From assembly GCA_037833965.1 (NCBI GenBank), contig AP031353.1:29142501-29206500 (forward strand): a stretch of 64,000 nt of DNA. Direction: 5' to 3'. The position numbers and the translations under genes are program-made. A model generated the notes under the pieces. It saw only the letters and a program-made list of their open reading frames with translations. It had not been told where the DNA came from and did no database searches. Numbering within the stretch: the stretch's first letter is position 1; every line of letters starts with the position of its first letter. This DNA is from Marchantia polymorpha subsp. ruderalis. Lineage: Eukaryota; Streptophyta; Marchantiopsida; Marchantiales; Marchantiaceae. Of this stretch, positions 1 to 64,000 are shown in pieces.

Positions 1-3000
1 TTCAATAAAAACTTCAGTAAACCTCTAACAATATTCACTTTTATTAATATCTTGCGTATTATAACTTCTACGATATCTATGATTACTTTGAAAGAAGTTT
101 TAGAATTAATTTTAATATCGATTACTCTATTATTAAAGTTAAAAAAGAGTAAATTTGTTATCAAAATTAGAAAAAGTATAATATTATGCAGGAATTTATT
201 TTTTGATAATTAACTCTATTTGTATTCATATGCAAAACTTGCAATATGACATAATATATCAAATGAAAAAAAATTACGAAATATTTAAGATTATTATTAA
301 AAATAAGATAACATAATTTCTGTAAAAAAATCAGCAAGAATGAGTAAGTATCATCACTATTGACAATGTGAAATTTTTATCAACCACATTTTTTCTGAAA
401 ATATGATATTAAATATTGATGTGATTTATTTTATTTTTTATCATCTGATTCACACTTTCATGAAAAACACATTGATTGTCACAATAAAAATCCATAATGT
501 GATGTGCTAATTTCATCTTTCTGACTAGCCGACCCAATCAAATTGGTTTTTTGTCGCTTCCTTTATAGTTATATATTCAAATTTTGCAATGAAAGAGATC
601 AAACTTCTTATATACATAACTTATGAATTCGTTTTCATATATTAAAATATATCTAAAATTTTCTCATATATATTTTGTTGATTGTATTCATTTTCATAGT
701 CATTTAATATAGTGATGTTGTATAAGTTTTCATCAAACGCAAGATTAAAATCCAAGGTGATCTTAAAATTTATGAGAATTTATTTATAGATACAAATTAA
801 ATCTATTCTAGTTTTGACGTGTATATGTTGATCTTGCTCACAGCTTAAGCAGGATGAAATCTAGTTTACATAGTCATAACCATACAATTTTTAACTACTG
901 TATCTTGAACATGAAAATTTCTTCACATGATTTATTGAAAAAGAATTGATGAAAATTTAAAATAATAGTTAAAACAATAATCATAACATTGGAATTTTCA
1001 TGCGAAATCTTGCAAGTATCATCATATCAAAATTTTCTTGAGTTGATCATCAATCTCATTTTTTCTATTTTCTTTAGATTTTTGAATTCAAATTAAATTT
1101 TATTGCAACAAGATGTTTCATGATTTGAAAATTTTTTTAAACTTAAAAAAAAGAAAAATTGGAATTTCTAGATGCAACATGCATGTCATCCATGTATAGC
1201 AGTTGAATAATAAAGCCAATATTTTCATTATTCATTATTTTCATATATATATATATATATATACAAATGTCAAAGGAATCTTTGTAATGTTATAAAATCA
1301 CCAATTTTTGTTGGTCTAGTAGCTTGATGTAATCTTTGCAAGGGTTTTAATTTTTGCAATTTTTTCTTAGAGATTATAGGTATCAAGAAGGAGATAAGCT
1401 CATCTAAATTAACATTGGAAAAAAAAAAAATGGATAAAAAGCACCCGGCAATCCGTCCACCGCCCTCTGACCCCGCCCTCACTGGCGTTCAAATCCCACC
1501 ACTGTTTGGTAATCAATCTTTCAGAAAGCGACGAGACTAGAGCAATTGATTTCTGGAATGAATCGCCAAAGATTGAGGCATGCGCTCACTCGACGCCGAT
1601 GTCTCGCATCTAAATTTAGAATCAAGAAAGAAATCTCCAGGTACAGAGTCTGCGGACCCTCCCTTGACTACCGTGATCCTGCAACTGCGCTATCCGTTGG
1701 ATTACAACGTTGTAGTGTCGAGGTGACATGTTCACTGCTGGTTCGTCTTGCTTGTCCTACCATGTCACCCTGCCCTTCAAAGTTCGCACTTCATTTGAAA
1801 TAAGATTAAAAAAAACTGATGTACTCACAACAAGCAAATTTTGAGATACTAAATAATTCAGACATATATATTATTATAGTTCAAAATTTTCTCTTGCAAA
1901 AAAAATTTGGTTCACAACCTAACCTTGTAGAATTTTTAACCTTTCTAGTGAAATTGTTATTTGCTTTGTAATTTCATTTATTATCCATTGATTGTTAATC
2001 TGTTGGATATTTCACTAACTTCCAATTCTAATGCTAACTTTCAATTCTAATTGTCAATCAATAACTGTATTTTCTTTGACTTGATATCTCCATCCAAAAA
2101 ACTTGAGTTTCAGATGGTTCATTTATTCCAAAATCATAATCATAACATCATCATCAGAAAAGATATTATAGCAATACACATTTCGATTCCCCAAACTTTT
2201 GCTTCTTGTCAGAACGCAAGAAGTCAAAGTTTGAGGTTCGAAAGCGCAAACATCCAAAAGTTGATTACCTTTAGTTTGACTATATCAAAGTTGATACGCT
2301 CAAATAAGAGCATTTGAAATTTGAACTTTTAAAACCTGAGGTCTCCATAATTTTTTTAACAAGGCCAAGCACTAGAGGTTATGCCTCTCTTTGAGCTATT
2401 GGAGGTCTCAGCTTGCAATCAACATCTGCCTTCAAACTTATGTGCAATGTTTAAATAGATCAATATGTTAATTTCCTGGAATAAATATTAATAAGTTGAT
2501 ATTTGTCTTGAAGCTTTAATCGGTAGGTCTGTCTAACATGGGAGTCATACAAAAATTTTCGACCAAATTGCTATATCAGACCTCGTGATATTAACTACGA
2601 ATCCTTTGAGTTTCCCGTAGTCTTCAATTATGGACGCTTCCATAGATGCAGATGGTTCTTCCAAATTATCTCTCAGATTTGTCTCCTTTAGACCTTCAGA
2701 GGTCACTTTGACCGCACCTTCTAGCATGATCATGGTAATTCATGAAGGTGCGTGAGCTTGTGGCCGCTGAAATCAGTCGGAGAGGTGGTAAGATTGAGCA
2801 CACAACCATACTTGAGACCCACAAAAAGAGAGAAAAGAGTGCCAACTCACCTCGTTCCTTTCCCATGCTTATAATTTTGTAGAACATGATTCGGCTCGTT
2901 GATACACTTGCGACCTCTTTCAATGCATTTGACAGTTTGAAGATCGTATTATCTTTGAAATTGTTCATTTTTACATTATTTTTCTTTTTCAGGTGCTCTT

Positions 3001-4500
3001 GCACCTCATTTCTGACACAGATTTATAAACATTTCATCCATAGCTCGCACACCTCCAACGACTGGTCGGGGTAGAAGTTGACGCGGGACTGAGAGAAGAC
3101 ACACGAGTCGAAAAATCACCCGGTACGATCTTGTGAGTTGCTGAATTTTCTTCGCATATATCACCAAAGGCCAAATGATGTGCCTGCATTATTTGAGAGC
3201 GGTGGCAGGGTGTGCTGTCTCTCTCCGAGCTAGTTCAACACCATGATGGTCATTCGTGACGCAGTGGTGATTCAGAATAGTATTTTAATATCCTTGCTGT
3301 GACCAATCGCTTCAGTATTTGCCCCTGACAGAAGCATGTTGGTTCGTGATCCACTTGAATTCTCGTATAGTTACTCGATTCGTTGCCTTACACAGTTTGG
3401 CTGGAATCTTCCTTGTTACTGATCTGTCTCTGCACCTCGAATCCGTGCCAGTGTCCATATCACACTATTAGTCTATTCACCCCTTTCTTGCTGATATCAT
3501 CACGATATCCAGCTTGTCATTAATCTCGTTGGCACAAAATAATATGAAGCCTTATTTTTATGCAAAATAATATGAAAGTAAAAAAATAATCATACAATAA
3601 TTATTAGAATCCTGTTATTAAAGTATAAAATATATTGAAATACGATACAAAAAATATAAAGTTACAATTGTTTTCACTGACATGTTCTTAAAAGTGACGT
3701 GTCTGTACGCTCTGCAGGTCAATCCCTTACTTGAAACTCACCGAAACTAGCACGGATCACGACATCCTCAAAATTTGTGGATATTGCCATGCGGTAGTTA
3801 GGATAGTGAGTACCACGTTCTCATTCTCAACGTGCTGGAAGATGACATATTCTTTCTAGAAGATCACCTACCCAGTTGCTACGTTAGAGAGTTTTATCTG
3901 CTGGCCTCTGATGATCTCACTGTTCAAAATTACACCAGCTTCTCTTTACTCACAAGATGCACGTGGTACCTTATCTACGAGGTGTGGTCGAGCTGACAGG
4001 AAATCTGGTTTCAATGTGGTTATGATGTCGATGAACAAACAAATCCGGACTGAGTCGTATGTCGTGGTCAGTTATGTACCTTATTGCAGAAAATGAGAGT
4101 CCGATCAGAGTTCGATCCCTGCTTAATAGACGTAAAAGAAAGTAAATGGATACGCAGGAAACAAAGTGTGACGTGAATTTGCTGGATTGAGAACAAGCCC
4201 AAGATCAACCTATATGGAATGAAGCAGTTGGTCCGTACTCTTGAAATCCTACGCAGATTCCCGAACAGAAATTCTAAGCCTGAATCCATGGTAAGAACTT
4301 GATGTGAGCGGCAGGGCTGAGAAAATGTGCTGAGGGCATTTTGAATGTGTGAATCTACCTAAATTCACATTGACGCCTCATTTACTGGAAACAAGACATG
4401 AGCTGCTCTATATCCCGTTCCATGAAGACAAGTCCTTTCACAATATTAGCACCCTATCTGAGCTTTTCATATTAAGTCTGCATTTGCACTGGTATCTGAA
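1..4500. other. AT-rich region with no recognisable gene
   Basis: I see no convincing gene here. Open frames are all shorter than about 105 codons, show no family motif I recognise, and have the composition expected of random AT-rich DNA. Long A/T runs and a short AT microsatellite are present. Parts may be decayed transposons, but I could not align them to anything else in the window. Confidence 0.5.
1243..1263. repeat. (AT)n microsatellite
   Basis: An uninterrupted run of about ten AT dinucleotides is read directly in the sequence. No function is implied. Confidence 0.9.
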
Positions 4501-4539
4501 GGAATGTTCAAGTCGATTTAAACTCTGCTTGGACAGTTT

Positions 4540-4640
4540 ATGGATCCATTAGTCCATAAATCGACACATCCTCAGTTAGATGGGTGACAAGTCAAACTGA
4601 GAACCTTCTTCGGTGTTATCATAAGGACAGCCACAGTCTA
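4540..4640 (+). pseudogene. possible relic of a Ty3/gypsy integrase
   Basis: Around 4561-4620 the plus strand reads His-Pro-Gln-Leu-Asp-Gly, a stop, Gln, and after a one- or two-base shift Gln-Thr-Glu-Asn-Leu-Leu-Arg-Cys. This resembles the HPQTDGQTE...LLRC stretch around the catalytic glutamate of chromovirus-type integrases. The match is short, contains a stop and a frameshift, and I could not extend it confidently on either side. If real, it is an old degraded element unrelated to the A and B families further right, whose integrases read differently at this motif. Confidence 0.25.
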
Positions 4641-5511
4641 TTTTGTGAAAATTCTGTGTCACTTAGGATTTTCTTCTAGAAACTTCGACTCCTGTGTGCT
4701 CGGCACGGTATTTCCCTAATTTACGTTGGCCATCAGTATGAAATTGTCTAAAACTTTTATCGTGTCGAAATATCTACATTTGTCTTCAAATATATATACA
4801 GATTTGCCTCCATTGGACTTTGCAGAACTAAGATTGTCGACCTCTCCACCATTTTTAATTTTTCAGTGACATAATTACTTGTTTTCGGGCTCTATTTTCG
4901 GCACCTTGAACATGCGAGTGGATGATTCGCATTCGTGAATGAAATTTTACTCTTTGGGCTTTGTGGCAGCCACACTCATACTACTAATTCCCCATATCCC
5001 TGGACCAGCCGTGAGATATAAGAAACCAGGCGAAACATTGAGATATAAGAGCATGTTAGCCTAGAAGATATGCGTTCTACTTGGACATAATATAAAAAAA
5101 AAATCACCACAATTATAAAGTATTACCCTTGAAACATGTCTATATGAGAGCTGTCAACTCAGCTGCTCGTTGTGTTCTGAATGGTGGTGCTATCTGTTCC
5201 ACGAGTAACAGACTTGTTACTTGCCTCGTGTGAAGGAGAGGTGTATTGTTGTATTGTATTGTATGCGTCTTTGACTGACTGCATGCTAGAAGAATCGAAA
5301 GCTGATCGACTGCAATGTGTACGGCGCTTGTTGTCCACCATTCTGTTTCGTTGTCTTCTACAGCATGTGCTGCCCCGTCAATATCATGGATATGAATTGG
5401 CAGGATAGACGCAAATTGGCCCTTTGGAAGTTGTGTGACAACTCTATAACACTATCAGCGTGTGATATTCTCGTCTAGGACATGAACTTTGTCGAACAGA
5501 GAACGAGGCGA

Positions 5512-5670
5512 GCCTGTTCGTGTTGCGTGATTGTTGCTATTCAGGGGGATGACTCTTGTCTAGTCCAGCCTGAGATTGATGACATAGTATCAACAGGCTT
5601 GTTCATGTTGCGTGATTGGTGTTGCTTCAGGAGAATGACTTTTGTCTAGTGCGATCTGAGATAGATAACA
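5512..5670. repeat. imperfect tandem duplication, about 75-bp unit
   Basis: Two adjacent segments, 5512-5585 and 5596-5670, align along their length. Both contain the core TGTTGCGTGATTG, then a TCAGG.G.ATGACT block, then TTGTCTAGT. They differ at several positions, so the duplication is not recent. It lies upstream of the decayed SDR copy. Confidence 0.7.
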
Positions 5671-5707
5671 TCTAACAAAGAGGCAGTATTGTCGCGACGA
5701 AATTAAA

Positions 5708-5781
5708 ACTCTTGAGCTCACATTGTGAGCTCAAGAGTCCCCAAGGACTTTCGTTGTGAGCCTCACAACGAAAGTCCTTGG
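5708..5781. repeat. two adjacent perfect hairpins
   Basis: Hairpin 1 has 14-bp arms (5708-5721 and 5725-5738) around a 3-base ATT loop. Hairpin 2 has 20-bp arms (5741-5760 and 5762-5781) around a single C. Both are perfect. The paralogous sequence near 21214-21240 runs directly from GAAATT to the block GGAGATCACACAAG without any palindrome, so this looks like an insertion or inverted duplication specific to the copy next to the SDR pseudogene. Confidence 0.85.
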
Positions 5782-5891
5782 AGATCACACAAGTAACTAA
5801 TGTGACTCTTTCCTTCCTTTGGGTTTTTCGTAAGTCTGATATACCTTAAGCAGAAGAATCATGACTCTTGAAATTTATGGGATGCTTTCTC

Positions 5892-5930
5892 TAACGAATT
5901 AAATCCGGATTACCCCGAATTAATTCGTTA
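5892..5930. repeat. inverted repeat, 11-bp arms
   Basis: TAACGAATTAA at 5892-5902 is perfectly inverted at 5920-5930. The 17-base spacer contains the small palindrome ATCCGGAT. It is about 110 bp downstream of the double hairpin. Function unknown. Confidence 0.7.
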
Positions 5931-5989
5931 AGGCAGATAACATACATGCCCATATTGTATATTGGATAAGTTGATGACCGGGACTGTAA

Positions 5990-6851
5990 TACTTCATGTA
6001 CTGCTTTAGAGGTTAGAGGCTGTAGAGAGAATTTTTCTGATTGATGACAAGAGACTAGCTTTCAAGAGGACCCATGTTGGCAGATCAGATATTCTTTGAG
6101 GAAGCTCAACTTGGACTCTGATTCCACCATGAAATTTTGACCAGATTGTTGGCTTATTTCTGCCCGTCGGACAAATGGCTACTATCGCCAAGGCCGTTTC
6201 TGGAGCCCTCAGTTTGTTTCTCGCCTCCAAATCTGACAGATCGCCTAAATTAGGTCCATGCTAGCATTGATTTATGATAGATAGGTTCCGAGTCGTCTGC
6301 GGAAGATGGATGATCATCTGGACAACATCTGTTTTTTTGGAGAGAATGTCAACAAAGATGAAATTTCATATTCCCAGACATGGACAGATTGAGATTGCAG
6401 GATGTTGTGAAGAAACGAACAGAACTCCATCAGCAGGGAAGACAGAATCATGCAGTTCATGTCTTACTTCTGCTTTATACGTCGATCGATACTCATTGTG
6501 TCGCATACGGAATACGGCACGGCAATTTCGGTGTTCCAAATCATCCCATTATGTGCTTTTCGGTCCTTGGGTTGTGCGCCGCTGAAAATGATTTTGGCCC
6601 CTTCTCGGATTTCGTCAAATATTTGTGTGCACCTGCAATCCCCTGTTGGAAAAGATCAATCAGCTAACCTGAGAAATTCGATGGACAAGGTCAATACAGA
6701 CGAAAGATTGACAAGCCACCTCCGCAACTGCATAAGCATCACTCGCATGCTTGAGGCGTGATGTTCAATTTACACGTGGGCATAGCTGATAGATGGGCAG
6801 GCTTCCTTCTGGTCTGCAAATTCTTGAAAGAAACGATTGTGAGCTGTGCAG
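5990..6851 (+). other. duplicated upstream region of the SDR pseudogene
   Basis: This stretch aligns, with many substitutions and indels, to 21360-22135 upstream of the intact SDR gene. Shared blocks include the TTAGAGG.TGTAGAGA segment, the ATGTTGGCAGATCAG segment and the GGCTTATTTCTGCCCGTC segment. The duplication therefore covered promoter or 5' exon sequence as well as the main exon. Short open frames here (up to 103 codons) do not correspond between the two copies and are unlikely to be genes. A first SDR exon may lie in this interval, but I could not place it. Confidence 0.65.
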
Positions 6852-7628
6852 ATCACAGGGAAACGTGGCTGTGTGATCACGGGAGGTGGAAGCGGAATTG
6901 GATAAGAGACGGTGAAGACGTTTGAGGCACACGATGCAAAAGTGATCATTGCCGACATTCAGGACGCTGCAGGAGATTTGTTGGCACGAGAACTCGGCGG
7001 ACCTGACACAGCCCGCTTCATCCATTGCAATGTGAGCCACGAGGAACGCGTTGCAGCGGTTGTGGATCTGAGCGTTAGTGCATATGGAGGACTCCACGTT
7101 ATGTTTAACAATGATTAGTGCTTGGGACTGGCGGACCTCTGGATGAAACTCCTATGGCGGATTTCGTTCGTTCCTACTGCATTCTCTTTAAAAGGCAATC
7201 ACGGGAGTGAAACACGCCGCCAGAGTTATGAAACCGATGCAAACGGGTTGCATCATTACCACGGCGAGCATGGCTGCTCATGTCGCAGTGTCCCCTACGG
7301 CTTACACGACTTTCAAGCATGCCTTGCTGGGACTGTCTCGCTCTGCAGCTTTGGAGCTCAGGGACTTCAATATCAGAGCGAAAAGAGTTTGTCCTGGTAT
7401 GATCAGGACATCGATTTGGAACGAGCTCGCTCAGACTGTAATCGACAAACCCTATACCCTCTCTTATTATCATAGACAAGTGTCTCACAAGACATGGCAG
7501 GGCCTTTCTGTATAGCTAATGCAGCTCTGTTTCTAGCCAGCGACGATTCTTCTTTCGTGAATAGCGGAGACTTGGCGGTAGATGGAAGTCATATATTGCA
7601 TCCCAGGGATCCAGTTACAAATCCGTGA
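6852..7628 (+). pseudogene. decayed short-chain dehydrogenase/reductase copy
   Basis: This is a diverged copy of the SDR exon at 22136-22958, in the same orientation. It keeps the acceptor-like TGTGCAG just upstream and recognisable blocks for the Rossmann fold (the IIADIQDA segment), the AAR.MKPMQTG segment, the active-site region around TTFKHALLGL and the C-terminal AVDGSH segment. It is broken: the glycine motif Gly-Ile-Gly is followed by a stop (GGATAAGAG), the conserved Asn-Asn-Ala-Gly has become Asn-Asn-Asp-stop, and indels shift the frame near the start, in the middle and near 7440-7500. The last part, from the GP..IANAALF segment to a TGA at 7626, is still open. It cannot encode a working enzyme. 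It probably arose by duplication, because the upstream DNA is duplicated too, which argues against retrocopying. Confidence 0.85.
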
Positions 7629-9648
7629 AATTGACGGTAGTAAGGAAATCTGCCTCCGACAAAATGCACTTTTTACATCGACAACCAATTGTTATGCTTC
7701 TTGGGTGGACACAAGGTGCAGAACACAATGTAGTTTGGACTGGGATATATCTTGATTGCATAAGTCCAAGAAATCAGACCTCGACAAGATGGGTCCACAT
7801 CAGAGGCCAACATTTAACTTCAAATCTGCACCCATACCATAACCATCAGAAGCGACCTAACCCCACCCATAGCATTACCTGTGCCCACCCATGCTATTCA
7901 AATTACACCAATTCTTGGTTGGATCTTGACAAACATTGCCCTTAGCATTTCTTGTGTCCACCATGTAAAAATAATGTCACCCAAGGGCATTGGCACCGAC
8001 TGTTGGGCTCTGGTCCACAGCTAATTCGCGTGTTCTTGATATCTGAATCAATGGTCAAGGTAGAGTAGCTCTCTGCTGCACTATTCGACTTCGAGATTGA
8101 TGAGATGACATCCCACTCCCTCGACTAGTTGTAAAATTTCAAAACTCTTTCAAATGACATGCACAAGGATGCTCATATTCCATCATGTAGTCATGATTTG
8201 TCCATCTTCCACCAAAATATACTCCGACCTAATGTCCATAAAGAACATAACATATACACTTTTAAGAACTAAGATAGATATAGAAAACTCTCAAGCGCCA
8301 ACATGCTCGAAAAACCAAAAGCAGTGAACTCTACTCCATCTCGTCATCAAATTCAAAGTTTGTCAACCTGACTTGTATATGAGTTTTGAAATAATCCATT
8401 TGCATTATAATCCACAACTCCATGAAGAAATCTTCAAATCAGTCGTGAAAGTGTAAATTATTTGAAGAAGAGGCCATCGTGCAAACTATCATTCAACTTG
8501 CCTGAGTGCATCTACCATTTGAATGATTGATGATAAAAAACAAGGACAGATGTGTTTAGGGGTCTAGTTACCTTGTTATGTGACTTGAAATCAGGTGTTT
8601 CAAATCACATAACATCTTTAATGTGCTACAACTAAATCCGATGCTAAATATTTATTTTTATAAGAATTATATAATGAAACTATTGCATTTTTGAAGTGAC
8701 ATGCATAAGCTACTACTTATCATTACTATCTTTTCTTCTTATTACGGTGTTGAGTAAGAGCTGCTACCAAATCCAGTGTACACCAATCAAACTTGTAGAT
8801 GAGGGATATAAAATTTCTCATAGACTCAAAATAATGGCAAATACTGTAATAAGCTTGACTTGACGGCAACCAAAGTTTCCTGTAATTACATCCAAACGCC
8901 ACTCTTCATCTTGCGTTATTAGCTTTGCCAAGTAGTTGAGAATAGTGTCAAACACTTTTACATAACACAGATTTAAGATATCAAGTTCAAGTATATATCA
9001 CTAACTTAGCACATCTAAGTATTATAGATGATTTAAAATCCACCCACTCGATTTTCCGAAATGTCAATACTTTTGATATGTGATTTGATTAGAATACTCT
9101 ACAACTGCTAAAACTTTTTACAATTTTCAAGATGCATATTGACATATGAGAAAGCCATCTTTCAAATACCTTGTGCAAATATTCAATGAATCATTATAAA
9201 TCATTATAAAAAATATTTTTCTTTTATCCAAATTTTTTTCAGGATTTTAACTTGACATTTAGTATACCAAATTAAAGTTACTCTAAAGTCACAGAAATCA
9301 AATATTAATATTTAGTCAATGATTTCGATGATAAATGGATTTTTAAATTTGTTTTGAAAATCTCTTGAAATTAATCGATCGTTTTCTTAGTGTAATTATC
9401 TCAAATTAATCATATTAAGCTAAATTAGTTATTTTTGGAGAGATTGTACATCATTTTCAAATATATACTTTTGGTCTTCTAGTTCGGATCATGCTGCATG
9501 TTCCAAACTAGAATCATGCATTAGGTTACCTAGCCGCGAATGATAAATGCAAAGAGCTCTCTTGACATTAAGAAGTAAAGTTCAGGTTGGAGACTAGGAC
9601 AAACCTGCAGAGCATGCAAAATTCAACGCGATGATGTAGTACAATGTA
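7629..9648. other. AT-rich intergenic DNA
   Basis: No gene, RNA or repeat boundary is recognisable here. A single 106-codon open frame starting at 7625 overlaps the tail of the pseudogene, lacks any motif, and is read as chance. Confidence 0.45.
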
Positions 9649-9658
9649 CTATTTTTAG

Positions 9659-10243
9659 AAGGTATTTGCTTGATGGGACCCATCCAAACGTAAATTGCTT
9701 GATGGGACATATCAAGTTTCAATTTACACGATGTGACCCCACAGACGGTGTGCCGTCGCTGAGTTCTAGTACAGGTATGTTCTTGTATATATAAGTTTTA
9801 ATACACATTCTTGTAATAATAGATGTTCTTGTAGGCATGTATTCTTGTACAAATATATTAGAATTTGTGTTTTTGCAATAACCTGTGTGGCTTGCCACTG
9901 GATTTTTAAACAGAGCTATCTTTACCCTTAACCGGTCCGAAAGTCAATGTGTTGGATACATCCTTAAGATCTGCTTCCTTTCACATCGATGCTCCCATCA
10001 ATTTTATTCACCACCTCTCAAACACATTGGAGTCAACCACTCGGCACTAACGGTACACAAGGCTTCACCATTCGCTTCTGCAAACTAGACAGCTATTCGG
10101 TTTGTTCGGCAGAACACCGTCGTATGTTCACACTAGAACAGTATGACGTGTATCGTCGTTGGGGTCCCATCGGGTAAATTGAAACTTGATGGGTCCCATC
10201 AAGAAATTTACTTCTGGACGGGGTCCCATCAAGCAAATATCTC
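9659..10243. mobile_element. non-autonomous Mutator-like element (MITE) with about 90-bp TIRs
   Basis: The left end (9659 to about 9745) and the reverse complement of the right end (about 10158 to 10243) match over roughly 90 bp with few differences, sharing ATTTGCTTGATGGGAC, a second internal TTGATGGGAC and TCAAGTTTCAATTTAC. The 10-bp direct repeat CTATTTTTAG flanks the element exactly (9649-9658 and 10244-10253). A 9-11-bp duplication with long terminal inverted repeats is the signature of Mutator-like elements. The 585-bp length and lack of a transposase frame make it non-autonomous. Short open frames inside it are not genes. Confidence 0.8.
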
Positions 10244-10253
10244 CTATTTTTAG

Positions 10254-11388
10254 CAAGACAAGACAAAACACAGTTTGTGGCAGCAAACAAGAAATTTTCA
10301 ACCCAATCAACACTAAAGTATATAGATCAAATTTATCAAATAAATTCTTTTTTATAAAAGCTGATGTATGAATATGTCATTTTTTATTAATATGAGTCTT
10401 ATTGGTCAATAAATCACAGTTCGTGTTGGTTTGTGATTATCTAAAATTGATAAATATACATAGATTCGTTTAAATATCTACAATAATGCTGATTATATTC
10501 CTTAAAAATATACTTCAAAGTATTTCAATTGCAAATACTATTATGTATTGGTGTAATTAAACTGATTGAACTATAATTATTTTTAGGTCAATCTGCTCAG
10601 CATGGTTGTAAATCAATCAGATTTACAAGCATATTTTTGGTTTAATTATTTGTGCTGCATTCAAAGTCATAACAATTGCACATTGATTGCACATGATTGT
10701 TATGCTGGTAACTTATAATCAACATCATCTTTGACCTATCAAGTAGAAGCAACAAATCTAATATTTGATCTTTATTGAGCTATACTTCTACTTGCTAATT
10801 TTGCTATAATTGATGAAATCAAGACACCATATTCATCTACGGCCTAGTGGATTTCAAACTTGATTAGAAATTGATGGCCAATCATCATACGTTTTTACAT
10901 TCTCTCTATTTTCTTGCAAATATAACACAACAACTTTTTCTAATGAATTTTCTACATATCAAGCTATTGTTTGTAATTGTAAAAAAATTTTACATAAATA
11001 TAATATTAATGATTTCAAAATTCAAAAGATCCTTTACAAAAAATTTCTCAAGTTAAATTCATCATATGTCCAACGCATCAATTTAACAAGTGACATCATA
11101 CTTTAAAATTATCTTTTAAGTATATCATTAACACTTTGAAATTGTGTTGTAAATTGATAACGTTAAAAAATTTACAAAATCAATTTATTCTTGCTAAATC
11201 GATCAATTAGTACTCTTTTGACCTTCATGTTGAGTATAAAAGAATGGCTAAGTTTGACATAACAAAGTGACAACTATAGTTTATGTATGATGTAGTAAGA
11301 TAATAGTACTTATTTTGGCTTTTAGTTGCTTAAAGAAATATTATATATATATATATACTTTATCATCAAATAATTAATATCAATCATG
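10254..11388. other. AT-rich intergenic DNA
   Basis: No gene is recognisable. The stretch contains a short AT run near 11341-11357 immediately before the old retrotransposon. Confidence 0.5.
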
Positions 11389-11393
11389 CTACA
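11389..11393. repeat. left 5-bp target-site duplication CTACA of the old A element
   Basis: CTACA directly precedes the TGTGGTAACC start of the remnant and recurs directly after its terminal TTATTACA at 18733-18737. A 5-bp duplication is usual for Ty3/gypsy elements. Confidence 0.8.
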
Positions 11394-12622
11394 TGTGGTA
11401 ACCCACTTTTTGTTTTTGGTCGGAATTAAAACATTTTTGGAAAATAAGTACCGCGGCAGCAACTGTAAATAGTAATCGGTACATAAAATAGAGTAAAAAG
11501 GGAGAATCGCGGGTCATGGAGAATCTAAGAGGTTGGGGGGCTTAGACCGAGGTCCAGCGCCTTGGACGGAGCAGACGGTTCCTGCTTGGGAGAGGGCCTT
11601 TGGCGCCTTTGGCAACATGTCCTTTTGTGAGGTGTCTTTGGCGATGCGCCTTTGGCGCAGACGCCTCCAGGGGATCTGTCGCTGAAGACGTACGAAGCAT
11701 GCGCGGCGAGCGCCTTTGTCACAGGGAAAAACAACCTCGTCATTTTGTTCGTCTTCGGCGGTACGCCTTCGGCGGTAAGTTCCTTCGCCCCAACACCTTC
11801 GGCACTAGCGCCTTCGTCGCTAGCGCTGCCTTCGTTGATAGGTTTCGCCTTCGGCGTAAGAAAGACCTTCGCCTCTAGGATTCTCCTTTGCTGGAAAGAT
11901 GCGCCTTCGGCGGTACGCGAGCGAAGAACAACGTCGGCAGAAGTCTTCCTCCGTCTTTGGCGGAGAAAGAAAAGACAAAGGAGTCGGCAAAAGTCCGTAC
12001 CTTCGCCGCAAGTGCCTTCGGCGGTGCGCCTTCGACGGTACGCGAGCGGAGAACAGCGTCGGCGGAAATTGGCGGAATCAAGATTGAACGTACGCGCGTG
12101 TGAGTGCGCACAACGGCGGAGTGTGAATTCGAGCGTGCGAATTGGGCCAAAACGTCTCCGCGCCGGCATCGCATTCAAGCGGGCCGCGGCCAGTCCAAGT
12201 GTCGAACGTTGGGCGATCTTGATCGCCGAAGGAAAGAACTGGCCCTCGCTGTCACTCTCGCATTTTCAATTTCGCATCCGCCGGAGCTCGCGACGCGTAG
12301 CAAGGTAATCCGCGGTGATCTTGCGGAGAGATTTCTAAGTGTGAGGAGAGTGTGCTGATTTTCGAGAGTGCAGGAGTGCGCAGTAGTAGAGTGCGCAGAC
12401 GTAGAATCTTGCGAGAGTCTTGTGGAGAATTTGCTGAGCGCTGGAGGAGAACTTGCACGGAGAGATTGCTGGAGTGCGCACATCGAGCTCGCACACAGAG
12501 AGTTAGCGGAGAGCTTGCAGAAAGATTGAGTGAGTGCGCGAGAAGGGTAGAGAGACAGTGCAGAGGAGTTGCAAGAAGCTCGTGTCAGTGGAGAAATTGA
12601 GCGCGCAGGAACTTGCAAGAAG

Positions 12623-12998
12623 ATGGTCAAGTCAACTCAGCTGCAGATGGTTCCGCTGAAAGTGCCGCAGATTGGACAGCGCGCATTTCAGAACGACCTG
12701 TCGGCGATGAAGCTCAATTTTCTCCTATAGGGATGCAATTGGGTGTGCCCGGAGATGATCTGCGAGTGGCTGCGGGAGAGGAACCAACCTCCGCGCGGTT
12801 TCCGACCGCATCCGGAGAGGTGGCAGGTCAATGATTGGGAACAAGTCTTGGGAAGGTGCGCGGGAGAAGAAGTCGACATTCTCTTCGAATGCGAGAGTGT
12901 GCAGGTCACGAAGGAAGAAGAAATTTCCTTCGGTGCCCTTTTCAAGAACAGCAAGTCCAGCAAGAACGGGTACAAGATCCGTGACTACAAGGATCGTA
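12623..12998 (+). pseudogene. broken LTR-encoded ORF in the old 5' LTR
   Basis: The ATG at 12623 aligns with the ATG at 51671 of the young LTR2. It opens a peptide with the conserved Q-L-x-M-V-P-L segment and the FQNDL segment, but it meets TAG after 35 codons (12728-12730), where the sister copy at 15506 onwards reads TCG. Downstream the W-V-C-P-E-M, HPERW and DYKDR segments are still recognisable in shifting frames, up to the insertion at 12999. The remaining homologous piece is 14269-14409. Comparing this copy with the other LTRs is what identifies the likely start codon of the ORF. Confidence 0.65.
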
Positions 12999-14268
12999 TG
13001 TTGTAACACTAGGGTTTAGAGAGAAGTTCACTCGAAGATAAAAACGTAAACTCTGAAGATGAGAGATACCAACAATAGTTCTCCTCTCCTCTATATAGCT
13101 CTCACCAACAAGTACAAGGATCTAATCCTCACCATTCATCCCACTCATAGTGGATGGATGACCTGGCGGATAACCCTAACAAGCACACGGATTGTTGACG
13201 TGGCGCTCTGCAACCTCCGGGCTGACTCTCACTCAGGTTTACCTCTGATGGCTTTGTGGTAGCGCATCATGGTTCTAGAAGACTAGGATTCATTATCTCG
13301 CTCATATCCCAAACACCTTCTCTCACAAACTCTCCATGTATCACTCCAACTCATACACAAACTCTACTCACATCACTCTCTTCACATAAACGCAAACACA
13401 CGTCGATACTCCAAGATACTCAAAAACTTCACTCCTTCATTACTGAAACAAGTCCTCACACATGACTCTCCAAACTTGCTTGAGAGGTGCTACTCTACCT
13501 CTCTATTTATACTACTTGAGAAGTTACCATAGTAACATGTGGTAATTTCTCCTAACTTACTTTTACCTAGGTAAGTTTGACTAACCTTCTCTACGTGGCA
13601 ACATGCCATTGGCCTACCTAAAACTTCTAGAAGCTTCCGGAATCCAAGGTTGAGGTGGCGACATGCTATTGGAAGCTTTTAAACTTCTACAAGCTTCCTA
13701 GCCACTAAGTCAACATTAGACTTAGTCTAGCCAATCATCTTTCATACATTTGGTCAAACCAATCAAATCCAAGCTTCTAGTCAAATATCTAATCACTTGG
13801 AATCTAGAACTTTTGTATAAGACAAAATAGAAGTGCTCACTCCTTGTAAAAGACAAAATAGAAGTGCTCACTCCATTCTTCTAGAATTCCGTTAATTATT
13901 CCGCCAACTATAGACATTGTAGCTAAACTTAGTCATGACTAGATAAACTTAGTTATAACTAACTAGTTTAGTCATAACTAGCTAGTCTTAGCTATGCCTT
14001 GGCTAATCATCCTTATTCCATTGACCACTTCTAAGACTTAGTACATATGTGCAACACCCGGTCTTACAGCTCCCAACTAACACATTCAATCCTTACCTAC
14101 AAGCACACGGATTGCTGACGTGGCACTGTCAACTAACACATCCACTGTGTACCTACCAAGTGCGCGGATTGTTGACGTGACAGCTATGACTAGTGCACAC
14201 TAAAGTATCTATATCAATATTTGTAGTAACCTCTACTTTAGTTCTAACTAACTAAAGATGGTTACACA
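12999..14268 (-). mobile_element. insertion in the old LTR, probably a solo LTR of a third family
   Basis: The sequence starts TGTTGTAACAC and ends GGTTACACA, giving TG...CA ends with similar termini. It interrupts sequence that is continuous in the sister LTR (15828-15832). Without the nested B solo LTR it is about 406 bp. Read on the minus strand it has a TATATAG box near 13085-13100, followed by a pyrimidine/purine-rich transcript-start-like region, as expected of an LTR. I found no clear target duplication, so the exact ends and class are uncertain. Confidence 0.45.
13209..14068 (-). mobile_element. solo LTR of family B, inverted
   Basis: The 860-bp sequence from TGCAACCTCCGG to CCGGTCTTACA is the reverse complement of the 858-bp family-B LTR at 27310-28167, with scattered differences. 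It is flanked by the 4-bp direct repeat GCTC (13205-13208 and 14069-14072). No internal B sequence is present, so LTR-LTR recombination is the likely origin. The open frame of about 69 codons at its left is a shadow. Confidence 0.9.
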
Positions 14269-15505
14269 TGCGGAGGAATGTCGCGGTAGCACTCCTCCTG
14301 ATTTTATAGCCGCACCGGACCACTTACATGACTTCTTGGCAGGTGGAATTTGTGGAGCTAGCGTTGAGAGGAACTCCCATCCATTGGGTTCAGATTCTGT
14401 GGAAGGCAATGTGGTAACCCACTTTTTGTTTTTGTGCGGAATTTAAAACATTTTTGGAAGACAGTAGCGCAGCAGCGACTATAAATAGTAATTGGTACAC
14501 TAAAATAGAGTGAAAATGTATGATCACGGGTCTCGTAGAATCCAGGAGTTGGGCGCAATGTCCGGGACAAGCGCCCTGGCCCGAACGAACGGTTCCTATT
14601 GAGGGGAAGCGTCTTCGGCGCGAGCCGGAGAAAGCGCCTTCGGCGATAGAGAAATTCCTCATCCCTTCGGCCGAACGCCTTCGGCGTTACGTCCTAGTCG
14701 GACACGTGTGCCTTCGGCGGAGCGGAACTCCGGCGAAAGCGCCTTTGGGGGACAAGACAGATCAGCGGAAAGGACAAAACAAGTTGACTTCGGTCAACGC
14801 CTTCGGCTCAAGCGCCTTCGGCGATGCACCTAAGTCGACGGACGTCCCCAAGGGTACACCTTCGGTGCTGCGGGTCAATGCCTTCGGCGGAAGATGTACG
14901 CCTTCGGCTGTGCGTCTTCGGCGGAACGTCTTCGGCGGTGCGGGAAGGGAAAGAATCGAGAATCGGCTAGAGGCGAAGGCCTCCGCCGCCACGCCTTCGG
15001 CGCTGCGAGAGCAGAGCTACGTCGACGGATGACTGCGGAAATCAAATTCAAGTTTCGAGCGTGTGAGCCCGCACAACGGCGGAGCGTGAAGCCGAGCGGG
15101 CGAGAGAGGGGCCGTTACGCCTCCAAATCGGCGTGGAAATCAAGTGGGATGATCCCCACGCCCAAGTGTCGACGATGAAATCTTGTGTGCCGAAGGCGGG
15201 CGACTCATTCTTGGAATTGCACTTTCGATTTCTCGCGGGAACTGAGTGCGCACACGAACTAGCGGAGAGAAATCAGAGAGAGCGGCGACATGCGGAGAAT
15301 TGCAGGACAGAGTGAAGCAGCTGAGTGCGTGGCCGAGGGAATTGCTAGAGAGTGAGAGCTCACGAAGAGATCGCGTCCGCGTACTAGAAGCGAAGAGCTA
15401 GCAGAAGAAAGTCGCAGACTTTTGAAGTGCACGGGGAATTTCAAGAATGCGATGTAGAAGGCGACGCAGCTGCGGATCATTCCGTTGAAGCTACTGTAGA
15501 TTGGG

Positions 15506-16566
15506 TTGCGTGCATTCCAGCACGAGCTGACTGCGGTGAAACTCGATTTTCTCCTCTCGAGATGGAATTGGGTGTGTCAAGACATGGTGCGCGAATGGCA
15601 GAAGGGCAGGGACCAACCTACGCACGGATTTCGACCGCACGTAGAGAGATGGGACGTCAGTGACTGGGAGCAGGTGTTGGGAGGATGCGCGGGAGAGGAA
15701 GATCATCTTCTATTTGAGAGTGAAAGCATCAAGGTCACGAAGGAGGAGGAGATTTCCTTCGCGACCCTATTCAAGAGCAGCAAGTCTAGCAAGAACGGGT
15801 ACAAGACCCAGGACTACAAGGATCGCTACCGCAGAAATGTCGCGGTAGCACTTATTCAACTCTTGCAGCCGCACATGACCACCTACATGACTTCTTGGCA
15901 GGTGGCATTCGTGGAGCTGGCGTTGGCCGAAGCTCCGATTCATTGGGCTCGCATTCTGTGGAAGATAACGAGGCAACATGCGTTCGAGGAGAAGGGAGGA
16001 TCGATCAATCACCTCTCCCCCTTCTTGATCAATTTCTATCGGTCGATGGATTGTCTGACCGCGACCGAGCGGGTGCAATTTTCATTGTTGTCACGTAGCA
16101 ATCCGGGGCGGTATGTGAAGGACGTCGAGGTCGACACCGACAAAGACGAGACTCCTGCCTGCACGCCACCAACCCAACCGAGGGTTGAAGGAGAATCGTT
16201 CGCAGCACGAGTGCCGCGGAAGCGAAGATGGGAAGGAGTAGCAGAGAAGGGCCAGCAACGCAATGCTGCTGCTCTCAAACGGAAGCGGCCACTGCAAGAG
16301 CTCTGCAATCGGCCTAAGCAAAAGGCACGCAGGCTCGTGTTGCCTGCAAGCAGCGCGGAGACGGGGCTTGCTGTAGAGGGAAAGAATTCACCATCCTTGG
16401 AGGAGGATAGGAGCGCGCGGACCGCAGAGAGGTCAGCTGACCTCCTTGCGCCGAAGGCATGGACGCTTTCGGCGGAAGCAAGACGGCCTTCGGGTTAGGA
16501 GAAACAACACGTGGCACCGACAAATGTGCCGGCGGCGGACAGGTGCTTCGCGTCCGAGCAAGAACC
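15506..16566 (+). pseudogene. LTR-encoded ORF in the old 3' LTR, truncated by plastid DNA
   Basis: The open frame from 15506 encodes about 330 aa. Its first 210 residues align with the N-terminal domain of the LTR ORF of young A (51671 onwards), sharing the LDFLL..WN, VREW, RPH..RW, ESIKVTK, KNGY, RDYKDR-like, IHWA.IL and HAFEEKGG segments and INHLSPFLINFYR-like sequence. Unlike in young A, the same frame then runs on through the PRKRRW and RPKQKARRLVLPA segments, which are in another frame in the young copies. The ancestral gene was therefore one continuous frame. Upstream codons equivalent to the start carry stops (TAG after the ATG near 15446), and the C-terminal coiled coil is lost to the plastid insertion, so this copy is dead. 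I do not recognise the domain with certainty. Confidence 0.6.
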
Positions 16567-16568
16567 GT

Positions 16569-16925
16569 GGAGTAATTTCCTCACCAGTTCATATTCAAAA
16601 CTTTCCTTTAGGTTATAGACCTTTTTTAGGCTATGAAGGTACTAATCAAATAGCAGATTTAGTTTATAATTCATTTAGTTTAGGAATGGAAGACCATCTT
16701 TTAGAAATTTTTGGTGGACATGATACTAAAGAAGTTATTACTAAATCTTTATCTACAGATACAGATTTAACTTGGAATTCTGAAAGTCAGTTAGAGTTAA
16801 ATAAAATACCAGGTTTTGTAAGAGGAAAAATAAAACGAAATACTGAAAAATTTGCACGACAAAATAATATTAAAAAAATTATTGTTGAGGTTATGTATGC
16901 AGCTAAAGAAGATTTAAGTGCATAA
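16569..16925 (+). pseudogene. chlB: C-terminal fragment of plastid chlB
   Basis: About 118 codons, ending in TAA, encode the C-terminal part of the ChlB subunit of light-independent protochlorophyllide reductase, which works with ChlL and ChlN in dark chlorophyll synthesis in the plastid. Recognisable segments are [35 protein letters not shown], the small C-terminal [16 protein letters not shown] block and [11 protein letters not shown] at the end. The frame is still open, which suggests a fairly recent transfer or little decay. The N-terminal three quarters, including the cluster-binding cysteines, are absent, there is no plastid promoter, and it lies inside a retrotransposon LTR, so it is a non-functional nuclear copy. 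An open frame runs into it from 16446 by chance. Confidence 0.9.
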
Positions 16926-17016
16926 ATTTTTTTAAGTTTCAGTTTTACTAAATAATTCTTTTCTATTTGCAAGCTTTTTTTACTTTCAATTTATTACCAA
17001 ACTTAAGGAGATTTTA

Positions 17017-17166
17017 ATGAATTCATTTTTTTTTGTACAATTGTTTTTTTATTATCCATTTTTTATAATTTTTTTATATATTTATTTAGTTTTTTTTCTT
17101 CCAAAAATAAATAATGTAAATTTTTCAAATATTTTTCCATTTTTAAAAAAATGGATCAAAAAATAA
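17017..17166 (+). CDS. short hydrophobic plastid-derived ORF, unrecognised
   Basis: The ATG at 17017 follows AAGGAG with a 6-base gap, a good bacterial-type ribosome site. The 49-codon frame is strongly hydrophobic (Phe/Ile/Tyr-rich first 30 residues) and then basic (KKWIKK end), like a small single-span membrane protein. It lies in the chlB-trnK spacer. I cannot match it to a named small plastid protein, and in such AT-rich DNA a Phe/Lys-rich frame can arise by chance. In the nuclear position it would not be expressed. Confidence 0.3.
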   Translation: MNSFFFVQLFFYYPFFIIFLYIYLVFFLPKINNVNFSNIFPFLKKWIKK

Positions 17167-17284
17167 AGTAAAGTTTTTAGCTTGAATCTAATTAAAATAA
17201 AATTGACAATACTAATCCACATACATATAATTGTGTTGATGATTTTTATTTTTTGATCCTTTTTCAAATTCAAAATTCATTTTA

Positions 17285-17321
17285 GGGTTGCTAACTCAAT
17301 AGTAGAGTACTCGGCTTTTAA
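17285..17321 (+). pseudogene. trnK-UUU: 5' exon of plastid trnK-UUU
   Basis: The 37 bases from GGGTTGCTAACTCAAT to GGCTTTTAA match the 5' half of plastid tRNA-Lys, with the anticodon bases TTT at the exon end. The next bases, GTGCGACTT, are the 5' splice consensus of a group II intron. The 3' exon is absent from the window, so no tRNA can form. In the D-loop, AATAGTAGAG replaces the more usual AATGGTAGAG. Confidence 0.9.
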
Positions 17322-17886
17322 GTGCGACTTGGATTTTTACACATTTAAATGAAATCAAAAATTCATCCATACCGTTGACAAGGTTTGTAAAACTACAACT
17401 AATCTTAAAAGGAAACTTTACAGAAAAAATAGCATGTCGTTTATTATTTTTTTAATTAAATAAAATTTTATAGAATAAGTCAATTAAAGTTAATGGATAA
17501 AGCTAAATTGCTTAAATCATAGGTAAAAGAAGAACCAGCTTCTGTTTCAAATTTTTGAAATATTCTCTTTATTTATTTAGAAAATTTTTAAAAGATTTTT
17601 AAACAGTCAATATATGAGAAAAATTCCTATTACTTTTTTAGGTTTTTTACCAAAAATGAATTCTAAACACTTTTTTAAATGTGTCTAGAAATAACCAGCA
17701 TGCTAATTAATATAAAATTTTATTAAGTCAGGAGAACAATCAATTCAAAAATATATTTTTTTTTGTTTAAAAGATTGTACTATGTGTTTATTCTTTTATA
17801 TTTTACAAAATAATGAAATGAGAACTATTTAAAAAAAGTTTTGCCTACTTTTGAAAAACAAATTTTTTTTTTGGAATAAACCATAT
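17322..17886 (+). other. 5' part of the plastid trnK group II intron
   Basis: It starts with GTGCGAC and continues as AT-rich intron sequence for about 560 bp. The matK frame normally inside this intron is not seen before the plastid DNA stops. The right junction with LTR sequence is at about 17880-17888. Confidence 0.75.
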
Positions 17887-18732
17887 ATCTGTTACCGCGC
17901 AAGAGGAGCTATAGCTTGTCGAAGTTACCGCATTTTGTAGCTGAAGGCCTTCCTTCGAATGTTCTGAGCTAGCAGATAGTCTAGTCAGGATCTGAAATTC
18001 GGACTTACACCTTCAGACAATTTTCCCCGTTTGAACTCCTTCGGTATTTTTCTCCCTGAATGCCAAAGTAAAGTTTTGTTACTTCGAGTAAGCCTTGGTT
18101 GTAAATTCAGGTTGTGTGTTACTGCTTCAGGCGTCTTCGGGGGTAGCCTCCGCAATATTTCTGGGAATGACTAGTGCTTGAGAATTCAAACTCGTTAATA
18201 GACTTTTAAGTGGTGACACTGGGTCTTTTCTCAATTGAGTTTCTCAGTTCGAATTCTTGTATTCTCTGCGCGTTTTGTGAGTTGAGTGTGTTGTTCACCA
18301 GGTGAGAGTGATTTCGGTTTGACGAAGGTACCGCATCCGAAGTAGGAAGTCCAACTCGGATGCCCTGCACTAGCAATAACTAGTGGAAGAGTTGTAAATT
18401 CGGAGTTGGGGGTCACTACCTGCAGATCCCTTGAGTGTACTCCTGAGAAACTTTCCCCCTGAATCTTAAGTAGAGGTCATAATCGACCTCTGAGTTGTGC
18501 TTTTCCAGTTTCAGGTGTGTGTTGAGATGAGCTACGCTTCACTGTGCGTCCTCCAAATGACCTCCGAGTTGAGCACTTGTAGTAATTCTGGGAGTGACAG
18601 TAGCCTGAGAATTCAAACTCCTCAATAGTCTATTAAAATGTGACATTTAGTACTCCGTGTGTTGCCTCTGTCCTTGTGGGTTTGACATTTTTGCTGCTAT
18701 ACTGCAGTTTTAGCCTTTGGTGGGTTATTACA

Positions 18733-18737
18733 CTACA
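18733..18737. repeat. right 5-bp target-site duplication CTACA of the old A element
   Basis: It matches 11389-11393 and confirms that 11394-18732 entered as one element. Confidence 0.8.
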
Positions 18738-21009
18738 CATTTGAATATACACCTTGTGAAGAGTACAAAAAATTTCATTATAGTATATATATAAATAATA
18801 CTAACTATCATTCCTCGGTTTCAAGATAGAAATAAAGTTGAGGGCAAAAATCAACTTGCAGCAACCGTCAAGCATGAATTTGCATGAGTGGACCTATAAC
18901 TTAGAGAATAAGAAATTTATAGAGGTTGAAATTTAAAATTACTATTCCTTTTGATCTTAATCAAGTCAAATTGTTTCAACAAAAACACCTTATGATCATC
19001 TATATATGATCTTACTAATATGAGAATAAGTCATATTCTTATTTTCTAAGAAACTACGTTTATCATCAGCCGTATCACCTCTCAAGAAGTCCAGCAGCTT
19101 CAAGCTAAATGGGATGAGTTCAGTCTCTAACATAGATTTCTTAAATAACTTTCACTACTAGTGCTATCACAAAGCTAGCCAGCTGTTCAGACTGTGCCAT
19201 GCCAGGATGAATAATTAAACTTTGCAAAGAAGAAACTAATTGGACTCTAGGGCTAGACCAGTAGTATCACCAACGGCTTGATCACGTGTTTACATGATGA
19301 ACGGCCGTATCTGCTTCAAAATACGGCCGTTCATCAGAGAAGTCACGAGGACGTAACTCAACGCACACAGCTTTTGACACGAGGAAACGCTTTCAATATT
19401 CATGTTCACATTTTTCAATTCTAACGAATTTTCTAATGAAACACTGTTCAGCAAATCGGCGATTGTACTTGATGTTGAGATACTTGAATAGGATCGCTAT
19501 TTTTCATATAACACATATCATTATATGTTATACTTCGTATTTTTGGGCCATGTTTTCCTCCGCTGAGAATTCATACCCCTTATCGGATGACTTGGACTAA
19601 TTGCTTAGGTATTATTCAATACCTGATCACTCAAAGAGGAATAATAATTTGACCTTACATTTTGTAGCATTTATAAACTCAAGCACAAGCATTCATCCTC
19701 AAGGTTGCATATTGATGCCCAATCTTTCATAGTCATTTAAGGTTTTGAGTGGGCTATTTGAGAAGTTTGGTGCTCTCCCTTGATGCTTTTCATAAGGAGC
19801 AGGTGACTTCAGATTACACTTGTAACAACGTGGTCACCTTTTTGAAAGGTTTGAGAGAGAAGATAAAGAGTGGAAATAACTTCAAAAAGATTTATAGAGG
19901 AAGAGGGTAGGAGTGAGGCAAATAATCTTGAAATTCTCGCCCGTGTGACTATAGAAGGCGTTTAAGTTTCACATAACAAATTGGTGAAAAAAGATGGTTA
20001 CAACTCCAAGTTTGAAGGGAAAAAAAATCTCAGGGATATAGAGAGTTGGAGTGAAGAAAGAGAGTGCAGTCTTGGCTGATTGATCCTCATACAATTGAAC
20101 TGAACACAATTCCTTGATTGTTGAAAAAGGAAGAAATCTAAGATATGATGAAAGTTATCTATTCAGCATGCAGATATACTATCAGCTATGAGAATGATCA
20201 AGATAGTAACATGAAGGAGATGTTGAGGTATTTGGAGAGTGAAAATGGTGTTCAGAATTAACTCATGGGGTAGGAACAATTTCTTTGCACTGTGTTAGGG
20301 AATTGAACAAGGAAAGACAACAAAATATGGTGCTGCGAACTACTAGATCTGTTTAGACCTTGTTCGAATCCTGATGTTTGTGAGCAAGCTTAGTCAAACC
20401 TATTTCGATATGCACTTTGGAAAAGATTATTCTATATTATAGAGAAGAACGTGAGATATTATGCTATATAGTTCTTAATGGCAGCTTGTGGATCTACACG
20501 AATGAAACCTTGAAAATTAAGACATAGGTATATTACACATCAGCATCCAGTGAAACTGTGACATAGGATACGGGGACATCCACCTTAGTCTAATATAAGA
20601 CATTTGGAGAAGACGCTGAATAATATGAAGTTGTCAAAATAATCACTATAATTTTGTGGTTCTTGTGATATGGAAGTATTAAACGTGACACCATTCTCCA
20701 AGAAAATATCACACAAATCAGGAAATTTTTTTGGAGCTGAACTTTCAGATGGTCGGTTGAGTTGTTAAAGCACAAGCATGAGGCTCTGGATTAAAATAAA
20801 TACCTTAGAAACCTAAACAAGCCCAGATATGAAGGAATAAAAAAACATAGAGCATGTAGGAATCACAATAGAATAGAGTATGAATCGGAGAAGTACGTTC
20901 GTACGAAAAGTAAGCGCATGCTAACAGACACGTAGGACAGCTAAAGACTCTTCAGCACATTAGAGAATTGCAGAAAGGCTGAACAATGAATACTGTATTT
21001 AGTACACTT
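18738..21009. other. AT-rich DNA without a recognisable gene
   Basis: Nothing above about 61 codons is open. Around 19800-19890 a frame reads like a decayed Gag-type helical segment (TFLKGLREKIKSG), but stops follow and I cannot assign it. A perfect inverted repeat at 19295-19336 is listed separately. Confidence 0.4.
19295..19336. repeat. perfect inverted repeat, 16-bp arms
   Basis: TGATGAACGGCCGTAT at 19295-19310 is exactly inverted at 19321-19336 with a 10-base spacer. Each arm also contains the palindrome ACGGCCGT. It could be a fold-back footprint or a hairpin in a transcript. Nothing else supports a gene here. Confidence 0.8.
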
Positions 21010-22135
21010 AACGCCTAGTGTGAAGGAGAGATATGTTCGTTGGATTGGATGGACGATTGATGAGTATGCGGGATTGACTGACTGCTTCTATAGAAGAGGC
21101 GAAGGTGATCCTCTGCAGCATGAGCTCCACTGTCAATATCTTGGACGTGAATCGGCAGGATTGACGCAAATCTTAGTAAGGAGGACGACACGAAAACTCT
21201 TCCGCGCGAAACGAAATTCCGTGGAGATCACACAAGGAACTTTCACTGGTTGTTACGTAAGTCTCATTTTGCTGACGCGGAAGAACCCTGTATGCTTTCA
21301 CTGCATAGAATTCTCGATAGAATCCATTTAAGAAGTGGTCATACTATAAGTAATGTTTTTAAAGGTTAGAGGTTGTAGAGAAATTTTCTGTGATCAACGA
21401 CTGGGTCAGATTCCCGCAATTTATGCCTAGAAACTAGCTTTCGTCAGGACACATGTTGGCAGATCAGGTATTCTCACTGAATAGGTTCAACTTGGACTCT
21501 GATTTCCGCCATGAAACTGTGGACCAGATTGTCGGCTTATTTCTGCCCGTCATTTTGGACAAATGGCTACCATCGCGAGGCCCGTTCCTATTGCCCTCAG
21601 GTTGTTTCTCGTCCCAGAAGATAGATGATGGACTAAATAAGGTGCATGCATGTGTTGATGGAGAGAATGTTACGATAGATGCAACTACTTACCTTCAGAC
21701 ATGCTTAGAAACCAGAATGCTGGAAAGAAATTAGTAGAAATCCCTCGGCAGGGAAGACAGAATCATGCCATGTAAGTCTTACTTTTGCATTATACATCGA
21801 TCGATACTCATCCTGTCGTATACGACTTGTTAATCTCGGTACCCCAAGTCCTCCCCTTCTGTATATTCTGGTGTTTGGACTGTGGTTGCGTGCCGCTGGA
21901 AGTAAACTCTCGCTATTTCATTTTGTTCACCTGCGATCCCCCAAAGGAAAGGGTAAATGTTGTAAACATGAGAAATCTACTGGACAATGTCAAGGCAGAC
22001 GAAGTGTTTTGAAGCCACCTCCGCAACAGCATAAGCACCACTCGCATGCATCAGGCTTAATTTTCTGTTTTGATAGATGGGCATGGTCCTTTCTGTTCTG
22101 CAAAGTCTGTAATAGAACGAAATTGAGCTGTGCAG
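21010..22135 (+). promoter_or_regulatory. upstream region of the SDR gene (promoter, 5' exon or intron not resolved)
   Basis: This sequence is conserved with the region upstream of the pseudogene (about 5150-6851). It ends in TGTGCAG, which reads as a splice acceptor for the SDR exon at 22136. A first exon supplying the start methionine should lie here. Candidates include the frame opening at 21453 and a GTAAGT donor-like site near 21768, but neither gives a convincing in-phase join, so I leave it open. Confidence 0.4.
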
Positions 22136-22958
22136 ATTACAGGGGAAAGTGGCTTTGATCACGGGAGGTGCGAGCGGAATTGGGGAAGAGACGGCGAAGA
22201 CGTTTGTGGCACATGGTGCAAAAGTGATCATTGCCGACATTCAGGACGCTGCTGGAGAGAAGTTGGCACGCGAGCTCGGCGGACCTGACACAGCCCGCTT
22301 CATCCATTGCGATGTGAGCCAAGAGGAAGATGTTGCAGCGGCTGTGGATCTCAGCGTCAGTGCGTATGGAGGACTCCACGTTATGTTTAACAATGCTGGT
22401 GTGCTTGTGCCTGGCTGCCCGCTTGAGGAAACATCCATGGTGGAATTCGATCGTAGCTACGGCGTTCTCTTGAAAGGGGCAGTCATGGGAGTGAAACACG
22501 CCGCCAGAGTGATGAAACCGATGCAAACGGGCAGCATCATTACCACAGCGAGCGTGGCTGCGCACATCGCAGGCCCTAGTATGGCTTATACGACTTTGAA
22601 GCACGCATTGCTGGGACTGACTCGCTATGCAGCTTGGGAGCTCAGGGACTTCAATATCAGAGCGAACACCATTTCTCCTGGTGCGATCTGTACACCGATT
22701 ATGAAGGATGTCCCTAAATTTTTTCTCGAGCAAATGCAGGCCTCGTCATTTTTCCCGAAGATGAAGACTAGTGTCTCGCACAAAATTGCAGGGCCTGACA
22801 GTATAGCGAACGCAGCTCTGTTTCTAGCCAGCGACGATTCTGCTTACGTGAGTGGCGAAGACTTGGCGGTAGATGGAAGTCATATGTTGCAACCTGGGGA
22901 TCCATTGATAAACGCATATAAGTTGTCTGTGGCGGCAAGCAAATCTGCTCTCATCTAA
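22136..22958 (+). CDS. short-chain dehydrogenase/reductase, classical, ABA2/momilactone-synthase-like
   Basis: This is a classical NAD(P)-dependent SDR of about 270 residues. It shows the cofactor glycine motif TGGASGIG near the start, an acidic residue after strand 2 (IIADIQ, favouring NAD), the NNAG motif (MFNNAGV), a catalytic Ser in the TTASVAA segment, and the Tyr-x-x-x-Lys pair in AYTTLKHA. A C-terminal AVDGSHML segment closes the fold. The style (DVSQEEDV, FNNAG) is that of the plant family containing xanthoxin dehydrogenase, secoisolariciresinol dehydrogenase and momilactone A synthase, which oxidise hydroxyl groups of hormones and specialised metabolites in the cytosol. The substrate cannot be told. 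The coding exon most likely begins at 22136 after the acceptor TGTGCAG, giving Leu-Gln-Gly-Lys-Val-Ala. A GTG at 22149 is only the first codon of the open frame. No ATG-initiated N-terminus is present, so a short upstream exon is needed. The frame is intact to TAA at 22956. Confidence 0.85.
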
Positions 22959-24228
22959 ACAGCCTTCTTACATGAATTGATACTTCCGGAGACAAGGTGC
23001 AGAACAAAAGGTAGCTTTTACTCATACAATAGGTCAGATTGTACAAAGAGGCCAGCAAGGGAAGCACTAGCAATTGACAAGATCTATCAAGCAATAAACA
23101 GCTATCTACCGTGTCCCGTGACTTAATCTACCGTGTCCCGTGACTTAATCAAACGTCCGGGTAGAGTAGCTAGCTGCTGCACTGCTCATCTCCGAGATCA
23201 ATGATATTAAATCCGACCCCTAGACTCAAATTGTTTTATTTGTAAATCAAGCTGAAAAAGTTGGAGGTGCACATCGTCGTAGATCACACCTTGATTCCAA
23301 CACTTGGATCACGTTATCCAACTCTATGGTAAAAAGTCCACATAAATATTGTCGGGAATCTTAGTGGCCCCTCAAATATAGTATATGTCCCACAGCAATG
23401 GTGTGGGAACACAATGCAAGCTATCAACTTAGCTACACCTGAATATGAAGCCAAAATCTTAGAAAACTAAAACCAAGCTCGACATAACACTCATGTCACA
23501 CAATGCATCGCCTCCCTCACCAAGTAGCAACATGGCCCCCACTGGAATCCGAAACGTCAACATGTACTCAGGTCACTACAAGATGGTAACACACATGTAA
23601 TTGGTCTTGCCGTCATGACAAATCATCACCTAGTTTGTATGTCCGCAGTTCTTGTCTCAGTTGAGAAAAATGCAGATTTGATGATTGATTTTATATTATT
23701 TGACGTAAATAAAAATCCAGGTTTGATATTTGATGATTGATTTGACTTGAATATCATATACTCAACACCACACCATAAAAATCATAGAATATGATAGAAT
23801 GATATGAGTATAACATATCGGTTCATAAGAAATATTGGTAAATAAATCATGCCTATATTATTGCCTCGTGTCATTTGACTTTTGATCAACTCTTAGAACA
23901 AAGAAACAGCTGTCTCACAAGGAATCACTTTAACTTTTCGTGTTCACATGTTTCTATTCCCACAGTTGTTTACAACAGGAAATCACTCTTGGCGATTGTA
24001 GTTGACATTGAAATCCTTTAATAGTATTGTGTAGTCATAGATTATTTAAGTTTTTCTATTTTTTATTATTTTGGCCATGATTTCCTTCACTAAAGAGCAG
24101 AACAGCTTAGCTTTACTGATTTATTGATTAGGTATTGATCACCAGTTGAGCGATCAATACTTATCGCTCAAAACAAACTGTTGTGCTAATATTTTCCTTA
24201 TTTTTGTTGCAAATGATAATTACTCAAC
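22959..24228. other. 3' flank of the SDR gene, AT-rich DNA
   Basis: Apart from the small duplication at 23105, no gene or repeat boundary is recognisable before the start of the A element at 24229. Confidence 0.45.
23105..23149. repeat. 22-bp exact tandem duplication
   Basis: TCTACCGTGTCCCGTGACTTAA occurs twice in a row downstream of the SDR gene, which is a recent small duplication. An approximately equivalent place in the paralogous copy (after 7628) does not show it. Confidence 0.8.
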
Positions 24229-25724
24229 TGTGGTACCCCACTTTTGGCAATTTTGAGGAAATTAAAACATTTTTGGAAAACTGTACCCTGGCAGCATTGT
24301 AAATAGCCTTCGGTACATCAAAACGGAGTGAATCCGGAAGATCGCGGGGATTCTCGAGGGATCTTGTAGAATCTGGGATTTGGGGTTCAGCAGTAAGGAC
24401 AGGCACCACCCTCCCTGCGAGCTCTGCAGTTAGGACCCCTACGACGCAAGGCGCAAAACCCGCCTTCGGAGGTTGCGTCCGCGGCTGTAGGGAAACCCTC
24501 CATAATTAGGTCAACCCTCGGGCGCCTTGACCAAGTTAGGGTCCCGTTGGAAAGAGCTTGACGCACTGATTCCAACGAGCCCAAGAACGCTTGGAACGGA
24601 TGAGGACTTAGGGAGTTATCACTATTGGAAGAAACGGAGGCGGTCGCCTACGGCGGAAAGAGTTCGCCTTCGGCGCGAATTCCGCCTACGCGGAAGGGGG
24701 AATCAAGTTTTGTCCTATGCGCGGACGAAGGCGTTCGCCTGTGCACAGGCGAAGTAGGGTTAGGGGAGGCGCGAAGTCCGCCTACGCACAGGCGCTCGCC
24801 TGTGCACAGGCGCTTCGGCGTCGGCGGAAAATCCGCCTTGGGCCCTAGAAATGCGCCTTGTGAGGTAGAAAGTGTACGGCGCCTTCCGCGCCAGCGCAGC
24901 GCCGCGTACGGCGGAAGAGCCGCCAGAGTAATCAAATCGGTACGGACCATGCGGACGGGACGGATGGATGCGCTCTTGGACGGACGGAGTTGCGGCGGCG
25001 GAAGCGCCGACGAAGAGACAAGGAACGGACAGACTGGACGGAGACGGCTGACCACGGTCAACGCCTTCCGCGCCAGCGCGACGCCGCGCACGGAATTCGC
25101 CTGCGCACAGGCGACCGCCTGTGCACAGGAGGATGAAGTTCCGTGCCGGCGGAGCATCCGCCGAGGCTCCTGCCTGCGCACAGGCAGGAGTTGAACTTTT
25201 GTCCGACATGCGGACACACGCGTCAAGGCAGAGGGGGATTGGCCGAGGGGCGGTACGAACAAGTGTACTGCGCAAGGCGGAAAACTCGCCTTCGGCGCTA
25301 CGCCCCCATGTCCGCGGGGTAATACGCTCGCGGAGTTCAAATCCGCCAATTCGAGCGTGAGAGTTTAATCGACGACGGCGGAGCGTGAAGCCGCGCGTGA
25401 GAGCGAAGACCGTTCCAGCGTACAGCCGGCGCGGCCATCAAGTGAGACGTTCTTCACGAGCAAGAGCCGACCATGACCTTCGACCGGGCGGCGGAGAACG
25501 TCCCATTCTTGAATTCGCGATTCCAATCTCTTGTGCGCGCTGCGCGCATCCATCTGCTGGCTGCTAAACATTCTCGACGTCGTCGCACAGGAGATTTCTT
25601 GTTGATTGAGGGAGAAGTGAATGCGCGTGATTTGGAATTGAGGGCGATTAGAGTTTGCCGAGAGAGAAAGAAGCTCGGGCGGTGCGGAAGTAGAATGAGC
25701 GGGCGAGCGAACCCCAGGAACGCA

Positions 25725-27309
25725 ATGACGAGACCGAGCAGATTGCGGATGGTGCCACTTCGCCTACCACAGAACGGGCTGCGCGCTTTCGAGGAGCGCT
25801 TAATAGCAAGAAAGCTCGATTTCTTGCTATGGGGATGGAACTACATCTGTGCGAATATGGTGCGCGAGTGGCTAGAGCCACAGGGACCACCCTCGCGCGG
25901 ATTGCGTCCGCATGTTGATCGGTGGACAGTCCAAGATTGGGCGCAGGCGTTGGGAAGATGTGCTGGCATGCCAGGGCATCTCCTTTTCGACAGTGAGAGC
26001 ATCAAGGTGACCAAGCAGGAAGAGGCGCAATTTGTGGAGCTGTTCAAGACCGGGAGGTCTACCAAGAATGGGTACAGGACCCGTGATTACAAGGATCGAT
26101 TTCGCCGGACTTTGTCCGCGGCGCTGAATTAATTACTGCAGCTGCACCGCGCCTGCTACATCACATTGTGGCAGGTCTCTTTTGTGGAGTGCGTCATCGA
26201 GGGAACTCCAATTCACTGGGCGAGCATCCTGCACAGGGTGATGCGACAGCACGCGTTTGAGGAGAAGGGGGGAACTCTAAACCATCTTTCTCCTTTCCTC
26301 ATCAATTTTTATCGACAGCGGAATTGTTTGACAGCGGCGGAGCTTGAACATTTTCCGCCATTGTCCATCGACCATCCCGGGAAGTATGTGCGGGAGAATG
26401 AGGTCGACACTGATGCAGAGGAGTCACCGACTTCTACCCATCAAGGCGGAGGGACGAAGGGAGACACACTCCTGCAGCACGAGTGCCGCGGAAGCGGCGA
26501 TGGAGGGAAGAGTCTGAAGAGGAGCAGCAACAAGAACCCTCTGCTCCCATTCGACCGCGGCCGCTGTGCGAGTCATACAGCCGGCCGAAGCAGAAGGCAC
26601 GCAGACTGGTGTTACCAGCCGACAGTGCGGACACGGCGACGATTGCGACGGAGGAAGGAAGTGCGTCGCCAGAGAAGCATGAGGAAGCGCGGACGACCGC
26701 AGGAGCAACGGGCCACGCTGCAACCTCGACGGGAGAGAGGCCGCCTACGGGCCAAGGGCCTCCGGAGTTACCACGTGCGATGCGGACAGATGTTCCGTTT
26801 GCGCACAGACGAGCCTCCGCGGACGGACGAGCCTCCGCGGACAGGCGATCACAAGTGGACGTGGATCTACGCTTACGCGTGGGAAGGAGCAGTCCGCCTG
26901 TGCACAGGCGCTCACCTGTGCACAGGTCGCCTGTGCACAGGACACCTCCACACGTGCCGCCTGTGCACAGGCAAGAATCACCCCCGTTCCAACGTAGGAA
27001 GGGGAAGGAGCCGGCGGAAGAACCGCCTACGAGACACCGGCCCTCGGGGCCAGACCCTCCGGCGCACCACGCGCCGCAATTTGCGCCTTCGGCGCCAGGG
27101 CCTTCGAGCCGAGGAGATACGAGCAGGGAGCGTGCGGAGGCCGCACCATCGGCGGGAAGTCCGCCGATAGATGCGCCTTCGGCGGTAGGGCCTATAGGTC
27201 AAGGGACATCGGGCGAGCGGCCCCCGGCCATGTCGCCTTCGGCGATGGATGTCCGCGGCGCTACGCCTGCGGCGGACAAGGCGCCGGCAATTGCGCCTGC
27301 GCACGGGCC
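25725..27309 (+). pseudogene. LTR-encoded ORF in LTR1, 5' part, broken
   Basis: The ATG at 25725 corresponds to 51671 of LTR2. The N-terminal domain is readable (LDFLLWGWNYICANMVREW, the ESIKVTK segment), but a TAA at 26130-26132 stops it where LTR2 reads ATG CAA. The later part, in the PRKRRW frame, is cut by the B element at 27310 and continues at 42152. It carries the same frame change near 26480 as the other young copies. It cannot make the full protein. Confidence 0.75.
27306..27309. repeat. left 4-bp target duplication GGCC of the B array
   Basis: GGCC is repeated at 42152-42155. The uninterrupted target in LTR2 (around 53250-53265) has a single GGCC at this point, so four bases were duplicated. 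Confidence 0.85.
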
Positions 27310-28167
27310 TGTAAGACCGGGTGTTGCACATATGTACTAAGTCTTAGAAGTGGTCAAGGGAATAAGGATGATTAGCCAAGGCATAGCTAAGACTAGCTAG
27401 TTATGACTAAACTAGTTAGTTATAACTAAGTTTATCTAGTCATGACTAAGTTTAGCTACAATGTCTATAGTTGGCGGAATAATTAGCGGAGTTCTAGAAG
27501 AATGGAGTGAGCACTTCTATTTTGTCCTTTACAAGGAGTGAGCACTTCTATTTTGTCTTATACAAAAGTTCTAGATTCCAAGGGATTAGATATTTGACTA
27601 GAAGCTTGGATTTGATTGGTTTGACTAAATGTATGAAAGATGATTGGCTAGACTAAGTCTAATGTTGACTTAGTGGCTAGGAAGCTTGTAGAAGTTTAAA
27701 AGCTTCAAATGGCATGTCGCCACCTCAACCTTGGATTCCAGAAGCTTCTAGAAGGTTTAGGTAGGCCAATGGCATGTTGCCACGTAGAGAAGGTTAGTCA
27801 AACTTACCTAGGTAAAAGTAAGTTAGGAGAAATTACCACATGTTACTATGGTAACTTCTCAAGTAGTATAAATAGAGAGGTAGAGTAGCACCTCTCAAGC
27901 AAGTTTGGAGAGTCATGTTGAGTACTTGTTTCAGTAATGAAGGAGTGAAGTTTTTGAGTATCTTGGAGTATCGACGTGTGTTTGCGTTTATGTGAAGAGG
28001 GTGATGTGAGGAGAGTTTGCGTGTGAGTTGGAGTGATACATGAGAGTTTGTGAGAGAAGGTGTTTGGGACATGAGTGAGAGTATGAATCTTAGTCTTCTA
28101 GAATCATGATGCGCTACCACAAAGCCATCAGAGGTAAACCTGAGTGAGAGTCAGCCCGGAGGTTGCA
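27310..28167 (+). repeat. B LTR 1
   Basis: It runs from TGTAAGACCGGGTG to CCGGAGGTTGCA (TG...CA, 858 bp). A TATAAATAG box at 27867-27875 marks the promoter, leaving about 300 bp of R/U5. Upstream there is a direct repeat of the GAGTGAGCACTTCTATTTTGTC segment (about 27498 and 27537) and several TAGTTATGACTAA-like repeats, both plausible enhancer repeats. Confidence 0.95.
27867..27875 (+). promoter_or_regulatory. TATA box of B LTR
   Basis: TATAAATAG lies in the second half of the LTR, about 290 bp before its end. The same box is found at 34859-34867 and 41851-41859 in the other two LTRs. Confidence 0.7.
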
Positions 28168-28171
28168 TTTT

Positions 28172-28189
28172 TGGTTCCGTTGCCGGGAC
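28172..28189 (+). other. primer-binding site, tRNA-Glu
   Basis: TGGTTCCGTTGCCGGGAC, four bases after the LTR end, is complementary to the 3' end of plant tRNA-Glu including CCA over all 18 bases, as I recall that tRNA. It would prime minus-strand DNA synthesis. Confidence 0.85.
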
Positions 28190-28844
28190 CTCAATCTAGA
28201 AGGCGGAATGTTTAGGATTCGATTTCTAGCTCGAGAGAAAGTATCCATGAGGGATCACTTGGTGTTAACATTGGGGAATGAAAGAGCGGAGAGTGTGCTT
28301 GAGAGCGAAATTCCATTTGTTTATCCCATAGTCTCATATGATAGCCTAGAAGTGATTTTGTATGTTTTGTTCACGTAAACATGTCTTTTTGAGAGAAAAG
28401 TGATCTTAGACACCGAAAAGTATTTTTGAAGGTATTCTTCAAAGTTTTTATTGATTTTAGAGTGAAAGATAGAAAAAATTTACGTTTTTGTTTCAGGTCC
28501 AGATCATGTGTTAACAGAAAGATATGAGAGTTAGAAGTTGAGTGGGTTTTCACGGGTATCAAAAGTCTGCTCTCTGGAAAGTTTGTACAGAGTTGATTAC
28601 TTTTTCTGTATTTCAATTTAGGCTTTGAAACTTCGTACGAGTGTGTATTGGAAGATAAGCTACGTTTGAGTCAAAATTTCACTGAGAGATCACGTCTAGA
28701 GACGAAGTTATGTTGATTTGAAGTTGAGGGGGTACAAAAGCAAGATAACAAAGCAAAAGTTTTTGATTTCTTTATTCACAGTTTTCGTCAAGTAGATAGC
28801 GTTTCTGGGAGAGGTCTTTTGAGTGGTTTCTACCTTATGGGAAA
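28190..28844 (+). other. untranslated leader of B copy 1
   Basis: About 650 bp separates the primer site from the first substantial ORF. A 71-codon open frame spanning the primer site (28163-28378) has no motif and is probably not translated usefully. Packaging signals would be expected here but cannot be identified by eye. Confidence 0.5.
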
Positions 28845-29288
28845 ATGAGTGAACAAGAAGGTTGGAAGGTTAGGTTATCCAAAGTACCTCAAGGCTTGGA
28901 TGTTATAGTGTCTTTAGACTCCAATACAAGAGAATTCAAGGTGGAGTTTGAAGAAAGAGTAGTGAGTCAATCTCCAAGAGTCAAACGTGAAACTTGTTTT
29001 TATTGTGGAGAGGAGGGCCATAAGGTTGTCAATTGTTCCCTGCGGAACAAAGATAGAAGATTGAGGAGCAAGAGGAACTTGGGAGATTTGAAACTTCACT
29101 TGGGACCATCATCGCCACATGAATCCCAAAGCGCCACCTTCTGTGACAATTGCGGAGTGATTGGGCTACCAGCGGGACACGAATGCAGCGGAGTGAAGGC
29201 ACTTCTGGAATCACTTGTGGAAGGGTTTGACGGCAAGCTAAGTGCTGAAACAGAGAAAGTGACCTCAGCGGGTTCAAGCTCCAACTGA
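28845..29288 (+). CDS. small zinc-knuckle ORF upstream of gag, B copy 1
   Basis: The ATG at 28845 opens 147 codons. Residues 51-64 form a CX2CX4HX4C knuckle (CFYCGEEGHKVVNC), followed by a basic stretch (RRLRSKR). A second Cys/His group (C100, C103, H112, C114) could bind another metal ion. This is a nucleic-acid-binding protein by appearance, encoded between the primer site and gag, where most Ty3/gypsy elements have nothing. It is in a different frame from gag-pol. After its TGA, the +1 frame stays open to 29469 with an acidic stretch (DGEDDDEG), and that frame is the gag-pol frame, so splicing or frameshifting could extend it. It may be an accessory nucleocapsid or a captured gag fragment. 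The same ORF in copy 2 is identical. Confidence 0.6.
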   Translation: MSEQEGWKVRLSKVPQGLDVIVSLDSNTREFKVEFEERVVSQSPRVKRETCFYCGEEGHKVVNCSLRNKDRRLRSKRNLGDLKLHLGPSSPHESQSATFCDNCGVIGLPAGHECSGVKALLESLVEGFDGKLSAETEKVTSAGSSSN

Positions 29289-29511
29289 AGATGGAGATCA
29301 TCATTCGAATGATGGAGAAGATGATGATGAGGGTAAGACTCATCGTATGCCTAGGAGAGGAGAGAGCTTTGGCTATCTTGGAACAACCAATTCCTTTTGT
29401 GTTTCCTTTGATGAATTACTCAAGGATGGAGTTAGTGTTGTTTATATTGTATTAGGAAGCCCCATATAAATTTCCAATAGAAAAGAAAAAAAAAATAAAA
29501 ATTAGTTGGAA

Positions 29512-32500
29512 ATGGGGAAGCTTCCGGTATTTTATGGGAGGGAGAATGAGGATGTAGAAGCTTTTGTTAGGGACTTCAAGAGGGCTTGCATAGGAAACAA
29601 TGAGAGGAAGAAAGACGAGTGGGCTATGCTTTTGCCGGATTTCTTGGAGGATTCTGCTCTCAAGTGGTACAAGGAGTACAAGAGGGAGCATTCGGAGGAC
29701 GACACGTGGGAGACATTAACGGAGAACCTGATCGAAAACTTTCTTCCCAGTGAAAGTTATGAAAAGTTGATGTGTGAGGTCACCTTCTTGAAACAAGGAG
29801 AGAACGAGAAGGTGAGGACCTATGTGGAGAGAACCGAGAAGTTGGAATCTAGATTCCACGTGGTGTTGAGGAAGGGCGGAGACAAAGTGGATGCTACAAT
29901 GGTGGGGATAAGGGCGATGCTCATGAAGAACTTCGTTGGAGGTTTGAGACCTGAGATTCGAAGTAAGGTGAGATACGAGAAGCCCTCTTCTAAGGCTGAA
30001 GCCATTCGAATTGCTATTAGAATGGAGGAGAGCTTAGAAGATGATGATTCTAGCTTGGTGGCTAGAGAAGTAGCTCCACCGGTTGTAGGAAGGTCTATTG
30101 TTTCAAACACTTCTACTTCATCCACGATAGCGAATCCTAGTGTGGATTTTCAAAATGAGTTGAAATCTATCACGGAGACTCTAGCAGATCTCAAGATCAA
30201 TGTAGTACAGTTGTGGGAGAAGAGGAATCAGAACGTAGGAGGAGGCTCTAGGGGGTATGGAAATTATCCTCCAAGAGGAAATCCACCTTCAGGAAACTTT
30301 GCGGTTTCTTGCTTTTCTTGTGGAGGTCCTCATTTTCAGAGGAATTGTCCTAACCCTCGACAACATGATGGAGTTCGGCACAACAACAATGCACCGGCCA
30401 CGCAACAAGCCAAGGATAAGGGAGTAGCATCCATTGATGTATTCCCTCATCAATGCACTTTTGAGAAAGGGGAGAGCTCAAAATCGAAAGTGGATATCCT
30501 TGCTCATGAGAAGAAGCGGGCCCGATTTGCGGACGAGTCGATTTTCATGGAGGACACGCCAAGTCGAAGTACACGGTCAAGTGGAGTGAGTCAACCAAGA
30601 GTACCAAGGAAGAAGTTGGGCATGGATGAATTTTCCATTTCATCTTCTCAAGCTAAGTATGACGTGGTGGAGGATGTAGGAAATCAGAAGGCCAATATAA
30701 CAGTTGGTCAGCTGATTGCCTTGAATCCAGCCATTCGGAAGGAGTTAAGAGGAGGTCTTAGCTCCACAAGGACCAAGAAGCGGAAATCTAAAGGGAAGGC
30801 TCACATGACCAATGTGGGAGTTGGTGTGGTGGATGCGGCTGCTTCGGAGGTATGTACACATGCTTCAAAGATCGAAGTGAGGATCAATGGACATGATGTA
30901 TCAGATGTGTTGGTTGATGGTGGATCGGCTGTGAATGCCATGTCTGAGAGGTTGATGCAGAAGTTGGGTATGCAACCTTCTAGACCTTCTAGCATAATTG
31001 TTGGTATGGCCAACAAACAGAAGGTAAGACCACTGGGGGTGGTAGACAAAGTTGTGGTTAGTGTGAGGGGAGTGCAAACTTTGCTTTCCTTCCAAATTCT
31101 CAAGGAAGCTAGCTACGACTTGCTGTTGGGACGTCCTTGGTTGAGGGCGGTAAGGACTACGGACCGATGGCACAAGGGCTATTTGAGGATAGGTCCAAAG
31201 AACCATCGAGTTAAGGTTCCTTTGACGAGAGGAGGGGAATCCACCACAGACTCAGATAGACCAACTGACGAGTATTGGGAATCTGAGAGTGAAGAGAGTG
31301 GTAGCTTTTCAGAAGTTGACACAGACATCTCAACTTCTGATCAAGAAACATCATCGGAATACTCTTCTGATGATAATGTTCAAGTACAAGTCATTGCTGC
31401 CATGGAGTTGTTGCCTAGGCCTGGAGTGAAGAAAGATCCTGACAAAGTGGAGATGAGCGAAGAGGAGGTGTGTCGACGACTGTCCACTCTCAGGTTTGGT
31501 CCCAAGGTTACCAAGGAGGAAAAGGCAAAGTTTCTGGATATATTTCGCAAATATATTCATGTTTTTGCCTTTAGTTACAAGGATCTTAAGCATGTGACGT
31601 TGGAGACTCATCGCATCGAGTTGGAGGAGAAAGCTCGTCCTATTCGGCAAAAGCAACGCCGAATAAATCCACCTACGGCTCTTGTGGTGAAGGAGGAGAT
31701 CGACAAGCTCAAGGAGGCTGGCTTCATCTACGAGGTAGAAAATTCTGAATGGGTGTCTCCAATTGTGATAGTGAAGAAGAAGAATGGTAAGCTACGAGTG
31801 TGCGTAGATTACAAAAAGTTGAATGCTGTCACAAAGAAAGACTACTATCCCTTGCCTTTCATAGATGAGATTCTAGAGGAGGTTGCTGGCCATGAGTGGT
31901 ATAGTTTTGGAGATGGTTATAGTGGCTATAACCAAATCCAAATTGCCTTAGAAGATCAACTCAAAACAACTTTTACCACTCCATGGGGAACCTTTGCCTT
32001 TAGAGTGATGCCGTTTGGTCTATGTAATGCTCCTGCCACTTTTCAAAGGTTCATGAATAGAGTGTTTGAACCTTTCATTGGAAAGTTTGTAAGGGATTTC
32101 ATAGATGATTTTTGTGTTTACGGGAGGAAAGCGGATCATTTTGATCATTTGATCAAAATACTTCAACGGCTGGAGGAAGCTAAGGCTTCACTCAATCCAG
32201 AAAAATGCATTTTTGGATGTGAGGAAGGCCTATTGTTGGGGCATATCATCTCCAAGAATGGTATAGCGGTGGATCCAGAGAAGGTGACACGGATCATGGA
32301 GTTACCTTTTCCGGCGACTTTAACCAAGTTGAGGCAATTCCTTGGTATGGTGGGGTACTATCGACGGTTCATCTTGTCCTTCTCCAACAAAGCTCATGCC
32401 TTGACGAATTACATGAAGAAGGGAGTGGAGTATGAACTCATTTTCAAGGATGAAGGTGCAAAGACGGCGTTCGAAGTTCTCAAGAAGGCGTTGGTGACGG

Positions 32501-34278
32501 CTCCAATTTTGGCGAAACCGGATTGGGGTAAACCTTTCATTCTCTACACAGATGCATCAAATATTGCTGTAGGATGCACCTTGAGTCAATTAGATGATGA
32601 AAAGCATGATCATCCAATTGCCTATGCTAGTAGACAAATGGTTCAAGCGGAGAAGAACTACTCAGTGACAGAGAGAGAGGCCTTAGCTGTAATCTTCTCA
32701 CTTAAGAAGTTTCGACATTATTTGTTGGGTGGGAGATTCACTATAGTGACTGATCATAAGGCTTTGAAATACATTTTCAACAAGCCTAATGCTGAAGGGA
32801 GGATAGCTAGATGGAAGCTACTACTAGCAGAGTTTGATTATACCATTGAGGATAGACCTGGAAAGAAGCATGCTAATGCGGATTTGATGTCGAGAGCATA
32901 TGATGATGGAGGAGATCAGTCAGTAGATGACACCTTTCCGGATGAGGACTTGCTAGTCATGGACACAGTGACAACAGTACCGGAGGAGTACAAGGAAATT
33001 TGGGATTTCATCTCTAGAGGAGAGTTTCCTCAAGGAATGCATCAAAGGGAGAAAAATGCATTAGTGAAGAGATGTCAACCTTATATGATCATGGAGAAGG
33101 TACTTTTTCATCAAGGAGCTGACGGACTTCTACGAAGGGCGGTTGGGAGAGGAGAGGCATTACAACTCATGAAGGAGTTTCATGATGGTGCAGTATGTGG
33201 AGGACATTTTGCGGGGAAGGTAACTGCCTTCAAAATTCTTGATGCTGGTTATCATTGGAAGGGTATTTTTAAGGATTGTGTGGAATATTGCAAAAGTTGT
33301 GATGTGTGTCAAGCTTTTGCTAAAAAGTCCATGAAAACCCCTCCTATGATTTCTGTACCAGTGTTAGGTCCTTTTGAAAAGTGGGGAATAGATTTTGTAG
33401 GTCCTTTGAATCTTACTCCTCGAGGGAATAAATTCATTGTGATAGCTACAGATTATCTTACGAAGTGGGTAGAGGCAAGACCACTTAAATCTACTAATGA
33501 GAAGGAGGTTGGTAGATTTTTGTATGAGAGAATCATTACACGATTTGGTTGTCCATTGGAGTTAGTATCAGATAGAGGAGGAGAATTTGTGGGAAGTATG
33601 ATTCAAGCCATGTTGGAGCACTTCTCCATCAAGGCTCGAGTGACCACTTCCTACAAACCTAACGCTAACGGGTTGGCGGAGCGGACCAACTACACTTTGT
33701 GTATGATGTTGGCCAAGGATGCAGACATGGACGGGAGTAAACACAATTGGGACAAGAGGCTCCATGCTATCTTATGGGAGTATCGCACAACATGGAAGAC
33801 ATCTACCGGATACTCACCTTTTCGGATGGTGTATGGAGTTGAGTCAAAACTTCCCATACAGTTTGACTTGACAACATTCACAACAATCCAGCAAAGGTTG
33901 AAGAAATCAAATGGAGCAGAAGCCATCAAGTCTCGCCAACAACAATTGATGGAGTTGGAGGAAGCTCGAGCACTAGCCATGGTACGAGTGAAGCGGGCTC
34001 AACAGTTGCAGAAGAAGTATCACGACAAACGAAGTGGAAACCAGAACTTGAAGCCGTTCAAGGAAGGTGATTGGGTGATGCTCTTTGATGCAATTAGATA
34101 CAAGAGAGCTAGGAAAAAGTTTCTTCCTAAGTATTTTGGACCTTTCATAGTTGAGAAGGTGTGGGGAAATTTCACTTATGACATCAAGGAGTTAGGAGGA
34201 CGTCACTTCGATCGAGTCAACCACGACAAGTTGAAGTTATTCCATCGAAGATCAGATTCTTTCACTCCGAGGGCGTAG
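29512..34278 (+). CDS. B Gag-Pol polyprotein, copy 1
   Basis: A single uninterrupted frame of about 1588 codons starts at the ATG at 29512 (the frame opens at 29506). Positions count from the open frame. Retrotransposon Gag domain lies about 20-180; zinc knuckle 269-281 has the unusual spacing CX2CX3HX4C; the protease active site is Asp471-Gly-Gly-Ser; reverse transcriptase covers about 730-910 with FIDD at 865-868; RNase H has Asp1016, Glu1058, Asp1083 and Asp1126; integrase has the HHCC zinc site (His1226, His1234, Cys1265, Cys1268) and catalytic Asp1296, Asp1356, Glu1392; a GPF module lies at 1545. There is no chromodomain and no stop or frameshift between gag and pol, so a Gag surplus would need another mechanism. 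All catalytic residues are present, so the copy appears competent. Two in-frame stops (29467 and 29503) sit just upstream. Confidence 0.95.
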   Translation: MGKLPVFYGRENEDVEAFVRDFKRACIGNNERKKDEWAMLLPDFLEDSALKWYKEYKREHSEDDTWETLTENLIENFLPSESYEKLMCEVTFLKQGENEKVRTYVERTEKLESRFHVVLRKGGDKVDATMVGIRAMLMKNFVGGLRPEIRSKVRYEKPSSKAEAIRIAIRMEESLEDDDSSLVAREVAPPVVGRSIVSNTSTSSTIANPSVDFQNELKSITETLADLKINVVQLWEKRNQNVGGGSRGYGNYPPRGNPPSGNFAVSCFSCGGPHFQRNCPNPRQHDGVRHNNNAPATQQAKDKGVASIDVFPHQCTFEKGESSKSKVDILAHEKKRARFADESIFMEDTPSRSTRSSGVSQPRVPRKKLGMDEFSISSSQAKYDVVEDVGNQKANITVGQLIALNPAIRKELRGGLSSTRTKKRKSKGKAHMTNVGVGVVDAAASEVCTHASKIEVRINGHDVSDVLVDGGSAVNAMSERLMQKLGMQPSRPSSIIVGMANKQKVRPLGVVDKVVVSVRGVQTLLSFQILKEASYDLLLGRPWLRAVRTTDRWHKGYLRIGPKNHRVKVPLTRGGESTTDSDRPTDEYWESESEESGSFSEVDTDISTSDQETSSEYSSDDNVQVQVIAAMELLPRPGVKKDPDKVEMSEEEVCRRLSTLRFGPKVTKEEKAKFLDIFRKYIHVFAFSYKDLKHVTLETHRIELEEKARPIRQKQRRINPPTALVVKEEIDKLKEAGFIYEVENSEWVSPIVIVKKKNGKLRVCVDYKKLNAVTKKDYYPLPFIDEILEEVAGHEWYSFGDGYSGYNQIQIALEDQLKTTFTTPWGTFAFRVMPFGLCNAPATFQRFMNRVFEPFIGKFVRDFIDDFCVYGRKADHFDHLIKILQRLEEAKASLNPEKCIFGCEEGLLLGHIISKNGIAVDPEKVTRIMELPFPATLTKLRQFLGMVGYYRRFILSFSNKAHALTNYMKKGVEYELIFKDEGAKTAFEVLKKALVTAPILAKPDWGKPFILYTDASNIAVGCTLSQLDDEKHDHPIAYASRQMVQAEKNYSVTEREALAVIFSLKKFRHYLLGGRFTIVTDHKALKYIFNKPNAEGRIARWKLLLAEFDYTIEDRPGKKHANADLMSRAYDDGGDQSVDDTFPDEDLLVMDTVTTVPEEYKEIWDFISRGEFPQGMHQREKNALVKRCQPYMIMEKVLFHQGADGLLRRAVGRGEALQLMKEFHDGAVCGGHFAGKVTAFKILDAGYHWKGIFKDCVEYCKSCDVCQAFAKKSMKTPPMISVPVLGPFEKWGIDFVGPLNLTPRGNKFIVIATDYLTKWVEARPLKSTNEKEVGRFLYERIITRFGCPLELVSDRGGEFVGSMIQAMLEHFSIKARVTTSYKPNANGLAERTNYTLCMMLAKDADMDGSKHNWDKRLHAILWEYRTTWKTSTGYSPFRMVYGVESKLPIQFDLTTFTTIQQRLKKSNGAEAIKSRQQQLMELEEARALAMVRVKRAQQLQKKYHDKRSGNQNLKPFKEGDWVMLFDAIRYKRARKKFLPKYFGPFIVEKVWGNFTYDIKELGGRHFDRVNHDKLKLFHRRSDSFTPRA

Positions 34279-34290
34279 TGAAATCTTAGT

Positions 34291-34301
34291 CCGGGGGTAA
34301 A
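34291..34301 (+). other. polypurine-like tract before B LTR 2
   Basis: CCGGGGGTAAA directly precedes the TG of the next LTR, where the plus-strand primer is expected. It is only partly purine. The same tract lies at 41283-41293. Confidence 0.6.
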
Positions 34302-35159
34302 TGTAAGACCGGGTGTTGCACATATGTACTAAGTCTTAGAAGTGGTCAAGGGAATAAGGATGATTAGCCAAGGCATAGCTAAGACTAGCTAGTTATGACT
34401 AAACTAGTTAGTTATAACTAAGTTTATCTAGTCATGACTAAGTTTAGCTACAATGTCTATAGTTGGCGGAATAATTAGCGGAGTTCTAGAAGAATGGAGT
34501 GAGCACTTCTATTTTGTCCTTTACAAGGAGTGAGCACTTCTATTTTGTCTTATACAAAAGTTCTAGATTCCAAGGGATTAGATATTTGACTAGAAGCTTG
34601 GATTTGATTGGTTTGACTAAATGTATGAAAGATGATTGGCTAGACTAAGTCTAATGTTGACTTAGTGGCTAGGAAGCTTGTAGAAGTTTAAAAGCTTCAA
34701 ATGGCATGTCGCCACCTCAACCTTGGATTCCAGAAGCTTCTAGAAGGTTTAGGTAGGCCAATGGCATGTTGCCACGTAGAGAAGGTTAGTCAAACTTACC
34801 TAGGTAAAAGTAAGTTAGGAGAAATTACCACATGTTACTATGGTAACTTCTCAAGTAGTATAAATAGAGAGGTAGAGTAGCACCTCTCAAGCAAGTTTGG
34901 AGAGTCATGTTGAGTACTTGTTTCAGTAATGAAGGAGTGAAGTTTTTGAGTATCTTGGAGTATCGACGTGTGTTTGCGTTTATGTGAAGAGGGTGATGTG
35001 AGGAGAGTTTGCGTGTGAGTTGGAGTGATACATGAGAGTTTGTGAGAGAAGGTGTTTGGGACATGAGTGAGAGTATGAATCTTAGTCTTCTAGAATCATG
35101 ATGCGCTACCACAAAGCCATCAGAGGTAAACCTGAGTGAGAGTCAGCCCGGAGGTTGCA
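34302..35159 (+). repeat. B LTR 2 (shared middle LTR)
   Basis: It is an 858-bp copy that I could not distinguish from B LTR 1. It serves as 3' LTR of copy 1 and 5' LTR of copy 2, which shows a true tandem arrangement. Separate insertions would each have two LTRs of their own. Confidence 0.95.
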
Positions 35160-35163
35160 TTTT

Positions 35164-35181
35164 TGGTTCCGTTGCCGGGAC
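35164..35181 (+). other. primer-binding site, tRNA-Glu, B copy 2
   Basis: Identical to 28172-28189. Confidence 0.85.
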
Positions 35182-35836
35182 CTCAATCTAGAAGGCGGAA
35201 TGTTTAGGATTCGATTTCTAGCTCGAGAGAAAGTATCCATGAGGGATCACTTGGTGTTAACATTGGGGAATGAAAGAGCGGAGAGTGTGCTTGAGAGCGA
35301 AATTCCATTTGTTTATCCCATAGTCTCATATGATAGCCTAGAAGTGATTTTGTATGTTTTGTTCACGTAAACATGTCTTTTTGAGAGAAAAGTGATCTTA
35401 GACACCGAAAAGTATTTTTGAAGGTATTCTTCAAAGTTTTTATTGATTTTAGAGTGAAAGATAGAAAAAATTTACGTTTTTGTTTCAGGTCCAGATCATG
35501 TGTTAACAGAAAGATATGAGAGTTAGAAGTTGAGTGGGTTTTCACGGGTATCAAAAGTCTGCTCTCTGGAAAGTTTGTACAGAGTTGATTACTTTTTCTG
35601 TATTTCAATTTAGGCTTTGAAACTTCGTACGAGTGTGTATTGGAAGATAAGCTACGTTTGAGTCAAAATTTCACTGAGAGATCACGTCTAGAGACGAAGT
35701 TATGTTGATTTGAAGTTGAGGGGGTACAAAAGCAAGATAACAAAGCAAAAGTTTTTGATTTCTTTATTCACAGTTTTCGTCAAGTAGATAGCGTTTCTGG
35801 GAGAGGTCTTTTGAGTGGTTTCTACCTTATGGGAAA

Positions 35837-36280
35837 ATGAGTGAACAAGAAGGTTGGAAGGTTAGGTTATCCAAAGTACCTCAAGGCTTGGATGTTATAG
35901 TGTCTTTAGACTCCAATACAAGAGAATTCAAGGTGGAGTTTGAAGAAAGAGTAGTGAGTCAATCTCCAAGAGTCAAACGTGAAACTTGTTTTTATTGTGG
36001 AGAGGAGGGCCATAAGGTTGTCAATTGTTCCCTGCGGAACAAAGATAGAAGATTGAGGAGCAAGAGGAACTTGGGAGATTTGAAACTTCACTTGGGACCA
36101 TCATCGCCACATGAATCCCAAAGCGCCACCTTCTGTGACAATTGCGGAGTGATTGGGCTACCAGCGGGACACGAATGCAGCGGAGTGAAGGCACTTCTGG
36201 AATCACTTGTGGAAGGGTTTGACGGCAAGCTAAGTGCTGAAACAGAGAAAGTGACCTCAGCGGGTTCAAGCTCCAACTGA
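35837..36280 (+). CDS. small zinc-knuckle ORF, B copy 2
   Basis: It is identical in translation to the 147-codon frame at 28845-29288, with the same CX2CX4HX4C knuckle at 51-64 and second Cys/His group at 100-114. Its exact conservation between copies reflects the youth of the array, so it is not evidence of selection. Confidence 0.6.
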   Translation: MSEQEGWKVRLSKVPQGLDVIVSLDSNTREFKVEFEERVVSQSPRVKRETCFYCGEEGHKVVNCSLRNKDRRLRSKRNLGDLKLHLGPSSPHESQSATFCDNCGVIGLPAGHECSGVKALLESLVEGFDGKLSAETEKVTSAGSSSN

Positions 36281-36503
36281 AGATGGAGATCATCATTCGA
36301 ATGATGGAGAAGATGATGATGAGGGTAAGACTCATCGTATGCCTAGGAGAGGAGAGAGCTTTGGCTATCTTGGAACAACCAATTCCTTTTGTGTTTCCTT
36401 TGATGAATTACTCAAGGATGGAGTTAGTGTTGTTTATATTGTATTAGGAAGCCCCATATAAATTTCCAATAGAAAAGAAAAAAAAAATAAAAATTAGTTG
36501 GAA

Positions 36504-39500
36504 ATGGGGAAGCTTCCGGTATTTTATGGGAGGGAGAATGAGGATGTAGAAGCTTTTGTTAGGGACTTCAAGAGGGCTTGCATAGGAAACAATGAGAGGA
36601 AGAAAGACGAGTGGGCTATGCTTTTGCCGGATTTCTTGGAGGATTCTGCTCTCAAGTGGTACAAGGAGTACAAGAGGGAGCATTCGGAGGACGACACGTG
36701 GGAGACATTAACGGAGAACCTGATCGAAAACTTTCTTCCCAGTGAAAGTTATGAAAAGTTGATGTGTGAGGTCACCTTCTTGAAACAAGGAGAGAACGAG
36801 AAGGTGAGGACCTATGTGGAGAGAACCGAGAAGTTGGAATCTAGATTCCACGTGGTGTTGAGGAAGGGCGGAGACAAAGTGGATGCTACAATGGTGGGGA
36901 TAAGGGCGATGCTCATGAAGAACTTCGTTGGAGGTTTGAGACCTGAGATTCGAAGTAAGGTGAGATACGAGAAGCCCTCTTCTAAGGCTGAAGCCATTCG
37001 AATTGCTATTAGAATGGAGGAGAGCTTAGAAGATGATGATTCTAGCTTGGTGGCTAGAGAAGTAGCTCCACCGGTTGTAGGAAGGTCTATTGTTTCAAAC
37101 ACTTCTACTTCATCCACGATAGCGAATCCTAGTGTGGATTTTCAAAATGAGTTGAAATCTATCACGGAGACTCTAGCAGATCTCAAGATCAATGTAGTAC
37201 AGTTGTGGGAGAAGAGGAATCAGAACGTAGGAGGAGGCTCTAGGGGGTATGGAAATTATCCTCCAAGAGGAAATCCACCTTCAGGAAACTTTGCGGTTTC
37301 TTGCTTTTCTTGTGGAGGTCCTCATTTTCAGAGGAATTGTCCTAACCCTCGACAACATGATGGAGTTCGGCACAACAACAATGCACCGGCCACGCAACAA
37401 GCCAAGGATAAGGGAGTAGCATCCATTGATGTATTCCCTCATCAATGCACTTTTGAGAAAGGGGAGAGCTCAAAATCGAAAGTGGATATCCTTGCTCATG
37501 AGAAGAAGCGGGCCCGATTTGCGGACGAGTCGATTTTCATGGAGGACACGCCAAGTCGAAGTACACGGTCAAGTGGAGTGAGTCAACCAAGAGTACCAAG
37601 GAAGAAGTTGGGCATGGATGAATTTTCCATTTCATCTTCTCAAGCTAAGTATGACGTGGTGGAGGATGTAGGAAATCAGAAGGCCAATATAACAGTTGGT
37701 CAGCTGATTGCCTTGAATCCAGCCATTCGGAAGGAGTTAAGAGGAGGTCTTAGCTCCACAAGGACCAAGAAGCGGAAATCTAAAGGGAAGGCTCACATGA
37801 CCAATGTGGGAGTTGGTGTGGTGGATGCGGCTGCTTCGGAGGTATGTACACATGCTTCAAAGATCGAAGTGAGGATCAATGGACATGATGTATCAGATGT
37901 GTTGGTTGATGGTGGATCGGCTGTGAATGCCATGTCTGAGAGGTTGATGCAGAAGTTGGGTATGCAACCTTCTAGACCTTCTAGCATAATTGTTGGTATG
38001 GCCAACAAACAGAAGGTAAGACCACTGGGGGTGGTAGACAAAGTTGTGGTTAGTGTGAGGGGAGTGCAAACTTTGCTTTCCTTCCAAATTCTCAAGGAAG
38101 CTAGCTACGACTTGCTGTTGGGACGTCCTTGGTTGAGGGCGGTAAGGACTACGGACCGATGGCACAAGGGCTATTTGAGGATAGGTCCAAAGAACCATCG
38201 AGTTAAGGTTCCTTTGACGAGAGGAGGGGAATCCACCACAGACTCAGATAGACCAACTGACGAGTATTGGGAATCTGAGAGTGAAGAGAGTGGTAGCTTT
38301 TCAGAAGTTGACACAGACATCTCAACTTCTGATCAAGAAACATCATCGGAATACTCTTCTGATGATAATGTTCAAGTACAAGTCATTGCTGCCATGGAGT
38401 TGTTGCCTAGGCCTGGAGTGAAGAAAGATCCTGACAAAGTGGAGATGAGCGAAGAGGAGGTGTGTCGACGACTGTCCACTCTCAGGTTTGGTCCCAAGGT
38501 TACCAAGGAGGAAAAGGCAAAGTTTCTGGATATATTTCGCAAATATATTCATGTTTTTGCCTTTAGTTACAAGGATCTTAAGCATGTGACGTTGGAGACT
38601 CATCGCATCGAGTTGGAGGAGAAAGCTCGTCCTATTCGGCAAAAGCAACGCCGAATAAATCCACCTACGGCTCTTGTGGTGAAGGAGGAGATCGACAAGC
38701 TCAAGGAGGCTGGCTTCATCTACGAGGTAGAAAATTCTGAATGGGTGTCTCCAATTGTGATAGTGAAGAAGAAGAATGGTAAGCTACGAGTGTGCGTAGA
38801 TTACAAAAAGTTGAATGCTGTCACAAAGAAAGACTACTATCCCTTGCCTTTCATAGATGAGATTCTAGAGGAGGTTGCTGGCCATGAGTGGTATAGTTTT
38901 GGAGATGGTTATAGTGGCTATAACCAAATCCAAATTGCCTTAGAAGATCAACTCAAAACAACTTTTACCACTCCATGGGGAACCTTTGCCTTTAGAGTGA
39001 TGCCGTTTGGTCTATGTAATGCTCCTGCCACTTTTCAAAGGTTCATGAATAGAGTGTTTGAACCTTTCATTGGAAAGTTTGTAAGGGATTTCATAGATGA
39101 TTTTTGTGTTTACGGGAGGAAAGCGGATCATTTTGATCATTTGATCAAAATACTTCAACGGCTGGAGGAAGCTAAGGCTTCACTCAATCCAGAAAAATGC
39201 ATTTTTGGATGTGAGGAAGGCCTATTGTTGGGGCATATCATCTCCAAGAATGGTATAGCGGTGGATCCAGAGAAGGTGACACGGATCATGGAGTTACCTT
39301 TTCCGGCGACTTTAACCAAGTTGAGGCAATTCCTTGGTATGGTGGGGTACTATCGACGGTTCATCTTGTCCTTCTCCAACAAAGCTCATGCCTTGACGAA
39401 TTACATGAAGAAGGGAGTGGAGTATGAACTCATTTTCAAGGATGAAGGTGCAAAGACGGCGTTCGAAGTTCTCAAGAAGGCGTTGGTGACGGCTCCAATT

Positions 39501-41270
39501 TTGGCGAAACCGGATTGGGGTAAACCTTTCATTCTCTACACAGATGCATCAAATATTGCTGTAGGATGCACCTTGAGTCAATTAGATGATGAAAAGCATG
39601 ATCATCCAATTGCCTATGCTAGTAGACAAATGGTTCAAGCGGAGAAGAACTACTCAGTGACAGAGAGAGAGGCCTTAGCTGTAATCTTCTCACTTAAGAA
39701 GTTTCGACATTATTTGTTGGGTGGGAGATTCACTATAGTGACTGATCATAAGGCTTTGAAATACATTTTCAACAAGCCTAATGCTGAAGGGAGGATAGCT
39801 AGATGGAAGCTACTACTAGCAGAGTTTGATTATACCATTGAGGATAGACCTGGAAAGAAGCATGCTAATGCGGATTTGATGTCGAGAGCATATGATGATG
39901 GAGGAGATCAGTCAGTAGATGACACCTTTCCGGATGAGGACTTGCTAGTCATGGACACGGTGACAACAGTACCGGAGGAGTACAAGGAAATTTGGGATTT
40001 CATCTCTAGAGGAGAGTTTCCTCAAGGAATGCATCAAAGGGAGAAAAATGCATTAGTGAAGAGATGTCAACCTTATATGATCATGGAGAAGGTACTTTTT
40101 CATCAAGGAGCTGACGGACTTCTACGAAGGGCGGTTGGGAGAGGAGAGGCATTACAACTCATGAAGGAGTTTCATGATGGTGCAGTATGTGGAGGACATT
40201 TTGCGGGGAAGGTAACTGCCTTCAAAATTCTTGATGCTGGTTATCATTGGAAGGGTATTTTTAAGGATTGTGTGGAATATTGCAAAAGTTGTGATGTGTG
40301 TCAAGCTTTTGCTAAAAAGTCCATGAAAACCCCTCCTATGATTTCTGTACCAGTGTTAGGTCCTTTTGAAAAGTGGGGAATAGATTTTGTAGGTCCTTTG
40401 AATCTTACTCCTCGAGGGAATAAATTCATTGTGATAGCTACAGATTATCTTACGAAGTGGGTAGAGGCAAGACCACTTAAATCTACTAATGAGAAGGAGG
40501 TTGGTAGATTTTTGTATGAGAGAATCATTACACGATTTGGTTGTCCATTGGAGTTAGTATCAGATAGAGGAGGAGAATTTGTGGGAAGTATGATTCAAGC
40601 CATGTTGGAGCACTTCTCCATCAAGGCTCGAGTGACCACTTCCTACAAACCTAACGCTAACGGGTTGGCGGAGCGGACCAACTACACTTTGTGTATGATG
40701 TTGGCCAAGGATGCAGACATGGACGGGAGTAAACACAATTGGGACAAGAGGCTCCATGCTATCTTATGGGAGTATCGCACAACATGGAAGACATCTACCG
40801 GATACTCACCTTTTCGGATGGTGTATGGAGTTGAGTCAAAACTTCCCATACAGTTTGACTTGACAACATTCACAACAATCCAGCAAAGGTTGAAGAAATC
40901 AAATGGAGCAGAAGCCATCAAGTCTCGCCAACAACAATTGATGGAGTTGGAGGAAGCTCGAGCACTAGCCATGGTACGAGTGAAGCGGGCTCAACAGTTG
41001 CAGAAGAAGTATCACGACAAACGAAGTGGAAACCAGAACTTGAAGCCGTTCAAGGAAGGTGATTGGGTGATGCTCTTTGATGCAATTAGATACAAGAGAG
41101 CTAGGAAAAAGTTTCTTCCTAAGTATTTTGGACCTTTCATAGTTGAGAAGGTGTGGGGAAATTTCACTTATGACATCAAGGAGTTAGGAGGACGTCACTT
41201 CGATCGAGTCAACCACGACAAGTTGAAGTTATTCCATCGAAGATCAGATTCTTTCACTCCGAGGGCGTAG
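36504..41270 (+). CDS. B Gag-Pol polyprotein, copy 2
   Basis: The same 1588-codon frame as at 29512, with the ATG at 36504, the same domain order and all catalytic residues present (protease Asp-Gly-Gly-Ser, FIDD reverse transcriptase, RNase H, HHCC and DDE integrase, GPF module). The only difference I noted is a silent ACA to ACG change in a threonine codon at 39959. Both internal regions are therefore potentially active and could both be transcribed from their own upstream LTR. Confidence 0.95.
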   Translation: MGKLPVFYGRENEDVEAFVRDFKRACIGNNERKKDEWAMLLPDFLEDSALKWYKEYKREHSEDDTWETLTENLIENFLPSESYEKLMCEVTFLKQGENEKVRTYVERTEKLESRFHVVLRKGGDKVDATMVGIRAMLMKNFVGGLRPEIRSKVRYEKPSSKAEAIRIAIRMEESLEDDDSSLVAREVAPPVVGRSIVSNTSTSSTIANPSVDFQNELKSITETLADLKINVVQLWEKRNQNVGGGSRGYGNYPPRGNPPSGNFAVSCFSCGGPHFQRNCPNPRQHDGVRHNNNAPATQQAKDKGVASIDVFPHQCTFEKGESSKSKVDILAHEKKRARFADESIFMEDTPSRSTRSSGVSQPRVPRKKLGMDEFSISSSQAKYDVVEDVGNQKANITVGQLIALNPAIRKELRGGLSSTRTKKRKSKGKAHMTNVGVGVVDAAASEVCTHASKIEVRINGHDVSDVLVDGGSAVNAMSERLMQKLGMQPSRPSSIIVGMANKQKVRPLGVVDKVVVSVRGVQTLLSFQILKEASYDLLLGRPWLRAVRTTDRWHKGYLRIGPKNHRVKVPLTRGGESTTDSDRPTDEYWESESEESGSFSEVDTDISTSDQETSSEYSSDDNVQVQVIAAMELLPRPGVKKDPDKVEMSEEEVCRRLSTLRFGPKVTKEEKAKFLDIFRKYIHVFAFSYKDLKHVTLETHRIELEEKARPIRQKQRRINPPTALVVKEEIDKLKEAGFIYEVENSEWVSPIVIVKKKNGKLRVCVDYKKLNAVTKKDYYPLPFIDEILEEVAGHEWYSFGDGYSGYNQIQIALEDQLKTTFTTPWGTFAFRVMPFGLCNAPATFQRFMNRVFEPFIGKFVRDFIDDFCVYGRKADHFDHLIKILQRLEEAKASLNPEKCIFGCEEGLLLGHIISKNGIAVDPEKVTRIMELPFPATLTKLRQFLGMVGYYRRFILSFSNKAHALTNYMKKGVEYELIFKDEGAKTAFEVLKKALVTAPILAKPDWGKPFILYTDASNIAVGCTLSQLDDEKHDHPIAYASRQMVQAEKNYSVTEREALAVIFSLKKFRHYLLGGRFTIVTDHKALKYIFNKPNAEGRIARWKLLLAEFDYTIEDRPGKKHANADLMSRAYDDGGDQSVDDTFPDEDLLVMDTVTTVPEEYKEIWDFISRGEFPQGMHQREKNALVKRCQPYMIMEKVLFHQGADGLLRRAVGRGEALQLMKEFHDGAVCGGHFAGKVTAFKILDAGYHWKGIFKDCVEYCKSCDVCQAFAKKSMKTPPMISVPVLGPFEKWGIDFVGPLNLTPRGNKFIVIATDYLTKWVEARPLKSTNEKEVGRFLYERIITRFGCPLELVSDRGGEFVGSMIQAMLEHFSIKARVTTSYKPNANGLAERTNYTLCMMLAKDADMDGSKHNWDKRLHAILWEYRTTWKTSTGYSPFRMVYGVESKLPIQFDLTTFTTIQQRLKKSNGAEAIKSRQQQLMELEEARALAMVRVKRAQQLQKKYHDKRSGNQNLKPFKEGDWVMLFDAIRYKRARKKFLPKYFGPFIVEKVWGNFTYDIKELGGRHFDRVNHDKLKLFHRRSDSFTPRA

Positions 41271-41293
41271 TGAAATCTTAGTCCGGGGGTAAA

Positions 41294-42151
41294 TGTAAGA
41301 CCGGGTGTTGCACATATGTACTAAGTCTTAGAAGTGGTCAAGGGAATAAGGATGATTAGCCAAGGCATAGCTAAGACTAGCTAGTTATGACTAAACTAGT
41401 TAGTTATAACTAAGTTTATCTAGTCATGACTAAGTTTAGCTACAATGTCTATAGTTGGCGGAATAATTAGCGGAGTTCTAGAAGAATGGAGTGAGCACTT
41501 CTATTTTGTCCTTTACAAGGAGTGAGCACTTCTATTTTGTCTTATACAAAAGTTCTAGATTCCAAGGGATTAGATATTTGACTAGAAGCTTGGATTTGAT
41601 TGGTTTGACTAAATGTATGAAAGATGATTGGCTAGACTAAGTCTAATGTTGACTTAGTGGCTAGGAAGCTTGTAGAAGTTTAAAAGCTTCAAATGGCATG
41701 TCGCCACCTCAACCTTGGATTCCAGAAGCTTCTAGAAGGTTTAGGTAGGCCAATGGCATGTTGCCACGTAGAGAAGGTTAGTCAAACTTACCTAGGTAAA
41801 AGTAAGTTAGGAGAAATTACCACATGTTACTATGGTAACTTCTCAAGTAGTATAAATAGAGAGGTAGAGTAGCACCTCTCAAGCAAGTTTGGAGAGTCAT
41901 GTTGAGTACTTGTTTCAGTAATGAAGGAGTGAAGTTTTTGAGTATCTTGGAGTATCGACGTGTGTTTGCGTTTATGTGAAGAGGGTGATGTGAGGAGAGT
42001 TTGCGTGTGAGTTGGAGTGATACATGAGAGTTTGTGAGAGAAGGTGTTTGGGACATGAGTGAGAGTATGAATCTTAGTCTTCTAGAATCATGATGCGCTA
42101 CCACAAAGCCATCAGAGGTAAACCTGAGTGAGAGTCAGCCCGGAGGTTGCA
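41294..42151 (+). repeat. B LTR 3
   Basis: The last LTR of the array. It ends GGTTGCA at 42151, and the A LTR1 sequence resumes after it with the duplicated GGCC. Confidence 0.95.
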
Positions 42152-42234
42152 GGCCGGGCACAGCCCCCACGGACCGATCAAGGGAGCAGCAACAGACGGA
42201 GGAGCGGAGTGACTGTCTGCGGGATGAAATTTCG

Positions 42235-43458
42235 ATGCGCGATGCGCAATCAAACCCCGCGCAGCCACCCTCCGCTCGATCGCCTTCGGCGGCGGGCGAC
42301 GGCGGCAGAGAGGACGCGGTAGACAACCAACAAGCGAGCGACGGGGATGCCGCACGGGTACATTCGCCTTCCGCCTTAGACATTTTGGCGACGAGCAGCG
42401 AGGCTGCAGCCGTGCCTTCGCAGGCAGCACACGTCGATGACGTGCAGCCCCACTCAGGGCAGTCGCCGACGCAATCAATGGCGACTGAAATTCTCCACTC
42501 GGATGATGACGACGGAGGCTCCACGGAAGAAATGTCAGGAGCAGAAGACACCGAGGAGGAGGAGGAGGAAATTGTTGGAGCGCCGGCGGCGGCGCTCTCT
42601 AAGCAGGTGATTCCGTTGCTGAGGTACTTGGATCGCAAGGTCGATAAATACGCCGACCCACTCCAGCCGGGATCTTACATCGAGTTAGTGCGCAGGCGGA
42701 CTCGCACTAAAGTCCACACCAGCAAGCTGTTAGCTAGAGTGGACCAGGAGTTGAGGGAATTGAAGGAGAAGCATGCATGCTTGTGGGGTCAGTATAAACT
42801 TAATCAGAAATTCTACAAGCACTCCGAGAAGATGAAGGATGAGAAACTGGACGAGCTCACCAAGGAGCAGGTGAAGGTCAAGGAAGCACTCATTTCTGAG
42901 CAGGCCCAGAATCGGATTTTGTCAGAGGAGCTCGTGCGACAGACGCGGTTGTTGGAACAATGTCAGCTCGCACGGCAGGCGGATGAAGAGTTAATCCGCA
43001 GGTTACAGTCAGAGTGTGGCGAATTGAGAGCGCAACGTGCTGAAGCCGAATCGCAATTAGTGATAATTGAAGACGATCGCAGGAAGGAGGCGGATCGCAC
43101 GAAGGTGGAGACGGCGAGGCGTGTCGCCCACTGTCTCAAGGGCTACGCCCACTGGGAAGTGAAGGCGCAGGAGAAACTCACACTGCGTGAGTTTGAATTG
43201 CGCGCAGCCGGGTTGTTGTCAGGCGACAGTAGGAGTCGGCGGAAGGTAGCAAAGAAGCTCGATGCCTTTCTGTCGAAGGCACAGGATACCATGTCCGCCC
43301 TCGAAGTGGAGGTGTCCGCGGCGTTGCAGCGTTTGGGACTGCGCAGTCGAGCGGAAGATTGGCAGGGTAGGGAGTTAGTGCGCGGCAGTCGGCCGCGCAG
43401 GAGACGTAGTACAGGTTCCGCGGAGGGTAGTGTAGCGTGGTTCCGTGCAGGCGTGTAG
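42235..43458 (+). pseudogene. LTR-encoded ORF in LTR1, 3' part
   Basis: A 407-codon frame is equivalent to the C-terminal part of 52429-54555 in LTR2. It includes the acidic stretch (EDTEEEEEE), the long coiled coil (from the RKVDKYADPLQPG segment onwards) and the basic end (RPRRRRS). It is separated from its 5' part by the 14.8-kb B array, so it no longer belongs to an intact gene. It differs from LTR2 at a few codons, including a 3-base longer segment near 42382. Confidence 0.75.
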
Positions 43459-43494
43459 CGTAGTGCAGTGTAGTGCTAGGTAGGACTTAGAAGG

Positions 43495-43503
43495 TATAAA
43501 ATA
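43495..43503 (+). promoter_or_regulatory. TATA box of A LTR1
   Basis: TATAAAATA lies 37 bp after the stop of the LTR ORF and about 980 bp before the LTR end. This places U3 at roughly 4.3 kb and R/U5 at about 0.95 kb, so the ORF is entirely in U3. Confidence 0.65.
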
Positions 43504-43899
43504 GTTCCAGGCGTTTTGCCTGGGGTTCTTTCCCAAACTCAGAAGTATAGATCAGGAACCCATTTCCTTTGCGTGTTTGTGTCCTTGAGTTCTGTCACCA
43601 CGCAGGAGGAGTTACAACTTAGCGTTCCGCATTTTGTAGCTGAAGGCCTTCGGCCGAATGTTCAGAGCTAGTACATTGGTTAGAGACTTGAGTAGTTCGG
43701 ATCTGCACCTGCGGGTGACTGCCGATGCTCAGAGCCAGTGACTAGTTAGATACTTGAACAGTTTCGCCCCTACACCTTCGAGTGTTTCTTTCTGATTGTA
43801 CTCCTTTGGGATTTTTCCCCTGAATGCCAAAGTGACGTTTTGCTACTTCGTGTAAGCCTTGGTTGTAAATTCAGGTTACGCTGCAGCAGATGCCTTGAG

Positions 43900-44253
43900 G
43901 GTAACCCCTGTAGTATTTCTGGGAATGACAAGTGCCTGAGAATTCAAACTCTTCAATAGACTGTTGTTGTGTTACTGGAATGTTTCACAGTGAGTCCTTC
44001 AGTGTGGACCTGTGTTCTCTGCGCGTTTTGTGAGTTGAGAGTGTTGTTCACCGCGTCTGAGTGACTTCGATCCGAAGTAGGTAGTCCAAACCGGGTTTCC
44101 TACACTAGCAGCAAGCTAGTGGAAGCGTTGTAAAAGCCGGAGTTGGAAGTCACTGCCCGCAGCTTTGCCGAGTGTGCTCGTGAGAGACTTTCCCCCTGAA
44201 ATCTTGAAGTAGAGGTCCTAACGGATCTCTGGGTTGTGTTTCTGTAGTTTCAG

Positions 44254-44284
<31 letters not shown>

Positions 44285-44400
44285 GCTGCACTGTGCGACC
44301 TCCGAGTGCGCTCCGAGTGGACACTTGCAGTATTTCTGGGAGTGACAGTCGCCTGAGAATTCAAACTCCTCAATAGTCTGTTAAAACGTGACACTTTGTA
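43900..44400 (+). repeat. diverged internal duplication in U5 plus (GT)n
   Basis: The segments around 43913-43963 and 44331-44381 match closely: GTATTTCTGGGA.TGACA, then GCCTGAGAATTCAAACTC, then TCAATAG.CTGTT. A (GT)n run of about 27 bp at 44254-44281 lies between them. The old element shows the same pair near 18150-18210 and 18575-18635, so the duplication predates the split of these copies. Confidence 0.7.
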
Positions 44401-44501
44401 CCCCGTGTGTTCCTCTGTCCCTGTGGGTTCGACCTTTCTACCACTATATTGCAGTTTTAGCCTTTAGTGGGTTATTACATAAGAAGCCGACAACTTCTTT
44501 T

Positions 44502-44519
44502 TGGCGCCGCTGCCGGGGA
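44502..44519 (+). other. primer-binding site, tRNA-Asp, A internal 1
   Basis: TGGCGCCGCTGCCGGGGA matches the complement of the 3' end of plant tRNA-Asp (TGGCGCCGTTGCCGGGGA) at 17 of 18 positions. It lies 22 bp after the LTR end and 46 bp before the gag ATG. tRNA-Asp priming is common in plant non-chromovirus Ty3/gypsy elements. Confidence 0.85.
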
Positions 44520-44565
44520 CAGTTGCGTCAACACCGGGGTTTTTACGAGCAGCCATGCTCGGTGA

Positions 44566-47400
44566 ATGTCGACTGGGGCTAGCGGGAGCAACCTAAGTGC
44601 TAGAGCTGTCCGCAGGTTCCGACGAGATTCAGAGAAGGCCGTGGAAGAGACACGGCGTCAAAACAAGAAAACACCAAAAAGAGTACCTAAGCCTAGTTCG
44701 GCCGACATCCTTGGGGAACCTACCCCCGGCAACTCGGAACCAAACTTGGTGCTTACAGTTCTACTAGATATTCCTTGCACGGACCCGCCTCGTAAATTAG
44801 AAACGACCGCCCGAGAACCGTCGACAGACACACCGATGGCGGACGGACAAGCCAATGTGCGGCTACCTCAGCCGATTACTAAACATTCCTACCCAAAGTA
44901 TAAAGGGAGTGGGGATGACGACGATGCAGATTCATACATCAAGTTGTTCGAATCGGTGTCTATTGCCAATCGCGAGATCGCAGACGACGACCGACTAAGG
45001 ATCTTTCCAAGCCTTCTGCGGAAGAAAGCGAGGAGTTGGTACAATCACGAGAGCATCGATCCGACTGGGTTGACAACATGGGCCCAGCTGAAGGAGAAGT
45101 TCCTTCGCCGCTTCCGCGAGCTCGGCTACGACAGCCGGGTTTTGACAAAGTTACGTAATTTGCAGCGAGAGAAGAAGGAGAGTCTGCGTGACTACACTGA
45201 GAGATTTCTGGACCTCCTTGACAGAATACCGAAAACAGGACCAGGGTCCCCTTTCTCGGTACAACAAGCTGTGGATTGGTACGTGACCGGTTTAACTCGG
45301 GAGATGGAGACTTTTTGCCGACGCAGCAAGTGCGACACTATTGAGGATGTGATTGCATCGGCAGAAGCCTTTGAAACTTCCACTCTCAACCGAAGAGGGA
45401 GAGAGAGACGGGAGTCGAAGGAGCGAAAACCGAAGGGAGGGCGAAGACGACGTAGAGGTACAACTCCGTCATCGGAGGAATCGTCTTCGGACGAGAACCG
45501 TTCCTCTTCCGAAGAAGAGGAAACCTCATCGTCGGAGGAGGAGAAGAAGAGGAAGAAGCATGGGGCAGCGAAGAAAAAGGGCACCCGACGAGTGACTACG
45601 GACAGAGCGCCGGGAGACATAGCCTCGAAGATGGAGACCCTTGTGAAGGACTTCGCCGATCTCAAGGTTCAAGTGGTAGGCGGGCATGATCGCCGAAAAT
45701 CACCCGGGAGAGTGCGAGCGAACTTATGGTGTACTACGTGCGGGGCGGTGGGACATGCAAACACCGAGTGCCTTACCACCCGTCCGTCATATCCAGTCAA
45801 CGCAGTAGAGTGGGCACAACCGTACTATGGAGAGCACCCCCAGTACTATGGAGAGGCTAGCGAAGAGACCGCCTACGCCGTCCAGTCGGTTCCTACCCCT
45901 ACTGCAGTTTCAGCAATGCAAGTCCCACGATATCATCCGGTGGATCGGGCCACTACAGTACCCGTGAGGCGGAGAGCACCTCCAGGGACGTTTGACCCAC
46001 CGCCACCGCGAGCCTGTTATAATTGCGGGGAAGTTGGACACTTCTCACCGCAGTGTCCCCATCCAAAAAGGCGAAACGATTATGTTCCGACATGTAGTAA
46101 TTGCAAGAAGACCGGGCATACTGCGCCAGAGTGTGATCAGCCACCAGTCCCTCGGCCAGCGGTACGATTTGTGAACCCTCCTGCCAAGGAGGACGTCCAA
46201 GTTAACCAGGTCGAAGTAGGTTCAGACGGGGATGACGAAGACGAAGAATGGCCGGCGGAAGAGGTTATGTGCGCACGGGTCGAAACTCGTAGTTCCAAGA
46301 AATCGAAGGAGCAAGAGCGTGACACTCGCAAGCACGAACGGAGAACCGACGACCGGACGGGAAAAGGGAAGGAGAAGACATCCCGCAAGTCCGACTTGCG
46401 ACCTGCACGGAAGTCTTCGGCTACGCGAGAGGCACCAGCAGTGCGCCCCCAGACAGCAGTCGAGGACGAGCCAGTGCGCTTGCTGAAACGGGACTATGCT
46501 CCGGATATCCGCAACGAGGTAACCAACCTGTTGAAGGAAGCGATCCGCACTCAAAAGGACCCACCGCGGCAAGACTTGACATCCTTCCTTGGGGCGAAGT
46601 TGGCAGCCACCGTGGAACCTCGCAGAGCGTCGCCGCCGACCCCGGCGACCCAACGCGCCCACTATGACTTGGTCGAAGATCTCGGGAGTCGAAAAGTGAA
46701 CATCACGTTCAAGCAGCTCTTGGAGGACAATAAGACGTATCGGAGAATGTTGATGCTTTCGCTACGGCGTCCGCGGAAGCCGCGCGCATCCACATCCTCT
46801 CAAGTATATCAAGTGGAGAGCGAAGACCAAGGGCCACCAGAGATCGATGTGGAAATAGCAGGGTGTTGTGTACGCAGGGTGCCAATCGACTCTGGATCAG
46901 GAGTCAACATAATGACGGAGGATACCGCGAGAGCCTTGGGGTTCAGTCAATACGAACCCTCGAAGCGTGTGTTGAGATTAGCGGATCAGACGCGGAGAAT
47001 GCCTGCAGGTATGCTGCGCAATGTCAAGACAATCATCGGGGATGCGGACTTTCGGTTGACGTATATCATCCTTCAACCGATGATGAAGCAGGGCTATGAC
47101 GTTCTGCTCGGGCGACCATGGCTATATGGCGCACAAGTCAGATGTGATTGGCGAAGGCATCGCCTTAAGTTTCCCCATCCTTCGGAACCGACCAAAACCA
47201 TTACGGTGCCCTGGAATAGGGTCAGACCCGAAGGAGAGACCCCATCGACAAGTGCAGGTTACACATCGGGCGGGGACAGTGAGTCGACCGCGCGATCGGA
47301 TTCCAGTGGTACCGAATCCGATTATTTCGTGGGATTCGTTGCCTGCTGTTCGGTGGGAGAAGAAGAAGAGCCGGAAGCTATTCAGCCGGAAGACGAATAG
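44566..47400 (+). CDS. A Gag-protease, copy 1
   Basis: 944 codons from the ATG at 44566. The basic N-terminus is followed by a retrotransposon Gag domain at about 115-275 (ARSWYN, the FLRRFREL segment), an acidic-serine and basic linker (290-345), and three CX2CX4HX4C zinc knuckles at 389-402, 484-497 and 510-523. A charged linker leads to an aspartic protease at about 755-880 with active-site Asp775-Ser-Gly-Ser and the LLGRPWL segment at 847-853. The frame ends in an acidic tail and a TAG stop (47398-47400) in a leaky context, with pol continuing in the same frame. Gag would package element RNA in cytoplasmic particles and the protease would mature the polyprotein. Three knuckles is more than the usual one or two. 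Confidence 0.93.
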   Translation: MSTGASGSNLSARAVRRFRRDSEKAVEETRRQNKKTPKRVPKPSSADILGEPTPGNSEPNLVLTVLLDIPCTDPPRKLETTAREPSTDTPMADGQANVRLPQPITKHSYPKYKGSGDDDDADSYIKLFESVSIANREIADDDRLRIFPSLLRKKARSWYNHESIDPTGLTTWAQLKEKFLRRFRELGYDSRVLTKLRNLQREKKESLRDYTERFLDLLDRIPKTGPGSPFSVQQAVDWYVTGLTREMETFCRRSKCDTIEDVIASAEAFETSTLNRRGRERRESKERKPKGGRRRRRGTTPSSEESSSDENRSSSEEEETSSSEEEKKRKKHGAAKKKGTRRVTTDRAPGDIASKMETLVKDFADLKVQVVGGHDRRKSPGRVRANLWCTTCGAVGHANTECLTTRPSYPVNAVEWAQPYYGEHPQYYGEASEETAYAVQSVPTPTAVSAMQVPRYHPVDRATTVPVRRRAPPGTFDPPPPRACYNCGEVGHFSPQCPHPKRRNDYVPTCSNCKKTGHTAPECDQPPVPRPAVRFVNPPAKEDVQVNQVEVGSDGDDEDEEWPAEEVMCARVETRSSKKSKEQERDTRKHERRTDDRTGKGKEKTSRKSDLRPARKSSATREAPAVRPQTAVEDEPVRLLKRDYAPDIRNEVTNLLKEAIRTQKDPPRQDLTSFLGAKLAATVEPRRASPPTPATQRAHYDLVEDLGSRKVNITFKQLLEDNKTYRRMLMLSLRRPRKPRASTSSQVYQVESEDQGPPEIDVEIAGCCVRRVPIDSGSGVNIMTEDTARALGFSQYEPSKRVLRLADQTRRMPAGMLRNVKTIIGDADFRLTYIILQPMMKQGYDVLLGRPWLYGAQVRCDWRRHRLKFPHPSEPTKTITVPWNRVRPEGETPSTSAGYTSGGDSESTARSDSSGTESDYFVGFVACCSVGEEEEPEAIQPEDE

Positions 47401-47406
47401 CAATTA
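47398..47406 (+). promoter_or_regulatory. leaky stop between Gag-protease and Pol: TAG CAATTA
   Basis: The stop TAG is followed directly by CAATTA, which fits the tobamovirus readthrough signal TAG-CAR-YYA at every position. Pol is open in the same frame from the next codon, with no other stop until 50239. Readthrough would insert an amino acid at TAG and make a fusion at low frequency, giving Gag surplus over Pol. The identical arrangement occurs at 58495-58503. Confidence 0.8.
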
Positions 47407-50241
47407 ACTGTGGGACTGGGAAGGAGTGAGACGAGTCACACCGAGGGCATTGTCGACCCTAGTGACTGTCACGAAGTACAACTCAGTCCCGACAAGTGCT
47501 TGAAGGTATCAAGCGCAGTGAGAGGAGACGAGCTAAGGAAAGTACAGGCATTCCTTAGCCATTATGTCGACGTCTTCGCCTGGAAGATCGAAGACATGAA
47601 GGGGATACCTGCACGGTATGGGGAACACCGCATCGATTTATTGGACGACTCAGTACCCATACGACAGCGCCAGTATCGCCTCAACCCAAAATACTCCTTG
47701 CTAGTTAAGGAGGAGATAGATAAGTACTTGAGTGCTGGTATTATTTACCCTGTGCTCAGCAGTGAGTGGGTGTCGCCGATTGTTATCGTACCCAAGAAGT
47801 TGACGGGTAAGATACGAGTGTGTCAGGATTTCCGGAAGTTGAATGCAGCAACACGCAAGGATCATCACCCGTTACCATTCACGGATGCCATTCTAGACCA
47901 TGTCGCAGGACATGAATGTTATAGCTTCCTGGATGGGTTCTCAGGTTACAATCAGGTGTCTATCCGGGAACAGGACAAGGATAAAACTACGTTCACACCC
48001 GACTGGGGAACTTACGCATACCACAAGATGCCCTTCGGTCTGTGCAACGCGCCTGCCACCTTTCAACGGATGATGACCAATATCTTCCAGGAACAACTGA
48101 GGAAGTTCCTGGAAATATTCATAGATGACTTCTGTGTCTTTGGGAAGCGGTCTGAACACCTAAGTCACTTGAAGCAGACCTTCGATAAATGTAGAGAGAG
48201 CAGTTTATCACTGCATCCCGAGAAGTGTTTTTTCTTTATGACTAGTGGGATCTTGTTGGGTCATCGGGTCTCGGCAGACGGCATTGCGGTGGACATCGAG
48301 AAGGTCAAGGTTATACTCGAGCTTGAGCCACCCACGAATCTAAGAGAGCTGCGAGCATTCCTGGGTCATGTGGGCTACTACCGAAGATTCATACACCTGT
48401 ATGCAATACTGGCGGCGGACCTGACCAAGTTGTTGAAGAAGGACGAGCCTTATGCTTGGGGTGCGAACCAGCAGTCAGCATTTGAGGCTCTTAAAGCGAA
48501 ACTCACGACTGCTCCCGTACTAAGGAGTCCAGACTGGAATCGACCATTCCATGTTTACGTTGACACCTCTGCATTCGCCATCGGTGTAGTACTGAGTCAA
48601 AAGGATGACAACAAAAAGGACTACCCGATCTACTTCGCGAGCCGACAGCTGTCTCTAGCAGAGCGGAAGTACACCACGACGGAGAGAGAAGCGTTGGGGA
48701 TGGTGTACTCCTGTAAAAAGTTCCGTCACTACCTAATCTGCTACGAGTTTGTGTTCCATGTGGACCACTACGCATTGCAACACCTAGTCAAGAAAGCCGA
48801 CCTATCCGGTCGGATCGCCAGGTGGGTGTTGTTACTACAAGAGTTCACCTACACAGTCCAGACAAGGAAAGGGGTGCACCACGAAAATGCGGATTACTTG
48901 TCCCGATTATGGACTCAGCCGACAGAGGAGGAATTGGTGGACGATTTTCCAGATGAAGAGTTATTTCAGTTGTCTGCAGGACATGAGTCCCGCTATGCCG
49001 ACCTGTATCGATATCTGCTAACTCTCCAGTGTCCCGTAGGCATGGATTTGGAACAGCGAACTGTCTTTATTCATAAGGCAGGCCCGTACCAACTCCAGCA
49101 GGGGGTTTTGTTCAAGAAGATGGCAGATGAGCGCTTATGCAGATGCCTGGAGGAATCAGAGGTACCAAGAATAGTGAGTGCGATGCATACAGAGGAGGCG
49201 GGTGGACACTATGCCACCAGGAACACGGTCACAAAGATTCTAAATGCGGGGTATTGGTGGCCGACCATGTTTAAGGATGTTCTCGATTACATCCGCAAGT
49301 GCGACAGTTGCCAGAGGACGGGGAGACCGACGCCTACAACACGCTGGCCCCTGACTCCCATCATGCCTCTAGCACCTTTCGAAAAGTGGGGCATTGACTT
49401 TGTAGGGCCGATACAACCAGTGACTAGAAGTACACGAAGGCGCTACATTCTGGTAGCAACGGACTACGCCACCAAAATGGTAGAGGCCAGGGCCACCAGA
49501 AGGGATGATGCTGCCACAGTGGCAGCCTTCTTGTTTGAGTCGATCATCACACGCTACGGATGTCCCTTAGAGCTAGTCAGCGACCGGGGCACGCATTTTC
49601 TGAATCAGATCATCGAAGATCTGACACGGTATTTCCACATCAAGCACCGGAAGACTACTCCATACAATCCCAAAGCAAATGGACTGACGGAGAAGTCCAA
49701 TGGTCTGCTGTGTAAAATACTACTCAAGGTCACGGTGAATCACGCTCACGACTGGGATACGAAGCTAGCAGCCGCTCTATGGGCGTACCGGACAGCTGAG
49801 AAGATCACGACCAAACAGACACCATACTTTCTGGTGTATGGGCAACACCCGATCCTCCCGATTGAATTTGAAGTACCCACCCAACGAACGTTGGATTTGC
49901 AGAGGATGGGCGCAGAGGAGAGTCAGCTCTACAGGTTACAGGAGGTCACGCTGCTGGATGAGAGGAGACGGGACGCCGAAGATCGCACCAGGAAAATCCA
50001 GCTCCGCCGAAAGGAGAGATACGATAAAAGGATCAAACCGGTACTCCTGCAGGCGGGTGATTTGGCATTGCTCTACGACAGCAGGCATGCCAGATTCCCA
50101 GGCAAACTGCACCTAAGATGGATGGGACCTTACAGGGTTGTCGAAGTCTTCCCGAATGGATCCATCCAACTTGCGGACCTGGCCGGCGATTTGTTAGGCA
50201 CCCGAGTGAACGGGTGGCGGTTGAAGAAATACCACATGTGA
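47401..50241 (+). CDS. A Pol (RT, RNase H, integrase), copy 1
   Basis: The frame is open from the codon after the leaky stop. The numbering here starts at the GTG at 47410. There is no ATG early in the frame, which fits expression by readthrough. Reverse transcriptase lies about 100-285 with the LDGFSGY segment around Asp175 and FIDD at 237-240. RNase H has Asp385, Glu426, Asp452 and Asp495. Integrase has the zinc site (His592, His600, Cys631, Cys634) and catalytic Asp663, Asp725, Glu761. The C-terminus has a GPY module (906-908) and ends NGWRLKKYHM, without a chromodomain. All catalytic residues are present. The stop lies only 37 bp before LTR2, leaving no room for a third gene outside the LTR. 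Confidence 0.93.
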   Translation, partial: QLTVGLGRSETSHTEGIVDPSDCHEVQLSPDKCLKVSSAVRGDELRKVQAFLSHYVDVFAWKIEDMKGIPARYGEHRIDLLDDSVPIRQRQYRLNPKYSLLVKEEIDKYLSAGIIYPVLSSEWVSPIVIVPKKLTGKIRVCQDFRKLNAATRKDHHPLPFTDAILDHVAGHECYSFLDGFSGYNQVSIREQDKDKTTFTPDWGTYAYHKMPFGLCNAPATFQRMMTNIFQEQLRKFLEIFIDDFCVFGKRSEHLSHLKQTFDKCRESSLSLHPEKCFFFMTSGILLGHRVSADGIAVDIEKVKVILELEPPTNLRELRAFLGHVGYYRRFIHLYAILAADLTKLLKKDEPYAWGANQQSAFEALKAKLTTAPVLRSPDWNRPFHVYVDTSAFAIGVVLSQKDDNKKDYPIYFASRQLSLAERKYTTTEREALGMVYSCKKFRHYLICYEFVFHVDHYALQHLVKKADLSGRIARWVLLLQEFTYTVQTRKGVHHENADYLSRLWTQPTEEELVDDFPDEELFQLSAGHESRYADLYRYLLTLQCPVGMDLEQRTVFIHKAGPYQLQQGVLFKKMADERLCRCLEESEVPRIVSAMHTEEAGGHYATRNTVTKILNAGYWWPTMFKDVLDYIRKCDSCQRTGRPTPTTRWPLTPIMPLAPFEKWGIDFVGPIQPVTRSTRRRYILVATDYATKMVEARATRRDDAATVAAFLFESIITRYGCPLELVSDRGTHFLNQIIEDLTRYFHIKHRKTTPYNPKANGLTEKSNGLLCKILLKVTVNHAHDWDTKLAAALWAYRTAEKITTKQTPYFLVYGQHPILPIEFEVPTQRTLDLQRMGAEESQLYRLQEVTLLDERRRDAEDRTRKIQLRRKERYDKRIKPVLLQAGDLALLYDSRHARFPGKLHLRWMGPYRVVEVFPNGSIQLADLAGDLLGTRVNGWRLKKYHM

Positions 50242-50265
50242 GTGTTCGCGTGGGCGCTCACAATT

Positions 50266-50278
50266 GAGGAGGGGAGCA
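50266..50278 (+). other. polypurine tract of A internal 1
   Basis: GAGGAGGGGAGCA immediately precedes the TG of LTR2 and would prime plus-strand synthesis. Identical sequence precedes LTR3 at 61363-61375. Confidence 0.85.
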
Positions 50279-50663
50279 TGTGGTACCCCACTTGTAGAAT
50301 CTGGGATTTGGGGTTCAGCAGTAAGGACAGGCACCACCCTCCCTGCGAGCTCTGCAGTTAGGACCCCTACGACGCAAGGCGCAAAACCCGCCTTCGGAGG
50401 TTGCGTCCGCGGCTGTAGGGAAACCCTCCATAATTAGGTCAACCCTCGGGCGCCTTGACCAAGTTAGGGTCCCGTTGGAAAGAGCTTGACGCACTGATTC
50501 CAACGAGCCCAAGAACGCTTGGAACGGATGAGGACTTAGGGAGTTATCACTATTGGAAGAAACGGAGGCGGTCGCCTACGGCGGAAAGAGTTCGCCACCG
50601 GCGCGAATTCCGCCTACACGGAAGGGGGAATCAAGTTTTGTCCTATGCGCGGACGAAGGCGTT

Positions 50664-51135
50664 CGCCTGTGCACAGGCGAAGTAGGGTTAGGGGAGGCGC
50701 GAAGTCCGCCTACGCACAGGCGCTCGCCTGTGCACAGGCGCTCGCCTGTGCACAGGCGCTTCGGCGTCGGCGGAAAATCCGCCTTGGGCCCTAGAAATGC
50801 GCCTTGTGAGGTAGAAAGTGTACGGCGCCTTCCGCGCCAGCGCAGCGCCGCGTACGGCGGAAGAGCCGCCAGAGTAATCAAATCGGTACGGACCATGCGG
50901 ACGGGACGGATGGATGCGCTCTTGGACGGACGGAGTTGCGGCGGCGGAAGCGCCGACGAAGAGACAAGGAACGGACAGACTGGACGGAGACGGCTGACCA
51001 CGGTCAACGCCTTCCGCGCCAGCGCGACGCCGCGCACGGAATTCGCCTGCGCACAGGCGACAGCCTGTGCACAGGAGGATGAAGTTCCGTGCCGGCGGAG
51101 CATCCGCCGAAGCTCCTGCCTGCGCACAGGCAGGA
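50664..51135. repeat. palindromic repeat cluster in LTR2, CGCCTGTGCACAGGCG
   Basis: The perfect 16-bp palindrome occurs at 50664-50679, 50725-50740 and 50743-50758. Related forms lie near 51045-51075 and in a longer near-palindrome (CTCCTGCCTG...CAGGCAGGAG) at about 51113-51136. LTR1 has the same elements at 24736 and 24797 and LTR3 at about 61761 and 61822, but only LTR2 has the third tight copy. Spacing is irregular apart from the 18-bp pair. Confidence 0.85.
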
Positions 51136-51670
51136 GTTGAACTTTTGTCCGACATGCGGACACACGCGTCAAGGCAGAGGGGGATTGGCCGAGGGGCGGT
51201 ACGAACAAGTGTACCGCGCAAGGCGGAAAACTCGCCTTCGGCGCTACGCCCCCATGTCCGCGGGGTAATACGCTCGCGGAGTTCAAATCCGCCAATTCGA
51301 GCGTGAGAGTTTAATCGACGACGGCGGAGCGTGAAGCCGCGCGTGAGAGCGAAGACCGTTCCAGCGTACAGCCGGCGCGGCCATCAAGTGAGACGTTCTT
51401 CACGAGCAAGAGCCGACCATGACCTTCGACCGGGCGGCGGAGAACGTCCCATTCTTGAATTCGCGATTCCAATCTCTTGTGCGCGCTGCGCGCATCCATC
51501 TGCTGGCTGCTAAACATTCTCGACGTCGTCGCACAGGAGATTTCTTGTTGATTGAGGGAGAAGTGAATGCGCGTGATTTGGAATTGAGGGCGATTAGAGT
51601 TTGCCGAGAGAGAAAGAAGCTCGGGCGGTGCGGAAGTAGAATGAGCGGGCGAGCGAACCCCAGGAACGCA

Positions 51671-53116
51671 ATGACGAGACCGAGCAGATTGCGGATGGTG
51701 CCACTTCGCCTACCACAGAACGGGCTGCGCGCTTTCGAGGAGCGCTTAATAGCAAGAAAGCTCGATTTCTTGCTATGGGGATGGAACTACATCTGTGCGA
51801 ATATGGTGCGCGAGTGGCTAGAGCCACAGGGACCACCCTCGCGCGGATTGCGTCCGCATGTTGATCGGTGGACAGTCCAAGATTGGGCGCAGGCGTTGGG
51901 AAGATGTGCTGGCATGCCAGGGCATCTCCTTTTCGACAGTGAGAGCATCAAGGTGACCAAGCAGGAAGAGGCGCAATTTGTGGAGCTGTTCAAGACCGGG
52001 AGGTCTACCAAGAATGGGTACAGGACCCGTGATTACAAGGATCGATTTCGCCGTACTTTGTCCGCGGCGCTGATGCAATTACTGCAGCCGCACCGCGCCT
52101 GCTACATCACATTGTGGCAGGTCTCTTTTGTGGAGTGCGTCATCGAGGGAACTCCAATTCACTGGGCGAGCATCCTGCACAGGGTGATGCGACAGCACGC
52201 GTTTGAGGAGAAGGGGGGAACTCTAAACCATCTTTCTCCTTTCCTCATCAATTTTTATCGACAGCGGAATTGTTTGACAGCGGCGGAGCTTGAACATTTT
52301 CCGCCATTGTCCATCGACCATCCCGGGAAGTATGTGCGGGAGAATGAGGTCGACACTGATGCAGAGGAGTCACCGACTTCTAGCCATCAAGGCGGAGGGA
52401 CGAAGGGAGACACACTCCTGCAGCACGAGTGCCGCGGAAGCGGCGATGGAGGGAAGAGTCTGAAGAGGAGCAGCAACAAGAACCCTCTGCTCCCATTCGA
52501 CCGCGGCCGCTGTGCGAGTCATACAGCCGGCCGAAGCAGAAGGCACGCAGACTGGTGTTACCAGCCGACAGTGCGGACACGGCGACGATTGCGACGGAGG
52601 AAGGAAGTGCGTCGCCAGAGAAGCATGAGGAAGCGCGGACGACCGCAGGAGAAACGGGCCACGCTGCAACCTCGACGGGAGAGAGGCCGCCTACGGGCCA
52701 AGGGCCTCCGGAGTTACCACGTGCGATGCGGACAGATGTTCCGTTTGCGCACAGACGAGCCTCCGCGGACGGACGAGCCTCCGCGGACAGGCGATCACAA
52801 GTGGACGTGGATCTACGCTTACGCGTGGGAAGGAGCAGTCCGCCTGTGCACAGGCGCTCACCTGTGCACAGGTCGCCTGTGCACAGGACACCTCCACACG
52901 TGCCGCCTGTGCACAGGCAAGAATCACCCCCGTTCCAACGTAGGAAGGGGAAGGAGCCGGCGGAAGAACCGCCTACGAGACACCGGCCCTCGGGGCCAGA
53001 CCCTCCGGCGCACCACGCGCCGCAATTTGCGCCTTCGGCGCCAGGGCCTTCGAGCCGAGGAGATACGAGCAGGGATCGTGCGGAGGCCGCACCATCGGCG
53101 GGAAGTCCGCCGATAG
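51671..53116 (+). CDS. LTR2-encoded ORF, N-terminal part
   Basis: The frame is open from 51419, but I choose the ATG at 51671 because both old copies align their first conserved residues (Q/R-L-x-M/I-V/I-P-L) to an ATG at this place. The first 240 or so residues form a helical, Trp-rich globular domain: the LDFLLWGWNYI segment, VREW, RPHVDRW, ESIKVTK, RDYKDRFRR, LWQVSFVE, IHWASILHRVMRQHAFEE, NHLSPFLINFYR. It resembles, by impression only, the helical plant transposon-associated domain seen in ORFs of Athila-like elements. I could not confirm a family. Beyond about 52385 this frame reads Arg-rich sequence that is out of frame with the conserved protein, which continues in the frame of the next entry. 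Lying in U3, it would sit downstream of pol in the genomic RNA. Confidence 0.6.
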   Translation: MTRPSRLRMVPLRLPQNGLRAFEERLIARKLDFLLWGWNYICANMVREWLEPQGPPSRGLRPHVDRWTVQDWAQALGRCAGMPGHLLFDSESIKVTKQEEAQFVELFKTGRSTKNGYRTRDYKDRFRRTLSAALMQLLQPHRACYITLWQVSFVECVIEGTPIHWASILHRVMRQHAFEEKGGTLNHLSPFLINFYRQRNCLTAAELEHFPPLSIDHPGKYVRENEVDTDAEESPTSSHQGGGTKGDTLLQHECRGSGDGGKSLKRSSNKNPLLPFDRGRCASHTAGRSRRHADWCYQPTVRTRRRLRRRKEVRRQRSMRKRGRPQEKRATLQPRRERGRLRAKGLRSYHVRCGQMFRLRTDEPPRTDEPPRTGDHKWTWIYAYAWEGAVRLCTGAHLCTGRLCTGHLHTCRLCTGKNHPRSNVGRGRSRRKNRLRDTGPRGQTLRRTTRRNLRLRRQGLRAEEIRAGIVRRPHHRREVRR

Positions 53117-54555
53117 ATGCGCCTTCGGCGGTAGGGCCTATAGGCCAAGGGACATCGGGCGAGCGGCCCCCGGCCATGTCGCCTTCGGCGATGGATGTCC
53201 GCGGCGCTACGCCTGCGGCGGACAAGGCGCCGGCAATTGCGCCTGCGCACGGGCCGGGCACAGCCCCCACGGACCGATCAAGGGAGCAGCAACAGACGGA
53301 GGAGCGGAGTGACTGTCCGCGGGATGAAATTTCGATGCGCGATGCGCAATCAAACCCCGCGCAGCCACCCTCCGCTCGATCGCCTTCGGCGGCGGGCGAC
53401 GGCGGCAGAGAGGACGCGGTAGACAACCAACAAGCGAGCGACGGGGATGCCGCACGGGTACATTCGCCTTCCGCCTTAGACATTGGGACGAGCAGCGAGG
53501 CTGCAGCCGTGCCTTCGCAGGCAGCACACGTCGATGACGTGCAGCCCCACTCGGGGCAGTCGCCGACGCAATCAATGGCGACTGAAATTCTCCACTCGGA
53601 TGATGACGACGGAGGCTCCACGGAAGAAATGTCAGGAGCAGAAGACACCGAGGAGGAGGAGGAGGAAATTGTTGGAGCGCCGGCGGCGGTGCTCTCTGAG
53701 CAGGTGATTCCGTTGCTGAGGTACTTGGATCGCAAGGTCGATAAATACGCCGACCCACTCCAGCCGGGATCTTACATCGAGTTAGTGCGCAGGCGGACTC
53801 GCACTAAAGTCCACACCAGCAAGCTGTTAGCTAGAGTGGACCAGGAGTTGAGGGAATTGAAGGAGAAGCATGCATGCTTGTGGGGTCAGTATAAACTTAA
53901 TCAGAAATTCTACAAGCACTCCGAGAAGATGAAGGATGAGAAACTGGACGAGCTCACCAAGGAGCAGGTGAAGGTCAAGGAAGCACTCATTTCTGAGCAG
54001 GCCCAGAATCGGATTTTGTCAGAGGAGCTCGTGCGACAGACGCGGTTGTTGGAACAATGTCAGCTCGCACGGCAGGCGGATGAAGAGTTAATCCGCAGGT
54101 TACAGTCAGAGTGTGGCGAATTGAGAGCGCAACGTGCTGAAGCCGAATCGCAATTAGTGATAATTGAAGAGGATCGCAGGAAGGAGGCGGATCGCACGAA
54201 GGTGGAGACGGCGAGGCGTGTCGCCCACTGTCTCAAGGGCTACGCCCACTGGGAAGTGAAGGCGCAGGAGAAACTCACACTGCGTGAGTTTGAATTGCGC
54301 GCAGCCGGGTTGTTGTCAGGCGACAGTAGGAGTCGGCGGAAGGTAGCAAAGAAGCTCGATGCCTTTCTGTCGAAGGCACAGGATACCATGTCCGCCCTCG
54401 AAGTGGAGGTGTCCGCGGCGTTGCAGCGTTTGGGACTGCGCAGTCGAGCGGAAGATTGGCAGGGTAGGGAGTTAGTGCGCGGCAGTCGGCCGCGCAGGAG
54501 ACGTAGTACAGGTTCCGCGGAGGGTAGTGTAGCGTGGTTCCGTGCAGGCGTGTAG
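52429..54555 (+). CDS. LTR2-encoded ORF, C-terminal part (P/R-rich linker and coiled coil)
   Basis: A 708-codon open frame, opening at a GTG, with no ATG nearby. It starts in the PRKRRW segment, which in the old copy at 15506-16566 is in one frame with the N-terminal domain, so it is the second part of one ancestral protein of roughly 950 residues. The order is basic patches (RPKQKARRLVLPA), a long Pro/Arg/Ser-rich disordered linker including PVHR repeats encoded by the palindromes (52843-52918), an acidic patch (EDTEEEEEE), a coiled coil of about 200 residues rich in Glu/Lys/Leu/Gln (from the RKVDKYADP segment), and a basic tail (RPRRRRS). It ends 37 bp before the TATA box. Role unknown. The one-base difference between parts may be decay or a frameshift. 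Confidence 0.6.
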   Translation: MPRKRRWREESEEEQQQEPSAPIRPRPLCESYSRPKQKARRLVLPADSADTATIATEEGSASPEKHEEARTTAGETGHAATSTGERPPTGQGPPELPRAMRTDVPFAHRRASADGRASADRRSQVDVDLRLRVGRSSPPVHRRSPVHRSPVHRTPPHVPPVHRQESPPFQRRKGKEPAEEPPTRHRPSGPDPPAHHAPQFAPSAPGPSSRGDTSRDRAEAAPSAGSPPIDAPSAVGPIGQGTSGERPPAMSPSAMDVRGATPAADKAPAIAPAHGPGTAPTDRSREQQQTEERSDCPRDEISMRDAQSNPAQPPSARSPSAAGDGGREDAVDNQQASDGDAARVHSPSALDIGTSSEAAAVPSQAAHVDDVQPHSGQSPTQSMATEILHSDDDDGGSTEEMSGAEDTEEEEEEIVGAPAAVLSEQVIPLLRYLDRKVDKYADPLQPGSYIELVRRRTRTKVHTSKLLARVDQELRELKEKHACLWGQYKLNQKFYKHSEKMKDEKLDELTKEQVKVKEALISEQAQNRILSEELVRQTRLLEQCQLARQADEELIRRLQSECGELRAQRAEAESQLVIIEEDRRKEADRTKVETARRVAHCLKGYAHWEVKAQEKLTLREFELRAAGLLSGDSRSRRKVAKKLDAFLSKAQDTMSALEVEVSAALQRLGLRSRAEDWQGRELVRGSRPRRRRSTGSAEGSVAWFRAGV
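52843..52918 (+). repeat. palindrome cluster inside the LTR ORF
   Basis: Four CCTGTGCACAGG cores (52843-52918), the first a complete CGCCTGTGCACAGGCG, encode repeated PVHR in the ORF frame. The same cluster is at 26897-26973 in LTR1 and 63922-63998 in LTR3. Confidence 0.85.
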
Positions 54556-54591
54556 CGTAGTGCAGTGTAGTGCTAGGTAGGACTTAGAAGG

Positions 54592-54600
54592 TATAAAATA
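54592..54600 (+). promoter_or_regulatory. TATA box of A LTR2
   Basis: TATAAAATA, identical in position and context to 43495-43503. It would drive transcription of internal 2. Confidence 0.65.
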
Positions 54601-55350
54601 GTTCCAGGCGTTTTGCCTGGGGTTCTTTCCCAAACTCAGAAGTATAGATCAGGAACCCATTTCCTTTGCGTGTTTGTGTCCTTGAGTTCTGTCACCACGC
54701 AGGAGGAGTTACAACTTAGCGTTCCGCATTTTGTAGCTGAAGGCCTTCGGCCGAATGTTCAGAGCTAGTACATTGGTTAGAGACTTGAGTAGTTCGGATC
54801 TGCACCTGCGGGTGACTGCCGATGCTCAGAGCCAGTGACTAGTTAGATACTTGAACAGTTTCGCCCCTACACCTTCGAGTGTTTCTTTCTGATTGTACTC
54901 CTTTGGGATTTTTCCCCTGAATGCCAAAGTGACGTTTTGCTACTTCGTGTAAGCCTTGGTTGTAAATTCAGGTTACGCTGCAGCAGATGCCTTGAGGGTA
55001 ACCCCTGTAGTATTTCTGGGAATGACAAGTGCCTGAGAATTCAAACTCTTCAATAGACTGTTGTTGTGTTACTGGAATGTTTCACAGTGAGTCCTTCAGT
55101 GTGGACCTGTGTTCTCTGCGCGTTTTGTGAGTTGAGAGTGTTGTTCACCGCGTCTGAGTGACTTCGATCCGAAGTAGGTAGTCCAAACCGGGTTTCCTAC
55201 ACTAGCAGCAAGCTAGTGGAAGCGTTGTAAAAGCCGGAGTTGGAAGTCACTGCCCGCAGCTTTGCCGAGTGTGCTCGTGAGAGACTTTCCCCCTGAAATC
55301 TTGAAGTAGAGGTCCTAACGGATCTCTGGGTTGTGTTTCTGTAGTTTCAG

Positions 55351-55381
<31 letters not shown>

Positions 55382-55598
55382 GCTGCACTGTGCGACCTCC
55401 GAGTGCGCTCCGAGTGGACACTTGCAGTATTTCTGGGAGTGACAGTCGCCTGAGAATTCAAACTCCTCAATAGTCTGTTAAAACGTGACACTTTGTACCC
55501 CGTGTGTTCCTCTGTCCCTGTGGGTTCGACCTTTCTACCACTATATTGCAGTTTTAGCCTTTAGTGGGTTATTACATAAGAAGCCGACAACTTCTTTT

Positions 55599-55616
55599 TG
55601 GCGCCGCTGCCGGGGA
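55599..55616 (+). other. primer-binding site, tRNA-Asp, A internal 2
   Basis: Identical to 44502-44519. Confidence 0.85.
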
Positions 55617-55662
55617 CAGTTGCGTCAACACCGGGGTTTTTACGAGCAGCCATGCTCGGTGA

Positions 55663-58497
55663 ATGTCGACTGGGGCTAGCGGGAGCAACCTAAGTGCTAG
55701 AGCTGTCCGCAGGTTCCGACGAGATTCAGAGAAGGCCGTGGAAGAGACACGGCGTCAAAACAAGAAAACACCAAAAAGAGTACCTAAGCCTAGTTCGGCC
55801 GACATCCTTGGGGAACCTACCCCCGGCAACTCGGAACCAAACTTGGTGCTTACAGTTCTACTAGATATTCCTTGCACGGACCCGCCTCGTAAATTAGAAA
55901 CGACCGCCCGAGAACCGTCGACAGACACACCGATGGCGGACGGACAAGCCAATGTGCGGCTACCTCAGCCGATTACTAAACATTCCTACCCAAAGTATAA
56001 AGGGAGTGGGGATGACGACGATGCAGATTCATACATCAAGTTGTTCGAATCGGTGTCTATTGCCAATCGCGAGATCGCAGACGACGACCGACTAAGGATC
56101 TTTCCAAGCCTTCTGCGGAAGAAAGCGAGGAGTTGGTACAATCACGAGAGCATCGATCCGACTGGGTTGACAACATGGGCCCAGCTGAAGGAGAAGTTCC
56201 TTCGCCGCTTCCGCGAGCTCGGCTACGACAGCCGGGTTTTGACAAAGTTACGTAATTTGCAGCGAGAGAAGAAGGAGAGTCTGCGTGACTACACTGAGAG
56301 ATTTCTGGACCTCCTTGACAGAATACCGAAAACAGGACCAGGGTCCCCTTTCTCGGTACAACAAGCTGTGGATTGGTACGTGACCGGTTTAACTCGGGAG
56401 ATGGAGACTTTTTGCCGACGCAGCAAGTGCGACACTATTGAGGATGTGATTGCATCGGCAGAAGCCTTTGAAACTTCCACTCTCAACCGAAGAGGGAGAG
56501 AGAGACGGGAGTCGAAGGAGCGAAAACCGAAGGGAGGGCGAAGACGACGTAGAGGTACAACTCCGTCATCGGAGGAATCGTCTTCGGACGAGAACCGTTC
56601 CTCTTCCGAAGAAGAGGAAACCTCATCGTCGGAGGAGGAGAAGAAGAGGAAGAAGCATGGGGCAGCGAAGAAAAAGGGCACCCGACGAGTGACTACGGAC
56701 AGAGCGCCGGGAGACATAGCCTCGAAGATGGAGACCCTTGTGAAGGACTTCGCCGATCTCAAGGTTCAAGTGGTAGGCGGGCATGATCGCCGAAAATCAC
56801 CCGGGAGAGTGCGAGCGAACTTATGGTGTACTACGTGCGGGGCGGTGGGACATGCAAACACCGAGTGCCTTACCACCCGTCCGTCATATCCAGTCAACGC
56901 AGTAGAGTGGGCACAACCGTACTATGGAGAGCACCCCCAGTACTATGGAGAGGCTAGCGAAGAGACCGCCTACGCCGTCCAGTCGGTTCCTACCCCTACT
57001 GCAGTTTCAGCAATGCAAGTCCCACGATATCATCCGGTGGATCGGGCCACTACAGTACCCGTGAGGCGGAGAGCACCTCCAGGGACGTTTGACCCACCGC
57101 CACCGCGAGCCTGTTATAATTGCGGGGAAGTTGGACACTTCTCACCGCAGTGTCCCCATCCAAAAAGGCGAAACGATTATGTTCCGACATGTAGTAATTG
57201 CAAGAAGACCGGGCATACTGCGCCAGAGTGTGATCAGCCACCAGTCCCTCGGCCAGCGGTACGATTTGTGAACCCTCCTGCCAAGGAGGACGTCCAAGTT
57301 AACCAGGTCGAAGTAGGTTCAGACGGGGATGACGAAGACGAAGAATGGCCGGCGGAAGAGGTTATGTGCGCACGGGTCGAAACTCGTAGTTCCAAGAAAT
57401 CGAAGGAGCAAGAGCGTGACACTCGCAAGCACGAACGGAGAACCGACGACCGGACGGGAAAAGGGAAGGAGAAGACATCCCGCAAGTCCGACTTGCGACC
57501 TGCACGGAAGTCTTCGGCTACGCGAGAGGCACCAGCAGTGCGCCCCCAGACAGCAGTCGAGGACGAGCCAGTGCGCTTGCTGAAACGGGACTATGCTCCG
57601 GATATCCGCAACGAGGTAACCAACCTGTTGAAGGAAGCGATCCGCACTCAAAAGGACCCACCGCGGCAAGACTTGACATCCTTCCTTGGGGCGAAGTTGG
57701 CAGCCACCGTGGAACCTCGCAGAGCGTCGCCGCCGACCCCGGCGACCCAACGCGCCCACTATGACTTGGTCGAAGATCTCGGGAGTCGAAAAGTGAACAT
57801 CACGTTCAAGCAGCTCTTGGAGGACAATAAGACGTATCGGAGAATGTTGATGCTTTCGCTACGGCGTCCGCGGAAGCCGCGCGCATCCACATCCTCTCAA
57901 GTATATCAAGTGGAGAGCGAAGACCAAGGGCCACCAGAGATCGATGTGGAAATAGCAGGGTGTTGTGTACGCAGGGTGCCAATCGACTCTGGATCAGGAG
58001 TCAACATAATGACGGAGGATACCGCGAGAGCCTTGGGGTTCAGTCAATACGAACCCTCGAAGCGTGTGTTGAGATTAGCGGATCAGACGCGGAGAATGCC
58101 TGCAGGTATGCTGCGCAATGTCAAGACAATCATCGGGGATGCGGACTTTCGGTTGACGTATATCATCCTTCAACCGATGATGAAGCAGGGCTATGACGTT
58201 CTGCTCGGGCGACCATGGCTATATGGCGCACAAGTCAGATGTGATTGGCGAAGGCATCGCCTTAAGTTTCCCCATCCTTCGGAACCGACCAAAACCATTA
58301 CGGTGCCCTGGAATAGGGTCAGACCCGAAGGAGAGACCCCATCGACAAGTGCAGGTTACACATCGGGCGGGGACAGTGAGTCGACCGCGCGATCGGATTC
58401 CAGTGGTACCGAATCCGATTATTTCGTGGGATTCGTTGCCTGCTGTTCGGTGGGAGAAGAAGAAGAGCCGGAAGCTATTCAGCCGGAAGACGAATAG
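55663..58497 (+). CDS. A Gag-protease, copy 2
   Basis: Its translation is identical to copy 1 at 44566-47400: Gag domain, three CX2CX4HX4C knuckles, and an aspartic protease with Asp775-Ser-Gly-Ser, ending in the same TAG. I saw no amino acid difference between the copies. This is striking beside the visible divergence of LTR1 from LTR2 and implies that the internal region was duplicated recently. Confidence 0.93.
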   Translation: MSTGASGSNLSARAVRRFRRDSEKAVEETRRQNKKTPKRVPKPSSADILGEPTPGNSEPNLVLTVLLDIPCTDPPRKLETTAREPSTDTPMADGQANVRLPQPITKHSYPKYKGSGDDDDADSYIKLFESVSIANREIADDDRLRIFPSLLRKKARSWYNHESIDPTGLTTWAQLKEKFLRRFRELGYDSRVLTKLRNLQREKKESLRDYTERFLDLLDRIPKTGPGSPFSVQQAVDWYVTGLTREMETFCRRSKCDTIEDVIASAEAFETSTLNRRGRERRESKERKPKGGRRRRRGTTPSSEESSSDENRSSSEEEETSSSEEEKKRKKHGAAKKKGTRRVTTDRAPGDIASKMETLVKDFADLKVQVVGGHDRRKSPGRVRANLWCTTCGAVGHANTECLTTRPSYPVNAVEWAQPYYGEHPQYYGEASEETAYAVQSVPTPTAVSAMQVPRYHPVDRATTVPVRRRAPPGTFDPPPPRACYNCGEVGHFSPQCPHPKRRNDYVPTCSNCKKTGHTAPECDQPPVPRPAVRFVNPPAKEDVQVNQVEVGSDGDDEDEEWPAEEVMCARVETRSSKKSKEQERDTRKHERRTDDRTGKGKEKTSRKSDLRPARKSSATREAPAVRPQTAVEDEPVRLLKRDYAPDIRNEVTNLLKEAIRTQKDPPRQDLTSFLGAKLAATVEPRRASPPTPATQRAHYDLVEDLGSRKVNITFKQLLEDNKTYRRMLMLSLRRPRKPRASTSSQVYQVESEDQGPPEIDVEIAGCCVRRVPIDSGSGVNIMTEDTARALGFSQYEPSKRVLRLADQTRRMPAGMLRNVKTIIGDADFRLTYIILQPMMKQGYDVLLGRPWLYGAQVRCDWRRHRLKFPHPSEPTKTITVPWNRVRPEGETPSTSAGYTSGGDSESTARSDSSGTESDYFVGFVACCSVGEEEEPEAIQPEDE

Positions 58498-58503
58498 CAA
58501 TTA
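58495..58503 (+). promoter_or_regulatory. leaky stop TAG CAATTA, copy 2
   Basis: The same readthrough context as at 47398-47406, again with pol in frame directly downstream. Confidence 0.8.
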
Positions 58504-61338
58504 ACTGTGGGACTGGGAAGGAGTGAGACGAGTCACACCGAGGGCATTGTCGACCCTAGTGACTGTCACGAAGTACAACTCAGTCCCGACAAGTGCTTGA
58601 AGGTATCAAGCGCAGTGAGAGGAGACGAGCTAAGGAAAGTACAGGCATTCCTTAGCCATTATGTCGACGTCTTCGCCTGGAAGATCGAAGACATGAAGGG
58701 GATACCTGCACGGTATGGGGAACACCGCATCGATTTATTGGACGACTCAGTACCCATACGACAGCGCCAGTATCGCCTCAACCCAAAATACTCCTTGCTA
58801 GTTAAGGAGGAGATAGATAAGTACTTGAGTGCTGGTATTATTTACCCTGTGCTCAGCAGTGAGTGGGTGTCGCCGATTGTTATCGTACCCAAGAAGTTGA
58901 CGGGTAAGATACGAGTGTGTCAGGATTTCCGGAAGTTGAATGCAGCAACACGCAAGGATCATCACCCGTTACCATTCACGGATGCCATTCTAGACCATGT
59001 CGCAGGACATGAATGTTATAGCTTCCTGGATGGGTTCTCAGGTTACAATCAGGTGTCTATCCGGGAACAGGACAAGGATAAAACTACGTTCACACCCGAC
59101 TGGGGAACTTACGCATACCACAAGATGCCCTTCGGTCTGTGCAACGCGCCTGCCACCTTTCAACGGATGATGACCAATATCTTCCAGGAACAACTGAGGA
59201 AGTTCCTGGAAATATTCATAGATGACTTCTGTGTCTTTGGGAAGCGGTCTGAACACCTAAGTCACTTGAAGCAGACCTTCGATAAATGTAGAGAGAGCAG
59301 TTTATCACTGCATCCCGAGAAGTGTTTTTTCTTTATGACTAGTGGGATCTTGTTGGGTCATCGGGTCTCGGCAGACGGCATTGCGGTGGACATCGAGAAG
59401 GTCAAGGTTATACTCGAGCTTGAGCCACCCACGAATCTAAGAGAGCTGCGAGCATTCCTGGGTCATGTGGGCTACTACCGAAGATTCATACACCTGTATG
59501 CAATACTGGCGGCGGACCTGACCAAGTTGTTGAAGAAGGACGAGCCTTATGCTTGGGGTGCGAACCAGCAGTCAGCATTTGAGGCTCTTAAAGCGAAACT
59601 CACGACTGCTCCCGTACTAAGGAGTCCAGACTGGAATCGACCATTCCATGTTTACGTTGACACCTCTGCATTCGCCATCGGTGTAGTACTGAGTCAAAAG
59701 GATGACAACAAAAAGGACTACCCGATCTACTTCGCGAGCCGACAGCTGTCTCTAGCAGAGCGGAAGTACACCACGACGGAGAGAGAAGCGTTGGGGATGG
59801 TGTACTCCTGTAAAAAGTTCCGTCACTACCTAATCTGCTACGAGTTTGTGTTCCATGTGGACCACTACGCATTGCAACACCTAGTCAAGAAAGCCGACCT
59901 ATCCGGTCGGATCGCCAGGTGGGTGTTGTTACTACAAGAGTTCACCTACACAGTCCAGACAAGGAAAGGGGTGCACCACGAAAATGCGGATTACTTGTCC
60001 CGATTATGGACTCAGCCGACAGAGGAGGAATTGGTGGACGATTTTCCAGATGAAGAGTTATTTCAGTTGTCTGCAGGACATGAGTCCCGCTATGCCGACC
60101 TGTATCGATATCTGCTAACTCTCCAGTGTCCCGTAGGCATGGATTTGGAACAGCGAACTGTCTTTATTCATAAGGCAGGCCCGTACCAACTCCAGCAGGG
60201 GGTTTTGTTCAAGAAGATGGCAGATGAGCGCTTATGCAGATGCCTGGAGGAATCAGAGGTACCAAGAATAGTGAGTGCGATGCATACAGAGGAGGCGGGT
60301 GGACACTATGCCACCAGGAACACGGTCACAAAGATTCTAAATGCGGGGTATTGGTGGCCGACCATGTTTAAGGATGTTCTCGATTACATCCGCAAGTGCG
60401 ACAGTTGCCAGAGGACGGGGAGACCGACGCCTACAACACGCTGGCCCCTGACTCCCATCATGCCTCTAGCACCTTTCGAAAAGTGGGGCATTGACTTTGT
60501 AGGGCCGATACAACCAGTGACTAGAAGTACACGAAGGCGCTACATTCTGGTAGCAACGGACTACGCCACCAAAATGGTAGAGGCCAGGGCCACCAGAAGG
60601 GATGATGCTGCCACAGTGGCAGCCTTCTTGTTTGAGTCGATCATCACACGCTACGGATGTCCCTTAGAGCTAGTCAGCGACCGGGGCACGCATTTTCTGA
60701 ATCAGATCATCGAAGATCTGACACGGTATTTCCACATCAAGCACCGGAAGACTACTCCATACAATCCCAAAGCAAATGGACTGACGGAGAAGTCCAATGG
60801 TCTGCTGTGTAAAATACTACTCAAGGTCACGGTGAATCACGCTCACGACTGGGATACGAAGCTAGCAGCCGCTCTATGGGCGTACCGGACAGCTGAGAAG
60901 ATCACGACCAAACAGACACCATACTTTCTGGTGTATGGGCAACACCCGATCCTCCCGATTGAATTTGAAGTACCCACCCAACGAACGTTGGATTTGCAGA
61001 GGATGGGCGCAGAGGAGAGTCAGCTCTACAGGTTACAGGAGGTCACGCTGCTGGATGAGAGGAGACGGGACGCCGAAGATCGCACCAGGAAAATCCAGCT
61101 CCGCCGAAAGGAGAGATACGATAAAAGGATCAAACCGGTACTCCTGCAGGCGGGTGATTTGGCATTGCTCTACGACAGCAGGCATGCCAGATTCCCAGGC
61201 AAACTGCACCTAAGATGGATGGGACCTTACAGGGTTGTCGAAGTCTTCCCGAATGGATCCATCCAACTTGCGGACCTGGCCGGCGATTTGTTAGGCACCC
61301 GAGTGAACGGGTGGCGGTTGAAGAAATACCACATGTGA
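58498..61338 (+). CDS. A Pol (RT, RNase H, integrase), copy 2
   Basis: Its translation is identical to copy 1 at 47401-50241, with FIDD reverse transcriptase, complete RNase H residues, HHCC and DDE integrase and a GPY module. It ends 37 bp before LTR3. Both A internal regions thus keep full coding capacity. Confidence 0.93.
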   Translation, partial: QLTVGLGRSETSHTEGIVDPSDCHEVQLSPDKCLKVSSAVRGDELRKVQAFLSHYVDVFAWKIEDMKGIPARYGEHRIDLLDDSVPIRQRQYRLNPKYSLLVKEEIDKYLSAGIIYPVLSSEWVSPIVIVPKKLTGKIRVCQDFRKLNAATRKDHHPLPFTDAILDHVAGHECYSFLDGFSGYNQVSIREQDKDKTTFTPDWGTYAYHKMPFGLCNAPATFQRMMTNIFQEQLRKFLEIFIDDFCVFGKRSEHLSHLKQTFDKCRESSLSLHPEKCFFFMTSGILLGHRVSADGIAVDIEKVKVILELEPPTNLRELRAFLGHVGYYRRFIHLYAILAADLTKLLKKDEPYAWGANQQSAFEALKAKLTTAPVLRSPDWNRPFHVYVDTSAFAIGVVLSQKDDNKKDYPIYFASRQLSLAERKYTTTEREALGMVYSCKKFRHYLICYEFVFHVDHYALQHLVKKADLSGRIARWVLLLQEFTYTVQTRKGVHHENADYLSRLWTQPTEEELVDDFPDEELFQLSAGHESRYADLYRYLLTLQCPVGMDLEQRTVFIHKAGPYQLQQGVLFKKMADERLCRCLEESEVPRIVSAMHTEEAGGHYATRNTVTKILNAGYWWPTMFKDVLDYIRKCDSCQRTGRPTPTTRWPLTPIMPLAPFEKWGIDFVGPIQPVTRSTRRRYILVATDYATKMVEARATRRDDAATVAAFLFESIITRYGCPLELVSDRGTHFLNQIIEDLTRYFHIKHRKTTPYNPKANGLTEKSNGLLCKILLKVTVNHAHDWDTKLAAALWAYRTAEKITTKQTPYFLVYGQHPILPIEFEVPTQRTLDLQRMGAEESQLYRLQEVTLLDERRRDAEDRTRKIQLRRKERYDKRIKPVLLQAGDLALLYDSRHARFPGKLHLRWMGPYRVVEVFPNGSIQLADLAGDLLGTRVNGWRLKKYHM

Positions 61339-61362
61339 GTGTTCGCGTGGGCGCTCACAATT

Positions 61363-61375
61363 GAGGAGGGGAGCA
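61363..61375 (+). other. polypurine tract of A internal 2
   Basis: GAGGAGGGGAGCA directly before LTR3. Confidence 0.85.
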
Positions 61376-64000
61376 TGTGGTACCCCACTTGTAGAATCTG
61401 GGATTTGGGGTTCAGCAGTAAGGACAGGCACCACCCTCCCTGCGAGCTCTGCAGTTAGGACCCCTACGACGCAAGGCGCAAAACCCGCCTTCGGAGGTTG
61501 CGTCCGCGGCTGTAGGGAAACCCTCCATAATTAGGTCAACCCTCGGGCGCCTTGACCAAGTTAGGGTCCCGTTGGAAAGAGCTTGACGCACTGATTCCAA
61601 CGAGCCCAAGAACGCTTGGAACGGATGAGGACTTAGGGAGTTATCACTATTGGAAGAAACGGAGGCGGTCGCCTACGGCGGAAAGAGTTCGCCACCGGCG
61701 CGAATTCCGCCTACGCGGAAGGGGGAATCAAGTTTTGTCCTATGCGCGGACGAAGGCGTTCGCCTGTGCACAGGCGAAGTAGGGTTAGGGGAGGCGCGAA
61801 GTCCGCCTACGCACAGGCGCTCGCCTGTGCACAGGCGCTTCGGCGTCGGCGGAAAATCCGCCTTGGGCCCTAGAAATGCGCCTTGTGAGGTAGAAAGTGT
61901 ACGGCGCCTTCCGCGCCAGCGCAGCGCCGCGTACGGCGGAAGAGCCGCCAGAGTAATCAAATCGGTACGGACCATGCGGACGGGACGGATGGATGCGCTC
62001 TTGGACGGACGGAGTTGCGGCGGCGGAAGCGCCGACGAAGAGACAAGGAACGGACAGACTGGACGGAGACGGCTGACCACGGTCAACGCCTTCCGCGCCA
62101 GCGCGACGCCGCGCACGGAATTCGCCTGCGCACAGGCGACAGCCTGTGCACAGGAGGATGAAGTTCCGTGCCGGCGGAGCATCCGCCGAAGCTCCTGCCT
62201 GCGCACAGGCAGGAGTTGAACTTTTGTCCGACATGCGGACACACGCGTCAAGGCAGAGGGGGATTGGCCGAGGGGCGGTACGAACAAGTGTACCGCGCAA
62301 GGCGGAAAACTCGCCTTCGGCGCTACGCCCCCATGTCCGCGGGGTAATACGCTCGCGGAGTTCAAATCCGCCAATTCGAGCGTGAGAGTTTAATCGACGA
62401 CGGCGGAGCGTGAAGCCGCGCGTGAGAGCGAAGACCGTTCCAGCGTACAGCCGGCGCGGCCATCAAGTGAGACGTTCTTCACGAGCAAGAGCCGACCATG
62501 ACCTTCGACCGGGCGGCGGAGAACGTCCCATTCTTGAATTCGCGATTCCAATCTCTTGTGCGCGCTGCGCGCATCCATCTGCTGGCTGCTAAACATTCTC
62601 GACGTCGTCGCACAGGAGATTTCTTGTTGATTGAGGGAGAAGTGAATGCGCGTGATTTGGAATTGAGGGCGATTAGAGTTTGCCGAGAGAGAAAGAAGCT
62701 CGGGCGGTGCGGAAGTAGAATGAGCGGGCGAGCGAACCCCAGGAACGCAATGACGAGACCGAGCAGATTGCGGATGGTGCCACTTCGCCTACCACAGAAC
62801 GGGCTGCGCGCTTTCGAGGAGCGCTTAATAGCAAGAAAGCTCGATTTCTTGCTATGGGGATGGAACTACATCTGTGCGAATATGGTGCGCGAGTGGCTAG
62901 AGCCACAGGGACCACCCTCGCGCGGATTGCGTCCGCATGTTGATCGGTGGACAGTCCAAGATTGGGCGCAGGCGTTGGGAAGATGTGCTGGCATGCCAGG
63001 GCATCTCCTTTTCGACAGTGAGAGCATCAAGGTGACCAAGCAGGAAGAGGCGCAATTTGTGGAGCTGTTCAAGACCGGGAGGTCTACCAAGAATGGGTAC
63101 AGGACCCGTGATTACAAGGATCGATTTCGCCGTACTTTGTCCGCGGCGCTGATGCAATTACTGCAGCCGCACCGCGCCTGCTACATCACATTGTGGCAGG
63201 TCTCTTTTGTGGAGTGCGTCATCGAGGGAACTCCAATTCACTGGGCGAGCATCCTGCACAGGGTGATGCGACAGCACGCGTTTGAGGAGAAGGGGGGAAC
63301 TCTAAACCATCTTTCTCCTTTCCTCATCAATTTTTATCGACAGCGGAATTGTTTGACAGCGGCGGAGCTTGAACATTTTCCGCCATTGTCCATCGACCAT
63401 CCCGGGAAGTATGTGCGGGAGAATGAGGTCGACACTGATGCAGAGGAGTCACCGACTTCTAGCCATCAAGGCGGAGGGACGAAGGGAGACACACTCCTGC
63501 AGCACGAGTGCCGCGGAAGCGGCGATGGAGGGAAGAGTCTGAAGAGGAGCAGCAACAAGAACCCTCTGCTCCCATTCGACCGCGGCCGCTGTGCGAGTCA
63601 TACAGCCGGCCGAAGCAGAAGGCACGCAGACTGGTGTTACCAGCCGACAGTGCGGACACGGCGACGATTGCGACGGAGGAAGGAAGTGCGTCGCCAGAGA
63701 AGCATGAGGAAGCGCGGACGACCGCAGGAGAAACGGGCCACGCTGCAACCTCGACGGGAGAGAGGCCGCCTACGGGCCAAGGGCCTCCGGAGTTACCACG
63801 TGCGATGCGGACAGATGTTCCGTTTGCGCACAGACGAGCCTCCGCGGACGGACGAGCCTCCGCGGACAGGCGATCACAAGTGGACGTGGATCTACGCTTA
63901 CGCGTGGGAAGGAGCAGTCCGCCTGTGCACAGGCGCTCACCTGTGCACAGGTCGCCTGTGCACAGGACACCTCCACACGTGCCGCCTGTGCACAGGCAAG
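61376..64000 (+). repeat. A LTR3, first 2,625 bp, cut by window end
   Basis: It starts TGTGGTACCCCACTTGTAG with the same 122-bp deletion as LTR2, and it shares most LTR2-specific bases (for example GCCACCGGCG and GTGTACCGCGC), but it lacks the extra 18-bp palindrome. It is therefore the sister of LTR2. Confidence 0.93.
62750..64000 (+). CDS. LTR3-encoded ORF, N-terminal part, continues beyond window
   Basis: The ATG at 62750 is equivalent to 51671. The globular N-terminal domain is open and matches LTR2. The change of frame before the PRKRRW segment (near 63460-63510) is present as in LTR2, and the C-terminal frame is open to the window edge. Whether the coiled-coil part is complete cannot be seen. 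Confidence 0.55.
   Translation, partial: MTRPSRLRMVPLRLPQNGLRAFEERLIARKLDFLLWGWNYICANMVREWLEPQGPPSRGLRPHVDRWTVQDWAQALGRCAGMPGHLLFDSESIKVTKQEEAQFVELFKTGRSTKNGYRTRDYKDRFRRTLSAALMQLLQPHRACYITLWQVSFVECVIEGTPIHWASILHRVMRQHAFEEKGGTLNHLSPFLINFYRQRNCLTAAELEHFPPLSIDHPGKYVRENEVDTDAEESPTSSHQGGGTKGDTLLQHECRGSGDGGKSLKRSSNKNPLLPFDRGRCASHTAGRSRRHADWCYQPTVRTRRRLRRRKEVRRQRSMRKRGRPQEKRATLQPRRERGRLRAKGLRSYHVRCGQMFRLRTDEPPRTDEPPRTGDHKWTWIYAYAWEGAVRLCTGAHLCTGRLCTGHLHTCRLCTGK

What the first reader, a model, noticed from the sequence alone, without database searches (positions are those of the whole stretch)
50279..55576. Giant LTRs with a long protein-coding frame inside U3
LTR2 is 5.3 kb, nearly half the element. 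U3 carries a two-part open frame of about 2.9 kb that ends 37 bp before the TATA box. Since U3 is copied to the 3' end of genomic RNA, this gene would follow pol, in the env-like position, but within the repeat. Pol stops 37 bp before the LTR, so no other third gene exists. A homologous frame in the much older copy at 15506, there in one continuous frame, shows it is a family trait and not chance. Coding LTRs are rare (the mouse mammary tumour virus sag gene is the known precedent); I know of no plant Ty3/gypsy example with this domain arrangement.
Basis: partly seen in the sequence, partly recalled or inferred. Interest (0 to 1): 0.85.

Follow-up and report, generated by a model that had tools for sequence, protein, structure and literature searches.

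The report
Gene hidden inside giant retrotransposon LTRs
In a liverwort genome, a common jumping element carries a third protein gene of about 1,050 codons entirely inside its long terminal repeats, so a repeat left behind alone still holds the gene, whose protein sequence natural selection has kept.

Summary
The LTR boundaries are real: 16 of 27 copies with both ends recognised are solo LTRs of 5.2-5.4 kb with matching 5-bp target duplications, and the frame lies inside them. The two-part frame is a defect private to this array. Elsewhere the frame is mostly single: 96 of 140 scored places have at least 1,000 open codons. With exact flanks the unbroken site occurs 444 times, the broken one only in the three LTRs here. 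An older family, with two TSD-flanked LTRs closed, has the homologous gene in its LTR. dN/dS is 0.14-0.20 between families in the helical domain and 0.155 in the C-terminal part against another relative. Every named homologue listed, over 100, is a Marchantia polymorpha hypothetical protein. No Pfam family, PDB sequence or fold was matched convincingly. The product looks like a soluble accessory protein without a transmembrane segment. Expression and function are inferred. I file it as a new variant of a known kind: a Ty3/gypsy element with an extra ORF, here inside U3.

The parts
24224..24228 (.). left target-site duplication TCAAC of the whole array
   Evidence: same 5 bases follow the LTR3 end in L046
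24229..27309 (+). LTR1, first part; a nested element interrupts it
   Evidence: self-comparison; left end
42152..44479 (+). LTR1, second part
   Evidence: self-comparison; right end
44480..50278 (+). internal region, copy 1
44566..47400 (+). gag-protease frame (944 aa): Retrotrans_gag, zinc knuckles, aspartyl protease-like; ends in TAG
47401..50241 (+). RT-RNase H-integrase frame, same frame as gag behind one TAG
50266..50276 (+). polypurine tract just before LTR2 (by eye)
50279..55576 (+). LTR2 (5,298 bp, TG...CA)
   Evidence: boundaries from 16 TSD-flanked solo LTRs
50279..51418 (+). U3 upstream of the U3 gene; palindromes; in L013 the equivalent 1,244 bp has no TATA-like box
51419..53116 (+). 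U3 gene, first frame in this copy, from ATG (stop-to-stop from 51392)
   Evidence: N-terminus shared with P0132
51656..52378 (+). N-terminal helical domain, the part compared between families
   Evidence: dN/dS 0.14-0.20; low-confidence models
52384..54555 (+). U3 gene, second frame in this copy (disordered Pro/Ser-rich linker plus C-terminal region)
   Evidence: continuous with the first frame in other copies
53695..54552 (+). C-terminal region, coiled-coil-like by eye
   Evidence: dN/dS 0.155 over its last 150 codons; heptad test weak (z 1.5)
54592..54598 (+). TATA box of the main promoter; U3/R boundary about 30 bp downstream (inferred)
   Evidence: 984 bp from the LTR end, against 991 and 984 in two older-family LTRs
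55599..55617 (+). primer-binding site
   Evidence: the LTR/PBS junction 48-mer occurs 642 times in the genome
55577..61375 (+). internal region, copy 2 (gag-protease 55663-58497, pol 58498-61338)
61376..64000 (+). LTR3, runs off the window, ends at coordinate 66663
14410..18732 (+). LTR of the older family with the homologous U3 gene (no matching TSD seen at this copy)
   Evidence: start motif with different flanks in other copies; end; flanks
15506..16498 (+). open remnant of the homologous U3 gene in the older LTR
   Evidence: 60% aa identity

Best explanation
This is a young, abundant Ty3/gypsy retrotransposon of Marchantia whose third gene lies entirely in U3. Shown: gene order gag-protease, UAG, pol, polypurine tract, then a gene of about 1,050 codons that fills U3 up to the core promoter; purifying selection on its two conserved parts; the homologous gene inside the LTR of an older family.
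Inferred mechanism: transcription from the 5' LTR makes a genomic RNA in which the 3' LTR copy of the gene is the last gene, just before the poly(A) site. It is translated from that RNA or from a spliced or subgenomic derivative. The product is a soluble, probably multimerising accessory protein that acts in the nucleus for its family, for example on the RNA, the preintegration complex or silencing. Reverse transcription copies this 3' gene into both LTRs, and LTR-LTR recombination leaves it behind in solo LTRs.
Inferred origin: an ordinary extra gene between pol and the 3' LTR became U3 when plus-strand priming moved to a purine tract upstream of it. That would also explain why the LTR is so long.
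For: Boundaries: of 37 copies fetched, 27 have both LTR ends recognised, and 16 of those 27 are solo LTRs of 5,213-5,406 bp with identical 5-bp flanks. The other 11: six run into the PBS side, four are preceded by the PPT, one has neither. Two LTRs 10,885 bp apart, one entering the internal region and one preceded by the PPT, share GCTAT at their outer flanks: a complete element of 15,971 bp whose 5,086-bp LTRs differ at 2 sites (the inside was not fetched). Older family: TSD GTGAG (L054/L055) and CTCCT (L051/L057), 2 of 3 tried.
Coding: 23 of 37 copies have a frame of at least 900 aa, as do 101 of 140 scored places, 96 of them at least 1,000 aa. Of 36 copies compared with L013, 22 have in-frame length changes and 1 a frameshift. 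Variants seen in one copy split 192 replacement or stop to 137 silent; those in three or more copies 6 to 18 (Fisher p 0.002). dN/dS 0.137-0.200 against 6 of 8 older-family loci and 0.155 for the C-terminal part against L056.
Start codon: P0132 shares the N-terminus from the same ATG, 61% over 83 aa.
Promoter: the only TATA-like box in the L013 LTR is the one after the gene; two older LTRs keep it at nearly the same distance from the LTR end.
Protein: highest 19-residue Kyte-Doolittle mean 1.14, total pI 9.4. KR-rich motifs such as PRKRRW and RPKQKARRL recur in homologues; reading them as nuclear signals is recalled.
Against: No transcript or protein evidence could be examined. Twelve of 36 young copies carry one or more stops in the frame, and 7 of 8 older-family loci have stops in the helical domain, as expected of decaying copies. 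This array has the break in all three LTRs, so it probably inserted with the gene already broken: the protein is then not needed in cis for every insertion, or was supplied by other copies. An antisense frame also shows a low ratio (0.33-0.40, 0.195); I read it as a shadow of the sense frame, which is lower in every comparison and open for about 1,050 codons. dS is 1.4-2.2, near saturation. The contrast of shared and single-copy variants is not significant for the helical domain alone (2 shared sites, p 0.49). The heptad test is weak (z 1.5). Both structure models are poor (pLDDT 40.6 and 54.4), so the fold and the nuclear role are guesses. The purine-tract-shift origin was not tested.
Confidence: 0.6

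Rival explanations
1. The U3 gene is expressed from its own promoter in the first 1.2 kb of the LTR, so each LTR, solo LTRs included, is a free-standing gene unit and the protein acts in trans for the family.
For: Solo LTRs carry the gene plus 1.2 kb of upstream sequence; 12 of the 16 TSD-flanked solo LTRs keep a frame of at least 900 aa. The array in this window carries a broken gene in all three LTRs. The upstream part holds a palindrome found nowhere else in the window outside these LTRs.
Against: No TATA-like box upstream of the ATG in L013. High openness of solo LTRs may only mean that they are young. Shared variants are mostly silent, which selection during replication explains equally well.
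Confidence: 0.25
2. The protein is structural, a second capsid or nucleocapsid-like partner of Gag, rather than a nuclear regulator.
For: Mostly helical low-confidence model and a basic charge.
Against: No match to Retrotrans_gag or any capsid family in Pfam; the element has a complete gag of its own.
Confidence: 0.1
3. Chance or non-protein constraint: a GC-rich, repeat-rich U3 gives long open frames, and conservation reflects DNA elements such as promoters or palindromes.
For: The first kilobase of U3 and the linker have long frames on both strands; one antisense frame also has a low ratio.
Against: Frame-specific low dN/dS in two regions, multiples-of-three indels and protein-level homology across families.
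Confidence: 0.03
4. A host gene captured by one element and carried passively.
For: No relatives outside Marchantia were found, so a host origin cannot be traced.
Against: It is present in at least two LTR families with dS above 1 between them, and in over 100 M. polymorpha models. A captured gene would be limited to few copies and would not stay under selection.
Confidence: 0.03

Closest known systems
Plant Ty3/gypsy elements with additional ORFs after pol (Retand with TRP28, Grande gene23, RIRE2; PMC7264820 parts 1-2 of 3 read, PMC11963269 passages read)
   Same: Gag-pol plus a conserved third protein on the 3' side of pol; such proteins can be nuclear (Grande) or carry SMC domains (PvRetro13).
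   Different: There the ORF is in the internal region; in Grande, RIRE2 and Retand it is antisense, and the Retand clusters have LTRs of 315-1,194 bp (PMC11963269). Here it is sense and wholly inside a 5.4-kb LTR, without the TRP28 domain (PF04195).
Retrosat2/RIRE3/RIRE8 with ORF0 (PMC3485330, passages read)
   Same: Long LTRs (over 3.2 kb) and a lineage-restricted extra ORF that evolves faster than pol.
   Different: ORF0 lies upstream of the gag-pol ORF; the passages do not place it in the LTR.
Mouse mammary tumour virus sag, and nef/bel-type genes reaching into U3 (recalled; only a search listing seen)
   Same: A protein gene in U3 of the 3' LTR, the last gene of the genomic RNA.
   Different: Unrelated protein, far longer here (about 1,050 codons), in a plant retrotransposon, with hundreds of copies and in solo LTRs.
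OTA superclade (Athila/Tat/Ogre; PMC6317226 and PMC10508981, passages read)
   Different: The passages read mention no coding LTR; clade membership of this element was not tested by a tree.

Membership tests
Ty3/gypsy LTR retrotransposon | gag, protease, RT, RNase H, integrase in this order | tested here: met
   Pfam matches in two same-frame ORFs
Ty3/gypsy LTR retrotransposon | TG...CA LTRs, PBS, polypurine tract, target duplication | tested here: met
OTA (Athila/Tat) non-chromovirus | no chromodomain after integrase | tested here: met
   no Pfam chromodomain match at E up to 0.5
OTA (Athila/Tat) non-chromovirus | reverse transcriptase phylogeny | not tested
   no reference set of plant RTs was gathered
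OTA (Athila/Tat) non-chromovirus | tRNA primer of the clade | not tested
   PBS TGGCGCCGCTGCCGGGGAC resembles the recalled tRNA-Asp type; not matched to a tRNA gene
Retand-type extra ORF (TRP28, PF04195) | Transposase_28 domain | tested here: not met
   no match in the U3 ORF or homologues scanned; genome scan gave only sub-cut-off hits, (its control was not informative)
Retand-type extra ORF (TRP28, PF04195) | antisense orientation in the internal region | tested here: not met
   sense frame inside the LTR
Env-like third gene | position after pol, sense | tested here: met
   M. polymorpha models joining pol to the gene
Env-like third gene | transmembrane segment | tested here: not met
   highest 19-residue Kyte-Doolittle mean 1.14
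Coding LTR of the MMTV sag kind | complete gene inside U3, bounded by real LTR ends | tested here: met
   16 TSD-flanked solo LTRs; the U3/R boundary is inferred from the TATA box
Coding LTR of the MMTV sag kind | homology to sag | tested here: not met
   no Pfam match of any kind for the U3 frames of the window or P0001
Coding LTR of the MMTV sag kind | expressed protein | not testable with these tools
   no RNA or protein data at hand

The most novel reading that the evidence does not exclude
The LTR is a mobile gene cassette: the third gene sits in U3 so that every LTR, and above all every solo LTR left by recombination, stays a working source of a protein that helps the whole family in trans, for instance against silencing. 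Gene number would then be uncoupled from element number, and elements with a broken copy, like this array, could still spread.
Probability: 0.2. Interest if true: 0.88.

Novelty: new variant of a known kind. Interest (0 to 1): 0.73.

Why it matters
LTRs are treated as non-coding control DNA, and solo LTRs as dead scars. Here a gene of about 1,050 codons under selection fills U3 of an element with hundreds of copies in a model plant, so solo LTRs are gene copies. It offers a simple explanation for giant LTRs (a purine tract upstream of an extra gene), explains over 100 'hypothetical proteins' annotated in Marchantia polymorpha, and makes the old question of what extra ORFs in plant retrotransposons do testable in a plant with easy genetics. 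The four literature searches aimed at ORFs inside LTRs (0, 3, 2 and 17 papers, 15 of the 17 listed) showed no report of a coding plant LTR by title and start of abstract; of these papers I opened only PMC3485330. Coe1 of Beta vulgaris (PMC2426827, listing only) is described as a transposase gene 'within putative LTRs', which I take to mean between them. The library holds open-licence papers only.

Tried and rejected
Programmed frameshifting as the reason for the two frames: rejected. The break is private to this array. Four other scored places have frames of 574-580 aa; the two of them that I examined (L058, L059) carry their own separate one-base breaks.

Known domain: Pfam on the frames, on five full-length proteins and on 38 aligned members gave nothing convincing. 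The lowest E-values were Extensin_1 1.9e-4 in the repeat-rich linker of P0002 and CENP-K 0.0018 in the helical tail of P0003, both below Pfam's cut-offs. PDB sequence searches gave nothing. Two AlphaFold runs were poor (pLDDT 40.6 and 54.4) and Foldseek's best match has E 2.3. A recalled resemblance to PF20167 was not supported: no match in the Pfam scans and none in the genome, but that control rang nowhere, so the genome result is weak.

Gene models joining pol to the U3 gene (P0121, P0157, P0168) were considered as evidence of splicing. They are automatic predictions that join at different points, so I use them only for gene order.

Limits: of 10,691 candidates only 140 were scored, ranked by protein similarity, so its openness figures favour good copies; the 140 include the three LTRs of the window. 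The 37 copies were ranked by DNA similarity to window 51000-52500. In one search, 2 of 8 older-family loci (L051, L054) were left out because of gaps. In one search the window copy and L036 (other LTR of the L035 element) were left out. One search does not count large deletions that split the alignment. In the first two protein searches only the candidates sharing most words were scored, and all three reach only relatives that share short exact words. One search lists 120 of its 123 matches.
Full report
WHAT IS THERE. The window lies in an unnamed plant genome of 241,466,482 bases in 9 contigs. It is almost certainly Marchantia polymorpha or very near it. A 157-residue stretch of the pol in the window is identical to that of a M. 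polymorpha subsp. ruderalis protein model. The size and number of sequences fit the Tak-1 and Tak-2 v7.1 assemblies, 242,451,485 and 241,484,302 bp in 9 sequences each (PMC13078153, passages).

The finding lies in a tandem array LTR1 - internal - LTR2 - internal - LTR3. LTR1 starts at 24229 and is split by a nested element at 27310-42151; LTR2 is 50279-55576; LTR3 runs off the window. The array behaves as one insertion: TCAAC precedes LTR1 and follows LTR3. LTR2 and LTR3 lack about 122 bp near their left end that LTR1 has.

LTR BOUNDARIES. Of 37 further copies fetched, both LTR ends were recognised in 27. Sixteen of these 27 have identical 5-bp sequences on both sides and no internal region: solo LTRs of 5,213-5,406 bp. 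Of the other 11, six run into the PBS side, four are preceded by the PPT, and one has neither. Two LTRs 10,885 bp apart fit one complete element of 15,971 bp between GCTAT repeats; the two 5,086-bp LTRs differ at 2 sites, and the inside was not fetched.

ONE GENE, NOT TWO PARTS. In the window the U3 frame is split into overlapping frames of 574 and 723 aa. In most other copies examined it is one frame. 23 of 37 copies reach at least 900 aa and 16 of 37 at least 1,000, stop to stop. In one search, 101 of 140 scored places reach at least 900 and 96 at least 1,000 (counted). With exact flanks the unbroken site occurs 444 times in the genome, the broken one only in the three LTRs of this array. 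Two of the four other places with frames of 574-580 aa were examined and carry their own separate one-base breaks. Against this, 12 of 36 young copies have one or more stops in the frame.

SELECTION. Between the window copy and six of eight older-family loci the helical domain has dS 1.4-2.2, dN 0.29-0.31 and dN/dS 0.137-0.200. Four of the five other frames give 0.86-1.65, and one antisense frame gives 0.33-0.40; dS is near saturation, so the ratios are rough. Among those older copies themselves, 15 pairs give 0.21-0.50, and 7 of 8 have stops in this domain: they are relics. For the last 150 codons, L013 against L056 gives 31.5 silent to 19.5 replacement changes, ratio 0.155, with one antisense frame at 0.195 and the other four at 1.02-2.67. 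I take the antisense values as a shadow of the sense frame.

Among 36 young copies, changes seen in one copy split 192 replacement or stop to 137 silent (1.40), and those in three or more copies 6 to 18 (0.33; Fisher p 0.002). Both are below the ratio of about 2.26 that the same call expects without selection from the single-copy mutation spectrum. Taken alone the helical domain has only 2 shared changes (p 0.49); the linker gives p 0.015 and the C-terminal region p 0.026. Relative to L013, 22 of 36 copies have in-frame length changes and one has a frameshift. Part of this is a repeat tract whose unit is a multiple of three, so the indel test is supportive only.

THE OLDER FAMILY. The 15506 frame is 60% identical over 218 aa. 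The older LTR starts with TGTGGTAACCCAC between different flanks in several copies. Of three tried, two were closed at both ends: TSD GTGAG (L054/L055) and CTCCT (L051/L057), about 4.9 and 5.06 kb from start to end, reckoned by hand from the coordinates; the third showed no end. Their TATA box lies 991 and 984 bp from the LTR end, against 984 in the young family. Gene-in-LTR is therefore older than the split of the families.

WHO HAS IT. Three protein searches gave 4, 123 (120 listed) and 95 matches; every named one listed is M. polymorpha subsp. ruderalis, the rest are from unnamed contigs. Three gene models join pol to the U3 gene, which confirms the order pol then U3 gene in other copies. 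These searches reach only proteins sharing short exact words, so distant relatives in other plants could be missed.

THE PROTEIN. In L013, 1,046 residues: a basic N-terminus (1-79), a helical domain (80-320), a Pro/Ser-rich linker (321-760) and a basic C-terminal region (761-1046). There is no transmembrane segment (highest 19-residue mean 1.14). Linker motifs such as PRKRRW and RPKQKARRL recur in homologues and resemble nuclear import signals (recalled). The C-terminal region looks like a coiled coil by eye, but the heptad test is weak (z 1.5). No convincing Pfam, PDB-sequence or fold match was found; the models are too poor to name a fold.

HOW IT WORKS. Shown: the gene follows pol in sense, sits in U3 up to 36 bp before the TATA box, and the only TATA-like box in the L013 LTR is that one. 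Inferred: the genomic RNA carries the gene as its last reading frame, translated from it or from a spliced or subgenomic RNA. Established knowledge of reverse transcription then gives the copying of U3 into both LTRs. A likely origin is that the purine tract that primes U3 came to lie upstream of an ordinary extra gene; here pol stops 37 bp before U3, so everything after pol is LTR. I think a nuclear accessory role most likely, by analogy with Grande gene23 (PMC7264820), but this step is a guess. A rival is expression from the LTR's own upstream part, which would make every solo LTR a gene.

KNOWN AND NEW. The reviews and surveys seen (PMC7264820 parts 1-2; passages of PMC11963269, PMC6317226, PMC3485330) place extra ORFs of plant elements in the internal region or upstream of gag-pol. 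Four searches aimed at ORFs inside LTRs and six wider ones listed no coding plant LTR by title and start of abstract; searches list only the top of longer rankings. Coding U3 is known from retroviruses (recalled). Hence a new variant of a known kind, with a protein that matches no family here.

Noticed in passing
47398-47400 and 58495-58497: Gag-protease and pol are in one frame, parted by a single TAG followed by CAATTA, the tobacco-mosaic-type leaky stop context (CARYYA, recalled). With these exact flanks all 491 genome copies have TAG and none another codon, so stop-codon readthrough probably makes Gag-Pol here.
   Followed up: partly
50666-52906 and the equivalent places in LTR1 and LTR3: Palindrome CCTGTGCACAGG occurs 8 times in LTR2 and nowhere in the window outside these three LTRs; it lies both upstream of the gene and inside its linker. 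Another palindrome, CGCCTTCGGCG, is also enriched in LTR2 and in the older LTR.
   Followed up: partly
27310-42151: The element nested in LTR1 is itself a tandem LTR-internal-LTR-internal-LTR array (858-bp LTRs, units 99.99% identical), with one gag-pol frame of 1,590 aa; an inverted LTR copy of it lies at 13209-14069.
   Followed up: no
genome, G000:C2:31343097-31387857: Regular tandem array of the element: five copies of the frame site exactly 11,184 bp apart, that is LTR plus internal units.
   Followed up: no
P0042 (Mp_8g15400): The only homologue listed with an Mp_ gene name lacks the helical domain and keeps linker and C-terminal region; a possible domesticated copy or a truncated model.
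   Followed up: no
P0043: This M. polymorpha protein joins the same helical domain to a different tail, so the domain may be shuffled between element families.
   Followed up: no
P0168 against the pol of the window: Its integrase part is 85% identical over 218 aa, while the helical domain of the U3 gene is about 60% identical between the families compared: the U3 gene may evolve faster than pol. Not measured on the same pair.
   Followed up: no
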